A DNA stretch of 64,000 nt from Symbiodinium natans. Taxonomy: Eukaryota; Sar; Dinophyceae; Suessiales; Symbiodiniaceae. Shown piece after piece: positions 1 through 64,000 of the stretch (the first letter of the stretch is position 1; each line of letters starts with the position of its first letter). The position numbers were made by a program, and so were the translations under genes. The stretch is from positions 124,001 to 188,000 of the forward strand of contig CAJNDS010000180.1 of assembly GCA_905221605.1 (NCBI GenBank), read 5' to 3'. The notes beneath the pieces were generated by a model. The model saw nothing but the letters and a program-made list of their open reading frames with translations. It made no database searches and was not told the DNA's origin.

Positions 1-2619
1 AGGCCGGATCTGCAGTTCGCAGTAAGAGGTTTAGCGTCCAAGATGTCATTGCCAACATTTGCAGCTAAGAAGCAGTTGATTCATGTTGTGCAGTACATGA
101 CAAAGACAGATGGTTACCATTGCACGTATAGGAAAACACCTCGAGGAATGTCAAACCTCAACGAGAGCATTCGCAACGGAACCTATGACTTTTCCCAAGT
201 CAAACCCAAGGAACATCACTTGTTGGAGGTATACTCCGATTCAGATTGGGCAGGACAGAAAGACAGTCGTCGCAGCACAAGTTCAGGAACTGTGTTTCTG
301 GATTCTCAACTGATCTATGCATTCTCTAGGACCCAAAGGAGTATTTCTCTGTCTTCTGGAGAGGCAGAATATTACGCCGCAGCTAGTTCAGCTAGTGACT
401 CTTTGTTGCTCAAGGAAGCGATAGAATTCCTCACCTGTAGGAAGTGCGTAGTGCATTTGCATCTAGATTCTCCCGCTGCTCGTGGTATCATTACCAGGCA
501 GGGAGTAGGAAGAGTGAAACATTTGCAGATTAGGACCCTCTTTCTCCAGGACCTCCACAAACAAGGAATTCTTAGTGTCCACCCGGTAGGTACCAGGGAT
601 AACACTGCTGATATAGGAACTAAGCCGCTTTCAGGAAAACGCATTAAGTTGTTGATGCATTGGCTAGGCTTCAAGGACGAACAAAACCAACCAGTAGGAA
701 TTGAAGAGCTTCAAGAACATCGACAGCAGGAACAAGCTAAGGCCACAGTCAAGAGAATCAAGTCCAAAGGAAACTTCGCATTTGCAGCTTTGTTTTTCTC
801 TTTGCTTTCAGGAAGTTTGGAAGGTTGCTCAAAGGTTGAAGTAGCTTCAGGAACATGTCTTTTGCAGTCGTGCAGTACATGTGTAGGAACTGTGCAGGAA
901 CATGTCGGCATGTGCAGTGACACGAGTGCATGTGCATTAGGATTGCAGGAACAGCTTGAGGTAGGAAACATTTGCAGCTCGATGCCTCGAGTGAAGGACC
1001 TCTGTTTTAGGAACCTTGAAAAGGAAGAGACAGTAGCTGTAGAGAAGGAAGTAGCAGCTATGGAACCGAGTGCCTCCGAGAAGGAACGTTGGTTCAGAGA
1101 GCTCACCTCTCAGTTGAACCAGTTGAAAGAAGCCCAAGGAACCACGAACGTGTTGCTCAGAGAACAGCGTCGCGAACAGGCAAACCTCAAGGAACAGATT
1201 GAGGACCAACACCTGCGAGATGTGGAGTTGCTCAGGCACTTGAAGGAAAGGATAGAAGCTTTGGAGACCAAGATCGCCGAGTACGAGAAGGAAGAAGAAG
1301 AGATCAAAGGAATGATTTGGTGGAAGCTTCAAGAAGAAGAAAGAGGAGCAGAGATGGAAAGAGAGCTACGAAGAACAGGACATGGTCGAGGAGAAGAAGG
1401 AAGTAAAGAAGAAGAAGAAGGATCGAGTTCTATCACACCAAGATCTTCGTCGGCGTCTACTACATCAACGCAGGAGGAAAAGAGGAAGGAAAAGGAGAGG
1501 AAAGAGAAGATCAGGAAAGTGAATGAGGAGCTGAGGAAAAGAGAAGAAGAGGAGAAGGAAAAGGAAAGAGGTTTTGCGTACCCCTACGACGACACCGAGT
1601 ACAAGATCTACGTGGAGAATGGCAAGGTGTACAAGCAGCACAGGATCACGGGCGAGAAGGTCGAAGTTGGCGTCGACTACGTCTACAAGTACCAGAAAGG
1701 AAAGGAAGGAAAAGGAAAAGGACCAGGAAAAGGAAGCACCAAGAACACAGCCACAGGAGCGAGCAGCAGCTCTGACAAGCAGGCAAGCGCAGCAGTCGCT
1801 GAAGCAGCAGGAGTTACACCACAGGAAGAGGGAGCCACACAGGAAGCAGAGAAGCAGGCAGAGAAGGATGAGAAGAAGTGGCAGAAGGAACGCGAAAGGC
1901 GAGAAAGAATCAGGAAGAGGAAAGCCGAGGAGAAAGCCAGGAAGGAGAAGGAAGAAGCAGAAGAGGAAAGGAAAAGACAGGAAGCCACAGCAGAAGAGGA
2001 AAGGAAGAAGCAGGAAGCAGCAGCAAAAGAAGGAAGGAAGAAGCAGGAAGCCGCAGCAGAAGAGGAAAGGAAGAAAAGGCAGGCAGCAGCAGCAGCAGAG
2101 GAAAAGGACAGGAAGAGACGAGAGGCAGCAGCAGCGGCAGAAGCAGAAAGGAAGAGACGAGAGGCAGCAGCAGCAGAAGCAGAGAGGAAGAAGCAAGAGC
2201 CAGCAACAAGAGAAGGAAAGGAAGATGAAAATGAAAGTTTGAGGATTGAGATGGCCCAGCTTCGTGAGTTGGTCAGAGGAATGAAGGAACAGCAAGCTTC
2301 AGACAAAAGGAAGATCGTCTCGCTTCAGGAAGAGCTCAAGAAGGCCACAGACAGTGAAGGAAGCACAGGAGAAGGAAAGAAGAAGGACAAGGCGATTGGC
2401 CCACAGGATCGAAGCCAATTCAGAGTTGGAGGAAGTGAAGGAGCTCAGGAACTGTATGCGATCTTTCCTTACGAAGGATCAGATTTCCAGTGGAAATGGG
2501 TGCAGGCCACAAAGGCATGGCTCTACTACGACGTGAACCAGAACTTGTGGATCAAGGACAGCGAAGATGAAGATGGAGGAAGGATCTGCAAGGAACAGGA
2601 GAAGCAAGTGAAAGGATGA
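1..2619 (+). CDS. Ty1/copia retrotransposon polyprotein, 3' part with long C-terminal extension
   Basis: The frame is open at base 1, so the 5' part (gag, protease, integrase, most of the RT) lies outside the window. The first residues (RPDLQFAVRGLASKM) match the end of a copia RT. Counting from the Met at base 43, a copia RNase H follows with its acidic residues in place: YSDSDWAG (about 64-71), SSGEAEYYA (about 104-112), LHLDSPAARG (about 139-148) and DNTADIGTKPL (about 186-196). RNase H removes the RNA strand during reverse transcription. Copia polyproteins normally end soon after this domain, but here about 620 further residues continue in frame: a Cys-rich patch (about 270-330), a Glu/Lys coiled coil (about 340-540), a Tyr-rich stretch, Ala/Glu/Lys repeats (about 600-740) and an aromatic C-terminus. 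The frame is uninterrupted, so the copy is young or selected. The RNase H call is firm; the role of the tail is unknown. Confidence 0.85.
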   Translation, partial: RPDLQFAVRGLASKMSLPTFAAKKQLIHVVQYMTKTDGYHCTYRKTPRGMSNLNESIRNGTYDFSQVKPKEHHLLEVYSDSDWAGQKDSRRSTSSGTVFLDSQLIYAFSRTQRSISLSSGEAEYYAAASSASDSLLLKEAIEFLTCRKCVVHLHLDSPAARGIITRQGVGRVKHLQIRTLFLQDLHKQGILSVHPVGTRDNTADIGTKPLSGKRIKLLMHWLGFKDEQNQPVGIEELQEHRQQEQAKATVKRIKSKGNFAFAALFFSLLSGSLEGCSKVEVASGTCLLQSCSTCVGTVQEHVGMCSDTSACALGLQEQLEVGNICSSMPRVKDLCFRNLEKEETVAVEKEVAAMEPSASEKERWFRELTSQLNQLKEAQGTTNVLLREQRREQANLKEQIEDQHLRDVELLRHLKERIEALETKIAEYEKEEEEIKGMIWWKLQEEERGAEMERELRRTGHGRGEEGSKEEEEGSSSITPRSSSASTTSTQEEKRKEKERKEKIRKVNEELRKREEEEKEKERGFAYPYDDTEYKIYVENGKVYKQHRITGEKVEVGVDYVYKYQKGKEGKGKGPGKGSTKNTATGASSSSDKQASAAVAEAAGVTPQEEGATQEAEKQAEKDEKKWQKERERRERIRKRKAEEKARKEKEEAEEERKRQEATAEEERKKQEAAAKEGRKKQEAAAEEERKKRQAAAAAEEKDRKRREAAAAAEAERKRREAAAAEAERKKQEPATREGKEDENESLRIEMAQLRELVRGMKEQQASDKRKIVSLQEELKKATDSEGSTGEGKKKDKAIGPQDRSQFRVGGSEGAQELYAIFPYEGSDFQWKWVQATKAWLYYDVNQNLWIKDSEDEDGGRICKEQEKQVKG

Positions 2620-2882
2620 AGGAAGGAAAAGAAGCGAAGGAGAAGAGAAGCAAGGAAAAGCAGAGGAAGGATCAGCAGCGCTCAGTCGAGCAGTGAGGAG
2701 TGAGTTTCAAGATGAGAAGGAAGCCAGAACAAAGGATGGAGTATCCGTTCTACTGGCAACTTTCAGGAACTTTGTTTTCGCTTTTGTTGACTAAAGGAAA
2801 ATGATCCGAGTAATCAACTTAGCCCACGACAGTCGAAGCTAGCTTAGTCTAGGAACGACTTTCACCAGCTTCGAAGGCGGGG
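2620..2882 (+). other. copia 3' untranslated region
   Basis: Non-coding stretch between the polyprotein stop and the candidate LTR. It begins with the purine-rich composition of the ORF end and finishes with a purine-rich GAAGGCGGGG run that could be the polypurine tract. No other feature is seen. Confidence 0.35.
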
Positions 2883-3113
2883 TGTTAAACATCTACGCAG
2901 TACAGGAAGCTGTGCACCAGGTGCATGTGGAATGCACACCAGAGCCTCGGAACGTCTTGTCGACGACAGGCTCGAACAAGGACACACACCGCAGCGAACC
3001 CAGGAAAAGTGCGGAGTGTCCCAGCTTTTCAGTTAGCTTTAGATTGACCCTATCTTTGACAAATCTACCTTACGGAAAACACCGTTTTGGAATCATCAGG
3101 GTGTTCTTCACAA
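2883..3113 (+). repeat. candidate 3' LTR of the copia element
   Basis: A purine-rich run (about 2871-2882) is followed by TGTTAAAC, the usual polypurine-tract/TG start of a copia 3' LTR, 260 bp after the polyprotein stop. A CA end near 3113 would give an LTR of about 230 bp. The 5' LTR is outside the window, so the ends cannot be compared and the limits are inferred. The following base run already belongs to an exon of the propeller gene, so the element would lie immediately upstream of or within that gene in the same orientation. Confidence 0.35.
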
Positions 3114-3124
3114 CGTTACGTAGT

Positions 3125-3609
3125 GCAGCTCTCCATCCATGGAAGGTGTATACCGGCAGCGACCAGGGAATGATCTTCTCTTTTACGAAGGCCGGGTGGA
3201 AGCGTTGGGAGGTGGCAACCGGAGCGTCCAACTGCCAAAACCCAACCATTCTGGAGGGCGTGCTCTACACCTCTTGTGCAAATGGAGTGGTCCTGGCTCT
3301 GACCATGGATGAAGGGAAGGAAGTTTGGTCTCGCAAGCTCACGGACAGCCTGCCTACTGACACGTATACTGTGAGCGCCACCGCGAGCTACGTTGTGGTA
3401 CCCTATGGTGAACCTCTGCTTACCTCTCAAAGGCTTTTTCTTTCTCTGAAGGCAGATCTCGTACCCCACGATGTGGGGGTTTCCGACATTCGGGGGGGGG
3501 GTACCTTATTGGGCTCCTTTCCTTTTTGTAAGGGCATCCTACTCTTTGGGGGTCTATATGAGGGGTCCTGTCTTTTTCTTTTTTACATATATATATATAT
3601 CTTAAATTA

Positions 3610-3663
<54 letters not shown>

Positions 3664-6490
3664 CATGATTATTATTATCATTATTATTATTATCATTATT
3701 ATTATGATCATTATTATTATTATTATCATTACTATTATTATATTTATTTTTGTTGGTAAACCCCCACATCTCTTGAGCAGCTTCAGGACATGGGGCACAT
3801 GACGGGCGGAGCGAATGGCCTGGCTCTGCTCGAGCGCGCAAGTGGCGACGTCCGGTGGGGCCTTTAGAGCAGCCTAAGTTATAGGGGCCTAAGTTGAGTA
3901 GGGGCCTAAACTATAGGGGCCTTAATTGTAGGGGCCTAAATTAGGGGACCTAAATTAGGGGGGCCTAAATGAGGGGCCTAAAATATAGGGGCTAAACAAT
4001 CCAGATCTCTGGGATGTCTTGCAGTTCCGGTCGCGGCAAGGGTTAGGTTTCCTTCGAGATCGTGTGTGTGATTGCCTGTTATTGTTTAGTTGCTACTATT
4101 TCGACTGCTTCTTTTCCCTGCTTTCCCTTTGTTCCTCCTAATGGGTTTTTCGGTTTGGGGATTTTCGGTTCGAAGGGGCCCTTGCGCCTTCAGGTGGACC
4201 TACAACATCTCCGCGCACTCCCCAGGCTCCTTGTGGGGGCGCAACCAGGGTCCTGAACCCCTGCACCGTAAACCCTAGATGAAACCTAAACCCTGAACCC
4301 TATGCCCAAAGCTGTTTTTTTTTGCCGGAGGCGCCCACACCATCAACATGGCGCCATGTCTTTTTGAGGAGAGTCCCGGGCCCTTGAAGGGTTTCGGGGC
4401 CTCTGGGGGCTTTTCTGCCGCAATTGCCAGAGAAGGTCTCCTACTTTGTGTCGTAACAGCAATGCTGACTGGCAAGTGGCCGTGCAGTTTGTTTACAAAT
4501 AGTGGTGAAGGAAAAAGGGTCCGCAATCGCTATGGAAAGGTGCTCCTGTTTTCGTGACACTGTTGGACACGTTAGCAAATAGCTTATGGTAGCCTGTGGT
4601 TGCCCTGGCAACCTAGGCGCTAAAAGGCCGCACCCCGAACATTTTTTTGAGCCCTGAGCAGCATCACACTTTTTCAGTCTCGTCATCGTGCTCGTTGCGC
4701 CATCAATAGCCGTTCTGTTGTTACCATAACCTGCATGGTAGTACGTTACACTGTGGCATTCTTAACTCGGATCCGAAGCCTGAAACATTTTTATTTCCCA
4801 AGATGCTTTCATGACGGATTTGTGTGTTCTCGCCGAAGGATTCTATCGTCACCAGCGACACCAGTGGTGGCATCTACCGATTGAGTGTGGAGGAAGCCGG
4901 CTGCATTGAATTTGCAGGGTCTGGTTTTCCGGCAGTAGAGTGAGGGGAGGGGTGTGGCTGCGCACTGCCGGATTCTGGTGGATGGAGCCATTCCAGACAA
5001 CTGGCTTTGCGACGCCCCCACTGCTGTGCGTGCTTCAGTTGCCAATGCCCGGGTGATGACAGTTGCAGATCTCAAGTCCTCAACCCCCCCCCCCTCCCCC
5101 CCCCTCCCCCCGCCCCCTGAAGCCCAGAACAAAGCCCCTATACAGGCCTAACCTATGGAAAACCCTAAACCCTTAACCCTTAACCCTAAACCCTAAACCC
5201 TAAACCCTAAACCCCAAAACCCTAAACCCTAAACCCTGAGAAGCTGGATCCCTCGAATCCCTTTCAATGCAGAGATCCTCGCGCAGGATGGCTCGGAGCT
5301 CTGGCGGAGTCCTCCAGAGAACGCCGGCACCTTCACCCTCGGCAGCTCGGAGCCGTTTTGAAAACCGTTTGGAACTGTCTGGAACCCATTGGAATCCTTT
5401 GGAAGCATAAATTTTGGAGCCCTTGGAATCCTTTGGAAACCTCTCGTGGAACACTTTGAGGTTAGCTAGGGGTCAAGGTTCTTATGGTTCTGTTGTGCGT
5501 TTTTGATTTCAGGTCTTCTTCTCGAGTGTGTGTGGGGACCTCTACAAGGCTTCATGGGGTTCTGGGGGGTCCCCTCTTTAAGTGGGAACAAGGGCAGCAC
5601 ACCGTAACGAAAGCAGCAGCTCACTGCCGCGACATGCGCAACAGCCTGACTCCCCCGTTTGCTGCCAGCTTTGGGAGCGGCAGCGGGCGAAAGGCACACG
5701 AAGTTCCCAGGCAACAGGGTTCGGAGGCCGAGTCGAAACTTCCTAAGTTGACTGGAATGCCAAGGAGGTGTGGCCTGTGGAGAAGGCCTGGTCTTCAATG
5801 GGTTCTCAAAGGAAGACGGCTCTGGCGGTCTTCAAGCACTCAACCTCAGCTCCGGGGAGCGCCTCTGGGCTAAGAGCTTCCCACAAGAGATCCACAACGC
5901 GCCCGCCGTGGGCAGGGTGCTTCTCAGGCTGAAAACTGGTTCCTTCTAGGTCGTGCTCAGGGTGTTTGTTTGAGTTCGTTTAAGTTCTAGGCGATTAGAG
6001 ATCGGGGTCAGGGTCTTTTTTTGGGCCTGGGTTCACAGTAGGCTCGAGCCCAGACTTAGGTACGGCCATCCGGGGAGGACGGCGGCCATCGTAGGGCAGG
6101 GCGGTCCTCCTGGGGCCCCACTGCCAATCCCAGATCTCCTCAAGGGCACCGTTGTTGCCGTAGATGTGACGGACGGTGAAACCCTCTGGACCTTCGAGCC
6201 GCCACCATGGCACCACCATGGAGCCGCCGGCTCCACGTTTCTGCAGCCCTGCATGCCCGACCTTTTTTCGGGTGCGACCATTGACGGGCGAGGCACTGTC
6301 TACATCAACTGGTCTGCAGGTGGTATCACCTACGCCCTGCGCGACGCGAACGGGGATGGCCGGATCGACGAGCGAGATCCCGCAGAAGTGTCCGCCTTTG
6401 ACCTGGGATCGGGAGCCACCGGACCCCCGGCGATTGCCCCTGGCATGTTGTTCGTCAACGCCTGCCGACGTCCCAGCGCCTTCCTGGCCT
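3125..6490 (+). CDS. multi-exon PQQ-type beta-propeller (quinoprotein-like) protein
   Basis: At least six + strand exon-like segments carry PQQ/BamB-type blade motifs. They lie at about 3125-3440 (VYTGSDQGMIFSF; WEVATGASNCQNP; GVLYTSCANGVVLAL; GKEVWSRKL), 3787-3858 (GGANGLALLERASGDVRW), 4837-4910 (DSIVTSDTSGGIYRLSVEE), 4976-5065 (GAIPDNWLCDAPTAV), 5776-5917 (GGLQALNLSSGERLWAKSF; IHNAPAVGR) and 6145-6490 (GTVVAVDVTDGETLWTFEP; RGTVYINWSAGGITYAL; DANGDGRIDERDPAEV). In this family each blade ends with a pattern like ALD..TG..W, which is visible here several times. The last exon also has a DxNxDGxID calcium-loop-like motif. No catalytic dehydrogenase signature was seen, so a structural or binding propeller is as likely as an enzyme. 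Introns hold a MITE-like repeat, an (ATT)n tract and telomere-like repeats. The N-terminus and some exons are missing from the model; the family call is fairly sure. Confidence 0.7.
3473..3573 (+). repeat. short MITE-like element, family M3, copy 1
   Basis: GGGGGTTTCCGACATTC, then TACCTTATTGGGCTCC, AAGGGCATCCTACTCTTTGGGGG. The same order of motifs occurs at about 42165-42250, 46074-46178 (inverted), 47946-48023 and 52412-52497. Here it lies in an intron of the propeller gene. Confidence 0.55.
3608..3750. repeat. (ATT)n microsatellite
   Basis: Near-pure ATT trinucleotide run with a few TCATT variants, inside an intron of the propeller gene. It stays open in several frames and produces long poly-Ile or poly-Asn translations that are not genes. 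Confidence 0.95.
3868..3998 (+). repeat. tandem array of GGGGCCTAAA-type units
   Basis: About eight irregular units of 12-20 bp, each with (A/T)GGGGCCTAA(A/G) followed by a variable TTAGG or ATAT spacer, in the intron after the second visible propeller exon. Confidence 0.7.
4020..4800. other. intronic stretch, no feature identified
   Basis: Lies between two propeller exons. Short open frames occur on both strands, but none shows a recognisable family motif. A short telomere-like run (CCTAAACCCTGAACCC) is present near 4255-4305. Confidence 0.4.
5157..5240 (+). repeat. telomere-like CCCTAAA array in propeller-gene intron
   Basis: About eleven mostly exact CCCTAAA units with CCCTTAA variants, C-rich strand on top. 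Confidence 0.9.
5250..5770. other. intronic stretch with short GGAAYCYNTTGGAA runs
   Basis: From 5355 to 5455 the motif TGGAA(C/T)C(C/G/T)(A/T)TTGGAA recurs about five times. The rest, up to the next propeller exon, holds only short open frames with no recognisable motif. Confidence 0.4.
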
Positions 6491-6769
6491 GAGCTGCATC
6501 TGCTCAGAAGATCGCTCTGTTGTGGATCTCGAAAACACCTGGAAACGGATCCTCTGCCTTTGAGTTGACTCCTCACCCTAAACCCCCTGTGTAGTTTTTC
6601 AGCTGGTCTACTTCATGCTTGCTCCGCAGCTCGGCCCGGGCTGAGACATGAGCAGACATGCACACGGACTGCAAGTCTCCCTAGGGCCCTGTGAATCGGA
6701 GGGTTGGAGAAAGCTTGAGAGCCTGAATCTTCGCCAGGCTGCGCAGGAGTACTTGGTGTTAATAAACTG

Positions 6770-6823
6770 AAGCCCTAAACCCTCAACCCTCAACCCTAAA
6801 CCTTAAACCCAAAACCCTAAGCC
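6770..6823 (+). repeat. telomere-like CCCTAAA/CCCTCAA array
   Basis: Seven degenerate units downstream of the last visible propeller exon. Confidence 0.8.
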
Positions 6824-6942
6824 AGTGCTCACTGTGGCATGTGTCACGTGTAGCCGCATTGCATGGTGGCCGGCACCAGCTCGGACAGCTCGGATGATGG
6901 CGCAGCCTGCCCAGAACGAGTGGCGACTGCCGCGGTCGCACC

Positions 6943-6948
6943 ACGATA

Positions 6949-6979
<31 letters not shown>

Positions 6980-7058
6980 TTAGACATGCATATCTCTATT
7001 CTAAATAATCTTATATATATATGTATATATGTATATATGTATATATATATATATGGGC
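6943..7058 (+). repeat. dispersed AT-rich element, copy 1
   Basis: (TA)n, then poly-T, then AGACATGCATATCTCTATT, AAATAAT and a TATATGTATA run. The same order recurs at about 10252-10345, both times next to a poly-C or poly-G tract. Confidence 0.75.
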
Positions 7059-7261
7059 TGCCGCCTATCCCCCCCCCCCCGCTCTTTCAATGTCTTCATA
7101 CAGTAGCCAGTCTTTCCGTGTCTTGATGCAGTAGCCTAATAATTATAGCACAGCCATGTCCATAGACACAGCTACTGTTTATAAACACAGCCATGTTTAT
7201 AAACACAGCCACTGCTCATAAACGCAGTCACCGCAAACATCTAGAAACCCTACCACCCGGA

Positions 7262-7385
7262 AACGCCCGTAAGACTGGGAAGTATTTGAGGGCATAGGGT
7301 GATGCGAATAGATCTATTGCTGTAGGCCCCGGGGAAGGAAGAGTACTGTGAGCAAATATCCTTTCACTATGATCCGGGCTCTGGG
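7262..7385 (+). repeat. ~110-120-bp dispersed repeat, copy 1
   Basis: AAGACTGGGAAGTA, GCATAGGGTGATGCGAA, CCCCGGGGA and GAGCAAATATCCTTTCACTAT occur in this order. Matching copies lie at about 8828-8945 (same strand) and 9215-9325 (inverted). Confidence 0.75.
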
Positions 7386-7770
7386 CCTTCCAAAAGCCCA
7401 ACTTGCTCGCAAGCATGTGGATTTTCATCTCAATGTTTCCCAAAGGGCCCCCCGAAAGAGTTATCTTTTTTTCAGGATAAGACTCATTTATAACTAGCCT
7501 CAAGCATCACAAGTAAATAGCTCATAAACCCTACTCGTTTAAGGCTCAGATTTATCAACGCCTTATTCGATCAAGACGTCGGGTCAGACCCCATTCCAAG
7601 ATGTATACATTTTAAAGGCTTGGGGTTTAAGATTTAGGCATTTAAGCCTAAGCCGTCAATTAGACGTAACCCTTAAACTTTAAACCTTATAGGGTTTATG
7701 GTTTAATGGTTTAGGGTTTAACATTTAGGCGTTTAAACTTAAGCCGACAATAAACCTAAACCCTTAACCT
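7385..7770. other. AT-rich stretch with TTTAAAC-type degenerate repeats
   Basis: No gene seen. From about 7610 the sequence turns into short alternating TTTAGG / TTTAAAC / CCTTAAAC words that resemble decayed telomere-type repeats and lead into the duplicated block. Confidence 0.5.
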
Positions 7771-8240
7771 TTAAACCCCATAGGATTCAGGTTTAAAGGT
7801 TTAGGCGTTAAGAGTTTAAACTTAAGCGCATATTTAGAATTTAAACCTTAAGGGTTTAAGGTTTAGGCATTCAAGCCTTAAACCCTTTTAGGGTCAGAAC
7901 TCTAAAGCCCCATAGGGCTCTAAAAGGTTCAAAGGTCTTAACCCTATAGGTGCTGAAGGTATAAATGCCCAGACTTTAGGTTTAAACACACATAAAGTTT
8001 AGGAATCTTTGCCTCAGGTTTAGGCATTTAAACCTATAGGGTTTAAAGGCTTAGGGCTTCTCAGGGTTTACCTCTAAAGCCCTAACGGGGTTAGCCCTAT
8101 AGGGGGTTAAACCCTGCCTAGAGAGTTTAAACCTTAAAGGTTTAAGGCTTAGAGGGCTTGAGGCTTAAATCCCCAAACCCTAATTCCTATAGGGTTATGC
8201 CTATGTATATGTAGGGCTTGCCTCCCGTGCAAATGCAAAG
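7770..8240 (+). repeat. ~470-bp duplicated block, copy 1
   Basis: Aligns by eye with 8262-8730 along its whole length. Anchor words in both copies include TTAGGGTCAGAAC, CATAAATGCCCAGACTTT (with small changes), GTTTAAACCTTAAAGGTTTA and GGGTTATGCCTATGT. It is made largely of TTTAAAC/TTTAGG words and has no coding signal. Confidence 0.8.
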
Positions 8241-8261
8241 AACCACATCACCCTTCACCTT

Positions 8262-8730
8262 TAAACCCTATAGGGTTAAGGTTTGAAGGTTTAGGTGTGA
8301 AGACTTGAGAGTTTAAACGAGTTTAAACCTTGAGGGTTTAAGGTTTAGGCATTTGAACCTTAAACCCTTTTAGGGTCAGAACGCTAAAACCCTATAGGGC
8401 TCTGAAAGGTTCAAAGGTTTTCACGCTATAGGCGCTGAAGGCATAAATGCCCAGACTTTCGGTTTAAATGCATATAAAGCTTAGGAATCGATGCCTCAGG
8501 TTTAGGCATGTAAACCTTCAACAGGGTTTAAAGGCTTTGGGTTTTTCAGGGTTTCTCTCTGAAGCCCTGACGGGGTTCGCCCTATAAAGTTTAAACCCTG
8601 CCTATAAAGTTTAAACCTTAAAGGTTTAAGGCTCTGAGGGCTTGAGGCGTAAATCCCTAAACCCTAATTTCCATTGGGTTATGCCTATGTTTGTAGAGTG
8701 TAGGGCTTGCCTTCTGTGGAAATGCAGGAA
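8262..8730 (+). repeat. ~470-bp duplicated block, copy 2
   Basis: Second copy, separated from the first by about 20 bp. Roughly four of five bases agree by eye, so the tandem duplication is not very recent. Confidence 0.8.
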
Positions 8731-8827
8731 AAGTAAGTACAAGGAAGTACCCACATCATGTGTATATAGGGTGTATGTATTGTATGTCAAATACAGATAA
8801 TGGAGAAGGAAGGATGGTAAGTCTCGA

Positions 8828-8945
8828 GCCATAAGACTAGGAAGTACTCCAGTGCATAGGGTGATGCGAAAAATCTTTGACTATAAGCCCCGGGGATGCG
8901 AGAATACTCTGAGCAATCTCCTTTCACTATTTCCTGGGACCGACC
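8828..8945 (+). repeat. ~110-120-bp dispersed repeat, copy 2
   Basis: AAGACTAGGAAGTA, GCATAGGGTGATGCGAA and CCCCGGGGATGCGAGAATACT, as in copy 1, then GAGCAATCTCCTTTCACTAT. Confidence 0.75.
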
Positions 8946-9214
8946 TGGGGCGTATGTGGTGTTGATCAAAAGAAAAGATATAATGAGTATTGAATATACT
9001 TGTATACTATACTTAACACAACACCTGTTTATAATCACCGACCCTGTTTATAAACACCTTTGGTGTTCCATTATAGCTACTGTACCCAGAACACTCCCCC
9101 CCAAAAAACCGAAGAAGTTGATATATATAGTCACCTTGGCATGGGTTTAGGGTTGATAGCCAACGTTGTTGTTTAACTAAATGTAAAGCGAATACGGTTT
9201 GGCCCAAATCTTGG

Positions 9215-9325
9215 ACGAATAGATGTATTTGCTCACAGTGTTCTCGCTTCCCTGGGACCTACATATAATGGATTTGTTCGCATCACCCTATGCCATCAAA
9301 TGCTTCCTAGTTTTATGGTTTGAGA
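9215..9325 (-). repeat. ~110-120-bp dispersed repeat, copy 3 (inverted)
   Basis: The reverse complement reads AAACTAGGAAGCA, GCATAGGGTGATGCGAA, GGGAAGCGAGAACACTGTGA. Together with copy 2 it forms an inverted pair about 270 bp apart. Confidence 0.7.
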
Positions 9326-9482
9326 ATACCGTCCTTCCCTCTACACTTTCTCTATTTGATATACAATAAGAATAATATACCTACACGGCGACGTGGGTAG
9401 AAGTTCTACCTTTTCATGCAACACATACACCCTACATACATACACAGAGGGTTTAGGGTTTACTGACAGTGCCAACGCAGCA

Positions 9483-9680
9483 ACGAACCAATGAACCAAT
9501 GAACCAATGTACCAATGATTTGGGCCCATGATTGGTGCAAAGGACGACCCAGGACCCAATGTACCAATGTACCAATGTACCAATGATTTGGGCCCATGAT
9601 TGGTGCAAAGGACGACCCATGACCCAATGTACCAATGTACCAATGATTTGGGCCCATGATTGGTACAAACATCCTATGCA
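9483..9680. repeat. left arm of satellite hairpin (ACCAATGT units and GATTTGGGCCCATGATTGG spacers)
   Basis: Short ACCAATGT runs alternate with a 22-bp near-palindrome beginning ATGATTTGGGCCCATG (starts at 9516, 9583 and 9643) and a GCAAAGGACGACCC tail. This arm is the reverse complement in kind of the sequence to its right. Confidence 0.85.
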
Positions 9681-9696
9681 CCAATCATGGGCCGAA

Positions 9697-9873
9697 ATGA
9701 TTGGTACATTGGTACATTGGTACATTGGTACATTGGTACATTGGTACATTGGTACATTGGTACATTGGTACATTGGTACATTGGTACATTGGTACATTGG
9801 TACCATTGGTACATTGGTACATTGGTACATTGGTACATTGGTACATTGGTACATTGGTACATTGGTTCATCCT
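9697..9873. repeat. 8-bp satellite (TTGGTACA)n
   Basis: About 21 near-perfect tandem copies, with one 1-bp slip near 9803. It reads open in several frames (VHWYIGTL repeats on the top strand, MYQCTNVP on the bottom), which is a repeat artefact and not a protein gene. Confidence 0.95.
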
Positions 9874-10168
9874 GTGTACCAATCATGGGCCGACATGATT
9901 GGTACATTGGTACATTGGTACATTAGTTCATCCCGTGCCATCATAGGCCGAAATGATTGGGACGTTGGTACATTGGTGCGGTCGGGTTCTTGCCCCAATC
10001 ATGGGCTCAAATGATTGGGACGTTGGTACGTTGGTGCGGTTGGGGTTTTGTCCCAATCATGGGCCCAAATGATTGGGACGTTGGTACGTTGGTGCGGCTG
10101 GGGTTTTGTCCCAATCATGGGCTCAAATGATTGGGACGTTGGTACGTTGGTGCGGGTGGGGTTTTGGC
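9874..10168. repeat. right arm of satellite hairpin with three 58-bp units
   Basis: CCAATCATGGGC(C/T)(C/G)AAATGATTGG recurs, finishing in 58-bp tandem units that start at 9995, 10053 and 10111 and include ACGTTGGTACGTTGGTGCGG. Confidence 0.85.
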
Positions 10169-10251
10169 ACACATAATAGAAACATCGAGTGCAGACAAAG
10201 TGCAAAAGACGGAAATTGCACAAAAGGTAGGGGGGGGGGATAGGCATGTAC

Positions 10252-10345
10252 CCATATATATATATATATATATATATTTGTTTTTAGACATGCATATCTC
10301 TATTTTAAATAATCATACATATATACATAAATCATATATATATAT
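10252..10345 (+). repeat. dispersed AT-rich element, copy 2
   Basis: (TA)n, GTTTTTAGACATGCATA, TCTCTATTTTAAATAATC, then ATATATACATA; matches 6943-7058. Confidence 0.75.
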
Positions 10346-10359
10346 ATATAGATAACACA

Positions 10360-11210
10360 TACATACAGCCAGCTTGGGGCCCCTTCTGCCCCGCAACATT
10401 TGTAACGAGGCGCGGCCTTCGTCGTACTTTCCATTCCAGGCCGGGGAGGAGGGCTACCGTAGTGAAAGGCAGTGGTTGATAGCGTTGGTGTGTTGTGCCG
10501 GAGGCCAAGCTGCCGTGCAAGCCTCATCTCATAGTTGGAGGCAGTCCCGGGATTTTGTTGATCTGAGTGCTCCTCACAAACACCCAAGACGCCCCAGGCT
10601 TCCTGAACTCGAAGCCCAACCCAAAACGCAAACAAACTCGACAAAGACGCTGGGAAAAGCGGGCATCAAGAACAAACAAACCACCCAACCAAAAGTTGCC
10701 CTCAGCACTCCCCTGAGGCCTGCTGGTCTGGAGCTTGCTGGTTGGCCTCTGGTGCTTTTGGGAGTCCTGGCAGCTCTGGCGATGCATCGCTGCCTGGGAG
10801 CGCGTCCCGCCACGCTCCGTGGCTTGTGCCCCCAATGCTTGCCACCGGTTGCCCCCCCTCCCCCCACACACACATGGTTTTTTTATTAAGGGGGGGGGGC
10901 TGCCAATGTGTGCACTCCCACACCCACGCTGCAGGTCCTGCAGTCTGACCGCTGCCCCTGCAGCTGCGCACAAGGGTCCAATGACGACGTCCATATGCGC
11001 CGTGAGTTCGAGTTTTGCGCCGAAGGCTTGCAGCGGCTGTTTTGGGAGTAGATTGGAGCAAGTTGGAGGCCCAGCGGTAGAAATTTCCTGACACGACATG
11101 TGACGCAGCAAGGCGACGCCTGCTTCTTTGGGAAGCAGTGGTGTGCCCGATCGGTTCCATCCTGGGCCAGCGCTGCGACCAACCCAGCCGCCAGCCTGCA
11201 GTCTCCCTTG
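10360..11210. other. GC-rich stretch, coding status unclear
   Basis: Long open frames occur on both strands (a + frame at 10374-10889 with a hydrophobic run LAGWPLVLLGVLAALA near 10735-10785, and overlapping - frames to 11160). None has a recognisable motif and the opposing frames exclude each other. I cannot assign a gene. Confidence 0.3.
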
Positions 11211-11214
11211 AGTA

Positions 11215-11320
11215 ATATAGGGGTCGCCATAATTTTACTAGTAGTATTCCCTTATTATGGTCCCTTGTAACTATAACTATAACAACCCCCCCAAAACCCT
11301 ATGTAGGCCCCTAGAGTAGG
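11215..11320 (+). repeat. dispersed repeat M4, copy 1
   Basis: AGTAGTATTCCCTTAT, ATGGTCCCTT, ACTATAACAACCCCCC, CCCTATGTAGGCCCCTA. The same motif order is found at about 23165-23282 within the dehydratase gene. Confidence 0.65.
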
Positions 11321-11773
11321 CTGTGGAATCTGGCATCCGGTCATCGTTTGTCAGTCATCGACTTCGCCATTCGCGCCGTTCGTCCGCCATTCTGCTGAGG
11401 TGCTGGGCCGGTGCCAGAAAGACCGTTGCGGGGGACCGCGTGGCGTGGAGAGCTTCAACATCTCATGCGATCGGTCTGCTGATCCTCCCTTTCACGTCAG
11501 CTGGCTGGTGCGGAACTTCCCCGCGAAGGTGCGGCCGATCTGCGGGACGTGACAGCCCGTTGGGAGACCCCAGAGTCCTGCGGGCCTGCTCAGGTGCGGC
11601 GGATGCTGCGTTTCGGCGCCGGTGGGCTGAACCATCACTTGAACTCACCAGGCCCTTATGGTTTTACCTCGATCCCCGGCTGCCTTCATGCTTCTGCGGT
11701 GGCTGTGCAGGTGGCGCTATGGACCGGAACGGTCTCCAGGGAGTCAGCTTGACGGTCAGCAGCTTTGATGGCA

Positions 11774-11961
11774 GGAAGAGCCACTAAGAGAAAGAGTGTC
11801 ACAAAGAGGCTTCTTGCATCTTGTGCCAGGTGAAGATCTCATCGACTCCTTGAATGCTCGTCTGGACCGTTTCCTGGCTTGGCTTGAGCTCTTGCGAAAG
11901 TTTTGGGTTCCGATAAAACTCTACGGCGGCCGGGGGGCCCTTGTTAGCAGCTGCAGATAGT
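11774..11961 (+). CDS. possible exon of an unidentified protein
   Basis: After a CAG|G acceptor-like site an open frame runs 62 residues to a stop. It has a normal, non-repetitive composition and a predicted helix (GEDLIDSLNARLDRFLAW, then LELLRKFWVPIKLYGG). No family is recognised. A longer open frame upstream (11323-11787) overlaps it in another phase. Coding status is inferred from composition only. Confidence 0.3.
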
Positions 11962-12019
11962 AATTCGCTGTTGCGGTATGGTGGTGATTCTGCTCGAAAT
12001 TCGGGCGCTGTCTCCTTAG

Positions 12020-12150
12020 AACCCTAAACCCAAAAAACCCAAAAACCAAAAAACCCAAAGACCCAAAAACCCATAAAAACCCATAACAACCCATAAAAAA
12101 CCCCAAAAAACACCAAAAAACCCATAAAAAGCCCAAAAATGACCAAAAAC
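12020..12150. repeat. CCCAAAAA / CCCATAAAA low-complexity run
   Basis: About 14 short A/C-rich units (ACCCAAAAA, CCCATAAAAA), a decayed relative of the telomere-like arrays or simple sequence. Confidence 0.7.
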
Positions 12151-12299
12151 CCGAAAGCCCTAAAAGGCTTGTCCGTCGTTTGGCACATTGGCTGCTGGCC
12201 CCCTGCCCGGTACCTCGTTGCCAGCGGGCAGATGACCATCGACTCTGGCTGGGTCCGGCTCGCAGCTGCCGGTATCACCTTGCAGGCCCAACTTCTAAA

Positions 12300-12450
12300 T
12301 AACAGTAATAACAATAACAACAAGAAACCAATATAATAATACGAATCATAATCATAATAATAATCATAATAATAATAATAATACTACTAATCATAATAAA
12401 AATAATAATAATCAAAATAGTAAGACTCATAACCATAAGTATTATTATTT
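12300..12450. repeat. degenerate AAT/CAATAA low-complexity run
   Basis: AATAATAATCATAATAAT-type simple sequence with no other signal. Confidence 0.8.
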
Positions 12451-12679
12451 GTTGGAAAATGACCCTTATCACTTTGGAAAGGTTCCCCTGTTTCCTGCCT
12501 GAGACGTGTAGTATGTATGTCATTATGTCATGCCGACGTATGTACCGACGTACGTGTATACCGCATACCTGTGTGTTGACGTAGACGGAGCTTAATCCCC
12601 TGCTCCTTGATGTGTGTCATGGGGTTTTATGCCCTGAAGGGCGACTCGGCGTAGAATGAAGCAGCATAGTATTGGCTGT

Positions 12680-12788
12680 ACTTGAAGGTCCATGGTCCTT
12701 ATTAGCCAATTATAACTGTACTTATCACCCAAATTATAACCACTTAGAACTGGAGAACTGGTTCAGAAGTATCCTGAACCTCCAAGTA
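12680..12788. repeat. MITE-like element, family M1, copy 1
   Basis: Ends are near-complementary: ACTTGAAGGTCCATGG at the left and CCTGAACCTCCAAGT at the right, with an AT-rich core (CCAATTATAACTGTACTTAT). Related copies lie near 32092, 39185, 47750, 49755 and 52825. Confidence 0.7.
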
Positions 12789-12789
12789 G

Positions 12790-13150
12790 GCCCTGAGGCC
12801 CCCTTAGCAGTTGGCCATGCCAACCCGAGAATGTCTGGCCGACTCGTCGGCTCGTCGGTGTGGGCGACAAGCGTGCAAAGGTCCCCGCCCACATTCTCCC
12901 AGCCCTTTCTCGCACCCCGATTAGGCCCCGATTGCACCCGAAATAGAAAGCATAAGGACGGCAGACCCAAGATGCTGTGCGACGCAGCGGCTTCAGTTGA
13001 ACTCTTTTTGGATTTTTGTGGCAGTCGCCCTGCCCGCAGACCGGCGTGCCGAAAAACCAACGAGAACAACACAGAAATTGAGGCTGCACTCGCTTCGTCC
13101 TCCATCATATGAATCGACTGTCCTAGTATGACAACGGCAGACCGTTGAAT
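12790..13150. other. stretch with opposing open frames, unassigned
   Basis: A + frame to 13112 and - frames to 12734 fully overlap; neither shows a known motif. Confidence 0.3.
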
Positions 13151-13690
13151 TCAGGCCGCCATTTGACCGGCATCAACGGACAAGAAATGACCGCGAAGGC
13201 GTCTCAACAAGGCTAAACCTGGAGGGGCATGCTCGCTTGCCGCGCCCCCGCTCCGCGCCCGAAACCCTGCCGCAGGCCATCGCAGGCCATCCTCGTCACG
13301 CAGTAGTGCGTTTGCAGGCGCATGGGTTTGCCGTGCCAGCTTGGGATGCTCTCCCCGCCGCCAGCACCCGAAACTACCCCGGGCGACCGTTGCGGGGATG
13401 GCAGCGCGCCGCCACGCCGCCTGCGAGACTTTGATCCGGCTTCTCGCGTGTTGCTCCTGTTCCTGTCCCAGGCGGGCCCTGGCGGACCGCGTGCCGTCCC
13501 TGCGCTTCCCACTGCCGCAGCACTCCGCGTCCCCAGCGAGTAGCAAGTGCATGCGCCCGTAAAGTGTGTGGCAGCGCGAGATCGCTGCATCCTGGGCAGC
13601 GGTGTGTTCGTCCGTGAGGTTCGGCGGCACGGTGCGCAAGGTAGTGGCAGCCCGGTGCGGCGCACAGCAGCAGCAGTAACCATAACAAGA
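13150..13690. pseudogene. LINE-type reverse transcriptase fragments, inverted mosaic
   Basis: On the + strand, 13240-13545 carries the post-RT linker typical of dinoflagellate LINE-type elements (AHGFAVPAWDAL; FDPASRVLLL; SQAGPGGPRAVPALPT). On the - strand, 13690-13560 carries a thumb-like segment (LLLLLCAAPGCHYL; LRTVPPNLTDEHTAAQD). Both need frame changes to read through, so this is a decayed, rearranged copy. The family resemblance is from memory of such elements; the exact family is not known. Confidence 0.5.
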
Positions 13691-13699
13691 CTTTACAGT

Positions 13700-14160
13700 T
13701 CGCTTCCTTTCGCCACGTTTCCTTGTCTACACGATTGAAAATACTTGCTACCGTTGTTTCGCCAGTGGCATGTTCTGTGTCGCGGGGGGCACAGAACTAT
13801 TGACAAACCTGACCTGCACCGTCTGGATGTTGCAGGCGGTTGCTTCGTGGAGTGGTGGGACCACTTGGAAACATTTTGTGGGATGACCCGTGGCATGAAA
13901 CTCTTCATGTTTGGAACAACGAGGATCGGAATGCTTGGCATGAGAGCTCGAGATATAGTGGAAGGGGCAGCCTTCGGCAAGTGGAAATTGGCCACTTACA
14001 TTGAAAATTGCCATTTAATCGATGGGTGATTCGTGTGTTGGAACAACCGAGCACTGCGGAATGTTGGCATCATTTGGGGAATTGGAAGTTGGCGTCTGTT
14101 GAGTGGTTGTCACAAGCAATTCATTTCATTCATGCGCAGTTAGACGTCGCATCTGATTTT
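13700..14160. other. unassigned stretch between LINE fragments
   Basis: One + open frame (13745-14029) without recognised motif. Words such as GGAAATTGGCC / GGAATTGGAAG and GGAACAACGAGG / GGAACAACCGAG recur 100-150 bp apart, suggesting an internal degenerate duplication. Confidence 0.3.
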
Positions 14161-14880
14161 CATTGCCTGCGCCTTACACGTGCGCCCGTCTAGCATCACG
14201 CTCATTGCACGGCACCGGCAGGCGGCTGGCTGGCACATACTCCATGCCTCTCGCATCCGCCAGAAGCTCGCCCGTATCACATTCATCGGCTCCTGCCGCC
14301 CGGAGCTCGAGCAGGCTCGCCGCGCGGCGACGGCAAGGAGGCCGGTCCAGCGATGGAAGTGGGCGTGTAAAGCGGTTGGTCCGCGAATCGAGCTCCCAAC
14401 CTCTCCCTGCGGCGAGGCAGGCGCGTTCTGATACCGACGAGGCCCACCGGGAGCACGCCTGTGCCCGCGCATTCGGCAAGTGCTCACAGCTGGGGTGCTG
14501 GTGCCAGGCGACGACACTACGCTTGTGGCCCTCGCGATCCCGCCAGGCGTCCGCCAGTACCCCGCCATGTTGCGTAGCACTAAGCGCGGAGCAGCCCCAG
14601 GGTTGTCGGGCCAACTGCCGAGCATTACAAGCAGCTGAGGCATTTACAGCCGTCGTCAACAGCCTTCGTCAACAGCCTTGCGCGGGCGGAGGTGCCTGCC
14701 GCCGTCGCTGATGCACAGCCGAATGGTGGCGTTTGCGGCGTTGCGACCTGCGACATTCTCACTCTGGCATCTAGAGTCCAGGGTGCTGGCTAGCACGTTT
14801 GCTGACGTGTTCGACCTCAGTGCGCGCGCCGGAACCGATGCCTTGGCCGCTCTCCTGCGTGCAGCCGTTGAGCTGGACCT
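14160..14880 (+). pseudogene. LINE-type RT fragment, N-terminal palm region
   Basis: The segment FADVFDLSARAGTDALAALL (about 14797-14856) matches the RT region in which related elements read FALSTRAGTDAL, just before the first catalytic aspartate. Upstream frames are open but shifted. GC content is high and no intact frame spans the domain. Confidence 0.45.
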
Positions 14881-15690
14881 AAGCGGTGGTCGTGCGCCAG
14901 TGTGGTGGCGGGTCCCACGGGCATGGACAAGCCATTGCCCGGGTCGATGCTGCTGCCGGCCGTGTCCCCAGGCTCAGCCGCTGCACAGGGTGCTGCCGGC
15001 TGCAAGCAGGTGCCCAGGACAGGCACGCTGCCCAGCCGGCGGCCCGCAAGTGTGCAGCCGCCTTTCCGGCCGCACGTATGCTGGGTGCGTCCGCCGTGGC
15101 ACCGGCTTGCCGTGGCGCGAGCACCGCTCCATCGCGGGCCGGCACCGCTGTTGAAGGAGACAAGAACGCTATGTCTCGCGCGACTTGCCATGCATCTGAC
15201 CGGGCATCGTCGTCGCCCCACATTGATGCGAGAGCGCTCCATACGGCATCGTCGTGCGCACGTGCATAAGGGGCAATGGACGACAGCGGTAGGTTGAAGA
15301 CCAGGTGTTGCGCTCGAGGCGCTGCGCAAAAAAGGCGAGCAACTGCATATCGGGGAGCTGTGGCAGGTGGCGCAGCGGATTGAGCTCCTCCTCTGCACGG
15401 CTACTGGCTAGCGCCTGGACGTACTCGTCGTGCCCGAAGGGAACACCCATCGCGACGAAGCGACGAACCCGCGCTCACCGGGTTGCTTGTCTCGCCATGT
15501 CTCGCCGAGGCAACGATGCAGGGCGGCGCCTGGGCCCCCGGCGGCAGCGTCTTGCCGAGGTTGGCGGCGACACTTGCCTCCCATTCCACAAAGGCTGTGA
15601 TGCCGTCGAAACACTCACTCGCCCTGCTTCGTCCGCTTGCGTGCAAGGCATCGTGCTGGCTGAGGGCGTAGAGTGCGGGCGGGCTGCAGC
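14820..15690 (-). pseudogene. LINE-type RT fragment: palm, thumb and linker in order
   Basis: Reading from 15690 down: ALYALSQHDALHAS (palm, after the usual EQGD box), ANLGKT, GHDEYVQALASSRAEEEL, LRHLPQLPDMQLL, ARAHDDAVW-like and GDDDARSDAWQVARDIAF (thumb), then HLRAAGWAACLSWA (linker). The order is that of LINE-type RTs, but at least three frame changes are needed and the YxDD motif is not readable, so the copy is dead. Confidence 0.55.
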
Positions 15691-15729
15691 ACATTGTGGA
15701 CGTGACCATCGGCGTCCCACCACGAGAGT

Positions 15730-16245
15730 GTGGACGTGCGCGCGTACACGCGGCGCAAGAAGGGCATGAGCTGGGCAGGCAGCACGGGAGGCCGTCGGCC
15801 TGGAAGGATGCGTCGTCCCCCGACAGTGGCTCGCCAACACCACGGCGCCGCGGTGTGGCTCTATGTTGCGATGCCACCTTGGTTTCGCCGCCGCGGCGAG
15901 ACGGCAGCCCGATTCGCGAAGCGCCTGAGTGCGATGGCGTAGCCCTGGCAGCGGCACGGCGGCGCAAACAAACCCGCTACCGCGAGCTCAACGGAGGGGC
16001 CCAGCGGTTGTGCCGCCTCGCGAATGAAGTCGGCGGGAGGTGGAGCGCGGATTGTGAGTTCCTCCTCCACGTGCCTCCCCGCAATCCGCGGCCCCGCCGC
16101 GCAAGGCTGGGCCAGCCGGTGGTGGATCCTCGCAGTGGCCGTGCAACGCGCTGCCTGCCGATGCTTGCCATCCGCTGGCCGACATCCTGGCGCAGGAGCC
16201 GGAGGCAACGCCTAGGCCGCCTAGTAGGTTGGGGTCGAGGTGAGC
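15730..16245 (+). pseudogene. LINE-type element C-terminal region, + strand
   Basis: A long open frame contains CDATLVSPPRRDG, then CDGVALAAARRRKQTRY, then GGRWSADCEFLL. These match the region after the RT where related elements read VDATLVSP, DGVALAEARRRK, TYPEL and VGGRWS. The fragment faces away from the - strand RT fragment that ends at 15690, giving a head-to-head junction near 15700. Confidence 0.6.
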
Positions 16246-16426
16246 GGTCCTTTCCCTCCCCCCCCCCCCATCGCAGGTGGAAGAAAAGAGGACCAAGGCA
16301 GCCTTCAGGCCGGCGCCACAGAAGTGCTGAGACCTCAGCGGGCGGTGCAGACAGGCACATGGCCACCGTAGTAGGAAGAAGCCGCCGAGGAGAGGGAGGC
16401 GAAGCCGGGCCAACTGCATGAGGTCA

Positions 16427-16930
16427 GGCGCCAGCGTCGTGGCGGCCCCCACGGGCACGGCCACAGGCCACGCGCCCACCGTAAACTGGTCGTGCTGCCG
16501 AGGCGCTTGCCCTGGGCGCTTGCATTGGGACCGCGATGAGACTTGCAGTTTCAAGAAGGTGCGGGAAAAAAAACCCGGAACGCGATGTCCCGCGCAACAC
16601 GCCATGCGCCTAGGCGTGTGAGAGGTTGGCAAAGTAGGTATTGCAAGCGGGTCATTCGCCTGCATGGAGGTAAGAGCTCCTGGCAACGCTTGGCTAGGGC
16701 GTGTCGTAGATCCTAGTTCCCTAAGCAGTACAGCTTCGCTGTGTTTCCTTTCAAAAAAGTCGTCGTCGCCCAACATGGACGTGAGTGCGTGCTGAACAGC
16801 ATCATCGTGCGCACGCGCATTGGGGGCAACGGCGACAGGTTCTGTTGCCCCTCCCGAGGTTGCACTTAGCGTCGCCAGGCACGTATCATAGCTGGCGGTT
16901 AGTCCGTGCCTGCCTGCGTTTCTGCATGGC
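16427..16930 (-). pseudogene. LINE-type RT thumb fragment, second copy
   Basis: NARAHDDAVQHALTSMLGDDD, then a segment matching HAW-VARDIAF in a shifted frame. The DNA also aligns with 14885-15290 in the same orientation (shared words around GTGGCGG-CCCACGGGCA and CATCGTGCGCAC), so two related copies lie about 1.55 kb apart. Confidence 0.5.
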
Positions 16931-16934
16931 ATGG

Positions 16935-17680
16935 TGCAGTCCTCGATGAATCACCCCGCGCCCGAGCATCCTTGGATGCCGCAAGCGCGGTCGAGGAGGG
17001 GTGCGGCGCATCCAAAATGGCACCACACCAGCGAAGCATGATCGGCAGCAGCAGCATGGGTGCTGAAACAACCGACTTGCGGTCAGCAACTGCAGACAGG
17101 TGAAACAAATCATATGTATATCTTCAAAATGAGCCACGTCGGCAGCATGCGTCCTGGTTTCGACCGACTTTGTTTCCGCCTGGGCTCACGGCTGCTGCAG
17201 CACCTGCCCCTCCTGCGTGACACGCAGTCCGCCTGCCCTCAACGGCCGTAGCGGCAGCCTTGCTTTCAATGCCAATGTCGACGGGGAGTCTTGTTTGCTC
17301 AGCGACCGGCTCACCGGCTCCCCCCCTCTTGTCAGCCACATGCCCTGACCTCCGAGCTAGCGAAGCGGTGGTCCCGCTCCGCGGCGGGCTGCGCGCCTCG
17401 CCGGTGGGTTGGCACTTGGGCCGGAAAATGCTGTAGGCAACAACAAGCTGGAACGACCCATTAGACAATAGCCATGGCACGATGGGGCACGATGGGCCAC
17501 TTCTTAGTTTCTCAAGAGTATTGAAAAAAAAGTATTGGAAGCCGGCGAATGCTCTTGCTGCGGCGAGGGGCAAAAGCAGAGGCACAGTCTTTTCACAACA
17601 CTGTGGGGTTTTTGCTTTTCTCCCGCCGCCGCCGCCGCCCGCCGCCGCCGTCCGTCGGCCCCGCCCGCCGCCGCCGCAGA
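16935..17680. other. GC-rich stretch without assigned feature
   Basis: Overlapping frames on both strands up to about 17780, probably more decayed element sequence. Includes a CCG-rich tract near 17620-17680. No motif recognised. Confidence 0.3.
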
Positions 17681-17682
17681 TA

Positions 17683-17800
17683 TCGCGCAAATATCGTCTT
17701 CCGGTAGTACAAACGTAGTGTTCAAGAGGACTCTTGTGTTGTCTCGCCCCAAAACCTCCAAAACCTCGCAAACACCACGACAACTAGCTCCGGAGCTTGC
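17683..17800. repeat. ~105-130-bp repeat (GTAGTAC family), copy at 17.7 kb
   Basis: CGCAAATATCGTCTTCC, GTAGTACAAACGTAGTG, then CGCCCCAAAACCTCC and AAACCTCGCAAA. Further copies at 18345-18545 and 19465-19765; a stub (CATCGTCTTCCTGTAGTACAAA) at about 19032. Confidence 0.8.
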
Positions 17801-17877
17801 GGGAGTTTTACCATTTGGTTGCGGGGCCAAGCAGCACTCGAGGGCCTTAATCTCCGATACGTCGGAGGGTTAAGGTT

Positions 17878-17902
17878 GGGGGGGGGGGGGGGGGGGGGGG
17901 GT
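17878..17902 (+). repeat. poly-G tract
   Basis: About 24 consecutive G, followed 40 bp later by a 13-C run. Length is likely to be unreliable in any assembly. Confidence 0.9.
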
Positions 17903-18344
17903 GGTTGGGGGCGTTACACAAAGAACCCTGTCAGGGTTCCCCCCCCCCCCCCCTTTTGGTCCTCCCCCTGAGGTCCCCCTATTGTTCACCGATGTATCTG
18001 GCGATTTTTGCGATTGCTGCAGCACTGCAAGTGTCTCCGCATGAGCTTGCATTGCTTGATCTCCGAACTGCAGACCCGGTTCGCATGACAACAAGCAAAC
18101 GAAGGGTGTGCTAGACGAGCTTGCTTTGCGAGAAGCGAGAAGATGTTTCCCATGTACACATGAAGACTACACGCATGCATCGAACCAACTCTGTCAATAT
18201 GAGCTTGCGTTACACGCAGCAAGTGAAGAGTATCCTGTCGGAGCTGGCCTTGTGGGATCTCCAACATTTCAAGGAACCGAGCCATTGCTAGCTTTCGTTC
18301 GCCTTGTTCTGAAGTCGTTTTCCTGCAATACAGACATACTGCTC

Positions 18345-18545
18345 AACAGGGGGTGTTGTTGGTGCGCGCATATCGCCCCAAAAGTTCCGAAACCGCAAAT
18401 ATCGTTTTCTGGTAGTACAAACGTAGTACTGTAGAGGACGCCGGTGTTGTCGGCTTGCGCAAAGTCGCCCCACAGCCTCCGAAACTTCGCAAATATCGTG
18501 TTCTTGCGCGCAAAGTTGCTGTAGTACAAGCGTAGTACTTTGTAC
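18345..18545. repeat. GTAGTAC-family repeat, two tandem copies
   Basis: Two successive units with GTGTTGT(T/C)GG, CGCGCA, CGCCCCA-A, TCCGAAAC, CGCAAATATCGT and GTAGTACAA(A/G)CGTAGTACT. Confidence 0.8.
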
Positions 18546-18629
18546 CACCGCCATTCCCATTCTTATCCAACAGTCCCACCAATACCACTTACCCGCCACT
18601 GCTCGCCATCCTACGATCCACCCACCATG

Positions 18630-18630
<1 letters not shown>

Positions 18631-18663
<33 letters not shown>
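18631..18663 (+). repeat. (GA)n microsatellite
   Basis: About 16 GA dinucleotides. Confidence 0.95.
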
Positions 18664-18665
<2 letters not shown>

Positions 18666-18679
18666 GGGTCCTTGAACGA

Positions 18680-19460
18680 TCGTGTGTCACTTGAACCCAG
18701 CCGCACGTGCTGAGGTGCAAAGGAGTTTGGGCGGGGATGTGCCCGCCCAAACCCCCCACCATCTGACAACGCAAAAACCCAAACCAAGCCCAAGCCAAAC
18801 CAAGTTTTACAGGCCGGGCTCGATTGCACAATCGCCAGGCTTTTTTTTGAGGACGTCCTCAAAGACAACCCTGCCCTGAAACCACACACGCACAACTCAA
18901 AGACAAACCTGCCCTATACCACTCCTATACCGTAACCATTGTAACCCTGCGGTATGTATAGGTTCAGGTATAGGTCCTTATGCCCAGGGAGCTCCTTAAG
19001 CCCTACAACCCGTTAAGGGTTCCTAAAAATGATCGCAAGCATCGTCTTCCTGTAGTACAAATCATGCGTCACGCACTCGTTTCACTCCCTTGTTTCCTTA
19101 TATTTTAATAGGAGTTCTCGTTTACACGGTTAATCCACAGTCTCATGATAAGGGCTGTAGTTCGTGCACTCGTTCTCTCATTTCGTGCACGCATTATACT
19201 GTTTTTCACGCGTGTACTTGTAATAATATTTAGTTCGCGTGTTCACATGTTCACTTCGTATTATTAATATATCCCGGGTGATTGGTGGACTGACCGATGA
19301 TGGGGGCCTGTCACGTAGAAAGACTCATGATGGTACGGTTTCTAGGGGCGGTTCCAAGGTCTGGTTCACGGGTGACAGGGTGAATGAGGCTTACAAGGAG
19401 TTAAGGTGTCATGAGATTGATGGACGCCCCTAGAGATATAGATCCTGACAACAAAGAAAA
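18680..19460. other. unassigned stretch
   Basis: Repeated words (TCGTGCACTCGTT, CGTGTTCAC) around 19060-19250 and a partial GTAGTAC-family stub at 19032. No gene recognised. Confidence 0.3.
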
Positions 19461-19464
19461 AACA

Positions 19465-19765
19465 TAGTACTCTTAGGACCCCGGTGTTGTCGGCGCGCGC
19501 AAAGTCGCCCCAAAACCTGCGAAACAAATTCCGCGCGCTGCGAAACCTCGCAAATATCACGCAAATATCGTCTTCCTGTAGTACACACGTAGTACTGTAT
19601 AGGACCTGGGTGTTGTCGGCGCGCGCAAAGCCGCCCCAAAACCTCCGAAACCTCGCAAACATCGTGTTCCCGTAGTACAAACGTAGTACTCTATAAGACC
19701 CGGATGTTGTTGGCCCGCGCAAAGTCACCCCCAAAGCCTCCGAACCTCGCAAAAAGATAGACATG
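19465..19765. repeat. GTAGTAC-family repeat, three tandem copies
   Basis: Three head-to-tail units at about 19465-19590, 19590-19690 and 19690-19765. Each runs from GTTGTCGG(C/-)GCGCGCAAAG through CGCCCCAAAACCT, CGAAACCTCGCAAA and TCGT-TTCC to GTAGTACAAACGTAGTACT. Confidence 0.85.
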
Positions 19766-19769
19766 TGGG

Positions 19770-20470
19770 GTTATCCGGTCCTTTAATTGAAGAGTCTTTT
19801 GCTTGACCCTCGCTCAATCACACTCATCCCCTATCCCCTTCCCCCTCCCCGCTCATGTTGCAATTCTATTATTAGCCCGTACAATAATATTAATGGGGCA
19901 TTATCATCACCCGGGATTTTGTTACGCGAGATCAGTTCACCCACGGTTCCAAGAAGATATGCGGTTACCACCTTGAGACCCCCCCTCCCCCTGTGCGCCC
20001 CGGCCCCTTCCCTCCCCCCTCCCCCTCTCCCTTCGTATGGCTCTCACTGGGCCCCACGTTAGTCCGTTTTCAGGTTACGTATGAGATTGAGAACACGAAA
20101 TACGAGTCTGTTTATGTTCATGGTTGCACACGACGAAAAAAGCGTTTAGCTTTCGTGCCCCCGATCTCAAATTAGTATGAGGCTTACGAACTTCAACAGT
20201 GGTTGAACTTCTGAACTTAAGAGCCCGATTTCGCTGGTTCCCGAGTTGTTTTGCTGATTCTGCCACGATCCTCCGTCTGGAGCCGCCGATGGGTTTCTTT
20301 TTGAGCTACTTCCAACTTGGTGCTCCCCCTCTGGGGTTGTGCGAGCTGTGGAGCTTTCTGGCTTTCGCTAAGTGATGTGTGCAAGCAACGCGATAGCCCC
20401 CCAGACTGTTGATGTTTGTCCCGTAACGAGGATGACAGCAAGAAACGTCCTGGTTTCCCATCGCAGGGAG
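19770..20470. other. unassigned stretch
   Basis: Pyrimidine-rich around 19820-19850 and 19980-20035. Frames on both strands are short and show no known motif. Confidence 0.3.
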
Positions 20471-20479
20471 TAGGGAGTG

Positions 20480-21530
20480 GGGCGGGAGCCGCAGGTCGAC
20501 CTTGCAAATGTGCAGCCTGGCATCTTACATTGGGCTGCTGTGCCAGAAACAAAAGCAGGCGTTTCCCGCTTCGCGTGACGTCTGTGACTAAGGCTGGTGA
20601 CCATCAAGAACATGCGGGTGGAAATTGCCTGCCCGCAAGGCTGATGTCCAGGACCTGCTAGCCAGTGAGAGCTCAAACTTTGTGCCAGGCATCTTCACTC
20701 TTGATGGCTTCGGGGATGGCGCGCAGACCAGCAAACCATTGACGGCTGCCTCCTTTGCAGTCGAGCAGCAGACTCGCACGTCAGGACAACGGGACGTTTC
20801 ATGACGTGCATGTTGTGAAGTTTCGCAGTTATCAGTTTTTGGGTGTCATTCATGTCATCCCAAACTCCCCAAATTAGTGGACAGGAGTTCAATGTCGCGG
20901 TGGATGGGGCTTGTTTTGCTGGGTGACACGCCGACTCGCACAAGCTGAAATTGTTCGGGAAGCATTGCCAGCCGTCTTGGCCTTGTCCTCAGGCATGTGC
21001 TCTGCAGCTGAATCGTGTTGGAGTTTCGGGTGTGCGGGGAGAGGCTGGGACATGGGATGCCTAGGTCTACATCGTTTTGAGCTTTTCTGGTTTGGATATC
21101 GCACCTGGATGCGATGTCAGCCGGAATTCGTTCACTTTGTTGCCGTATGAAGACAAGGATTGCTGTGAAGAGACATATCTCACTGACCACACCGGTTGCC
21201 TTGTCGGGGGACAATTCAATGGGAGGCACAAGCTGCAAGAACAAAAGTGCATTTGTTCTGATAGCGGCATGCTAAGATTGTGGTTCTTGGGAGGTTTGTG
21301 CCTGGCCAAACATGGGCAGAGGGTGTTGATTGCAAGTACAATGAGGACTGCAGCCCCTGCATGCTGACTGCCCATCGCTGCATGTGCAAACCGTTGCCAG
21401 CAGATCCTGTAAGAAGGACATCATGGCCTTCCAAGCCAACTGCGCGTCCATTCCTGGAAGCTATACAGAGAAATCGCCAGGAATATGTACAGAGGCAAAC
21501 CAGGGCTGAACAGTGCCAATGACCAAGCTT
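20480..21530 (+). CDS. exon-like frames of an unidentified Cys-rich, probably secreted protein
   Basis: Several + strand open segments of coding-like composition follow one another with no ATG of their own. They include about 20481-20577 (EPQVDLANVQPGILHW), about 20639-20803 (SNFVPGIFTLDGFGDGAQ), about 20880-20925 (QEFNVAVDGACFAG), about 21090-21250 (YEDKDCCEETYLTDHTGC), about 21320-21400 (DCKYNEDCSPCMLTAHRCMC) and about 21415-21500 (FQANCASIPGSYTEKS). Regularly spaced cysteines suggest extracellular disulphide-rich modules, but no family is named. Exon limits, and whether all segments belong to one gene, are inferred. Confidence 0.35.
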
Positions 21531-21691
21531 AAACTTTGCATGCCAAACTCATATAGTCATGTAGCGACGGGTTTGGTTTTGTCATCACGGCGAATACAAA
21601 CCACGAGCAGTTCTTGTTTTCGTTAAGCTGTTTCTGCTTCCGCTCTCGCATGTTCCACGAGGCTTCGTGCAGACACTGACGAGCCATGCTT

Positions 21692-22240
21692 TCTGCAGCT
21701 TTGCGTCAGGCTGGGTTGCCTTGGCGTGCGGCGAGAACGCCTGGCTTTGATGGACAGAAGCTGCGGGCAGATATTTCGGCAGCTGTGCCGGGTCCTTAAG
21801 CCAAATTATATCAGTTTATGCAGCACAAGTCGAAAAGAGTCTGAGCGGAAGTGAGAGGCAAAGACTCTTGCGTGGGGAGCTGGCGATTGTGGCAGCTGTG
21901 CTTGCCCCGTTTGTGGCAGCGGTGGCCAGCTCAGAGAATTTCTCAGCAAGCAGCGCACGAAAAAAGCGACCATTCACCCACCTGACAAAACGCCTGAAAT
22001 GACGCCCTTTGGCAAGGTCATTTATGCAGCGACGGCATTGCAAGATTCACAGCGGCGGGAGTGGCACAGAATCTCTGGATAGCAGTCCACATGCTACCGA
22101 AAAAGAAGCGCTGGACATGCCATGGACGTTGGTCTTGAACAAGCCTTCCGACTGTCGAAGCTCGGGACTTCTACGCACGACCCACCCGCCCACCCACCCC
22201 AGAGTCGATGTGGCCTGCGCAGTTTGCTTAAACTCCAAAC
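21692..22240 (+). CDS. possible leader/5' exons upstream of the dehydratase gene
   Basis: A Met-started frame at 21692-21799 (MLSAALRQAGLPWRAAR; basic, Ala-rich, no acidic residue in the first 20) is followed by 21818-22000, an open frame with a hydrophobic helix (ELAIVAAVLAPFVAAVA) after a basic stretch. Both are in the right place and orientation to encode an N-terminal targeting region for the enzyme that begins at 22341. Dinoflagellate plastid proteins use signal-plus-transit leaders, and aromatic amino-acid synthesis is often plastidial, so this is a reasonable but unproven link. A separate small gene is the alternative. Confidence 0.3.
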
Positions 22241-22272
22241 CCTAAACCCTAAACCCTAGACCCTAAGCCCTT
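22238..22272 (+). repeat. short CCCTAAA array before the dehydratase start
   Basis: Three CCCTAAA-type units and a CCCTAGA variant, about 70 bp upstream of the first dehydratase exon. Confidence 0.85.
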
Positions 22273-22340
22273 TGTCTTCACATATATGGCTTTTTGGCCC
22301 AATACGAAGGCTATGTTGAGGAGGGGGTCGTAGAAGTGCC

Positions 22341-25300
22341 ATGGCGCACTACACAGTGGCCTTCCAGGGCGAGAGGGGCGCATACAGCCGCTCGCGCGTT
22401 GTTGTTTGTCCTTTCAGCATTGGCGCAGGTGTGGCATTTCCCTGTTGACCCCCTCCCGTGCCCAAGCGCTTGAGTTTGGGAGCTGCACTGAGGCGAGCAA
22501 GCTGTTTACGAGCTCCTGGGGAGAACGGGCTGCTTGGATGCAATGGCTTGTGCCCATTGGCGTGGGACATTTCCGGATGCGTGATGCCACAAAACTGATG
22601 TTGCCTGACACAGCGTTTTTGTGAAATCGAGCTTGCATCTCAATGACAACTAGGAGTGCAATGCGTTGGTTATCAATCCTTCGATGACGCGTTTGCCGAG
22701 CCTTGCCTGCAGAGATAATTTGGGAGCATCGCGCAGGCAATGCTCGTCGGCGAAACATGTTATGCATGCTCCTGTGGTGCTTGCGGGTAAGTCGACATAA
22801 ATGGTGTCATGGTTGTTCTGCTCTCGACATGTGCGGAAACGTTCAGCCAGAGGCTGTCAGCTCTGGAAGCACGAACCTCCTCATGGTACCCATTGAGAAC
22901 ACACTCGGGGGCACCATCCATGCTAATTGCGACCTGCAGCTTCAACACAACTTATTCATTATCGCACGCGCCCGAGCTGTTTTTCAACTCGCATTGCTTG
23001 TCTTTACCTGGAAGTTGGAAGCGACATGAACTTGAGCTACCACACCTGTGGGGTTGCGCCGTGTGGCCAAGGCCGAGCACAGTTTGCGTGTCCGGCACAC
23101 ACTGATGGCCCTGCCCGGCACAAAGAAGGAGGGGCACCGCAACTGTCATGCAGGGGTCGGAAAAGTTCCCAGTAGTATTCCCTTATGGTTCCTTTATAAT
23201 GTTTTTTACTATAATAACCCCCCTCCACCCCACCCCCCAAAAAACAATTGAACCCTATTCTACCTATTAAGGCCCCTAAAGTTTTCGCATGCTTTGCCTG
23301 CATGGCCCAGCCTCCAGGAGAGCTTGACAAAGGCGATAAGCCATCCGCAAGCCCTGGCGCAGTGCAGTTCCTACTTGAAGAAGCAAGGCCAATGGGCGAA
23401 GTTTTCTGCTTTGTTGGGGAACTTCGCTGGGGATGCCCGGGGCAGCCCGGGGAACAGGAAGATACTTGTAGATTGCACTGGTGGAATCTTTTGCAGGTAT
23501 CCCCGCGGAAGCGGCGTATGACACAGCTGGCAGCGCAAAGCTTATCGCTGAAGGCCTGCGGCCACAAGGGGAGAAGGTAGAGCCCAAGTTTCCAGCAAAA
23601 ACACATATTTGCGAAAGGAAGTATGACTGGCAATCGTGACAATGTTTGGAGGTGAGCACAGATTTGTTGTTGCACCGTACGTATGCGCGCTTCGTAGGCG
23701 TATGCCGACGTAATGCGCAAAAGGCGCACTCATAGCTGCGCTTCAGAACCGACAAACGTGTGCCCGTCAAGGTGCGCGATCGTTCCCAGGGTATTGCTCT
23801 CGCTAGAAGTGAGAAGACTTGTCAGCAGGCAGCCAGAGCAGCAACTGAATCTCAGTAGCACCTCTGTTGGTACCTTCTTCTCCCGCTGCACAAACTTGAT
23901 ATGTTGACATGGGGGTCCATTCGCTTGACGTGGAGGCAAAATGAAGGGCGTGGCGTCAATCTGCAGCGAATTAGCAGCAGAGCACTACGGGCTTGAGATC
24001 CTGGAAAAGGGAGCCTCGGCACGTGTTTGGAACGGTTCATCATCTGCTTCGCTTTCATGGCCCTTGCAATGTCTGAGACGTGTAGGGGTAACGGAGGGCT
24101 GAGCTTCACCAGGAAACTTAATACGTAGACACCGCGCGGCACGGATGGTCCCAACATCTGCCACCATGGACCGTCAACAATTTTGCTTCATTGACGCTGA
24201 GGAATTGAGGACGATGACAACAACTTCACTCGATTTCTACTGCTGAGATCAGATCCTGTGACTGTGCCTCCGGGCATAAAGTGCAAGACCTCCGTCGTCT
24301 TCTCCTTGGACAACATGGCAGGCAAAGTGCATAAAAAACCGCCCCGCCACGGGTTCCCCCGACCCTTCGGGTTCCCAAACATGTTCCCAAACATCACCCT
24401 GACACCCAAAGCCCTGAAGCCCCTCTACAGTAAGTAGTCGCCCTAGGATTCCTATCAGGACTGAAGTGAAGATTCGAGGGTTTTCTTCCCAAACCCGTTT
24501 GGTTCGGCTCCCTAACCCTAAGCCCTAAACCTAAACCCCAAAAAACTCTGCGCCCTAAACCCTAAACCCCAAACTCTGAACCCTAAACCCTAACCGCGCG
24601 CCCGGAGGCGCCTTGTTCAAGGCCTTATCGGTGTTCGCCTTGCGAGACATCGACCTTACGAAGATCGAGAGCCGGCCCTGCAAGCCGGACCGGCTACGGG
24701 ATGTTGAGTTTAGGGCTTAGGGGCTTAGGGGCTTAGGGGCTTAGGGGCTTAGGGGCTTAGGGGCTTAGGGGCTTAGGGTTTAGGGCTTAGGGGCTTAGGG
24801 TTTAGGGTTTTAGGGTTTAGGGGTTGAGGGTGTAGGGTTTAGGGTTTAGGGACTACGGAAAAGGGACTAGGGCTTTGGGTGTGCTGCAGGGATGCTTATA
24901 GGGTTTAGGCTTTACCGGGCTTCTTGCAGCTGATGGATGCCCCCCAAGCAGCCCGAAACGCGAAGCGCTGGTCACCGAAGTGGTGGGGACAGGCTGCCTG
25001 CGAGACATCGTGGGCATTCCCACAGGAGGGGTACTTTGACCACATGACCATACTCCGTATTCTTGGAACCCCAAAAAGGGTGCAACCCTTTTTTCGGAAA
25101 CCCCACAGATGCCCTCCTCATTCCCGACAGGACATCATGTCTAACCTCGAGCGCATGTACCTGAGCATGCGCGCGGCCCCCGCCGCGAAGCGGGCAAAGA
25201 CGGAGACCTCGGCATCTTTGCAGATGCTTAGCCCCACCCCCCCAGAGATATGTCCATTCTATGTCCCTAGCTGCCCTTTAGAAACCCCAAAGCCCCCCCC

Positions 25301-25725
25301 CCCCCCAAAAAAAAAAAGACCTGCATTATCGCCGTTTCAAAAAGGAGAGAGAGCAGAGCAGTTTCAAGAGCTTGAGAGAGGTTCTCGCTCTCTGTGTAGG
25401 GGTTCGGGCCTCCTCAACAAATCCTCCCTGGAGGCATCCGAGGCCCGCTTCCGCTATCTCTTCTACGTGGACTTCCTTGCATCTGCCCCCTGGCCCTAAA
25501 AAGGCTCTGTAAGAAGTCCAAGGTCCGAATCCTCAGCCTCATTGGGCAGAGTTGTGCTTACCTGTGCCTGATGCTGCGCACTACTCGTAGATCCGTTTGA
25601 CCATCTGGCACACTGAGACCCCCAAAGTTTGCAGCGTGCCGCCTTTGCTTAGTCGAGGTGGATGAGCACAATGTCACCAACGCGCTGCGGCATTTACAAG
25701 AGATGACCGTGTACTTCAGAGTGAT
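22341..25725 (+). CDS. prephenate/arogenate dehydratase with ACT domain (N-terminal half of a fused enzyme)
   Basis: Dehydrates and decarboxylates prephenate or arogenate on the way to phenylalanine. Family motifs appear in order on successive exons: YTVAFQGERGAYS (22341-22388), EASKLF (about 22490-22515), VGYQSFDDAFAE (22653-22700), SSGSTNLLMVPIENTLGG (about 22850-22970), RHTLMALPGTKKE (about 23082-23130), AISHPQALAQCSSYLKKQ (about 23318-23388), AYDTAGSAKLIAEGL (23496-23576), SELAAEHYGLEIL (about 23948-24010), DDDNNFTRFLLL and KTSVVFSLDN (24202-24321), the ACT motif ALFKALSVFALRDIDLTK and IESRP (24608-about 24699), probably SNLERMYLSMRAAPAAKR (about 25119-25225), FRYLFYVDFLAS (25434-25487) and NALRHLQEMTVYFRV (25653-25725). 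The catalytic D-T-A/S region and the Phe-binding ESRP of the ACT domain are present, so feedback control by Phe is likely. Substrate preference cannot be read. The intron at 24322 starts GCAAAG. The start Met is uncertain; leader exons may precede it. Confidence 0.9.
23165..23282 (+). repeat. dispersed repeat M4, copy 2, in a dehydratase intron
   Basis: AGTAGTATTCCCTTATGG, CTATAATAACCCCCC, ACCTATTAAGGCCCCTAAAG; matches 11215-11320. It sits between the LPGTKKE and ISHPQAL exons. Confidence 0.65.
24510..24598 (+). repeat. CCCTAAA array ending a dehydratase intron
   Basis: Nine degenerate units finishing about 10 bp before the acceptor of the ACT exon. Confidence 0.9.
24708..24905 (-). repeat. 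TTTAGGG / GGGGCTTA array after the ACT exon
   Basis: Eight GCTTAGGG units followed by about ten TTTAGGG-type units, starting within 10 bp of the exon end, G-rich strand on top. Confidence 0.9.
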
Positions 25726-25729
25726 GCTC

Positions 25730-26600
25730 CGGTTGCATAATCATGGCCGTTTTTTAGCAGGTATCGGCCAGCCAAATTAAACCCTAAGCACCATGCCATA
25801 CGTGTTTTGTCACTGAGTTCTCATGGTCTGTAGTGGCCCATACTCTGCTTGCGGCTGCATAAGCTTCTGTCCTGGAGGTTGCCCTGTGCGGTGTTCGTAC
25901 ATCTCGCACCACATCTCCAAAAATCTCAAAGGTTTCACGGTAGGGCATGGGGCCTCCGTAGCCCAGAGTATCGGCAGATGCAACATACTTGAAAAAATAA
26001 GCAAAGGCAAGCGCCTCGAAGTCTGAATCGTTGGCTTCATGTAGTGGACCAAACGCGCCAATGCCCGTCCACTTCTGACGACAGTCTCATACAGCCCCCC
26101 CCCGTGCTTTCTAACATCGTTTTTGGACTCCCAGCGAGATTTTCTTGACGTTCCTCTCATAACTGCGACAGTGTCTCCCTCCGAGTCTTGTGGGGATGCA
26201 AAACTGAGAGGGGGTTGCATACCCGGGAAGGGGGGCCACCATGAAGGCCTTCCGGGGCAGCCTTTTCTAGGGGAGGTGCTGGGACAGTTGGGTGTTGGCC
26301 TCCTATGCCCAGGCTCGGCTCCTTCCCACAAGGAGGAGCCTTGGTGGGCCTGAAGCATTTGGAAGACCGCATGGTGCCCAGGGGTTGAGGGTTCAGGGTT
26401 GAGGGTTCAGGGTTGAGGGTTCAGGGCTTAAGGTTTGAGGTTGGTTTCCCCGAACAAGTCCCTGAAGAGCCCCAACGTCACACACCCAGGAGGGCGAGCA
26501 GCTTGCAAAAACGAGAAGCGGCCCTTTCAAGCTAACTTCACCCCCTTCCTGCCATTGAGAAAGAAGTAAGTCTTCACAGACAGCCCAGAGCGGGCAGGGA
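25730..26600. other. stretch between the dehydratase and dehydrogenase modules
   Basis: Overlapping frames on both strands (25810-26358 -, 25823-26026 +) have no family motif. A decayed GGGTTCAGGGTTGA array lies at 26378-26440. Linker exons joining the two enzyme halves would be expected here but were not recognised. Confidence 0.35.
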
Positions 26601-26609
26601 TTCTGGCAG

Positions 26610-28994
26610 GTGCCGATTTTCCGCCCAGCCTCCGAGCCAAAGAAACGCATCGGTGTCTTGGGCTTCGGCACCTTCGGCCAATTCATAGCCACCTGGTGCA
26701 ATATCGGCTTGGGTGCGCAGGGAGTTCGGGGTGTGGCCACGGCCCGAGCACGGCGAAATCGCCTGTGGCTGTGATGATGGAGACTCTCTTCTTTCATGTC
26801 ATGCCCAACCGTGCTCTGCCCCACCCTCAGGGAAAGAAGCTAGCGCTGGACCACTTTGTCTTTGCGACCAGTCGGGACAACTACTCCGAAGTTGCTGCGA
26901 ACTGCGGTGTGACCCTCGCCTGCAATCCATAGACATCGGCGAGGCTTCTCGAATTCATGGTCCATTTTGAAAGCCTGAAGAGCATGCAGCACCCTGCAAC
27001 CACTCTATGCAACCCCTGACCCACGCAAGTGGTTGCGGCGAGTCAAGCGCCGGCTTGAGCTTTTCAAAAGGACTTGGTGTGATTCTATCGATGTCCTCCT
27101 GGAGCAGCAGCTCGACGTGCTGATCATTTCCGCAGCCCGGCTTACCCGAATGTTGGGCTGATTCTGTGACATGAACAGTCAACCCTCAACCCTAAACCCT
27201 AAACCCTAAACCCTAAACCCTAAACCCTAAACCCCAAAAGCCTACAAGTCCTGCGGCAGCAAAGGTCAGCATCCTCAGCTTCGAGGGCATGGTGCGGCGG
27301 ATTTGCAGCTGCCTCGCCTCCAAAGATGCGACTCACCCGTCCCCTGGCGGAGGATTTGCAAGGTTTAGGGTTTGGGGTTTAGGGTGTAGGGTGTAGGGTG
27401 TAGGGTGCAGGGTTTAGGAGCCCCAGTTGCACAAAAAGGGTTCAGGGTTTGGGGTATTTGGGGTTCAGGGGGGAGTTTCAGATTTTAGAGAGATTCAGAG
27501 CATGCGAGAAGCCAAGCCGGCTCGATATGGGAACCAGAGGTTGGAACCAGGTTTAGTCGGCACCTGAGATTTTTTGAGGTCTCGCCGGATGCTGGTGGTG
27601 GACGTGCTCTCTGTGAAGGCAGTTGAGTTGTCCTGTCTGGCAAAGTGCCCCTTGTTCTGCGCCTTACCATCTGGCGTCTCGTTCTGCGAAGGTGCATGCA
27701 AAGACAACCCTGACTGCCCTCCTTCCAGAGACCTGCGAAGCCTGGCCAGCGCTCTCGCAAATGTGCAAGATTGTGCCGGTGGTGCGAGTGTTGTCTGCGC
27801 ATGAAGTTTCTTACGCATACTGGGCGGCCCGTGTTTCTCAGGATGTATTGTGCACGCATCCCATGTTCGGCCCACAGAGTGGCAAGCATGGCTGGACCGG
27901 ACTGCCCTTCGTCTTTGAGCGGGTGAGACTCAACAACGCGAGGTGCCTGGCAAGGGGTTGAGATGAACGTAAGGCAGTGCAGAAACGCATGCATGGATTC
28001 ACTTTCATTTGCATTCGTTTGCTTTAACAACCAATAGAGACCGGGAGAGTGAGACAGGGCAAGAGCCACCCTTCTTCGCAGGAGATGCGAGGAGTTCCTA
28101 AAGTGGTGGTCAAACCAAGGATGCCGAATGGTGGCCGCTAGGATGTGCACTGGCCCACGGAATAGCGGCACACAAGGGTTGGTCTCTGCCTTTCTACAGG
28201 GCATTGGAGCCTTCGTCATGTCTGCTCAGCTTGGCGCGAGCAGCTGGAACCCTAAACCCTAGACCCTAAACCCTAAACCCCAACCCTAAACCCTAAACCC
28301 TAAACCCTAAACCCTAAACCCCTAACCCTAAACCCTACACCCTGGAGCCAAGGACATGACCTGCGAGCTGCATGACGAGGTGGCAGCAGGGAGCCAGTTC
28401 GTCACGCATTTCACGGGCCGGGTGCTGGAGCGGCTGGCTTTGACCAACACGCCCATCAACACGAAGGCGCAGGGTTTAGGGTTTATTTAGGGTGCTCGCT
28501 GCAAAAGGGTTTAGGGTTTTGCAAAAGGGTGAGAGGAGAACCAAAAAGCTGCCCCTGACTAGCCCTGCCCATGGGAATGTCCGCCATCTCCGGGCATGCC
28601 ACAGGGCCTTGAATCCATGATTGGTAGCGCCCTAAACCCTAAACCCTAAACCCTAAACCCTAAACCCTAAACCCTAAACCCTAAACCCTAAACCCTAAAC
28701 CCTAAACCCTAAACCCTAAACCCTAAACCCCTAAACGCCCCCCAAGATCCCAAGAGCCTCATCCTTCAAGGGCTTCGAGTCGCTGCTCCAGCTGGTGGAG
28801 AACACCACCAGGGACAGTTTTGACCTGTTCTACGCGCCGCCTGGGCCGCACTCGGACTTTCGGACTTTGGGCTCAGCACACTCGAGGCCCCGGTTCATCG
28901 CCCCAAGAACTTCCGGGGGGGCACGACCCCGAGGCTCTTCAAGTTCAACCCGAACTCATCGCAGCAGCTGAGTTCGCTGGAGCAGGCTGTGCAG
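26610..28994 (+). CDS. arogenate/prephenate dehydrogenase, plant-type TyrA (C-terminal half of the fused enzyme)
   Basis: Oxidative decarboxylation of arogenate or prephenate toward tyrosine. Exons in order: RIGVLGFGTFGQFIA, the Rossmann GxGxxG variant (about 26610-26694); FVFATSRDNYSEVA and ANCGVTL (26831-26930); DSIDVLLEQQLDVLIIS (to 27131); VSILSFEGMVRRI (from 27265); MLVVDVLSVK (to 27618); KTTLTALLPETC (27692-27736); DVLCTHPMFGPQSGKHGW (27842-27942); MTCELHDEVAAGSQFVTH and PINTK (28347-28466); GFESLLQLVENTTRDSFD (28771-28835); LFKFNPNSSQQLSSLEQ (28934-28994). The HPMFGP box with its catalytic His is intact. Exon phases join cleanly with GC or GA donors (27132, 27619, 27737, 28467, 28836). 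No plausible separate start or 5' leader was seen between this and the dehydratase, which favours one fused gene. An exon between 27943 and 28346 and the last exon were not located. Confidence 0.88.
27181..27240 (+). repeat. CCCTAAA array in a dehydrogenase intron
   Basis: About eight units between the LDVLIIS and VSILSFE exons, 25 bp before the acceptor. Confidence 0.92.
27362..27478 (-). repeat. TTTAGGG / TGTAGGG array in a dehydrogenase intron
   Basis: About 14 degenerate units on the 5' side of the intron before the VVDVLSVK exon. Confidence 0.88.
28246..28345 (+). repeat. CCCTAAA array abutting the MTCELHDE exon
   Basis: About thirteen units ending in CCTACACCCTGGAG immediately before the exon. 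Confidence 0.92.
28630..28738 (+). repeat. CCCTAAA array in a dehydrogenase intron
   Basis: About fifteen nearly perfect units. The same intron starts with TTTAGGG units at 28471-28520, so the two orientations face each other within one intron. Confidence 0.95.
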
Positions 28995-28999
28995 GACCG

Positions 29000-31420
29000 C
29001 CTCGAATTTGGCATACTTCCTCAAGAGCCTCAAAGTCTAGGGCCTAAATACGGGGGGAGGTTTCAACCTTGCTGGGAGGTCCCAGCACGCGTACACAGCC
29101 CTCTGAATTTTTTCCTGAACACACCCGAGTCAAAGCAGCCCCCCCCCCCCCCCAAGCTCTGAGGAGGTTTCGGAGCAGCTGCGCAAATGCGACAAATGAG
29201 CTCGGGGGGAGCGAAGGGGGGGCCCGGAGTGGAGGTTTGGAGACTTTGAAGGGCCTCCAGCCAAAAAAGGCAGCTGTTGGTCCAGCATACGCCCGAACGG
29301 GTGCATTGATGACGGCAGAGAGTAGACCAGGGATAAGTTCGCCGTGCTTTGCCGATGCCCTGAACACCTGGGCTGCGTCTGTGCATAGCTGGATGTACAT
29401 TGTCCCACAGTGCGGGGTTTCCTATGACTAGTGGCCCCAAGAGCCTTGTGTTGTGGCCATTTCTCCAGGCAAAAAAGAGATGGCCCTGACTTGGTGAGAA
29501 ACTGTTAGAAACTAGAACCGCTTCCGAAGATGTTCGGTAGCGCCGCATTTTCGAGCGCTGTCGCTCGCCTTGCCCGACGGATCGGCAGTGTGCGTCGCAA
29601 AGGGCCATAGACCTGGCAGCATGACCACAAAGCGAAGCATGAGGCGTGCCAATCGATATAGTTGCAACTTCCACGCAATCATACGCAATCCTTCTGCACA
29701 TGAGTTTCAACTAAGCTGGCGCCAAGCATGTGGCTGTCGATGCCAGCGTTCAGGTCGCTTTGCATGCCACGGTCTGGGGGGACGGATACACAGGGACCGA
29801 CGCGGCATACCGCAACCACGTGCTTGATGGATGTCGGGTGTTCCGCACGAGTTTTGATCGCCAGGGTACCGTCGAGCCCCCTTAATCTGCAGCTTTGCCA
29901 TAATTCCATAATGCAGGCCATATAGGCGAGGTAGGCGAGGCCTTCCTGAGTTTACTGTACCACCTGGGTAGAGTCAACCCGGACATTGCAGAGGTATGCA
30001 CAGGTTTTTCGCAGATACATCGGTCCGAAGCACGCACATTCAGATCCCTGGAGACTATGTCGTACACTCTTACAAGTACTGCTTTGGTGCCCTCAGACCC
30101 TAAGCTTGTGTCGGCAACATCACCATCACACTGACTGTTGCATCTGAACCACGCGGCTTCCAACGTCGTAGAGAGCACGATGCCTGGACCCTACGGAAGG
30201 CCCTGGTAGGTCCGATATACCTTGTCGGCCTCAGACCTTCAGCGCAATGGCTTCGGCTCCAGATGGGGCTCCTCCAAAGGCGGACAGCGATGCTTTTGTG
30301 CGATTACGAGTTGGTCGAAGATGCGTTGCTATGGCTTCGCCCATGACGTGGGGTGGAGTCGTGGAGTTCTTTTGGTCGACTTGATGCGTTTGTTGAAGGC
30401 CCGCGCTTGCTAATGCGATGCGAGTGTGAGCTATCTCATAAAATATATTTTGCTGCGATCATCCCGACTCTACAACTACCCAATGCCGGAGCCATCCTGC
30501 CGTGTGAATTACGGATGCTTCGCTGCAGGCTTCTATCGCGGCACTCTCTGCGCAATTTACTGGGGGAGCGGTGCGCACTCAAGGATGTTGAATCGAAATC
30601 TAACAATCCCACACCGAAGACGGGAATAAACTTCGACAGTAACCCCTTCCAAAGTCTATTCAAGAGCTTGTGCACACAATCCTGTTCTTGGCGGAGGTCT
30701 GCCTGCTCAGAGTTCGCATCGAGTTTTGGGATACTTTGTTCTCACACCTTTGGCCAACTTCGATCAGCTGATCACAGCTGCATCTGACACCTTTTGTGGC
30801 ATCTTCTTCTTCTTCTTGTTATTATTATGTTTGGCATCTTGTCATAGATTGTCCAGCGCGGCGTTCGCCCACATTCCCTGTTGCGAGCTTGACGTTTCGG
30901 TTCACAAGATCGGTCGTCGGCACCAGGCTCATACATGCCCGCCCTTGTGTGCGCCAGGTCAGTGGAGGGTTGCTTCGCTGAAGAGCTTGCAGGGTTCAGT
31001 TCAAAAGGGACACAGAGCAACTCCCCCCGGAGTTGGCTCGGAGTCCAGTTTGCTGACCATCCTGGAAGCCCTAAACCCACAATTCAACCTGGAAGCCGAC
31101 CCAAGCTGGCAAGGAGAAGGTGCCGGAAGACAGGCAGCACCGGACTCAGCCGCGCTTTTGCGACGTGCGTTTTCTGGATTACCCGGTCTAGAGTCCTAGA
31201 GGCTCCGCATGGCGAACAAGGGAGCCTTGTTTCAGAGAGCTTGCCAAGAGGCACCAGCAGTAGCGTGCTTGTCGGCCGCTGGCACGAGGTGTGGCAAATG
31301 CCAGCGCCGAATCTCACTGGTGGAGTCGACCATCAGGCAGCTGTTGCTCTGCTGGGGGGCCTGAGGATCTTCCTGAGGGCCATCCCCAAGCCGGAAACTG
31401 GAGCCCTTGCTCCCGAGCTT
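29000..31420. other. unassigned stretch downstream of the fused enzyme gene
   Basis: Open frames occur on both strands (for example 29063-29710 -, 30353-30787 +, 30726-31199 +, 30935-31444 +), but no motif is recognised and they overlap in opposing phases. The missing last exon of the dehydrogenase should lie here. A TTTAGGG run is at 31420-31447. Confidence 0.3.
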
Positions 31421-31621
31421 TGGGGTTTAGGGTTTAGGGTTTAGGGTTGCTGGGCATCTTTGGCTTCCTTTCCTGCCCTGCTAGCCCACAAGCCCTGTGG
31501 CCGTTTTAGGCTCGAATCATGGCATGGGCCCCGGCACACTTGCCGTACGACCCACAATTCTGGCTCATAAGCCCCAGCAAGAGTCTCCCAGCCAACCCCC
31601 AGATCGGCTCAGGGTCCTAAA

Positions 31622-31732
31622 CTGGGAGGTGTTCCACCTTTTTACTCACAGTCCTTCAAGGGGTATTGTAGTAGGGGGGGTACTCAAAAATCCCTATGTT
31701 CAGGACTCTTCGTATAAGGGGGGACATCCCAA
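31622..31732. repeat. MITE-like element, family M2, copy 1
   Basis: Near-complementary ends: GGGAGGTGTTCCACCTTTTTA at the left and CGTATAAGGGGGGACATCCC at the right, with CAGTCCTTCAAGGGG / CCCTATGTTCAGGACT inside. Confidence 0.7.
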
Positions 31733-31937
31733 GTCCTCAGCCCGAAGAAGTCTTCGCAGACACCAAGCGGCCCTCCTCGTGCTTTCATGTCGCGGGTCGT
31801 GGAGGACGCGCAGCTCGAGTCGCTCCCTGGCAGCGACGGTGTCAGTTGTTGAGACTGAGAGAGAGGCCACCCCAACACCCAGTGGCACATAGGTTCCTCT
31901 CTCGAAATCTTGGAGCCCTGAGTCCCCCTGAACCCGA

Positions 31938-31982
31938 AACCCTAAACCCTAAACCCTAAACCCTAAATCCTCAACCCTAAGC
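31938..31982 (+). repeat. CCCTAAA array
   Basis: Six units, the last degenerate (CCCTCAACCCTAAG). Confidence 0.9.
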
Positions 31983-32091
31983 GCCAAGAGATCCCCCCCC
32001 CCCCAGGTTTTTTCAGCGATGCATCGAGACCATGTCCTCCGAGCCGACGCGGAGAGAGCTGGCAAACGCCGACTCGGGGAGGAGAGCCCAT

Positions 32092-32207
32092 ACCTGGAGG
32101 TTCAGGGTACTTATGAGTGTACTGATAGCCCAAATTATAGTCAATAAGCGCCTTATAAGTGCACTTATAAGCCAATTATCGTTCATAAGTGCCATGAACC
32201 TTCACCT
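32092..32207. repeat. MITE-like element, family M1, copy 2
   Basis: ACCTGGAGGTTCAGGGTACTT at the left and GTGCCATGAACCTTCACCT at the right, with an AT-rich core containing CCAAATTATAG and CCAATTATCG. Confidence 0.75.
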
Positions 32208-32219
32208 GAAAAGGTTCAG

Positions 32220-33010
32220 AGGGGGGCACTTGGGGGTTCCGGCATGCCCCTCAGCCCCTGCTCAAAAAAGGGGGGGACGATGATGGAAATGGGGATCGTG
32301 CCGCAGGCCTGGCAAGCATCTGGCAGAGCTCCAGGCTCGGAGATGTGAAGTGCCAGACGGTCGGATAGGCAGATCCCAAGAGAGCTCGCTTTTCGACGCG
32401 AAGGGATGTGCGTTAGGTGAAACGAATGGTTGTGCAATGCGAGTGTTCAGCTATTGGGGCATTGTTGCGCAATGCCCAAAAAAGACGTGCTTGCCGAGCA
32501 GAAGCACACAAAAATCACTCAGCTGCGCCTCGCGGCGCAGCACACGTTCGGCACGTGAGGGAGAGATGACCGTGCCTTCCCGGAGCAGGCGAAGATTTGG
32601 GAGGAGCTCGGGGTCCCGCTGGCGGATGGCCGTGCTGCAGTGGCGCGGATCCCGGCCCCTGGGCAGGCCCCCGGTAGGATTGAGGGCTCCAGGGGTTCGA
32701 GCATTTCAATTGGTGATGGGTGAATGTGTGGCACATGAAACGCGAGGAGTCTCTTCCAGTACTTGTGTAAACTCAACTGGGGTTGCAGAGATGTTGCCCA
32801 TCGTGAGGCGGCCAGTGCCGAGGCGGCATCTTTGCCGGAGTTGAAGCAGGCCTTGCGGGAAGCATCGGGTAGATATCGGTAGCATCGAGGGCTTGGAGCA
32901 GTTGAGGGCAGGGTTGGATGATTCTTCAGCGTGCTTAGGCTTAGGGTAAGTGGTTTCGTTACACAGCGGAGAGGCTCCTGGCCTTAAACGCAGTTTCGGC
33001 TGTGTGCCGC
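32220..33010. other. unassigned stretch with one exon-like frame
   Basis: About 32585-32690 reads AKIWEELGVPLADGRAAVA with coding-like composition, and about 32473-32555 reads MPKKDVLAEQKHTKITQL. Both are + strand and of unknown family. Confidence 0.3.
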
Positions 33011-33015
33011 GTTTG

Positions 33016-34512
33016 GAGAGCCCGCAGGCTTACGCCACCGCCATGGATGCTGCATACCTGCAGTGTCTTGAAGACAGGCGGCCAGATGTCCTTCTGAAGG
33101 AAGGAAAAATGTCACGGACTCTCGGATCTGTGAATCTGTGGCTTTCTCTGTTAGCCGTGCCCAGTTGCAAGCCCCCATGTCGCGAGTCGCCGGCGCCGCT
33201 AGCCACTGCTCCCGTCTCCCAGGAACACCGTGCTGGAGTTCTTGGAGGCTTGCAACGTGAAGATGGACACTGCAGAGGCCAAACTCTCGCCAGGCCACTT
33301 TCTTGCGCAGATGTCTGGCCGTTCGAGGTACGAGGCAAGCTCCGACAGAAGATCGAAGAAACCGGGGCTCTACCAGAAACGGCAGCTTGGCGTCATGATG
33401 CGTCACGAAGTTCACGCGCTTTGTTGGCCTTGCTCACCACTTGAGGTGGCGAACGAGGTTCATGACGAGATCATGGAGCTTCTGGGCTTCGAGCGGGCGT
33501 GTCCCGATGTGAATTCATGTCGCCGACACTTGAACTTGCCCTGCGCGCGTCATCAGGCACCTTTGAATTCCGCGCCGTATGCGCTTTTGGACAGACCTTG
33601 GTAGAAAGCCATGACAGCAGAGAAGAAGGATGAACTCTCTCTCTCTCTCAACCTCCCTCCCTCCTTCCCTCTCTCTCTCTCTCTCTGCGCTACAGAGGCA
33701 ACAAAAAGCGTCGCAGCAAGATTGGCAAGACCTTACACTTCTATCTTCATGTGCCATGGATACACACATGGCTGGACAAAGGTACGGGCACACGTGCTTT
33801 GCCGAGTTTGGCACTTCGCAGGCGGGCCCCTTACCGAAGACAGAACTAGTTCTTCGGGTGTTCGGATGCTTTTTTCAGGCTTGGAGGGGTGGATGTTTCT
33901 GCAATGTCCGGGGGCAGCAAGCCAAGGAGTTTGCCCACGACAAGGATGTGGCCACGGCCTATGCAAGATGGCGTGGTCATTCTAGCCGCTTGCTTGGGGG
34001 GGGGGCCCTGGCATCAAGAGTCCAGGCTTCAGATTTGTGTGATGATTATCGGCATAGGGAGCCGAGCTCAGCTGAACCCTTGCGCTTTCAGCGTGCTGGA
34101 GCCCTATGAGCCCCGAGGTGAGATCATGTTCAGGCTGCTTTACGATCACTGGCAGGCTGGTGGCGTCCTTCACGTTGACGCAACCGTGCGGCCCGGCATC
34201 CTTAAGTTGACATGCCAAAAGCGGTGTTTGTAGGATCCTAAAGCTCCTGCACGGCTAACAACTTTCGAGCCCCCACTCTCAAACTCCTCATGCTTGGGAT
34301 GCTTGCGATGCTTGCGATGCTTGCATCCCGTCCGATTCCGCTGAAGGAAGCACCAGATGATGAAGCACGGGGCGAAGGTGCAGTTGAACCACATGTCCAC
34401 TGATGAGCGCCGGAAGCTGCTGGAGACAAGCATCGACAAGGACGCGTGCCAGAACGGGATGTTCCCGCTAGCTGATGAAGTTTCCTTGCTGAGCTCTCTT
34501 GGCCCGAAGTAG
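33016..34512 (+). CDS. unidentified multi-exon gene
   Basis: A run of + strand exon-like frames with normal amino-acid composition and fitting splice sites: 33016-33108 (YATAMDAAYLQCLEDRRPD), 33223-33312 (TVLEFLEACNVKMDTAEAK), about 33443-33500 (EVANEVHDEIMELLGFER), 33695-33780 (pyrimidine tract then AG; KIGKTLHFYLHVPWIHTW; GT donor), about 33905-33974 (QAKEFAHDKDVATAYARW), 34091-about 34195 (VLEPYEPRGEIMFRLLYDHW) and 34345-34512 (KVQLNHMSTDERRKLLET, ending in a stop). No family is recognised. It may be one gene ending at 34512, or the 5' part of the AN1 gene downstream. Confidence 0.45.
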
Positions 34513-34743
34513 ACCCGGACGCCATCTCGTGCCCATCAAAAAAAACAAACGCGGGTTGCGGCGTTGCGGGGTAGCCTTGTCATGGCTTTCGTCACTTGAG
34601 GTCAATGTCTTCCACAAGCTTCCACACGACGGCCGACAGCGCTACTTAGAGCGGCTCGATGACCAGGCCCTTGCCTTGCGTTTTTTCTTGGGGGGAGCTG
34701 CGACAGCTGAGAGGTCATGCCTGTGTGAAGAAATGGCAGAGTT

Positions 34744-34848
34744 GAAGTTTCGGCAGAGTTTGCAAAGGAGATGCTGGAGTTCACGAAAGCTGAGATACTG
34801 GTCGCCACCTTGGTGCAAAGTCGCCAGCACTTGCAGAGGACGGAGTGA
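34744..34848 (+). CDS. exon-like frame, possibly part of the AN1 gene
   Basis: VSAEFAKEMLEFTKAEILV then ATLVQSRQHLQ to a stop. Helical, coding-like composition, not repetitive. A second candidate (LPHDGRQRYLERLDDQALA) lies at about 34610-34672. Relation to neighbours is inferred from strand and spacing. Confidence 0.35.
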   Translation, partial: EVSAEFAKEMLEFTKAEILVATLVQSRQHLQRTE

Positions 34849-35339
34849 GGATCGGCCCCCCTGTGTTGCGCGTCAAAAGACCGTGCGTCAGATGACGTTG
34901 CCGGTTGTGATGGAAAGTCATCTCTTGTGTAGCGGTGGCTCTTGAAGTCATAGTGAGTGCTCCGATGTCCTGTCCCAACTCGCATGAACATTGCGTTGCT
35001 TGCAAGTTGCTGTGGAAGTAGGACGGAGCTGGGGCAGATACGGGTGGGAGGCGAGCGATCGCGTCGGAAGCGAGTGAAGGGTGGGTGGCCCCCCGTGCCC
35101 TCCTTGCTTGTGGTTGGAAGCGTTTTGCGGCATTTGCGCGTCTGGATGGTCGGAGCACTGTCGCAAGAGCCGCGTGCGTCGAAATTCGAAATGCTAGTTC
35201 AACTTGTTCGGAAAGGTTTCAAGCATCATAGACGAAGGAACCTCAAAGGAGCTGTAGAACAGCAATGCCTCAGAAGTCCAAGTCCGAACACCACAAGACC
35301 AACATGTGTTTTGATGTGACAGTCATGCCCTTTTGTGCC

Positions 35340-35655
35340 AGAACCAAGCGGCAGCAAAACCACGGTACCCCAAGCTTGTTCTCCACTGGAGAGACCTCGT
35401 GTCAGGTGTCGCTGTGGCCTCGCTTTCTGTGAGCGCCACCGCCCTGCGGAGCTGCACGCGCGCCTCGATGCGCACGGCTTGATGTGGGCTTGCACTCATA
35501 TTGAGAAGGGCCCTTCAACCCTAAACCCTAAACCCTAAACCCTAAACCCTAAACCCTAAACCCTAAACCCTAAACTGCATGAGAGGTGCACTTTTGACTG
35601 GCAGCAGATGCAGCGAGACAAGGTGGCCCGCGAGAACCCAAAGGCTGGAGCATGA
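35340..35655 (+). CDS. AN1-type zinc finger protein, C-terminal exons
   Basis: The exon ending at 35457 encodes CRCGLAFCERHRPAELH and the exon at 35584-35655 encodes RCTFDWQQMQRDKVAREN then a stop. Joined, they give the AN1 pattern CxCGxxFCxxHRxxExHxC followed by the F-D-(Y/W) and K-x-x-A-R-x-N-P helix seen in plant stress-associated (SAP) and ZFAND proteins, which bind zinc and often act with ubiquitin. The intron 35458-35583 starts GCGCGC, ends GAG, and is largely CCCTAAA repeats. The first C-x2-C pair of the finger and any A20 finger should be further upstream and were not identified. The finger call is fairly firm because the phase joins exactly at the H-x-C step. Confidence 0.65.
35519..35577 (+). 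repeat. CCCTAAA array filling the AN1-gene intron
   Basis: Eight exact units within an intron of about 126 bp. Confidence 0.95.
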
Positions 35656-35659
35656 GGTA

Positions 35660-36149
35660 TGCTCGATCAATGAGCCGCAGCTCACCACACCAACATTTGT
35701 TCCTGAGCCAGCGCATTCTTTCAGACATGTCTACGTAACCATACATGGGGACATCGCCCAGGTCCTCCTGGCACATGGGGGGCGATTGGGAGGGTGATCG
35801 GGGAGGGCGGGTGACTGGCAGAAACGAGCAATCATTCTCTCGTTCAAATTCCGCCACGACCCCTCCGGAGCCACTCCGCCAAGCCGGTAAACCCCACAAC
35901 TCCAAACCCCCAACCCCACCCCGCTACCACTGAAGGCCCCCAACCCCCCCGACCCCAACAACCCCAACCCCCAATCCCACCGCATCCGTAGAGGCTTACA
36001 TTTTGGGGTGTTAGGCTTTAGGTGCTAGGTTGGGTTCCGGGGGTCCAAGTTCCAGGCGTAATCTTGTATATAATTATGAGCATTATGCAGAACATATAAA
36101 ATATAGCAAATATTGTACAATGTCTGATAAATAATAGAGAGTATGAATC

Positions 36150-36181
<32 letters not shown>

Positions 36182-36500
36182 GATTTGATTTATTGATTAA
36201 TGTAGAAAAGGTATATAATATGTATTAATGTTTGTTATTTGGAAATGAGAGCATCTAATTTGTCCCCCATCATCTATATAGCATATAACCTATACCCTAT
36301 AATCTACAATCTGCCATCTGCAATGTCTAAGTTTACCTGAATATGCTTCAGAAGACCGTGTCACCAAATCTTGATGCCACACGACGTGCTCTTACAACCA
36401 TGCATCTTCCCCGATCCGTTTTCGCTTTGCTGCTGCCCTCGAATTCCTTGTTTCTGTCAGACATGCTTTTTTCGTGCCCTCTGTTGAACCCTAGCTGCTT
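35660..36500. other. non-coding stretch, C-rich then AT-rich
   Basis: CCCCAACCCC-type runs at 35870-35990. From 36050 to 36330 the sequence is AT-rich with two TATATA tracts (36151-36182) and words TATATAAT / ATATAACC. No gene recognised. Confidence 0.4.
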
Positions 36501-36505
36501 TTAAC

Positions 36506-38255
36506 ATGTCTGCACCCGAAGTTTCCTCCAGTGTCCTTGGTGAGTGCCAGCAAATGGCACGAGCCGTCCCGGTGCGCAGAGCTTTCCTGCGCAGGTTGTC
36601 CTCGCCAGTTCCAAAGTGGGCTCCAGCCGAGCGCCACGTCTGTGTAAGATGTATAGTCATTGTAAACGCTTGCGCGCGCCGCCTCGGCAGCTGGGACGGC
36701 CCGGAGCATGCAGCATGTGGAGATGACGCCTGGAGGCGCCCTCCCGTCCCACAGGGGCGTAGTGGGAAGGGTTGGTTGGGGGAAGGAGCAGGCACAAAAT
36801 ACGCTTATCGGCAGGAAGCTGACAAAGAGGGGGAGACGGTTTATGAAGGTTTTGAGGGGTTGGACAGGGTCCACTGCAGGGCGTTGCAAGGGTCTAAGGG
36901 GGGCGACCCCAAAACTGGGGGGGCAGGGGGAGGGGGGAGAGGGGCCTCTGTAGGAGCCGCCGGACCAATTCTGCACGGGGGAAGTTAAGGAGACCGGAAG
37001 CCGAGGCGAAGTTTGTTAGTACTCCCACGAGGGAGGGAGCCAAAGCTGTCGACTCAGGAATGGTGTCAGCAGCACCTTGGCCAGATGGTGCTTGCCGTGT
37101 TATGCAAGCGGACAGTTGAGAAGCTTGACATGCGGACCCGCGCTCCAGCCAGCGAGTGTAGGAGTTGTGACAACTTTGTCGCCACGGTTCGGTTTGTTGA
37201 GTCCTGGCAGCGCCCTGCAGGTATTGCAAGCATCATCCTGTGCCCTCCTCAACCTGTCGGCATGCGTGACCATGTGCTTGCAGCATGACTACGGTGGAGG
37301 ACAGCGCCCAGGGACAGCCCGGTAGTGTGATCTTGAGGTCCAAAGTGTCAGCCAGCGCTCCACGCAAGCTCTGCACCTGCTGGGCCTCGTCGTCTTCGCC
37401 GGGCACCCAGAGGAAGGGGCGAGCTGCGCGTCGGGGGCTGGCACACGCTGGTTCCAAGCGTGTGTGCGGCTGTTGAGAAGAGGCGACGCTCTTCTTGCGA
37501 GGCCAGGGCCTTGGCAGTTTCTTGTGGTGGCCAGGACTACGGCTGTGATGATCCCTTTGTGTTGCAACCCCTGCTGGCTGATACTGCCGCAAGAGCACGG
37601 GGTGCGCATCTGTGAGAGAGAGAGGGAGCGAGCCCGGGAAGACGTTCCATCAGACACAAAGACTGTGCGAGCCGAGGAGTGGTTTTGGCAGCTGCTCGAG
37701 GTCGGATCATCTTGATTCCGCAGCAGCAGCCCGGATGGCACTTTCCAAGCCACCAAGCCCTCCCGAAGCCAAGCGACGCTGCGCCAAGCGGGCCCCGTAG
37801 CCCGCAACGAGCGTACAGGTTCAATAAAGCTGGGAGCCGAACTTGCTGCAGACTCCCCCCCCCAAGCCATCCCAGAATGGTCGCCGGGCCTTAGTGAAGT
37901 CTGCACGAACCTGAACGAGACGGGACAGTCTGAGGATTGTGGTGGGCTACCTCCTGGGGATGGCCAGCGCACATCTGCTGCCAGGTGCCACAGGTGCCAC
38001 AGGTCTTAGGGGTGCCACGGGTGGCAGTGGCCCCCTGTTTTCACAGCGTCGATGGAGCCCCTGGAGCTCCTCCTCTCTCTTTCTGTGTGCGCGGCCGAGT
38101 CAGACCAAGCACCGCGCGCAGCATGTGCAGCCAATCCCACCCAACGAGCAAAGCCCGATCATCTCACCCCAAGAGCTCGAAGAAAATCCCCCCCCCCCCC
38201 GCTGAATCACATCACTCGAAGCCCTGAGCCCTGAGGCCCTAGGCCCAACTCACGC
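36506..38255. other. GC-rich stretch with competing open frames, unassigned
   Basis: A + frame begins MSAPEVSSSVLGECQQMARA at 36506, and other frames on both strands cover 36900-38250. None has a recognised motif, and + and - frames are equally open. It may hold 5' exons of the gene that follows. Confidence 0.3.
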
Positions 38256-38260
38256 GATCC

Positions 38261-38600
38261 AGCCTAGCAGAGCGGGCCATGGGCTCGCAATGCGCGCAGC
38301 GCGTCGTCGATGGCGAAGGGCCGCTCCAGGCAGCTTCTTTAGAGGCCCTGGCCCGGGGTTAGGGTTTAGGGATGTTTAGGGCCTAGGGTTGCAAGTCTTG
38401 CTGCTTTCAGGTGTCGCCGGCAGCTTCCTCAGTCCGTGCTTAAAAAGGGCCTAGGGTTTAGGGTTTTTCAGTGTCAAAGCCCCGAAGACGCAACACGAAA
38501 CGCCGCTCATCAGGACTGTTGCCACCTCGAGGGGGAAACTCCCATCGAGATCAGGCCTTGTTTCAGCGTGTTAAGTTGCAAGGGCTCTAGGAGCATTTAA
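38261..38600 (+). CDS. two exon-like frames of an unidentified protein
   Basis: 38261-38362 (after CCAG; SLAERAMGSQCAQRVVDGEG then PLQAASLEALA) runs into a TTTAGGG-containing intron. 38472-38600 (after TTTTTCAG; CQSPEDATRNAAHQDCCHLE) is open for 42 codons. Composition is coding-like; family unknown. Confidence 0.35.
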
Positions 38601-39184
38601 TTTAGTGACTGAACTTTTTGTGGCAAACATGAGGCTTGGGTTTAGGGAGGCTGTTGAGGATCGCGAGAATGCTGTACGGGGCACGGCAAACATGAGGCTT
38701 GAGTTCAAGGCGACAGTTGAGGATCGTTAAGGCTGTACAGGTTGCAAAGAGGCGTGCGCGAAGCAGATGGGCTTTGCTCTGCCAGATCTGCGCATAATCT
38801 TGTTGGCCACGCCTCCGAGAACAAGTGAGCGTCGGCTTTGTCTTGGCAGGATCACACGCCAGCCAGGCCGAGGCCCCTTGGTCCTGCAGTCAGGGCCGAC
38901 ACAGGCTTCAAGGTGTTGAACGAGTCGACAGGCTTAGCCACAAGCAGGGTCATGAAAGCCCTATGCAATGCTTAGGCTTATTCATGCAACTGCATGCTGA
39001 CCAGCTGGCCTGTGCATTCACTTGCATATCCAACAGCAGAACTCTCATTTTTTGGGTTTCCTGAGTTAGTAGGAATAAGACAGATTAATCTATTTCCCTA
39101 TGGTTATTGGAGATTTGAGTTCAAACGGTGTCCGCTACAACAGTCTGGTTTCCACTGAAAAAAACTTGTTTGGCTTGCGGCAAC

Positions 39185-39311
39185 TACTTGGAGGTTCATG
39201 GGTACTTATTAACCCCGTCACAAGTATACTTATACTAAAAACCTACTTAGGGGACTTAGGGGGCTTATAAGTATAGTTGTAATAGGGGGTAGAAGTACCC
39301 TGAACCTCCAT
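39185..39311. repeat. MITE-like element, family M1, copy 3
   Basis: Left end TACTTGGAGGTTCATGGGTA, right end AGTACCCTGAACCTCCA: an almost perfect inverted repeat around an AT-rich core. Confidence 0.8.
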
Positions 39312-39691
39312 GCATCTTTTACCGCCGCGGCCGAGTCGTGCATTCCATTGCAGTCTGGCATTGTGCTTGGAAGCCCTTCGGAAGCCTGCTCTTTGGAGAT
39401 CGACCGTGGCCTCAGGCAGGTTATTTTTCACTCCTAAACCCCAAACCCTAAACCCTAAACCCTAACCCCCCCCACAACTGAGGTTGGTATGCGGGGCCAC
39501 CACGCGGCCAGCCGCCCCTGGTCATGCCCATGGTACGGACCGCCCAGCACCGCATCGCCACGCGGCAGCTTCGAGATTGGGCCATGCGGGTGTTTAAGGA
39601 TAGTTTATGGTTGATAGCGTTTAGGGTTGAGGGTTTAGGGTTTAGGGGTTTCAAGGGTTTAGCGAATCTGGACTAGCACTGGAGGCTCACA

Positions 39692-39907
39692 GCGACCTTC
39701 AACCCCCCCGCGTGGCAAGAACGCCCGGTGAACACCTCTGATGGGCTCACAAAGATGGGTGTTGCCCAAAAAAAGCATCTGTTACGAACCCCGGTATACA
39801 TAGCTTCAGTTCTGCCTGAGGGCCCTGTTCCCGAAGCGGAGAAGCCGCCTATGCCCATCGGCGTGGCGCTCAGGGGTTTTGAAGCGGAAGGGGTTCTTCC
39901 TTCTTAG
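39692..39907 (+). CDS. exon-like frame, possible C-terminal exon of an unidentified protein
   Basis: Seventy-one codons to a stop, reading FNPPAWQERPVNTSDGLTK, then TPVYIASVLPEGPVPEAEKP and MPIGVALRGFEAEG. It has clearly protein-like composition and no competing frame of similar quality, preceded by an acceptor-like AG. No family recognised. Confidence 0.45.
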   Translation, partial: ATFNPPAWQERPVNTSDGLTKMGVAQKKHLLRTPVYIASVLPEGPVPEAEKPPMPIGVALRGFEAEGVLPS

Positions 39908-40375
39908 GTTTGGGATCTCTTTGGGGCTTGTGCTAGCTCCATGCATGGTTGCGGGGTCAGAAACGCCAGGAACGATGCCTTGTGCAAACAAATGATCGCC
40001 TATCTCTTCCTCGGATAGTCAAGCCATGAGGCAACAAAGTCCTTGGAACCCAGATCCCCGCGCAAAACCCGACAGCAGCTCCTCGAGTCCTAGAGTCAAG
40101 ACGAACTTCACCCAGGCGTTCCAGGGCGCTTTCCGCCCCCTGCCACCGTGGCCCACCGGCCGGCCGACGAGCAGGGCTTTGACGGCGTGGGCCGGCAAGC
40201 AAGATTATGAGTGGAACTCTAGAAAGTGTAAAAAGATAGAGATATATTGACCATTCTTCGCCCAGGGGATGTCTGTTCTCCTGCTTTGCTGGGCATTTTT
40301 TGCACCACATGAGCCAGCTTGACCGACCACAGGATTCTTGAGCTCGGTGGTGGGGCTTGATCTGAGCCCTGGGTG

Positions 40376-40466
40376 TGGATGTCCGCCCTTATGCTGACAG
40401 TCCTAAATAGGGAATTTTCGTACCCCCAAGTACAATCCCCATTCAGGACTGCTAGTACACACTACG
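40376..40466. repeat. MITE-like element, family M2, copy 2
   Basis: GGATGTCCGCCCTTATGCT, CAGTCCTAAATAGGG, TACCCCCAAGTACAATCCCC, ATTCAGGACTGCTAGTACA. Confidence 0.7.
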
Positions 40467-40551
40467 ACAAGGAAGCCAATCGAGCATCTGTCCCGGATGT
40501 GGATCAAGCTGCGACCAGCACCTGAAGAAGTCCCAAGCTCGCGAACTATGT

Positions 40552-40612
40552 TTAGGGCTTAGGGCTTAGGGCTTAGGGTTTAGGGTTTAGGGTTAGGGTT
40601 TAGGGTGAGCCC
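40552..40612 (-). repeat. TTTAGGG / CTTAGGG array
   Basis: Eight units, G-rich strand on top. Confidence 0.9.
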
Positions 40613-40794
40613 CAACTACCCCTAATCCATTTCCTAAACCCTGAACGGTGAAACCATTTGTCCAATCGGGCTGGGTTCGCTCAAAAGGCCCAGCATGACT
40701 CCGCCCTGTCCAGCTCCCCAAACCAGGGATTCTCTATTCTGAGGCCCCTAAGCCCTGAATTCTGAATGACTCAATCCGCTTTCCTCTTTCTTCA

Positions 40795-41382
40795 GTGAAG
40801 GTCATCAAAAAGGCTCCTGACTTTTTGTTAATGAATGTTGACCATCGCCTGCAACGCAATTCCAAGTCGCCGGCCCACAAGGATGCCTTTGCAGAGCCTC
40901 CCGACTCTGCGCGAGCGAATCCCGGATTCTTGTCTCTCGGAGTAGACCTGGGGCCCTGCACGCAAACACCGTGAGGAATCTGGGAAACAGACCTCGGGCC
41001 CAAGAATCAGCTTCGAGTTGTCTGCCATGTCCTGAAACTTGAGGGGCTCAGTGTCTGAAAGTCCTCGGCCCCGGGCTGTTTCACAACTTTGTAGGGCCAG
41101 TGATAGAAGTTTGTCGGAGCCCAGACCTTTGTCTTGGGGCGCTTCGTTTGAGGAAACGAGAGAGGGAGCGTTTACTTGGCTTGTCCTCCCCACAATCACA
41201 AGGAGGAGAGCCTGCCATGACCCACTTCCGGCCACTCAGGGCTGATGCACGACCCGGCGGTGCTCCAGATGCTCTACGCTTGGACCACGGATCCGGGTCA
41301 CTTCCCAGCCACGGGGCGGCAACCCCCAGCCTTTCCTGAAGCCCTCAAGAGCTCAGAGGGTCAGGCGGAGTCGGACTTATGA
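40795..41382 (+). CDS. two exon-like frames of an unidentified protein
   Basis: 40795-40974 follows a TTTCTTCAG acceptor and reads KVIKKAPDFLLMNVDHRLQ then SPAHKDAFAEPPDSARANPG to a stop. 41240-41382 follows CTCAG and reads LMHDPAVLQMLYAWTTDPGH then RQPPAFPEALKSSEGQ to a stop. Both are good coding candidates by composition and splice context, but the family is unknown. The in-frame stops may be true ends or intronic. Confidence 0.45.
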
Positions 41383-41399
41383 TGGACTTTCGTGATTTG

Positions 41400-42160
41400 A
41401 TGGACTTGCGTGATTTTTGAGTGGGGTGATGGCAGTGGTGAGTGCGGTGTTTAGGATGACATATTTTCTCCCGGGTCCTGCCAAGTGCGCGAAACACAGC
41501 ATGTTGGCTAAGAGCAGGGCTAGGGAGGTCAGGCAGCAAACACGCATGGCAACACCCCTCTGGGGCATGGTCACCTTGACCTCACAAAAGACTTCGCGAA
41601 AACCCACGGCGTGTCGAAACGCTTTCCAGGTCAGTACAGCTCAGTACACTACTGGTTCCCGTTTCAGGTGCCTCACACAAGCTTCCGACCACAACGCGCC
41701 AGTTCCCATGAAAGCGCTTATTCCATGTTCCTGTACATGACGGTCCTTGGCACAAGCGTAAGCCAAGAAAGCAGAGTCGCGCTACCTCATGGTCATACCA
41801 ACGTGCAAGAAGACGCCAACGCGCGCAGACGCCCCTCAAAAGATGAGTTTGCCGCACGGTTCTTGTTGCGTCCTAGGCCGGCTTCTGTTACACGTGCACG
41901 GAATTCCGGTTACAGCTCCCAGCAGTTCCTGTTGCTTGTTTGGGGTGGTTTCTGTAGCTCGGTTTCTGTTACCTCGGCTTCTGGTTCCTGTTTCGTGGGG
42001 ACGCCCACGGCTGGCACTTACTTCCTCACAACTCTCTGTCGCTCTCTCCTCCTCCGCCTCCTCTTTCTCTCCTCTGGGGTTCTATTTGGCCCGGATTTCG
42101 CGGTCTCTTCAGGGTTCCCACCATGACGGCGAGCCTCTAACGTTCACGAGGAACATACAT
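41400..42160. other. stretch with open frames, unassigned
   Basis: + frames at 41417-41740 and 41611-42126 overlap in different phases and show no known motif. The later one becomes Ser/Leu-rich from CTC-rich DNA near 42030-42075. Confidence 0.3.
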
Positions 42161-42164
42161 GGGG

Positions 42165-42250
42165 TGGGGGTGCCTTCTTGGGGTCCTTATACTATAAGGG
42201 GGATCCTACTACTTGCGGATCTATATTGGGGGTTTCCTGTTTTCGTCAAC
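42165..42250 (+). repeat. MITE-like element, family M3, copy 2
   Basis: GGGGTGCCTTCTTGGGGTCC, TTATACTATAAGGGGGATCC, TACTACTTGCGGATC, then TTTCGTCAACCC. Confidence 0.65.
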
Positions 42251-42586
42251 CCACACATTGTTTCCCCATCCCCCGGTTTGCCATTGCCACCACAGTTCAC
42301 GGTCCAACATATGAGAGCTTAGCCTCATTTCCAAGCTGTGACGAAGAGACCACGGGCGGTGAGTCACGGCTGCGAATCCGAGGAGATTGTCCGCGTGCAG
42401 AAGAGAGGCCAAGGCCCACTTAGGCTTCTGCTTTGGACTTTCCAGACACCATTTCGCGGCGACAGCCCTAAGCCGATCCCAGCCTAGGACGCAGGTTTGA
42501 GAGCACCGTTTAGGCCGCTTAGGCGACGTAGGCAATCGGGGGCTTGGCCATCAGCTCCCGACCCCCCACGTTAAGTAAAGGCGAGT

Positions 42587-43326
42587 TTGCAAGGCCTCGA
42601 CGAAGCTGACGTGAGAGAAGAGAGGATGGCTGAGGAGGACAGCGACCTGCTGCGGGTGCCCGCCACGGGCAGGGTTCAGGACAGGAAGCCTGTGGATCTA
42701 GCCTTTGCACTTCTTCTGGGGGCCCAGGGCCCCAGGGCTTGGGGGGGGGCCCAAGCCCAGGGCTTGGATGCATCGAGGCGAAGAAGGTGTGAAGCAAGGG
42801 GTGCGAAACAACCTCCAGAAGCTGCCATTAAGCCCGTCATGTTCTGTGAAGTTCCGTGCCCTCCCGAGGTGCCGATGTGAAAGCAATTTCGGCGCTTCCG
42901 AAAGTCGTAGCGGGGCTACGTCGTGGTTTGGCTCTTGAGCTGGGAGACAAGACCTGCCATGCTCTGGAATCCTGGTGGAACTCTGGAAGCCAAGCCCGGT
43001 CTCACACAGTCCGACCTTTGCAAAAGCTGCGAGAGCCTGAATGCTGGCTTGTTGCTCCTTTGCTCCAGCATGTCGAGCCCACTTCAGCTCAGCAGCCTGA
43101 AGCGCGGTGGCACGCGGATGAGTCACCTGGGATGCCAAACCCGGAACGCCTGCTAAGGCCACGGTGCCTGGGCTGGCCAGCCTCCTCTTGCCGCTTCTGC
43201 CTCTTTTCCTGGGCCAGGGCCTCAGGCCCTCAGAAATGGCCTGAGCGCTCAGGGCTGGCAGGGATTCCGCCGCGCGAGGCATGGTCGGCCAGGCTCGAAC
43301 ATAGAACAAGCGTGCAAAAAACGTAG
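42587..43326 (+). CDS. exon-like frames of an unidentified protein
   Basis: 42587-about 42720 reads MAEEDSDLLRVPATGRVQD then RKPVDLAFALLLG. 42856-about 43110 reads VKAISALPKVVAGLRRGLAL then ELGDKTCHALESWWNSG. Both are + strand and protein-like, in different phases, so an intron would separate them. A - strand frame (42698-43309) covers the same DNA, so confidence is low. Confidence 0.3.
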
Positions 43327-43559
43327 CCCGTCGTAGCGTCGTGGCATCGTGGCATCGAAGCCCTTGTCTGGGCTTTGGAGGTCTGGGCTTCTAAAGGAGG
43401 GCTTCGCGCGTCACGTCGTGGGAGGGGCTTGTCGTCCGAGCTTCGCGGCCCCAAGGATGCTTTGGCGAAGCCGCAGTGGTGCCTGGAGGCAGAGTGGGAG
43501 CAGGCGAAGGCGCAATCTGCCGCACTGCGACCCCTCGACATCCTACTAACACACTAGTC

Positions 43560-43975
43560 CCTGCTGGCAGAGCAAGGGACCCGAGAAGACCCAAGTGCAA
43601 GCACCCATCGCTCTCGGACCGGAAGCCGTTCATAGGAGCACCTGATCTTCGCCCTCAGCTTCGGGAAGAAGAAGCTCGGATTCGGCTAGATGGAGGCTTC
43701 TGGTAGGCTTCCACTTGGCCCCAACTCTCCCCCCGGCTCTCAAGGCCCCAGCAGCGGAGTATATAACAGAATGATATTCACGGGCAGCTCTATCGTTGAG
43801 GCCGTTCTTAAACAGAGCACTCTCTTCCCCCCGCTTCCAGACACCAGCCCAGGAACTGCTTGACGCAGCGTCTCTACAGCGGTCCCAGGACCCCGGGCAA
43901 GGCAGGTTGGAGTTTGTGGCCGCTGGGGTTGTTCCCCATGAGCCTGGAGAAGTCAAATCGTAGGATGCTTCTGTT
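43560..43975 (+). CDS. two exon-like frames of an unidentified protein
   Basis: About 43600-43706 reads KPFIGAPDLRPQLREEEARI to a stop. About 43827-43949 reads FQTPAQELLDAASLQRSQDP then GRLEFVAAGVVPHEPGE to a stop. Composition is coding-like, with AG-type acceptors nearby. Family unknown; possibly the 5' part of the RlmH gene, but that is a guess from position. Confidence 0.35.
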
Positions 43976-44195
43976 TGAGAAGCATGTACCCTCGGCCTTC
44001 CTTGGCTTGTTCTTCCTGGCTAAGCTTGCACCCACTTGGGCGCTGACCGGCAAGTAGGACCCTGCCGGCAATCTTCAAGACCGTCTCTGCCAGGCGGGTG
44101 CGCGCACCTTATACCCTAGGGGAAAGCATGACGACCACTGCGGAGTCCACACACTTATACTTAGGGACTGGGTAGGGTAACCTTTAACTTTGTGG

Positions 44196-44280
44196 GTATA
44201 TAGAATCCTACTATATGTATATATATACATACCTATATATATATATATATATACATATATACATATCTATGTATTGTGTA
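44196..44280. repeat. AT-rich TATATACATA run
   Basis: Imperfect (TA)n with ATACATAC interruptions. Confidence 0.85.
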
Positions 44281-44394
44281 AAGGTTAATCAATGTTTTTT
44301 TGGGCTAGGGTGTTCAGCCCCTCGGTGTGGGATCTTCAGCTGCGAGCAGTGCACTCGGTGAATCTTACGCTGCAGAAGCCCTTTCCATGAGAAG

Positions 44395-44510
44395 GCTTCA
44401 AGAAGGCCACCTGAAGAGCTGCTGGTGACCTCTCGAGAAGACGGCCGAGGTCGGATTTGCCTTGCCTTGGAAAAAGAAGAGTGGAGCATGGACACTTGCT
44501 CAGCATGGGT
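44395..44510 (+). CDS. exon-like frame of an unidentified protein
   Basis: PEELLVTSREDGRGRICLAL then EKEEWSMDTCS, with protein-like composition. No competing frame of equal quality; family not recognised. Confidence 0.35.
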
Positions 44511-45141
44511 ATGGGTGCTACAGGATGCGCTTCGAAGCTATCGTGCATCAGCGAAGCATGTCCGTTACCGACTAGGGTGGGTTGTAACCGTACAGGCTTC
44601 GAGTCTTTAGGGCGCGTTGCATTGCCACGGCAGTGGGCATAGGCACGTCGCTTGACCTAGCAAAGTGCCCTTTGCTTCTCAACGCGGCCATGAGCCTCTG
44701 ACCGGGTTCGCTTGCACTGAACGGGGTTGTGGAACACCTCCTTCCCTTTTCACTTCCAGCAGAATGCGTGGGCAGGAGATTGTAAGGGCCTATAGAGTGC
44801 TCAGCCACGTATCATGTTCGAGCTCACAGAGCCGCTGTGTTATTCCTTTGCTGTAGCAAACGCCCTGCGCATCGTGGCAGCGTGGGTCTCATGGACTCAT
44901 GGGCGCATGCCGCCCACTGCGCCTCTGGCAAGTTGTGGTGCACACCGTGGGGCGCCCGAGGCTCTGGGCTCTTTGATCATCTTGCTTGATCCCTTTTTTT
45001 GGGGGTCGGTCTGTCTTCCCTGTCCGTTGAAAACACAAAATGTCGTAATTTTGTGTGGGTTTTCGCGGTTTTCGCGCAGGGAAGCCGGCTGGGAGAGCCT
45101 TGCAGCCGCAGAGCGCCTTCTCTCTTTGTTTGAGCAGAGAG

Positions 45142-45143
45142 AG

Positions 45144-45189
<46 letters not shown>

Positions 45190-45194
45190 TTTTG
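45142..45194. repeat. (GA)n-(TA)n-poly-T tract
   Basis: GAGAGAGAG followed by about 17 TA units and about 14 T. Confidence 0.9.
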
Positions 45195-45199
45195 TTTAA

Positions 45200-45890
45200 A
45201 TCTTTTTGCGTTTGAGGGTCGTCACCCTTGGAGGCATTCTGGCAGTGCAGTGAAGCAAAGGTACACACGTCGGCTGGAGCGCGGTCACCCGCGGATCCTG
45301 GCACGGACGACCTTCTACTCCAGCAGCGCCCCGGCGTGAGATCGACCGCGCAGCTTAGCGCCCTTCTGAGGCCACAGGGTGTAGCAGTGCCATGAAACGT
45401 CAGGAAGAAGGGGTGTCGGGATCGGTGACGGCTGTCTTGCATGCCGCTACTGGTGGCATGCTAAAAGTGTGGGCAGTGTAGAGATCCTCACAGGTGATGC
45501 GCTGGTACGAGGAGTCCAGGATTTGACGGGCTCACTGCTGGTGTCCTGGCAGCAGGGCTTCAACTCTCGGCTTTGAGGGTTGAGCCCACAACCTAAGCGA
45601 TGTCGAATGCCGGGAGCTTTTCAAGAGAGGAAAGGCTGAAAGATGAGGATTTTCAAGGCCCAATGTGGTGAGCGGGTTTGCTGCACTTCCGGAGGCACAC
45701 CATCTCCAGCTCTTGATGCCACACCTATGTGAACTCAAATTGCTGGACGAAACCGTGGGTTCGTTTCGCGCTTTGATTTTTGGGAAATGTGTGTGATGCC
45801 GAGAAGCCTAGAAGTGTGTCCAGGATTCCGGCTGGTGAGAAAGTGAATACTTGGTGTGGCGAAGTCACCTGGAGTGTGCGACACGGCAAC
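45200..45890. other. unassigned stretch before the RlmH exons
   Basis: Short open frames on both strands, no motif recognised. The N-terminal exon(s) of the RlmH gene should lie here or further upstream. Confidence 0.3.
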
Positions 45891-45893
45891 TGA

Positions 45894-46940
45894 GGTGTTG
45901 GACCCTCTGGGCGAAGCCCTGAACAGCGACGCCTTTTCCGAGCTGCTTCTTGGGGCCCTTCAGGAGACTGCGCGGGCCGGGAAGTGGGGGCAGAGGGAGG
46001 AAGAGATGCACAGAATGTATAGGCAAGTAAACAAGTTTTGAGTAGAAACATTCTAAACATGTTTCTGCATATGGGGGTTTACGATCATAGGGGGACCCCA
46101 GAAAAGGCCCCCAAATAGTAGGATTCCCTTATGCTAAGGACCCCAATAAGGTACCCCTAATGTCGGAAGCCCCCATACGTAGAATCTCCTGCAGTGTCCT
46201 TGTCCAGCCCAACAGTCTTCTCCCCAATAACTCTGCGACGGCCCCCTAGCCTGTGAGCGGGCTTCTCGCCTTTCTGAGTCTGAAGCTGAAGCCATCAAAA
46301 GCTATTTCAGAATATCTCGGGTGGTTACCAGGCACTCTTTTCAGAACATAAGAGGTCTGAAGCAAAACCTCTGACGCCCCTCTGCAAAGCCCCTTCGGCG
46401 TGATTCGGTGATGCGAACATGTCGGGGACAAGCCGCAGAGGGGGGTTGCAGCAGGTTTTTGTCAATAAATCCGTGGATTCCCCCCCCGGGCCCTTCCCCT
46501 CGCCCTTCAGCCCCCTCCCTCCTTCCCCGCCCCCCCTTCCCCACCACATCCAAAAACAGCACACACAAGACGGCTGGACACAGCAAAGAGCCAAAAGCCG
46601 TGAGGCATCTGAGATCTTTGCCTTTGAAAGCCTGGAGGTCTCCTTCGCCATTGGTGGCGCTGACGGCCTTCCCGAGGCTCTGCGCCCGGGCCCCACCCTT
46701 GGGAGGCCGGCAAGGCGCCCACACAGGGCTTATTCGTAGAACTGATTTTATCATTATCATTTTGGTATTAGATAGTATTCGTTTTTTTTTTTTACGAGTA
46801 TTGTGGGCTTCGAAGGGATGTGGACCTTTTTGGGGGCATTGGCCACAGTTTTGGGGTGTGAGACGAGTCTTCGCAGGCATCTGTCGCTGAGTCCGCTGAC
46901 CTTCCCTCATCGGCTCGCGCGGGTGCTTCTGTTGGAGCAG
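45894..46940 (+). CDS. RlmH-family SPOUT rRNA methyltransferase
   Basis: RlmH methylates N3 of a pseudouridine in helix 69 of bacterial-type large-subunit rRNA; eukaryotic homologues are expected to serve organellar ribosomes. Three exons match the family in order: VLDPLGEALNSDAFSELLL (45894-about 46010; family pattern LDxxGxxxSSExFAxLL), SLEVSFAIGGADGLPEALR (about 46614-46688; the SAM-binding FxIGGAxG loop) and LSLSPLTFPHRLARVLLLEQ (about 46875-46940; family SLSxMTFPHxLxRVxLxEQ). After EQ the next bases are GTTTCC, a GT donor, so the final YRAxxIxxGxPYH exon, which completes the active site, lies further downstream and was not located. The N-terminal part is also missing. The three consecutive motif matches make the family call strong. 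Confidence 0.8.
46074..46178 (-). repeat. MITE-like element, family M3, copy 3 (inverted, most complete)
   Basis: The reverse complement reads GGGGGCTTCCGACATTAGGGG, TACCTTATTGGGGTCCTTAG, CATAAGGGAATCCTACTATT, then TATGATCGTAAACCCCC. It lies in the intron between the first two RlmH exons. Confidence 0.75.
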
Positions 46941-46982
46941 GTTTCCAGAAGCGGGCAGTCGGTGGACGGCAGATACGGTATT

Positions 46983-47050
46983 GGGATGTTCCCCCTTATA
47001 CTATCAGTCCTGAACCGGGATGGTAGTACCCCCTGTTGTAATCCCTCTTC
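46983..47050. repeat. MITE-like element, family M2, copy 3 (partial)
   Basis: GGGATGTTCCCCCTTATACTA, CAGTCCTGAACCGGGATGG, TAGTACCCCCTGTTG. Only the left half is clear. It lies just after the third RlmH exon. Confidence 0.65.
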
Positions 47051-47154
47051 CAAGATACGTGCTGCTCGGCTACTGAACTTGTACACCGGCCGACATGCCA
47101 CCCACAGACGCAAGGTAGGGTTCACAGCTCAAAGGCGCAAGTCTTCTTTAAAGC

Positions 47155-47182
47155 ATCATATATATATATATATATATATTAT
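47155..47182. repeat. (TA)n tract
   Basis: About 11 TA units. Confidence 0.9.
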
Positions 47183-47189
47183 AGTCACT

Positions 47190-47740
47190 TCTGATGTGCC
47201 TTCGGACTTTGTCATCCCTCCCGCTGCCTAGGAGCTCTTTCCGCCCGGCACTGGGCAGTGCGAACAGGATTTGTATTCTTAACCTCCCTACTAAACCAAA
47301 CGGTATCAGAACAGCGTAGTATCTGAGTAGCATAAGGAATAACAACACAAAAAAGGAAAGTGCTGTAACGAGACAAGAGGATACACTAACATGGGATAGT
47401 ATGATGATATCGTAGCATGTCAAAAACAAAGATAACCGCAGAATGCCCCTGGAAGATCTTTCGGGCGCGAGAGCTGGCCGCGGGCTCCCACTACCACCGC
47501 TGAGGCTTGCAGGGAGCGGTGCGCTGTTCTCATAGTTTCGGTTGGGACTCCTTCATACGGGGTGTAGGGCTCCTAGTTATGGGCTGAATGAGGGTTCAGG
47601 GTTGAAAGGTTTGAGGAGCTGTTCAGGCGTGTCGTTGAGGCTTTGCATCCTGTAGTCCGCAGAAGAAGGGGGCTGCCAGAAAAAGGGAGCTGTCTGTCGG
47701 GGTATTGCTGAAGGAATCTTGCCGGAGAAGGGGGAGCGGC
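47190..47740. other. unassigned stretch
   Basis: No convincing frame. The region should be searched for the last RlmH exon. Confidence 0.3.
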
Positions 47741-47749
47741 TCAAAATGC

Positions 47750-47856
47750 TTGTGAAGGCACAGGACTTCTAAGCCCCTTACGTGCCCTAAAACGGTGATA
47801 GTTTGGGTTCTAAGTGCAGTTCTAATTGGTTGATACGTGCCATGAACCCTCAAGCA
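47750..47856. repeat. MITE-like element, family M1, copy 4 (decayed)
   Basis: CTTGTGAAGGCACAGGACTT at the left and GTGCCATGAACCCTCAAGC at the right, with CCCCTTACGTGCCCTAA and GGTGATAGTTTGGGTT in the core. It closely resembles the copy at 49755-49862. Confidence 0.6.
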
Positions 47857-47945
47857 GGGTTTGCACAGGTTATTCTATTACAGTCAGTTTTCTAGAGTTG
47901 CGGTCTCTTGGTGAGCAGAAGTTCGTGCACTGCCATGGGTTCAAG

Positions 47946-48023
47946 TACGTTAGGAGTACTTTATTGGGGTCCTTATTATCAGGAGATCCTACTTTTTGGG
48001 GCCCCCGATGATCGTAAACCCCC
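47946..48023 (+). repeat. MITE-like element, family M3, copy 4
   Basis: GGAGTACTTTATTGGGGTCC, TTATTATCAGGAGATCCTAC, TTTTTGGGGCCCCCGATGATC, GTAAACCCCC. Confidence 0.7.
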
Positions 48024-48029
48024 AACCTG

Positions 48030-48650
48030 GCTCGAGGACCGGCGGCGTTCACCGGCGGCCACCATCGCCGCTGCCTGGCGCGCGAGTCGTGATCATGCGA
48101 GGGCACGTGGTGCCCACAGCGGGCAAAGCGCTGGCGAGTGGCTGCGGTGCTCGTCTGTGCCAGATGTGCCATTGTTGCATCTCTGAAGGGCTTCTGGCTG
48201 AGAGAGCAGGATGCTTGATGAGCTTAGATCTTGGAGGCTCATCAAGTGCCAGGTCGGCAGCATTCAGCAGGGAAACAGCCAAATGTGATTCATACAGAGC
48301 TCCGGGTCACAGCAGCCCTTCAACTAACTTAGGTTCAGGGATTTCAGTGGTCTTGTAAACTGGGAGGGCGCCTTTCCCAGGTTGTTTCAGCAGACGGTTC
48401 AGACTCTTGGTCAAGGGTCGCTGCCCGCGGTACGATCTGGCAACGGCTGAGCATTTTGATGCAAGCACCGTATGATCTAGCCGCCTAGCTGGCTACACGC
48501 AGGGATGCGTCGTGACAGAAACTCATTGTGCATAGGCCGTATGCATCGAACTAAGTCACTAGGCGCAGCCGAGGTTTAGATCGTGCATGCATCGGTCAAG
48601 CCGGAACGCCTCACAGCATTCTTACGCCAAACAAGTACGCGCTTCAGAAT
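48030..48650. other. unassigned stretch
   Basis: Opposing open frames around 48000-48360 and nothing recognisable to 48650. Confidence 0.3.
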
Positions 48651-48689
48651 TTTCGAGGTGTAGCAGGCGCAGCACCTACCTTTCCTAGG

Positions 48690-48888
48690 AATTTGCAGGG
48701 GTGGCCGTGGTCCCAACCCGCCATGGCCATGCAGAAGAAGGACAAGAACCCGTTCCTCCCCGAGCGGGGAGGGAACTGCTGGGTATGGTTTCCGCCGAGA
48801 ACTGGGAAAGCCGAAGATCGGCCCTCAGGTGGGGCCCTGAACATACGAAGCACTACTATTTGCCTAAGGGCCTCCCCAAAAAATGAAA
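48690..48888 (+). CDS. exon-like frames of an unidentified protein
   Basis: One phase reads WPWSQPAMAMQKKDKNPFL then PERGGNCW (about 48690-48782). The next phase reads RELLGMVSAENWESRRSAL then RWGPEHTKHYYLPKGLP to a stop at 48888. The change of phase suggests a short intron or frameshift near 48780. Family not recognised. Confidence 0.35.
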
Positions 48889-48889
48889 T

Positions 48890-48992
48890 TATATTGCCCT
48901 TATCAGGAAGACACATGTTTGTTTTTTTGGGGGGGTTCTTAAGCAACTGGTAGAAGAAGCATGTCTGGTCACTTCTCGAAGTTGTGGTCCCG
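48890..48992 (+). repeat. dispersed repeat M5, copy 1
   Basis: TATATTGCCCTTATCAGGAAG, GGGGGGGTTCTTAAGCAACTGG, TTCTCGAAGTTGTGG. Matches 50876-50972 with the same order and spacing. Confidence 0.75.
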
Positions 48993-49146
48993 GGGTCACT
49001 ATGGCCACTATTCTAAGGCCGGCCCTTGATGTTAGGGTACCCAAAAACAGGGGACCATCATCTGGAGTTAGAGGCAAAACCCCCCCCCCCCCCCCCACCA
49101 TATCAAAAAAAAACATGCGCCGAAAGGAACCCGCGATGCGGCCGCC

Positions 49147-49551
49147 TTGCCCCACAATGCGGACGCACACGAGGCTCGGCTGGAGAAAGGCCTCTGGGGC
49201 AAGAAAGCTTACCGGCTGGCCCCGGCCACCTTCGTCGCAGACAGCCAGGACGGCACGGCCCTGATCAAGGAACACGGCAACTCAGGTGGCATGGCAAGCA
49301 TCAAGGTCAAGACTGGCTTGATCTTGGACTGGTATGAGGGCCTCCTGGTCCTGGAGGAGTTGAACCGGCGGAATGAGAACGAGGATGCCTGTGCCTGGGT
49401 CACCGAGCTGCGCGAGACGTTTCAGAAGGAGAAGTCGCAGAGGAACATCAGCGCCAGCTTGTATGTCAGCAAGAAGCTGTTGAATGCTGCTGTCACGGGG
49501 CCTAACTTCGTTACACGCGAGGCCAGTGTGGGCAGAGGGGAGCCCCTTTAA
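49147..49551 (+). CDS. unidentified protein, long open exon
   Basis: An uninterrupted frame of 134 codons with normal composition: LWGKKAYRLAPATFVADSQ, KTGLILDWYEGLLVLEELN, NEDACAWVTELRETFQKEK, SASLYVSKKLLNAAVTGPNF, then a stop. It is the best single-exon coding candidate among the unassigned frames here. No family is recognised. The first ATG is within coding-like sequence, so the true start may be in an upstream exon. Confidence 0.5.
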   Translation: MPHNADAHEARLEKGLWGKKAYRLAPATFVADSQDGTALIKEHGNSGGMASIKVKTGLILDWYEGLLVLEELNRRNENEDACAWVTELRETFQKEKSQRNISASLYVSKKLLNAAVTGPNFVTREASVGRGEPL

Positions 49552-49754
49552 ACATGGGGCTGCGACAGGGTGTAGCATGTCACGAGAAGGCTGTGTTGCG
49601 CTTCGGGGCAGTATCCTCTACGGACAGGGTTTCGAAAAAGCAATGAGGCTTGCAAGGAACCAGGGCCAAGCACACATTACTTCTTTTGCGCCTTCCCTAA
49701 AGCAGACCTTGATGACGGCTTCTCTCGTGATGTGCTTATGGATGTGGTCTGAGC

Positions 49755-49862
49755 CCTGGACACCCTCTACTTATTTTTGCTGTACTTCTAACCCACTTAC
49801 AAGCCCCTTAAGTGCCCTAATAGGGTGATAATTGGTTAATAAGTACCATGAACCTTCAAGTA
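49755..49862. repeat. MITE-like element, family M1, copy 5 (decayed)
   Basis: Left end decayed (CTGGACACCCTCTACTTATT); right end AAGTACCATGAACCTTCAAGT; core CCCCTTAAGTGCCCTAATA. Confidence 0.6.
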
Positions 49863-49869
49863 GACTTTC

Positions 49870-50380
49870 CCGCGCCCGAAGCACCACGCAGAGTTCCCAC
49901 AGGGCCGTGTCATAGCCCACCGGCGAGCTCCGCTGCGGGATGAGACTGGCCTGGAGAGTTCCGAGTTGGAAGTGGTTTCAAAGGTCTAGGGTTTCGGGTT
50001 TAGGGTTTAGGGTTTCGGGCTTTTGGTAGAGCCCCCCCAAACCCTGCCAAAGGCAGGCCACCGCAAGTAGAGATGTTGGACTCGGTGCCGGCAGCTTGCG
50101 ACGCTGAAGCGGCATCCTCTTCCGCTTCAGGGTTGGGTCGGCGTTGAGAGCAAGCAAATCTAGGTAGGGCTTTGGGACATTTTCTATTTTCCCTTATTGG
50201 CCCTAAGAGGATCTTATCTACTGATATTTTTCAAAGGCTTTAAAAGCCCCACCTAGAAATCCCTGGACCAGAAATGGACCCGCATCCCTTCACGCGTGTG
50301 TGGCCTCAGGGCCCTCAGCCTGCGTTTTGAGAGCCCTTGAGGTCTGAAACCCCGAAACCATCAAGGCCTTTAAGCCTTGA
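49870..50380. other. unassigned stretch with a TTTAGGG run
   Basis: Three to four TTTAGGG/TTTCGGG units at 49985-50020; otherwise no feature. Confidence 0.4.
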
Positions 50381-50381
50381 G

Positions 50382-50520
50382 CTACCCTAAACCCTAAACC
50401 CTAAACCCTAAACCCTAAACCCTAAACCCTAAACCCTAAACCCTAAACCCCCTAAACACCCTAAACACCCTAAACACCCTAAACACCCTAAACACCCTAA
50501 ACCCTAAACCGTAAACCCTG
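50382..50520 (+). repeat. CCCTAAA array with embedded CCCTAAACA pentuplet
   Basis: About nine exact CCCTAAA units followed by six 9-bp CCCTAAACA variants, then back to CCCTAAA. The variant block is a distinct higher-order unit. Confidence 0.95.
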
Positions 50521-50654
50521 AGGAGGCACAACCGAAAACAAAATAAGAAAAGAGCGCCACCCGAGGATGGCCAGCTTCCGGAGGCCGACGCGCCGCCACC
50601 GGGGTGGTACAAGGCCCTCCGAAGTCGCCGTGTTTTGCTGAAGAATCCCCCCCA

Positions 50655-50765
50655 AACTCTCTCTCTCTCTCACAGTATATTTATGTATATGTGTATGCGT
50701 ATGTAAATAAATAAATAAATCTATAAATATATATATATATATGTATATAAATAAAGAAACAAATT
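50655..50765. repeat. AT-rich simple sequence (ATAAATA / TATATA)
   Basis: CTCTCTCT, then GTATATGTGTATGCGTATG, then AAATAAATAAAT and TATATATATATA. Confidence 0.85.
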
Positions 50766-50875
50766 CAAAGAGAGGGTTTAGGGTTTGGAGTTAAGGGTTT
50801 AGGGTTCGGGTTATGGGAGTCTGGCTTGCCTTCAGTCCAGTAGCAAAAAAGGGTTTCGGGTTTAGGGTTAAGTAA

Positions 50876-50972
50876 TCCCTATATTGCCCTTATAAGGAAG
50901 AATGTTTGGGTTTCTTTGGGGGTTCTTAAGCAATTGGTAGGTCGGTTCTCGAGGTTGTGAGCCCGCTTGGTT
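50876..50972 (+). repeat. dispersed repeat M5, copy 2
   Basis: TATATTGCCCTTATAAGGAAG, TTGGGGGTTCTTAAGCAATTGG, TTCTCGAGGTTGTGA; matches 48890-48992. Confidence 0.75.
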
Positions 50973-51244
50973 ATTTGGGGTTTAGGGTTGAGGTTTAGGG
51001 TTGAGGGTTTTCGTCCAGCCTGGGTTCAAAAAGAGGGTTCTTAGGGTTTGGGATGGCAGCTCCAGCAGGCCCGTGTTTTTACTAGGTGCCTCAAGAATGG
51101 CATGAACTGCTCCCTTTTTCCATTTTTGTTGTTCTTGTTGCGCCGCGCCTCAGAAGCAGGGAGGTGGCATACGATTGCGCAGCATCGTCTGAATAGGTAC
51201 CTGGGCCGGCAGCTTTCTTGGAGTATCATGTGGAATTGAGGCTC

Positions 51245-51375
51245 GGATGTTTGTTCCCCTTCTGCTAGCAGTCCTTTATAGGGATGATATTGCCCCCCCC
51301 CCACCCCCCTCATCCCCCCTCCGCCCATTATTATCCGGATTAAAAAGGGCTGTTAGTACAAGGGGGAACATCCCA
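51245..51375. repeat. MITE-like element, family M2, copy 4
   Basis: Left end GGATGTTTGTTCCCCTTCTG; right end GTTAGTACAAGGGGGAACATC. The core contains CAGTCCTTTATAGGGATGA and a poly-C tract. Confidence 0.75.
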
Positions 51376-51411
51376 AGAGCGAGGTCTCAAACTGGGTCGC
51401 TTAAGAGCTCT

Positions 51412-51498
51412 CCCTGGATTGAGGTGGATCGGATCGAAAGGTACCTCCCGCCCTGGGAGGCTTTCGTCCACCCCAAGTGTGGGCTCTACCAGGACCGG
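51412..51498 (+). CDS. exon-like frame of an unidentified protein
   Basis: WIEVDRIERYLPPWEAFVH then PKCGLYQDR, ending where a TTTAGGG array begins (GGTGGGTTTAGGG supplies a GT donor). Coding-like; family not recognised. Confidence 0.35.
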
Positions 51499-51499
51499 G

Positions 51500-51560
51500 T
51501 GGGTTTAGGGTTTAGGGTTTAGGGTTTAGGGTTTAGGGTTTAGGGTTTAGGGTTTAGGGT
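51500..51560 (-). repeat. TTTAGGG array
   Basis: Eight exact GGGTTTA units, G-rich strand on top. Confidence 0.95.
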
Positions 51561-51877
51561 TTTCGGGCCAGTGCCTTCATGGTGTTTGATGGGGTCCAAA
51601 CAGTCAAGGTTTTCTGTCGCCAGGTTCCGTTTCCTGTGAGAGAGAGCGCGCACCCGAAGTCCAGGGAAGGGGCCGCCCTGACCTCGAAGCCCGGTAGAAG
51701 AAGAGATGCCCAGTAGAAGAAGAGACGGAAGAAGAAGAAGAAGAGGATTTCTATCTGGTGCAGTGGAGCGTGCCGCTGACGATGGAGAGTGGCCCGGCAT
51801 GGCCCGTGCCAATCTTCGGGGTAGGCCATGTTTGGGATAGCTTCTCTCCTTGACCCCTTTCGCCCATCGCATCCCCA

Positions 51878-52048
51878 CCCTAAACCCTAAACCCTAAACC
51901 CTAAACCGATGTGCGTGCAGTGCGGCTGGCGAAACACCCTAAAGCCTAAACCCTAAACCCTAAACCCTAAACCCTTAACCCTAAACCCTGGAAACCCTAA
52001 ACCCTAAACCCTAAACCCTAAACCCTAAACCCTAAACCAAGGCTACGA
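51878..52048 (+). repeat. CCCTAAA array, three blocks
   Basis: About 18 units broken by two short unique segments. Confidence 0.93.
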
Positions 52049-52411
52049 AGACACCCCCCAGGGCGAGCCTGGTTTTCCAAAGTGCACCTGGGAGCCTGAC
52101 GTGCCTTGCCAGTTCTCAGGAAGTCTAAAGTGAGCTATTTCTACTAGTAGCACAGCTAGGTAGTTCAGGGTTGAGGGTTTAGGGTTGAGGGTACATGTCT
52201 ACTACATAGGTGTGTCAAGCGACTCCCTGGTGCATCGAGCATGTCTCTCTGGCACTCAACCTTCCCGAGCAACGTAGGATGTTGCACACGCCTTCATGGT
52301 GTCTGGAGGATTGTGGCAGGATTGTGAGGGTTTGTTTGGTGTCCCGGAGAGTGCAAAGCGTAGGCTTGGAAAAACAAGTTCAATGGAGAGCTCTATTTGC
52401 GTTTTCCGTCA

Positions 52412-52497
52412 TTAGGGGCGCCTTTTTTGGGGTCCGTATTATACGGGAATCCCATTATTTGGGGTGACATTTTGGGTCCCCCATTCTCGTAAACCCC
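52412..52497 (+). repeat. MITE-like element, family M3, copy 5
   Basis: AGGGGCGCCTTTTTTGGGGTCC, GTATTATACGGGAATCCCATT, ATTTGGGGTGACATTTTGGG, TTCTCGTAAACCCC. Confidence 0.7.
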
Positions 52498-52716
52498 ATG
52501 TTGGGAAAGGGAGGTGACTTTCGTGAGAGCTTTCCATCCGGGGTTCTCTTCCGCTCTCGGAGGGTCTTGCTTGGCCCCAGGAGTGTCTGCCGGATGACCT
52601 CGATGTTGCTTGGGCCAAACTGTTGGGGGGTAGGAGCCAGCTGCTTCATGCGGCTCGCTTCTTTTTATGGTCCCAAAAATGAGCCAAAACTACTCCTGGA
52701 GATCGAATCCTGTCAG

Positions 52717-53127
52717 GCTCTGCGCATCTCCGCGAAGAAGAGGTGGCTGGAGGCGCAGAAGGAGCGCGAGCGCAAGGTGGGCTCGGCTCTGGGGTTTAAG
52801 GCTCTGGCCATTCTGTGACACGAGGTTTTCGGTAAGCGCCCATGATGGTCAGCTTAAGTGCCCATGATGGTGCGGCTGACTTTAGAAATCGACATATAAG
52901 AGCCATGAACCCATGAACCTGCAAGGGGCTATTGTCTGGTCCCGTATTCCTTGTGTTGAACTTTCCATGCCCTTCAAAGGTGACGCGCCATCCGAGCTTG
53001 CAGACGGATGACCCCAAGGCCAACAGGGCCTGCAGCGCACAGGGTTGTCGAAGCGAAGCCAAGGATGGTTTATGACAAGTCTTACGGGCAGCTGCGGCAT
53101 CTACGCATGCGCGGCATGATGTCGTGA
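52717..53127 (+). CDS. two exon-like frames of an unidentified basic protein
   Basis: 52717-52776 lies between a CAG acceptor and a GT donor (CAAG|GTGGGC) and reads ALRISAKKRWLEAQKERERK. 53047-53127 reads EAKPRMVYDKSYGQLRHLRM then RGMMS and a stop. Basic composition is reminiscent of ribosomal or RNA-binding proteins, but no family is assigned. A decayed M1-type repeat (about 52825-52928) separates them. Confidence 0.4.
52825..52928. repeat. MITE-like element, family M1, copy 6 (decayed)
   Basis: The right end AGCCATGAACCCATGAACC then TGCAAGG is recognisable; the left end is weak. Core has CTTAAGTGCCCATGATGG. Confidence 0.5.
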
Positions 53128-53429
53128 TGCTGCTAAGGCTAGGGCGGTTAAGGCTCTTCGACCAGCGTGTTAGGCGACACTAGAGGGTTTGTACAGCCAT
53201 CGCAAGCACCATCAAGGTGGAAACGCGTGGCACCAAGCGGATGGCAAACGGAGATGCTGCGCTGCTGGCGAAGGCTCCATTTCCGACGATATCCGGCCAA
53301 TGTAGGAGCCAAAGCACTTGCCAATATGATCCCCTGTAATCCCTAGATCGTGCTTAAAAAACCCAAAACCCAACCCAAAAGGAATCCGAAAAGGGATCCC
53401 TAAATATTCAACTCTAAGACGGGTGGCAA

Positions 53430-53512
53430 AAAAGACCCTAAACCCTAAACCCCAAACCCCAAACCCTAAACCCTAAACCCTAAACCCCAAACCCAGAAAA
53501 ACCCTAAACCTG
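53430..53512 (+). repeat. CCCTAAA / CCCCAAA array
   Basis: About eleven units, four of them CCCCAAA. Confidence 0.92.
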
Positions 53513-53527
53513 AGTCCAGCCAACCCG

Positions 53528-53638
53528 CGTGGTGAGGCAACGTTCAAAGACCTGAGCCGCCTGGCGATCCATGGGCTTCGCGAGGAGCTGAAGGTTGAGA
53601 TCTCCGAGGAGCCCTCTGGTTTTGGTGGCCTATTTTTT
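53528..53638 (+). CDS. exon-like frame of an unidentified protein
   Basis: GEATFKDLSRLAIHGLREEL then KVEISEEPSGFGGL, between a CCCTAAA array and a GGGTTTAGGGCTAG array. Protein-like composition; family unknown. Confidence 0.4.
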
Positions 53639-53644
53639 TGGGGG

Positions 53645-53755
53645 GGTTTGGGGTTTAGGGCTAGGGTTTAGGGCTAGGGTTTAGGGCTAGGGTTTAGGGC
53701 TAGGGTCTAGGGCTAGGGGGTTTAGGGGAGAAGGGTTTAGGGTTTAGGCAGGCGT
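53645..53755 (-). repeat. GGGTTTAGGGCTA array
   Basis: Four or five 14-bp GGTTTAGGGCTAGG units, a higher-order form of the telomere-like repeat, G-rich strand on top. Confidence 0.93.
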
Positions 53756-53869
53756 TCCGGCCTCAGTTTTCCCCCAACAGGAACCGTTTGGGGTCCTCTC
53801 CTCAGAAAATAAAAGTGTCACGCGCTTGGCTAGATGTGTGTCACTCGGTTGGGTCCGTGGTCTCCCACG

Positions 53870-54190
53870 GTGCGGATCCGGCCAACATCCCCCTCGAGCC
53901 CAACTTGAAACCCGGATCCGGCCAACGTACCCCTTTCGAGCCCAACTTGAAACTCGGCCAACGTGGCCCTGGTGACTCCAACTTGAAACCCGGACCCGGC
54001 CAATATGCCCGTGATGAACCCAACTTGAAACCCGGATCCGGCCAATATGCCCCTTTCAGGCCCAAGTTGAAACCCGGATCCGGCCAACATGCCGCTGTCG
54101 ATCCCAACTTGAAGAAACCCGGGCCAACAGTCGGCAACATGCCCCCGTTGAGCCCAACGTGAAAGCCCAACTTGAAACCCGGCATCGGGC
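53870..54190 (+). repeat. ~41-bp tandem array, in frame over its length
   Basis: Seven to eight copies of a unit with CCAACTTGAAACCCGGATCC and GGCCAA(C/T)ATGCCC. Most units are 42 nt, one about 36, all multiples of three, so the + frame (53788-54162) stays open and reads PNLKPGSGQ-type repeats of 14 residues. Whether it is translated is unknown. Confidence 0.85.
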
Positions 54191-54194
54191 GCAG

Positions 54195-55020
54195 ATGGAG
54201 TGCTAGTTGCTTACGATGAAACCCAAACACCTGTGCTGGTAACGTATTCGTGGCTCTATAATGGGTTGTCCTTGCGACCAGTAAAACACGTCCCGACAGG
54301 AGGTGGTTTAAGTACATTGAGATGGTGCTGGAAACGTAATCGTGGCTCCATAAGGGTTGTGAATATGTCCCTGCGACCAGCCCTGAAAACTTGTGTTTTA
54401 ACATGTTGAAACAGTTGAAACACCATGGACGTTTCCCCTGCGACCAATTTGCTCGCGCCATGGCACCAGCTATTGGGCGCAAAAGGGGTGCTAGTTGCTT
54501 GCGACGTCAGACTACGAGCGCGAAGTGAAGACTTGTGTTTTACCGTGTTAAAACACCATGGATGTTTCCCCTGCGACCAAATAGCTCGCGCCATGGCGTG
54601 AGCTATTTGGTCATCAGGGCGCATCTGGGGTCCTAGTTGCTTGCGACGTCACCCTACGAGCGCGAAGGGAGGGGACGTGCGACAAATTTCGAGGGCCCTC
54701 ACCAAACCCTACGAGCACAAAGGGAGGGGACATACAACAAACCTGCAAAAAAACACGTATTTACTTCTACAGTGTTCTGACTCCCAAAGCTGGGGTGCTG
54801 TTTGAGTACAAACGGGCCCTAAAATGCAGCATGCTAGTTGAACACGCTCGGTCCCCAAATCTTGGGTGCTATTTGAGTACGCTCGGTCCCCAAGAAGCAG
54901 GGAAAACAGAGCATGTTTTTGCGCTTGCACACCCTCTGGAGCTACGATTGCGTTACCAGCATGCAAGGGATAAACATCTCCATTTACTAAACCGCCTTCT
55001 GAAACCTTTTCGCAGAGCAA
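54195..55020. repeat. left arm of ~1.7-kb fold-back palindrome
   Basis: Contains, in order, GATGAAACCCAAACACCTGTG, AACACCATGGATGTTTCCCC, CTCGCGCCATGGCG, GGGTGCTATTTGAGTACGC and CTCGGTCCCCAA. The same words occur in reverse complement and reverse order in the right arm. Confidence 0.85.
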
Positions 55021-55059
55021 GAAGAGCTGGGTAAAAGCCCTGCTTGCTCTGCGAAAAGG
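55005..55059. repeat. hairpin at the centre of the palindrome
   Basis: 17-bp perfect arms CCTTTTCGCAGAGCAAG (55005-55021) and its complement (55043-55059) around a 21-bp loop. The right-arm word CTTGCTCTGCGAAAAGG recurs at about 56112. Confidence 0.95.
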
Positions 55060-55870
55060 TTTTATACAAGGGCAAAAACCTATTATGTTGTTCCTAACGT
55101 TTGCACTTTTTGAACACTATAAGAGTAAAAACATATCCCTTAGAGGCTTGTCGTATGTACCATCCCTTCGTGCTCGTAAAGTTTGTTGAGGGCCCCTCAA
55201 GTTTGTTGCATGTCCCCTTCGTGCTCGTACGGTGAGGGCCCCTCGAGGTTAAGCCTGAAAGCCCTAAAACCATAACGTGCTTGAAGGGCCGCGCGTGCGA
55301 GGTTTGAAGGTTTCAGAGAGGCGTCTTGGTTGGTCCTTGTGTGTGCGAAAAGACTGATCGTGTTCAACTAGCATCCTGCTTTTGGGGACCGAGCGTACTC
55401 AAATAGCACCCAAGATTTGGGGACCGAGCGGTTCAACTAGCATCCTGCATTTTAGGGCCCGAGTGTACTCAAACAGCACCCCAGCTTTGGGATTCAGAAC
55501 ATTGAAGAAATAAAAACATATCCTTTAGGGGTTTGTCGTATGTGTCTCCCTTCGTGCTCGTAGGGTTTGATGAGGACGCTAGAAGTTTGCTGCACGTTTC
55601 GTCCCTACAACCAACTAGCACCCATCTGCGCCCTGATGACCAAATAGCTCGCGCCATGGCGCAAGTATTTGGTCGCAGGGAAACATCCATGGGGTTTTGA
55701 CACGTTAGCACACGCTAAGACACAAGTTTTCAGGGCTGGTTCCAGGGGCATATGTACAACCCTTGTGGAGCCACGGTTACGAGCACAAACCACCTCACAA
55801 CCCGCATGGAGCCACGATTTCGTTACCAGCACAGGTTTGGGTTTCATCGTAAGGAAGTAGCACCCATAGC
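55060..55870. repeat. right arm of ~1.7-kb fold-back palindrome
   Basis: TTGGGGACCGAGCGTACTCAA, ATAGCACCCAAGATTTGGGG, GACCAAATAGCTCGCGCCATG, ACACAAGTTTTCAGGGCTGG and CAGCACAGGTTTGGGTTTCAT mirror the left arm in reverse order. Spacing differs, so the arms have diverged by indels. Confidence 0.85.
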
Positions 55871-56640
55871 ACCCCATTTGCGTCCCGATGACCAAACAGC
55901 TCGCGCCAGTGCCCCCCCCTCCCCATACCATGGGCGCGAGGCTCCGAGGCATGACGGTTCTTGCTTCTTTGTAAACCTTTGTGTTTCCTAGATGCCCGGA
56001 AACCAATCCGCGCACGCTTTCTCGATGTTTCCATGGTCGGCGCTTGTGTCTTTGATTGCAAAAAAAAAGAAAACACGGGGTCTGCGTTGGTCCGCGCCCA
56101 TTATTTACACAACTCTGCTTGCTCTGCGAAAAGGTTCTAGAACGTTTGAAACCCCCCCAGGAGGCTGGCCCGAGCTGTTTGAGCATACTCAAGTAGCACC
56201 CATGTCTTGGGGACCGAGCGTGTTGACGATTACGCTACCAGCACGGACTTTTGGAACCGTTTTAAACTGCGGGCGGGCTATAGGGCCACGATTACGCTAC
56301 AAGCACAGGCTTTTAGGCGCAGAACGCTAGCCATGAAAACGTTTTTAAAGTGTTAAAACACCATAGATGTTCCCCCTGCGTGGCGCGAGCTATTTGGTCA
56401 ACAGGGCACAGAAGGGCTGCTAGTTGCTTACGACGTCACCCTACGAGCGGGACATACGACAAACTTCGAGCAAACCCTACGCGCACAAAGGTAGTTGAAC
56501 GCACCCGGTCCCCTTTGAGTATGCTGGTCCCGAAAAAGGATGCTAGTTGAACACGTTTGAGTACGCTCGGGCCCTAAAAAGCAGGATGCTAGTTGAACAT
56601 GCCTGGTCCCCGGGACTTGGGTGCTATTTGAGTACGGTCA
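55871..56640. repeat. further scrambled copies of the fold-back repeat words
   Basis: CACCATAGATGTTCCCCCTGC, GAGCTATTTGGTCA, GTTGCTTACGACGTCACCC, GGATGCTAGTTGAACA and CGATTACGCTACCAGCAC recur in mixed order. No gene seen. Confidence 0.75.
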
Positions 56641-57060
56641 AGATACGACCATAAGATAGAAAGTTGTCTGCAGGAAATTGACCACCTATCCAAATAAAAG
56701 AAAAAGTGAAAGAAACCAAAAGCACAGATAAATACCATTAAATCTACTGGACGTCTTAATTGTAAAATAGAAGGACATTGAAAGACTTCTGATAAAGTAA
56801 AATAGGATGAAGATAGAAGTAAATAAGATAATGAATCCTGCATTTTTATTTGGTACAGCTTTTAACATAGCATATTGGCATAAGAAATGCCATTCAGGTA
56901 CTATATGTAAAGGAGTAAGTAATCCACATGCTTCTAATGCATTATCTGGATGTGAGAAAGAAGAGAAGCCGAAATGAATTTGAAGAAGATATAGATAGAG
57001 AATTAATATCTTTCCATAGAAATCTTTACTAATAATGAAAGGAAAAATGCTATTTTATTA
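56640..57060 (-). pseudogene. cob: nuclear copy of mitochondrial cytochrome b (cob) 3' segment (NUMT)
   Basis: An AT-rich island within GC-richer repeats. Read on the - strand it gives cytochrome b in order: ISKDFYGKILILYLYL, SHPDNALEACGLLTPLHIV, PEWHFLCQYAMLKAVPNKN, AGFIILFTSIFILF, then after a frame change SEVFQCPSILQLRRPVDLM, and after a second change GGQFPADNFLSYGRI. HPDN, TPLHIVPEW and the C-terminal SYGR are characteristic of the family. The usual PEWY reads PEWH. Two frameshifts and the truncated N-terminus show it is not functional. Both sides are the fold-back repeat family, so the fragment landed inside that repeat. Confidence 0.85.
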
Positions 57061-57730
57061 TACCGTTTTAAAGTACAGGCGGGTTATCGGGCCACGATTA
57101 CGTTACCAGCCCGGGCTTCTGGAACCTTTTTAAAATGCAGGCGGGCTATAGGGCCACGATTACGCTACAGCACAGGCTTTCGGGCGCAGGGTAACCCTAA
57201 ACACGTGTCAAGTTTTTTGTCGCCTTTTTGTTTTACGCGATTTCCCTTTCTCTACAATCTTGCTGTTTGGGGTCTTCGCCGGCACAATTGCATTGAAAAA
57301 GGAGGGTCTGGGAGCAGTGTTTGAGATGTGCACAGATGACTTCATCGTGCGCGCTATTTGGGTGTTGTGCTTCGAGTGGCAACCATAATCATCAAGAATA
57401 GTTGTGCTAGCAACAATGGTGCTAGTGCTAATAAACATAAGAAGCTTCATAAGAATAGGCACAATAAGTATCATACGAAGCAGAACAGTACTAGTAGCAA
57501 CTGCGGATAGAGCACGTTAACAGCGTAGGGTTGAGGGTTTGGCTCCTGCAGTCCAGATGCAAAAACAGAGGGGTTTAGGATACCGCACAAGCCCTGTATT
57601 TCAGAAGCGAGACATATGGAGCCAAAAGCCAAAAAACCCTAAAACCCTGAAACCCTAAAACCCTAAAGCCCTATAGGATACGGCACAAGCCCTGTATTTC
57701 AGAAGCGAGACAGATAGAGCCAGAATGGAG
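57061..57730. other. repeat remnants and unassigned stretch
   Basis: 57070-57190 again carries CGATTACG-TAC-AGC fold-back words. A word pair GGATACCGCACAAGCCCTGTA / GGATACGGCACAAGCCCTGTA with TTTCAGAAGCGAGACA occurs at about 57577 and 57677, a direct repeat of about 50 bp. A - frame at 57208-57474 has no known motif. Confidence 0.5.
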
Positions 57731-57731
57731 C

Positions 57732-57935
57732 ATGAGCTTCCATGAAGGCATCCTCCCCAACAAAAGGGGCCCCTCCCTAGTCGTCGAAGCCCCCAACACT
57801 GGCTTCGCTTCCCGGCCTCATAGCTTCACCTCACCCCGCCAAGCTCACGTTGCGCGTGGATGCAGGAAGACAAGGGCAGAATCAAGGAAGGCTGGCCCAA
57901 GTCTGAAGGCCCCCCGCGGGATTCGGGGATGTTGA
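57732..57935 (+). CDS. exon-like frame, unidentified
   Basis: MSFHEGILPNKRGPSLVVEA then NTGFASRPHSFTSPRQAH, 67 codons to a stop. Coding-like but unsupported by any family. Confidence 0.25.
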   Translation: MSFHEGILPNKRGPSLVVEAPNTGFASRPHSFTSPRQAHVARGCRKTRAESRKAGPSLKAPRGIRGC

Positions 57936-58039
57936 GCTCTCTGGCCATGAGCCACGATATGGGTCACTTCTCCAAAGCCTTTGTGGCTTCTAAGGGGGCT
58001 CCCAAGTTCTAGAAGAGCTGCTGATGATTTGCCTGTAGG

Positions 58040-59050
58040 CAGAGGTGGCTGTCACAGTTGACTAGTCGGGCTGCTGCCTTTCTAGGGGACTATGCGCCTG
58101 GCTTTGTCCCGGCGATGCCTCCTGGCTGCTGCATGCAGGACCCTGCATGGAAGATCACGGAAGATTTCGGGGGGGGGGGGGGGGGCGGGTGTGCCAGAGG
58201 TGGGATGTCCAGCTCTCTTGTCCTTTCTAGGCCATTCTGGGGGTCATGCAAAGACGGACTTCTTGTGGAGGATTGCCGGTGCATGGAAGATTGGCATGTG
58301 GGCGAGGCGGTGGATCATGGCTGCCTGCTCAAAGCACGAGGTATTTCAGGGGAGATTTTATGGTTCAGGGTTTAGGGTTTAGGGAGATTTCCACCCTCAG
58401 AAATAGGAGTTGGTTTATGCAGCTCTCTGACTTGACACTGAGAGCACTTGTGGGAGATAGGGTGTGCGGCATTGCGGCGTCCCACGTCTCGAGCCAGTTC
58501 CCGAGGCAAAGCGTTGGCTTGGCTTTCCCTGAGGGACCAGGCCATCGCCCGAGCGATCAACGGCTTCAAGGCGCGCTGAGCTCACGTGTTTAGGGTTTAG
58601 GGCTTAGGGTTTAGGGTTTAGGGTTTAGGGGCGGGCCCTGATGCTCGGAGGAGGGAAAAATGGCGGGAGGGGAGTGCAAAAGGTCCGCGATGTTCATCTA
58701 GGGGACGCAGGCGCTGAAGGCTTGTACGGCGAGAAGTCGTGGCACACGCCTACACTGAATATATTTCTGAAGTGACTAGACTGTAAGGCCGAAGGCAGTC
58801 AACCTGCCAGCGGGAACTCAAATGGCAGAGGCACTACGAAGCACAAGGTTCGGAGCAGAACAGCACATGTCGCTTGAATTGAAAGGGGCTTGCAGGGCCG
58901 CAAACTATGCCGCATGTGCTGCTGCTTGAATAGCCTATTGGGACCGTATGGGTTGAGACGGGAGTCCACGCCTCGGCGCACAAAATGGTCATTAGACGAG
59001 GAGGCCGACGACCCAGACTAGTCAGAAGAAGAGTCAAAGCCCTTGCCGCC
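58040..59050. other. stretch with open frames and TTTAGGG runs, unassigned
   Basis: Poly-G tract at 58168-58185; TTTAGGG runs at 58368-58385 and 58588-58632. An open end LAWLSLRDQAIARAINGFKA to a stop at about 58580 is exon-like. Frames otherwise lack motifs. Confidence 0.35.
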
Positions 59051-59064
59051 AAGCATTCCCAGGC

Positions 59065-59155
59065 TTGAGGTTTGGGTTTAGGGTTTAGGGTTTTAGGGTT
59101 TAGGGTTTAGGGTTTAGGGTTTAGGGTTTAGGGTTTAGGGTTGAGGGTTAGGACG
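59065..59155 (-). repeat. TTTAGGG array
   Basis: About twelve units, nearly perfect, G-rich strand on top. Confidence 0.95.
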
Positions 59156-59159
59156 CTAC

Positions 59160-59525
59160 AGTGGCGGGAGGAACGCTGACAACATTTGTTCAGAATGACA
59201 GTGCCATGAATTTCGGCGTGGTGCCGTATGCATGCCATGCATGGGCTGAGCCCTGTATGAAGCCTCTGCAAGGGTGCTGAGAAGGTGGGCAGGCAGTGCA
59301 GCAGTCCTGGCCGTAAAAAAGGGTTTAGGGTTTAGGGGGCTTTCCTGACATGCAAAACAGGAAAGATGCTGCTATTTCCCTGGGGCTGCTGCGCGAATGT
59401 TGGTCCGGTGGTAGATCATCCTTTGTGTTAGGGTGCTGTCTTTCGTCGGCAACGGAGGAAAAAGCCCCAAGAAGCCGCAATCTGTGAGGGTTTAGGGTTT
59501 AGCTTTTAGGGTCTAGGGTTCCTAG
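59160..59525. other. unassigned stretch
   Basis: Short TTTAGGG runs at 59324-59340 and 59487-59520; nothing else recognised. Confidence 0.4.
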
Positions 59526-59534
59526 CCGTTGCTT

Positions 59535-59627
59535 CACCCTAAACCCGAAGCCCTAAACCCTAAACCCTAAACCCTAAACCCTAAACCCTAAACCCTAAAC
59601 CCTAAACCCTAAACCCTAAACCCCGGG
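59535..59627 (+). repeat. CCCTAAA array
   Basis: About twelve units, C-rich strand on top. With the array at 59065 it forms an inverted pair about 400 bp apart. Confidence 0.95.
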
Positions 59628-59629
59628 GT

Positions 59630-60380
59630 CTAGGAACCTGGAGGTCCAGACGCAGATGCTGAGAGTCAGGGGACAGGCCGCCGGGCCGCAAGAATGGCCT
59701 CGTGTCATGTTTGGAAGGCTTGGGGGGCAGATGTCCTTATTGGAATACTTTTTTTTTACATGTTTGTTCATATGAAACGCTTTTTTTGAGTTGGTCGCTT
59801 TGTCCATATGAAACGCAAGAGGACATGTAAAATATTGTTTTTATGAAGGTTCTAAGGGGAGTATAGAGATGGGGCAGCTGGAGGATTATATATATATATA
59901 ACATAAACCAACACATATAATACATGCACATAGAAAATCTGTGTGTCTATATATATATATATTATACATATGTATATGTATGGTCACCCCCCCCCCCCGC
60001 CCCCCCCCGCCCAAGACCTACCTGTCAGCTTCTTGCCCTTCTTCTTGTACATGCATTCGTCCACTGCTGTGCTTGAGGCCTCTTGAAAACACCGTAAATA
60101 CCGCTAATTCTGGGCTTCGTCACGAGTACGGTTGTGCATGACAGCGCAACTATCGTACCTACTTGGCTGACCGGATTCCGGTTGGGGATACTACGACACT
60201 TACACACGAGTAATATGGTATTTACAGCACTGTTGGCTCGTACCTGCACCAGAACCCAGTTCTAAGCGATTCTTATGAATTTAATCATCATCATTTACCA
60301 TAATGTTCATCAGGTACGAGTTTCGTGTGCGTTTCTCCAAGTACTTTGACGAATGAAGAGGAGTGAGGGCTTATGTTTTC
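59630..60380. other. AT-rich stretch with poly-C, unassigned
   Basis: Includes a direct repeat CATATGAAACGC (59769 and 59807), TA tracts at 59888 and 59949, and poly-C at 59989-60013. No gene recognised. Confidence 0.4.
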
Positions 60381-60384
60381 ATGT

Positions 60385-60630
60385 ACTTACGAAATCTTCC
60401 CCTAACAATAACATCTTTTAACGGAATTAAGATGGAGTGAGGGGTTGGGGTGGGGGGTCATGTGGAGGAGTGAGGGGTCGGGGTGGTGGGTCATGTAGTC
60501 ATGAATCTTCCCCTGATAATGAATATTCGGAATTTATGATGGAGGAGTGTGGGGTGTCATGAAATCTTCCCCTAATAACAAACATGTTTTAAAGATACTA
60601 ACATGGAGGAGTGAGGGTTTAGGTTGGGGG
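60385..60630 (+). repeat. degenerate tandem repeat with GAAATCTTCCCCTAA and GGAGGAGTGAGGG
   Basis: Three to four loosely spaced units: (A)AATCTTCCCCT(A/G)A, a short AT-rich segment, then ATGGAG(GAG)TG(A/T)GGGG. Confidence 0.75.
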
Positions 60631-60984
60631 TCTGGCCGTTACATGGGAAGGCGAAATCTTGCTGTCTCATGAGGAGCTGCTTTTAGTGAGACGTCACCAG
60701 TCTTCTGATAAGTTCTCGAAAACGGCATACAGTTCACAAGTCTTAAAACATGCGTCTTAAACATGCTGCGAGTTTTTTGGTGGTTTAAACGCAGTTGCTG
60801 CGAAGTATAGTTTTCATTGCATTTCCCCGAGTAAAACGCATATATCCATATCACGAAAGGGGCAAGACCATAGGTGTGGATCATGGGGTGGGAGGGGGGG
60901 GGGGGGGGCTCTGCGTGTATATATTTTATGCATATACATATGTGTGTATACATGCCATGAGTTCCTGCATCCCTTTGCGTGCAT

Positions 60985-61162
60985 TGAGGTGTCTGGCCAA
61001 GCGTTCTTCGAGCCATTTACGGCTGGCAAAGAACCCCCTGTCACTGGCTTCCAGAGGCAGGGGAGGGTGGAACCTTTGAATCTGGGTTGGCTGAGGCCGG
61101 TTTCAGGAGAGGGCATGTTCGAGTGGTGCCGGGGCGATTCTCAGCTGAACCACGGGGAGTAG
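60985..61162 (+). CDS. possible C-terminal exon, unidentified protein
   Basis: EVSGQAFFEPFTAGKEPPVT, FQRQGRVEPLNLGWLRPVSG, EGMFEWCRGDSQLNHGE and a stop. Strongly protein-like composition; family not recognised. Confidence 0.4.
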
Positions 61163-61287
61163 GTGGTTTCAGGCGCCATTTTCGTCCGGGTGTTGCACTG
61201 AAGCTTTGACGAGATCCAGGCTGCTAGCCTGCTGACCACTGCTTTGTTTGCTCATGCCTAAAACAAAGTTGCCTCAAGTTACTTTCA

Positions 61288-61335
61288 TTTAGGGTTTAGG
61301 GTTTAGGGTTTAGGGGTTTAGGGTTTAGGGTTCTT
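61288..61335 (-). repeat. TTTAGGG array
   Basis: Six units, G-rich strand on top. Confidence 0.92.
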
Positions 61336-61600
61336 TTTGGTAGTCCTAGCCGTTAAAAAAAGGGGTTCTTTGGTCATGAGTACACCCGAAACGCAGGCAG
61401 AGACAGATGGCCAGCCAGGCGGGCCCCGGGGAAGCCCAGGAAGCGCAGGGAAGCTCCAGAACAAGATTCTGGAGGGGTTTAGGGTTTAGGGAGCTGTTGG
61501 GTTGTGGGCAGTACTCGGGTCTTCCGTTTGGGAAGAAAAGGTCTGGGATGCGGTGCCCGAGCGCGGACCAGCAACACTCTGAAGCATTCTAACATGCAGG

Positions 61601-61699
61601 TGGCCATGATCGTGGTCCAATGCGTGAAGCAGGCCGTGACCATCCAAAAGTCTCGGGAAGTGCTGTGCCATACCGTGACGCTGCCTCGACGCTCGTAAA
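61601..61699 (+). CDS. possible C-terminal exon, unidentified protein
   Basis: After CATGCAG: VAMIVVQCVKQAVTIQKSRE then VLCHTVTLPRRS and a stop. Good acceptor context; family unknown. Confidence 0.35.
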
Positions 61700-62170
61700 T
61701 ACATAAGCACGTGATGTTTTTAAATTTTCTAGTCGCGCTGACAATAGCCATCGTGTCTTTTTTCTATATTTACTTCTGTTGCGACGCCTCACATGCCGAC
61801 CAGTTGAGCGAAAGCGCCTGCGGAGGCTTCTGAAAGTTTGGGGGTTTCCAGGCAAGGCCCTTCTACGAGGCAACGCAACGATTTGAACACATGCACAAAA
61901 GGCCCATGGCATCCGGCATAGACGCATGATGCAGCAAAGCCATGCGCATGCATCGGCGCACGACATTCCTGCGCAAGTCCACCGTGGAGCTGAAACTTAA
62001 AGCAAGCCCCCCTCCAGGCAACAGGCTCGGCCTCCACACGCAGACTCAGCCTGTGACTTAAGCCAACGCAGGTGACATCTTCCCAGAAGCCCTGACGGTG
62101 CCCGGAACCTTTTTCCTTGAAACCGGGGCTTGTCGCAACCCCGAAGCAGACCCTAGGAAGCCTCTAGTGA
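61700..62170. other. unassigned stretch
   Basis: - frames at 61589-61966 and 61789-62037 have no motif. Confidence 0.3.
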
Positions 62171-62174
62171 GGCC

Positions 62175-62444
62175 ATGGTGGCGCCACGCATGAAAGCCTT
62201 GCAGCTAATCCCCTTCATCACAGCCTTCCAGCTGTCCTTGGAAGTGGTTTGTGGGCGGTGCGCTTCAAAGTTTTCAAGTAGAGCTTTTGGGGACTATGTG
62301 CAGAGGGAGAAGGAAGGAAGGAAGGAATCAAGAGAGAGAGAGAGAGAGGGCGAGAAAGAGGAGAAAGACAGGGAGAGAGTGACAGAAGAAGACGACGAAG
62401 AACAAGAAGAAGCGGAAGAGGAAGAGGAAGAAGAACAAGATTAA
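62175..62444 (+). CDS. open frame with acidic tail, unidentified
   Basis: ATG-started frame: MVAPRMKALQLIPFITAFQ, a hydrophobic N-terminus, then a purine-rich segment giving Arg/Glu and finally poly-Glu. The tail derives from GAGAGA/GAAGAA simple DNA, so only the first 40 or so codons look protein-like. Confidence 0.3.
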   Translation: MVAPRMKALQLIPFITAFQLSLEVVCGRCASKFSSRAFGDYVQREKEGRKESREREREGEKEEKDRERVTEEDDEEQEEAEEEEEEEQD

Positions 62445-62462
62445 GAAGAAGATTATGCAGAC

Positions 62463-62495
62463 AAGGGTTTAGGGTTTAGGGTTTAGGGTTTAGTG
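62463..62495 (-). repeat. TTTAGGG array
   Basis: Four exact units. Confidence 0.92.
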
Positions 62496-62559
62496 TTGGT
62501 GGGGAGGGGGGCTCCCTGCGTCGCAGTCTGCACCCAAAAAACCTCCCCAGAAACATCGC

Positions 62560-62765
62560 GGGCGCGCGGCGTGAGGATTCGGGAGAGTGCCCAAGGCCGA
62601 AGAACTATTTTGCTGCCTCGCCAAACTCTTGGAAAGGTGTGGGGTTCGTCCAGAACGATCGCTTTCGTGGTTGATCCAGCCCGCGCAAGGGTGAGCCTTG
62701 CCCAGACTGCTCACTGTTCGAAAGGGATGAGCCCAGAGCTCTGGTTCACACAGCACAGGTGGGGA
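62560..62765 (+). CDS. exon-like frame, unidentified
   Basis: RIRESAQGRRTILLPRQTLG, SSRTIAFVVDPARARVSLAQ, KGMSPELWFTQH. Protein-like, ending near a GT donor (CAG|GTGGGG). Family unknown. Confidence 0.35.
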
Positions 62766-63199
62766 CGAATTTTGGGTTTTGGGTTTAGGGGTTTAGGGTT
62801 CAGGGTTCAGGGTTTTCAGAATCTGTTTCGATTCTTCAAAAGAGAAAAGCCGGCGCAGGCCGTGACGCCCTTGCCGCTGGCGGCAGCCCTAGAAGCAGGC
62901 GCGGTTCCGTTCCTGGAGGGATGGTTCAGGATGCCTTCTTGCGCGGTTTTGGGTTTTTAAGTAACCGGTTCTTGGGCCAGAGCTCAAGTTGCACATTTCG
63001 GATGGCCGGTTTCGTGCAGAAGGTTTGGTTTCCGCGTCTGTGAACTGCGGCGTTGAGTCTCTCCGTGTCTGAAAGGGTGAAATGAAGAAAGATACCGAGA
63101 TTCCGTTGAGTCCCGAACCCGAGGGACCAAAAACCCAAAGGCTAAAGCCCAAAACCCCAAAGGCGGCACCATTCTCGGGATTGTTCTTAACCTGCCGTT

Positions 63200-63425
63200 G
63201 AGCTGCGCCGTTCTTTATGTGTGGCCCTCCTGTTGTTGCTTTCCTCGTTCATGCTTTTAGGGACGGCCTTGAGTGCCATCAGTGCGCGTAGTCGTGTGTC
63301 ACCGGCCCAAGTCCTGGGGCCGCCCTTGCTGCGAGGAGCTCATGACATCCTTCGCTCCTTGTACATCTTGGACGACAGCACCGCGGATCTGGACAACGTG
63401 ACTCCCGCCAGTCCTTTGGGGGGGT
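63200..63425 (+). CDS. exon of an unidentified membrane protein
   Basis: A hydrophobic helix (VALLLLLSSFMLLGTALSAI) is followed by RSRVSPAQVLGPPLLRGAHD and ILRSLYILDDSTADLDN. The frame is open upstream without ATG, so this is an internal exon. One membrane segment is visible; family unknown. Confidence 0.4.
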
Positions 63426-63769
63426 GGTGGGGATTCTCACCAAAAACCCCAAACTCCAAACTCCGGCTCTAAAGCCTGGAGAAAGAAAATGACTGCTGGC
63501 CGACTTCAACTGTTCGCTGCCCCCCCCCCCCCCGCCCCATGCCCCACCCCAACCCCGCCCCAAAAAGAGCATGAGCTACGAACACACTAAAGGCCCTGAA
63601 GACGCGGCCCCAATTCTCTGCCATTTGCTTGCAGTTTGCCGCGGTGGTTGGTGTGGCTCGATGACAGCTAGCCACTGTTCGCCTGACCCTGCCTGCTGGA
63701 CATGGAAGCCTAGCCTAGTTCGTCCGAGTTGTGGGCGGTTCAGCCCCAAACACAAATCCAGGGTGGCAC

Positions 63770-63948
<179 letters not shown>

Positions 63949-64000
63949 ATTAGAATGTGTGTATATACATGTATACAAACATAATATACAGCTATATATA

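What the first reader, a model, noticed from the sequence alone, without database searches (positions are those of the whole stretch)
22341..28994. Apparent single gene fusing prephenate/arogenate dehydratase (Phe branch) to plant-type TyrA dehydrogenase (Tyr branch)
Seen: about 13 exon-like segments carry the complete dehydratase plus ACT motif series, followed on the same strand by about 10 segments carrying the TyrA series, with no obvious stop-plus-new-start between them. Known: these two enzymes compete for the same substrate and are separate proteins in plants and most bacteria; a PheA-TyrA type fusion is known from few organisms (for example the AroQ-PheA-TyrA protein of Archaeoglobus). 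Inference: the dinoflagellate makes one protein that commits prephenate/arogenate to both Phe and Tyr, with one ACT domain able to sense the product.
Basis: partly seen in the sequence, partly recalled or inferred. Interest (0 to 1): 0.85.

Follow-up and report, generated by a model that had tools for sequence, protein, structure and literature searches.

The report
Dinoflagellate fused Phe/Tyr synthesis gene
A dinoflagellate appears to make the last enzyme for phenylalanine and the last enzyme for tyrosine as one protein from one gene, although normally separate enzymes compete for the same starting compound; RNA evidence that it is really one transcript is still missing.

Summary
A complete prephenate/arogenate dehydratase with ACT domain (22341-25720) is followed on the same strand by a complete plant-type TyrA dehydrogenase (26610-28991; stop 29160-29162). 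The exons are collinear, beat shuffled and reverse-strand controls, and use GC/GA/GT donors with AG|G acceptors. The organism is a peridinin dinoflagellate (125 PCP matches, 205 exact spliced-leader matches in its genome). One open frame of 24 modelled exons spans both enzymes through a phase-0 GT-AG|G junction with an 11-residue linker; the first TyrA exon has no in-frame ATG. In the 759-Mb assembly each enzyme was found only here, so chance adjacency is unlikely. TyrA carries Asp at the '222' position, which predicts arogenate as substrate. One bifunctional gene is the best reading (about 0.72) but unproven: read straight through, the last dehydratase exon meets TAA at 25778, and the 0.9-kb gap holds an ATG-led 66-codon frame that a separate TyrA could use. 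PheA/TyrA fusions exist elsewhere in other domain orders (Archaeoglobus; a TyrA-PDT ORF found here in a Gracilibacteria MAG). The listings of eight searches of the held literature showed no eukaryotic PDT-ACT-TyrA protein.

The parts
22341..22395 (+). Dehydratase exon 1, ATG start: MAHYTVAFQGERGAYS; an in-frame stop lies 7 codons upstream
   Evidence: tblastn, spliced alignment, upstream frame
22467..22481 (+). Dehydratase exon 2 (15 nt, uncertain; the only one of 23 acceptors that is not AG|G)
   Evidence: spliced alignment
22654..22697 (+). Dehydratase exon 3, VQCVGYQSFDDAFA
   Evidence: spliced alignment; own-genome search
22853..22963 (+). Dehydratase exon 4, VPIENTLGGTIH motif
   Evidence: Pfam PF00800 in raw frame 2, E 5.3e-10; tblastn
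23072..23128 (+). Dehydratase exon 5, EHSLRVRHTLMALPGTK
   Evidence: spliced alignment; own-genome search
23318..23387 (+). Dehydratase exon 6, AISHPQALAQC
   Evidence: tblastn, spliced alignment
23497..23553 (+). Dehydratase exon 7, EAAYDTAGSAKLIAE
   Evidence: tblastn, spliced alignment
23936..24018 (+). Dehydratase exon 8, GVASICSELAAEHYGLEILEKG (end uncertain, 24010 or 24018)
   Evidence: tblastn, spliced alignments
24210..24321 (+). Dehydratase exon 9, NNFTRF motif and start of ACT domain (KTSVVFSLDN); start 24202 or 24210
   Evidence: tblastn, spliced alignments
24608..24687 (+). ACT exon, GALFKAL...IDLTKIESRP
   Evidence: tblastn 73% identity, E 8e-7; ACT domain in the joined protein 191-255, E 1.3e-4, 22.1 bits, below Pfam's cut-off of 27
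25443..25484 (+). ACT exon, ARFRYLFYVDF
   Evidence: tblastn, spliced alignment
25658..25720 (+). Last dehydratase/ACT exon, NVTNALRHLQEMTVYFR; donor AGA|gtgatg, phase 0
   Evidence: (E 3.7 singly)
25721..26609 (+). Proposed junction intron (GT-AG|G, 889 nt) joining the two enzymes in frame; contains a degenerate telomere-like array at 26382-26440
25721..25780 (+). Alternative unspliced end of a stand-alone dehydratase (...VMLRLHNHGRFLAGIGQPN, TAA at 25778)
   Evidence: translation
25823..26020 (+). ATG-led 66-codon frame in the gap: the candidate first exon if TyrA were a separate gene (rival reading)
26610..26687 (+). TyrA exon 1: VPIFRPASEPKK then RIGVLGFGTFGQFI (GxGxxG); acceptor tggcag|GTG; its frame has no ATG back to the preceding stop
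26831..26910 (+). TyrA exon 2, HFVFATSRDNYSEVAANCG
27071..27131 (+). TyrA exon 3, IDVLLEQQLDVLIIS
   Evidence: own-genome search (E 0.28), spliced alignment
27265..27293 (+). TyrA exon 4, VSILSFEGM (end uncertain, 27293-27314)
   Evidence: spliced alignments (any-donor run, 73)
27469..27489 (+). TyrA exon 5 (7 codons, doubtful)
   Evidence: spliced alignment only
27579..27618 (+). TyrA exon 6, MLVVDVLSVK
   Evidence: spliced alignments
27692..27736 (+). TyrA exon 7, VHAKTTLTALLPETC
   Evidence: spliced alignments
27842..27942 (+). TyrA exon 8, DVLCTHPMFGPQSGKHGWTGLPFVFERVRL (catalytic His motif, role recalled)
   Evidence: tblastn E 2.6e-10
28082..28133 (+). TyrA exon 9, RRCEEFLKWWSNQGCRMV
   Evidence: tblastn, spliced alignment
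28353..28466 (+). TyrA exon 10, MTCELHDEVAAGSQFVTHFTGR...TPINTK
   Evidence: tblastn E 1.6e-8
28771..28838 (+). TyrA exon 11, GFESLLQLVENTTRDSFDLF; Asp at the position equal to residue 222 of soybean PDH1
   Evidence: tblastn, alignments to the PDH1 chains
28934..29162 (+). TyrA last exon, ...SSLEQAV then a 56-residue C-terminal extension to a TGA stop at 29160-29162
   Evidence: extension not aligned to any reference

Best explanation
The locus is one protein-coding gene of a peridinin dinoflagellate. It encodes a single protein of about 568 residues: an arogenate/prephenate dehydratase catalytic domain, its ACT sensor domain, a linker of about 11 residues, and a plant-type TyrA dehydrogenase. 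Shown here: both enzyme series are complete and collinear; an open frame joins them through dinoflagellate-type introns; each enzyme was found only here in the assembly; the TyrA domain carries the arogenate-type Asp. Inferred: one mRNA splices 25720 to 26610. The protein has no visible targeting leader (its ATG sits where the bacterial dehydratase starts), so it probably works in the cytosol. Both active sites draw on one arogenate pool. Phe binding to the ACT domain slows the dehydratase and leaves arogenate for the dehydrogenase, while Tyr inhibits the dehydrogenase at its own active site. The protein would then be the branch point that splits arogenate between Phe and Tyr.
For: Domains: the joined protein matches PF00800 at 6-179 (E 4e-49), ACT at 191-255 (E 1.3e-4, below cut-off) and PDH_N at 295-395 (E 4e-10). 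With hand-assembled exon peptides the best solved relatives are dehydratase 2qmx (E 3.5e-62) and, for the ACT part, regulatory domains of phenylalanine hydroxylase (5fii, E 5e-5), and PDH1 5t95 (E 2.7e-45); these E-values are flattered by hand assembly, and the unselected test is. Splicing: with no preference for AG|G, 17 of 20 acceptors are followed by G (base rate 34% in the region); donors, of the three kinds allowed, are GC 14, GA 4, GT 2, and when any dinucleotide is allowed 17 of 21 donors are still GT, GC or GA. In the joined model, which favours AG|G and makes linker residues cheap, 22 of 23 acceptors are AG|G and the score is 928.5 against at most 189.5 in the reverse strand and 6 shuffles. 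Junction: donor 25721 and acceptor 26610 are both phase 0 and the linker is open. The frame of the first TyrA exon has no ATG. Single locus: the window-derived TyrA query hits this locus in 8 of 9 matches, the ninth a chance-like one on C813 at E 0.09; the window-derived PDT query hits it in 10 of 10; the 2qmx and PDH1 references in 2 of 2 each. Organism: 125 PCP matches, 0 of 14 control genomes; 205 exact spliced-leader matches against 0 for the backward pattern. Specificity: Asp at the 222 position (PMC5681985, passages).
Against: No transcript, no ortholog in another dinoflagellate and no processed copy was available. The junction intron is the longest of 23 (889 nt; median of the other 22 is 157.5; log z 3.1), though the 755-nt intron is as odd (z 3.6). 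Many donor/acceptor pairs in the gap would keep a frame open, so an in-frame junction alone is weak. The dehydratase exon can end naturally at TAA 25778. The gap holds an ATG-led 66-codon frame that could start a separate TyrA. Unidirectional close neighbours are common in dinoflagellates (PMC7245778, passages), so same-strand adjacency does not prove fusion. Curated libraries see TyrA poorly: no Pfam family in the raw frames or for the hand-assembled TyrA alone at E up to 0.01, and NCBIfam models stay under their cut-offs for both halves. An any-donor model scores slightly better than GT/GC/GA only (488 against 464; 440 against 428), so some exon borders are uncertain. The family search PF00800 did not even report this locus, so the genome search is not very sensitive and a divergent second copy could be missed.
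Confidence: 0.72

Rival explanations
1. Two separate genes stand head to tail: the dehydratase ends at TAA 25778, and TyrA starts with an exon in the gap (for example ATG 25823) and is trans-spliced on its own. The pair is a small pathway cluster.
For: Stop codon 57 nt after the last modelled dehydratase codon; 66-codon ATG frame open to a phase-0 donor in the gap; unidirectional clusters with short spacers are common in dinoflagellates (PMC7245778, passages), and a pathway cluster is described for mycosporine-like amino acids in Symbiodiniaceae (PMC9298759, passages).
Against: The gap of 889 nt would have to hold a 3' UTR, a trans-splice site, a 5' UTR and a first exon. No Pfam domain was found in 12.3-22.3 kb or 29-39 kb on either strand, so close packing is not evident here, although Pfam is blind to many split exons. 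The first TyrA exon has an ordinary AG|G acceptor.
Confidence: 0.18
2. Both happen: alternative processing gives a stand-alone dehydratase (read-through to TAA 25778) and a fused form (spliced at 25721), so the junction intron works as a switch for the Tyr branch.
For: Both ends are open and in frame in the sequence.
Against: No RNA data; the read-through tail was not compared with any other protein.
Confidence: 0.07
3. Decayed or mis-assembled locus: the two halves were brought together by assembly error, or the gene is a pseudogene.
For: Introns are crowded with telomere-like arrays that could confuse assembly.
Against: No stop falls inside the modelled exons (the model does not allow any), conserved motifs are intact, and no other copy of either half was found from which a chimera could arise.
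Confidence: 0.03

Closest known systems
Archaeoglobus fulgidus TyrA-AroQ-PheA-ACT protein
   Same: Dehydrogenase, dehydratase and ACT in one polypeptide
   Different: Archaeal; TyrA first; includes chorismate mutase; its TyrA is predicted to be of the TyrAc-delta class (PMC1173090, passages). The window protein has order PDT-ACT-TyrA, and no chorismate mutase matched in it.
Gracilibacteria MAG PFFG01000006.1 ORF (L020 3899-5338, 479 aa)
   Same: TyrA and PDT in one ORF; its TyrA is 50% identical to the window TyrA over residues 3-239
   Different: Order TyrA-PDT, no ACT domain matched at E up to 1; its PDT is 27% identical to the window PDT, so probably an independent fusion
Plant arogenate dehydrogenase / soybean PDH1 (5t95, 5t9e, 5whx)
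   Same: 46% identity over the domain; Asp at position 222 as in plant arogenate enzymes (PMC5681985)
   Different: Not fused to a dehydratase (recalled, as in the finding)
Chlorobium-type dehydratase (2qmx; organism recalled) and plant ADTs
   Same: 49% identity to 2qmx; TRF and ESRP kept
   Different: Stand-alone PDT-ACT; ends where the window protein continues into TyrA
Bacterial AroQ-PheA and AroQ-TyrA fusions
   Same: Aromatic branch enzymes fused to a partner
   Different: Each branch is fused to chorismate mutase, not to the competing branch (PMC1173090, passages)

Membership tests
Prephenate/arogenate dehydratase (PF00800) with ACT | Full PDT catalytic domain over the Pfam cut-off | tested here: met
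   167.3 bits against cut-off 25.2; one raw frame 39.8 bits. The NCBIfam equivalog PRK11898.1 reached 199 of 219 bits with a hand-assembled version
Prephenate/arogenate dehydratase (PF00800) with ACT | C-terminal ACT domain with Phe-binding motifs | tested here: met
   ACT 22.1 bits, below Pfam's 27, but aligned along the ACT region of 2qmx and to phenylalanine hydroxylase regulatory domains; GALF and ESRP present; naming these as Phe-binding motifs is recalled
Prephenate/arogenate dehydratase (PF00800) with ACT | Substrate: arogenate or prephenate | not testable with these tools
   No assay; a paper that might give the residue rule is not held
Plant-type (clade I) TyrA | Sequence closest to plant TyrA | tested here: met
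   The only solved chains matched by the assembled domain at E up to 0.001 are three PDH1 sequences; no tree was built, and one bacterial MAG TyrA is slightly closer
Plant-type (clade I) TyrA | Acidic residue at position 222 (arogenate specificity) | tested here: met
   RDSFDLF aligned to RNSFDLY (5t9e) and RDSFDLY (5t95); rule from PMC5681985 (passages); which chain is wild type is recalled
Plant-type (clade I) TyrA | GxGxxG nucleotide-binding motif and the HPMFGP motif | tested here: met
   GFGTFG and THPMFGP
PheA-TyrA fusion proteins | Both enzymes on one transcript and one polypeptide | tested here: inconclusive
   Open joined frame and single locus, but no RNA or protein evidence
Archaeoglobus-type TyrA-AroQ-PheA-ACT | TyrA first and an AroQ domain between | tested here: not met
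   Order is PDT-ACT-TyrA; no AroQ match in the joined protein
Peridinin dinoflagellate gene | PCP genes and spliced leader in the genome, GC/GA donors in the gene | tested here: met

The most novel reading that the evidence does not exclude
This dinoflagellate has a single bifunctional arogenate dehydratase/dehydrogenase as its only terminal enzyme for both Phe and Tyr. The one ACT domain acts as a built-in divider: Phe binding turns the dehydratase down and passes the shared arogenate to the tethered TyrA. It would be a eukaryotic branch-point enzyme with a domain order (PDT-ACT-TyrA) seen in none of the literature listings searched here, probably cytosolic.
Probability: 0.4. Interest if true: 0.62.

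Novelty: new variant of a known kind. Interest (0 to 1): 0.5.

Why it matters
Phe and Tyr synthesis compete for arogenate, and in plants the two last enzymes are separate and separately regulated. One polypeptide carrying both, apparently as the only copy, would make the split between Phe and Tyr a property of one protein in a photosynthetic dinoflagellate, and would be a clean marker for tracing how alveolates came by the plant-type arogenate pathway. It also makes a simple prediction: losing this one gene would remove both amino acids.

Tried and rejected
Other copies of either half: none found with window-derived queries or with distant references. The C813 match (33% identity, one stop inside, E 0.09) was set aside as chance: the frames of that locus, listed, show no dehydrogenase motif by eye. 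A larger fusion (chorismate mutase, aminotransferase) was looked for by Pfam scans of translated frames: nothing in 12.3-22.3 kb and 29-39 kb on both strands. On the + strand only, 2.3-12.3, 39-49 and 49-57.5 kb gave a SPOUT methyltransferase exon and weak PQQ hits. Not scanned with Pfam: the - strand of those three stretches and of 22.3-29 kb, 1-2.3 kb apart from one ORF, and 57.5-64 kb on both strands. Viral contigs: 50 and 219 stretches matched a pattern, none encoded a relative. A spliced-leader copy in the window was not found, and Rfam matched nothing in the window at gathering scores. An introns-are-only-GT model was rejected (scores 331 and 332 against 464 and 428). Structure prediction of the joined protein was not attempted, because a spliced protein is not read letter for letter from the DNA. 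Literature: judging by titles and starts of abstracts, no paper on a eukaryotic PDT-TyrA fusion appeared in the listings (one search listed 20 of 21 papers, one search listed 15 of 27). Passages were read in PMC1173090, PMC11843938, PMC5592239, PMC6668581, PMC5681985, PMC8045281, PMC7245778, PMC9298759, PMC11439500, PMC2705460 and PMC5897657; none was read whole. Subscription papers and transcriptome databases were not searchable, so the fusion may be known there. The species was not determined; the assembly size (759.4 Mb, 2543 contigs) is near that of one Symbiodinium assembly in PMC8045281 (761.6 Mb, 2855 scaffolds), which I take to be S. natans although the passage did not show the column heads. 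That proves nothing.

Full report
What was checked. The finding says that 22341-28994 holds a dehydratase-ACT series followed by a TyrA series on the + strand. Both are there. Pfam finds the dehydratase in one raw reading frame (E 5.3e-10); it finds no TyrA in the raw frames. tblastn of a solved dehydratase (2qmx) and of soybean PDH1 (5t95, part) against the untouched window gives 9 dehydratase and 7 TyrA segments in collinear order, plus 4 and 3 matches out of place or out of frame at E 1.2 or worse. The best scores in 20 shuffles were 25.0 and 25.8 bits; 5 of the 9 and 4 of the 7 segments exceed that singly, and the rest are carried by their order. Hand-assembled exon peptides match 2qmx over 268 of 269 residues (E 3.5e-62) and PDH1 (E 2.7e-45), but these values profit from my choice of segments. 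The same assembled TyrA matched no Pfam family at E up to 0.01, and NCBIfam models stayed under their cut-offs for both halves.

Gene structure. A spliced alignment that allows GT, GC and GA donors and prefers no base after AG gives 12 dehydratase and 10 TyrA exons; 17 of its 20 acceptors are AG|G and its donors are GC 14, GA 4, GT 2. AG is followed by G in 34% of cases in this region. A GT-only model scores far lower (331 and 332 against 464 and 428). An any-donor model scores a little higher (488 and 440) and still uses GT, GC or GA for 17 of 21 donors, so a few borders are uncertain. Published dinoflagellate annotation also had to be adapted to GA donors (PMC8045281 and PMC7245778, passages). 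The genome is that of a peridinin dinoflagellate: 125 PCP matches with 0 of 14 control genomes ringing, and 205 exact copies of the spliced-leader sequence with 0 for the backward control.

One gene or two. A joined reference aligned to 22200-29170 gives one frame of 24 exons and 512 residues; it scores 928.5, against 189.5 on the reverse strand and 138-189 in 6 shuffles. In this run AG|G was favoured, linker residues were made cheap and stops were forbidden, so the junction itself is not tested by the score. The junction uses donor AGA|gtgatg at 25721 and acceptor tggcag|GTG at 26610, both phase 0, giving ...HLQEMTVYFR-VPIFRPASEPKK-RIGVLGFGTFG. The frame of the first TyrA exon has no ATG back to its preceding stop, so TyrA needs an upstream exon. 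The last TyrA exon runs on for 56 residues to a TGA at 29160-29162, for a protein of about 568 residues. Pfam sees PDT, ACT (below cut-off) and PDH_N in order in the joined protein.

Single locus. In 759 Mb, 8 of 9 matches of the window's TyrA are here and the ninth, on C813, is chance-like; 10 of 10 matches of the window's PDT are here. The solved dehydratase and PDH1 sequences also match only here (2 of 2 and 2 of 2). Two genes for competing steps, each found at one locus, lying side by side on one strand, are not expected by chance in a large genome. This is the main argument for a functional link, and fusion is the simplest form of it. The search is exon-wise and not very sensitive: the PF00800 family search missed even this locus.

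Against one gene. Read without splicing, the dehydratase exon reaches TAA at 25778. The gap holds an ATG-led 66-codon frame at 25823-26020 open to a phase-0 donor. The junction intron is the longest of the 23 (889 nt; next 755 and 382). Close unidirectional neighbours are common in dinoflagellates (PMC7245778, passages), and a pathway cluster is described for mycosporine-like amino acids (PMC9298759, passages). No RNA was available. I put one gene at 0.72.

How it would work. The TyrA half has Asp where 5t9e has Asn at position 222, the residue that sets arogenate specificity in plant-type TyrA (PMC5681985, passages). The dehydratase half keeps the TRF motif, and its ACT half has GALF and ESRP and matches the regulatory domain of phenylalanine hydroxylase (E 5e-5); that the motifs are catalytic and Phe-binding is recalled. 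The ATG at 22341 aligns with the start of 2qmx and lies 7 codons after an in-frame stop, so no targeting leader is seen unless upstream exons were missed. In chromerids, relatives of dinoflagellates, plastids take little part in amino-acid synthesis (PMC6668581, passage). I infer a cytosolic enzyme that draws arogenate into both branches, with Phe acting on the ACT domain and Tyr on the TyrA site.

Known relatives. That genome scan, which rests on two short peptide patterns, returned 4 TyrA relatives; of these 4 loci, 1 holds a PDT detectable with the window PDT. The window's order PDT-ACT-TyrA and its eukaryotic host differ from both. No eukaryotic PDT-TyrA fusion appeared in the listings of eight literature searches (two of them cut short of all hits). 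Novelty: new variant of a known kind.

Noticed in passing
window, e.g. 24553-24593, 24708-24851, 27181-27238, 27362-27418, 28248-28343, 28630-28736, 35517-35575, 51501-51562, 59536-59623: Plant-type telomere repeats (TTTAGGG) occur as many short interstitial arrays across the 64 kb on both strands, several inside introns of this gene: 104 exact 14-mers, 0 expected.
   Followed up: partly
L020 3899-5338: A Gracilibacteria MAG encodes a TyrA-PDT fusion without an ACT match; its TyrA is 50% identical to the dinoflagellate TyrA by tblastn, soybean's 46% by MAFFT, so the two figures are not quite comparable.
   Followed up: partly
window 46869-46952 +: Exon-like match to SPOUT methyltransferase PF02590 (E 5e-7).
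   Followed up: no
window 3143-3361 and 5758-5916 +: Weak PQQ_2/BamB-like matches below Pfam's cut-off.
   Followed up: no
window 43-2619 +: 858-codon open frame over a stretch of A/G-rich tandem repeats; no Pfam match at E up to 0.01.
   Followed up: no
G000 contigs C198, C1728, C1736, C1739, C1846, C2083: Peridinin-chlorophyll protein genes lie in tandem same-strand arrays, many spaced about 1.7-2.1 kb.
   Followed up: no
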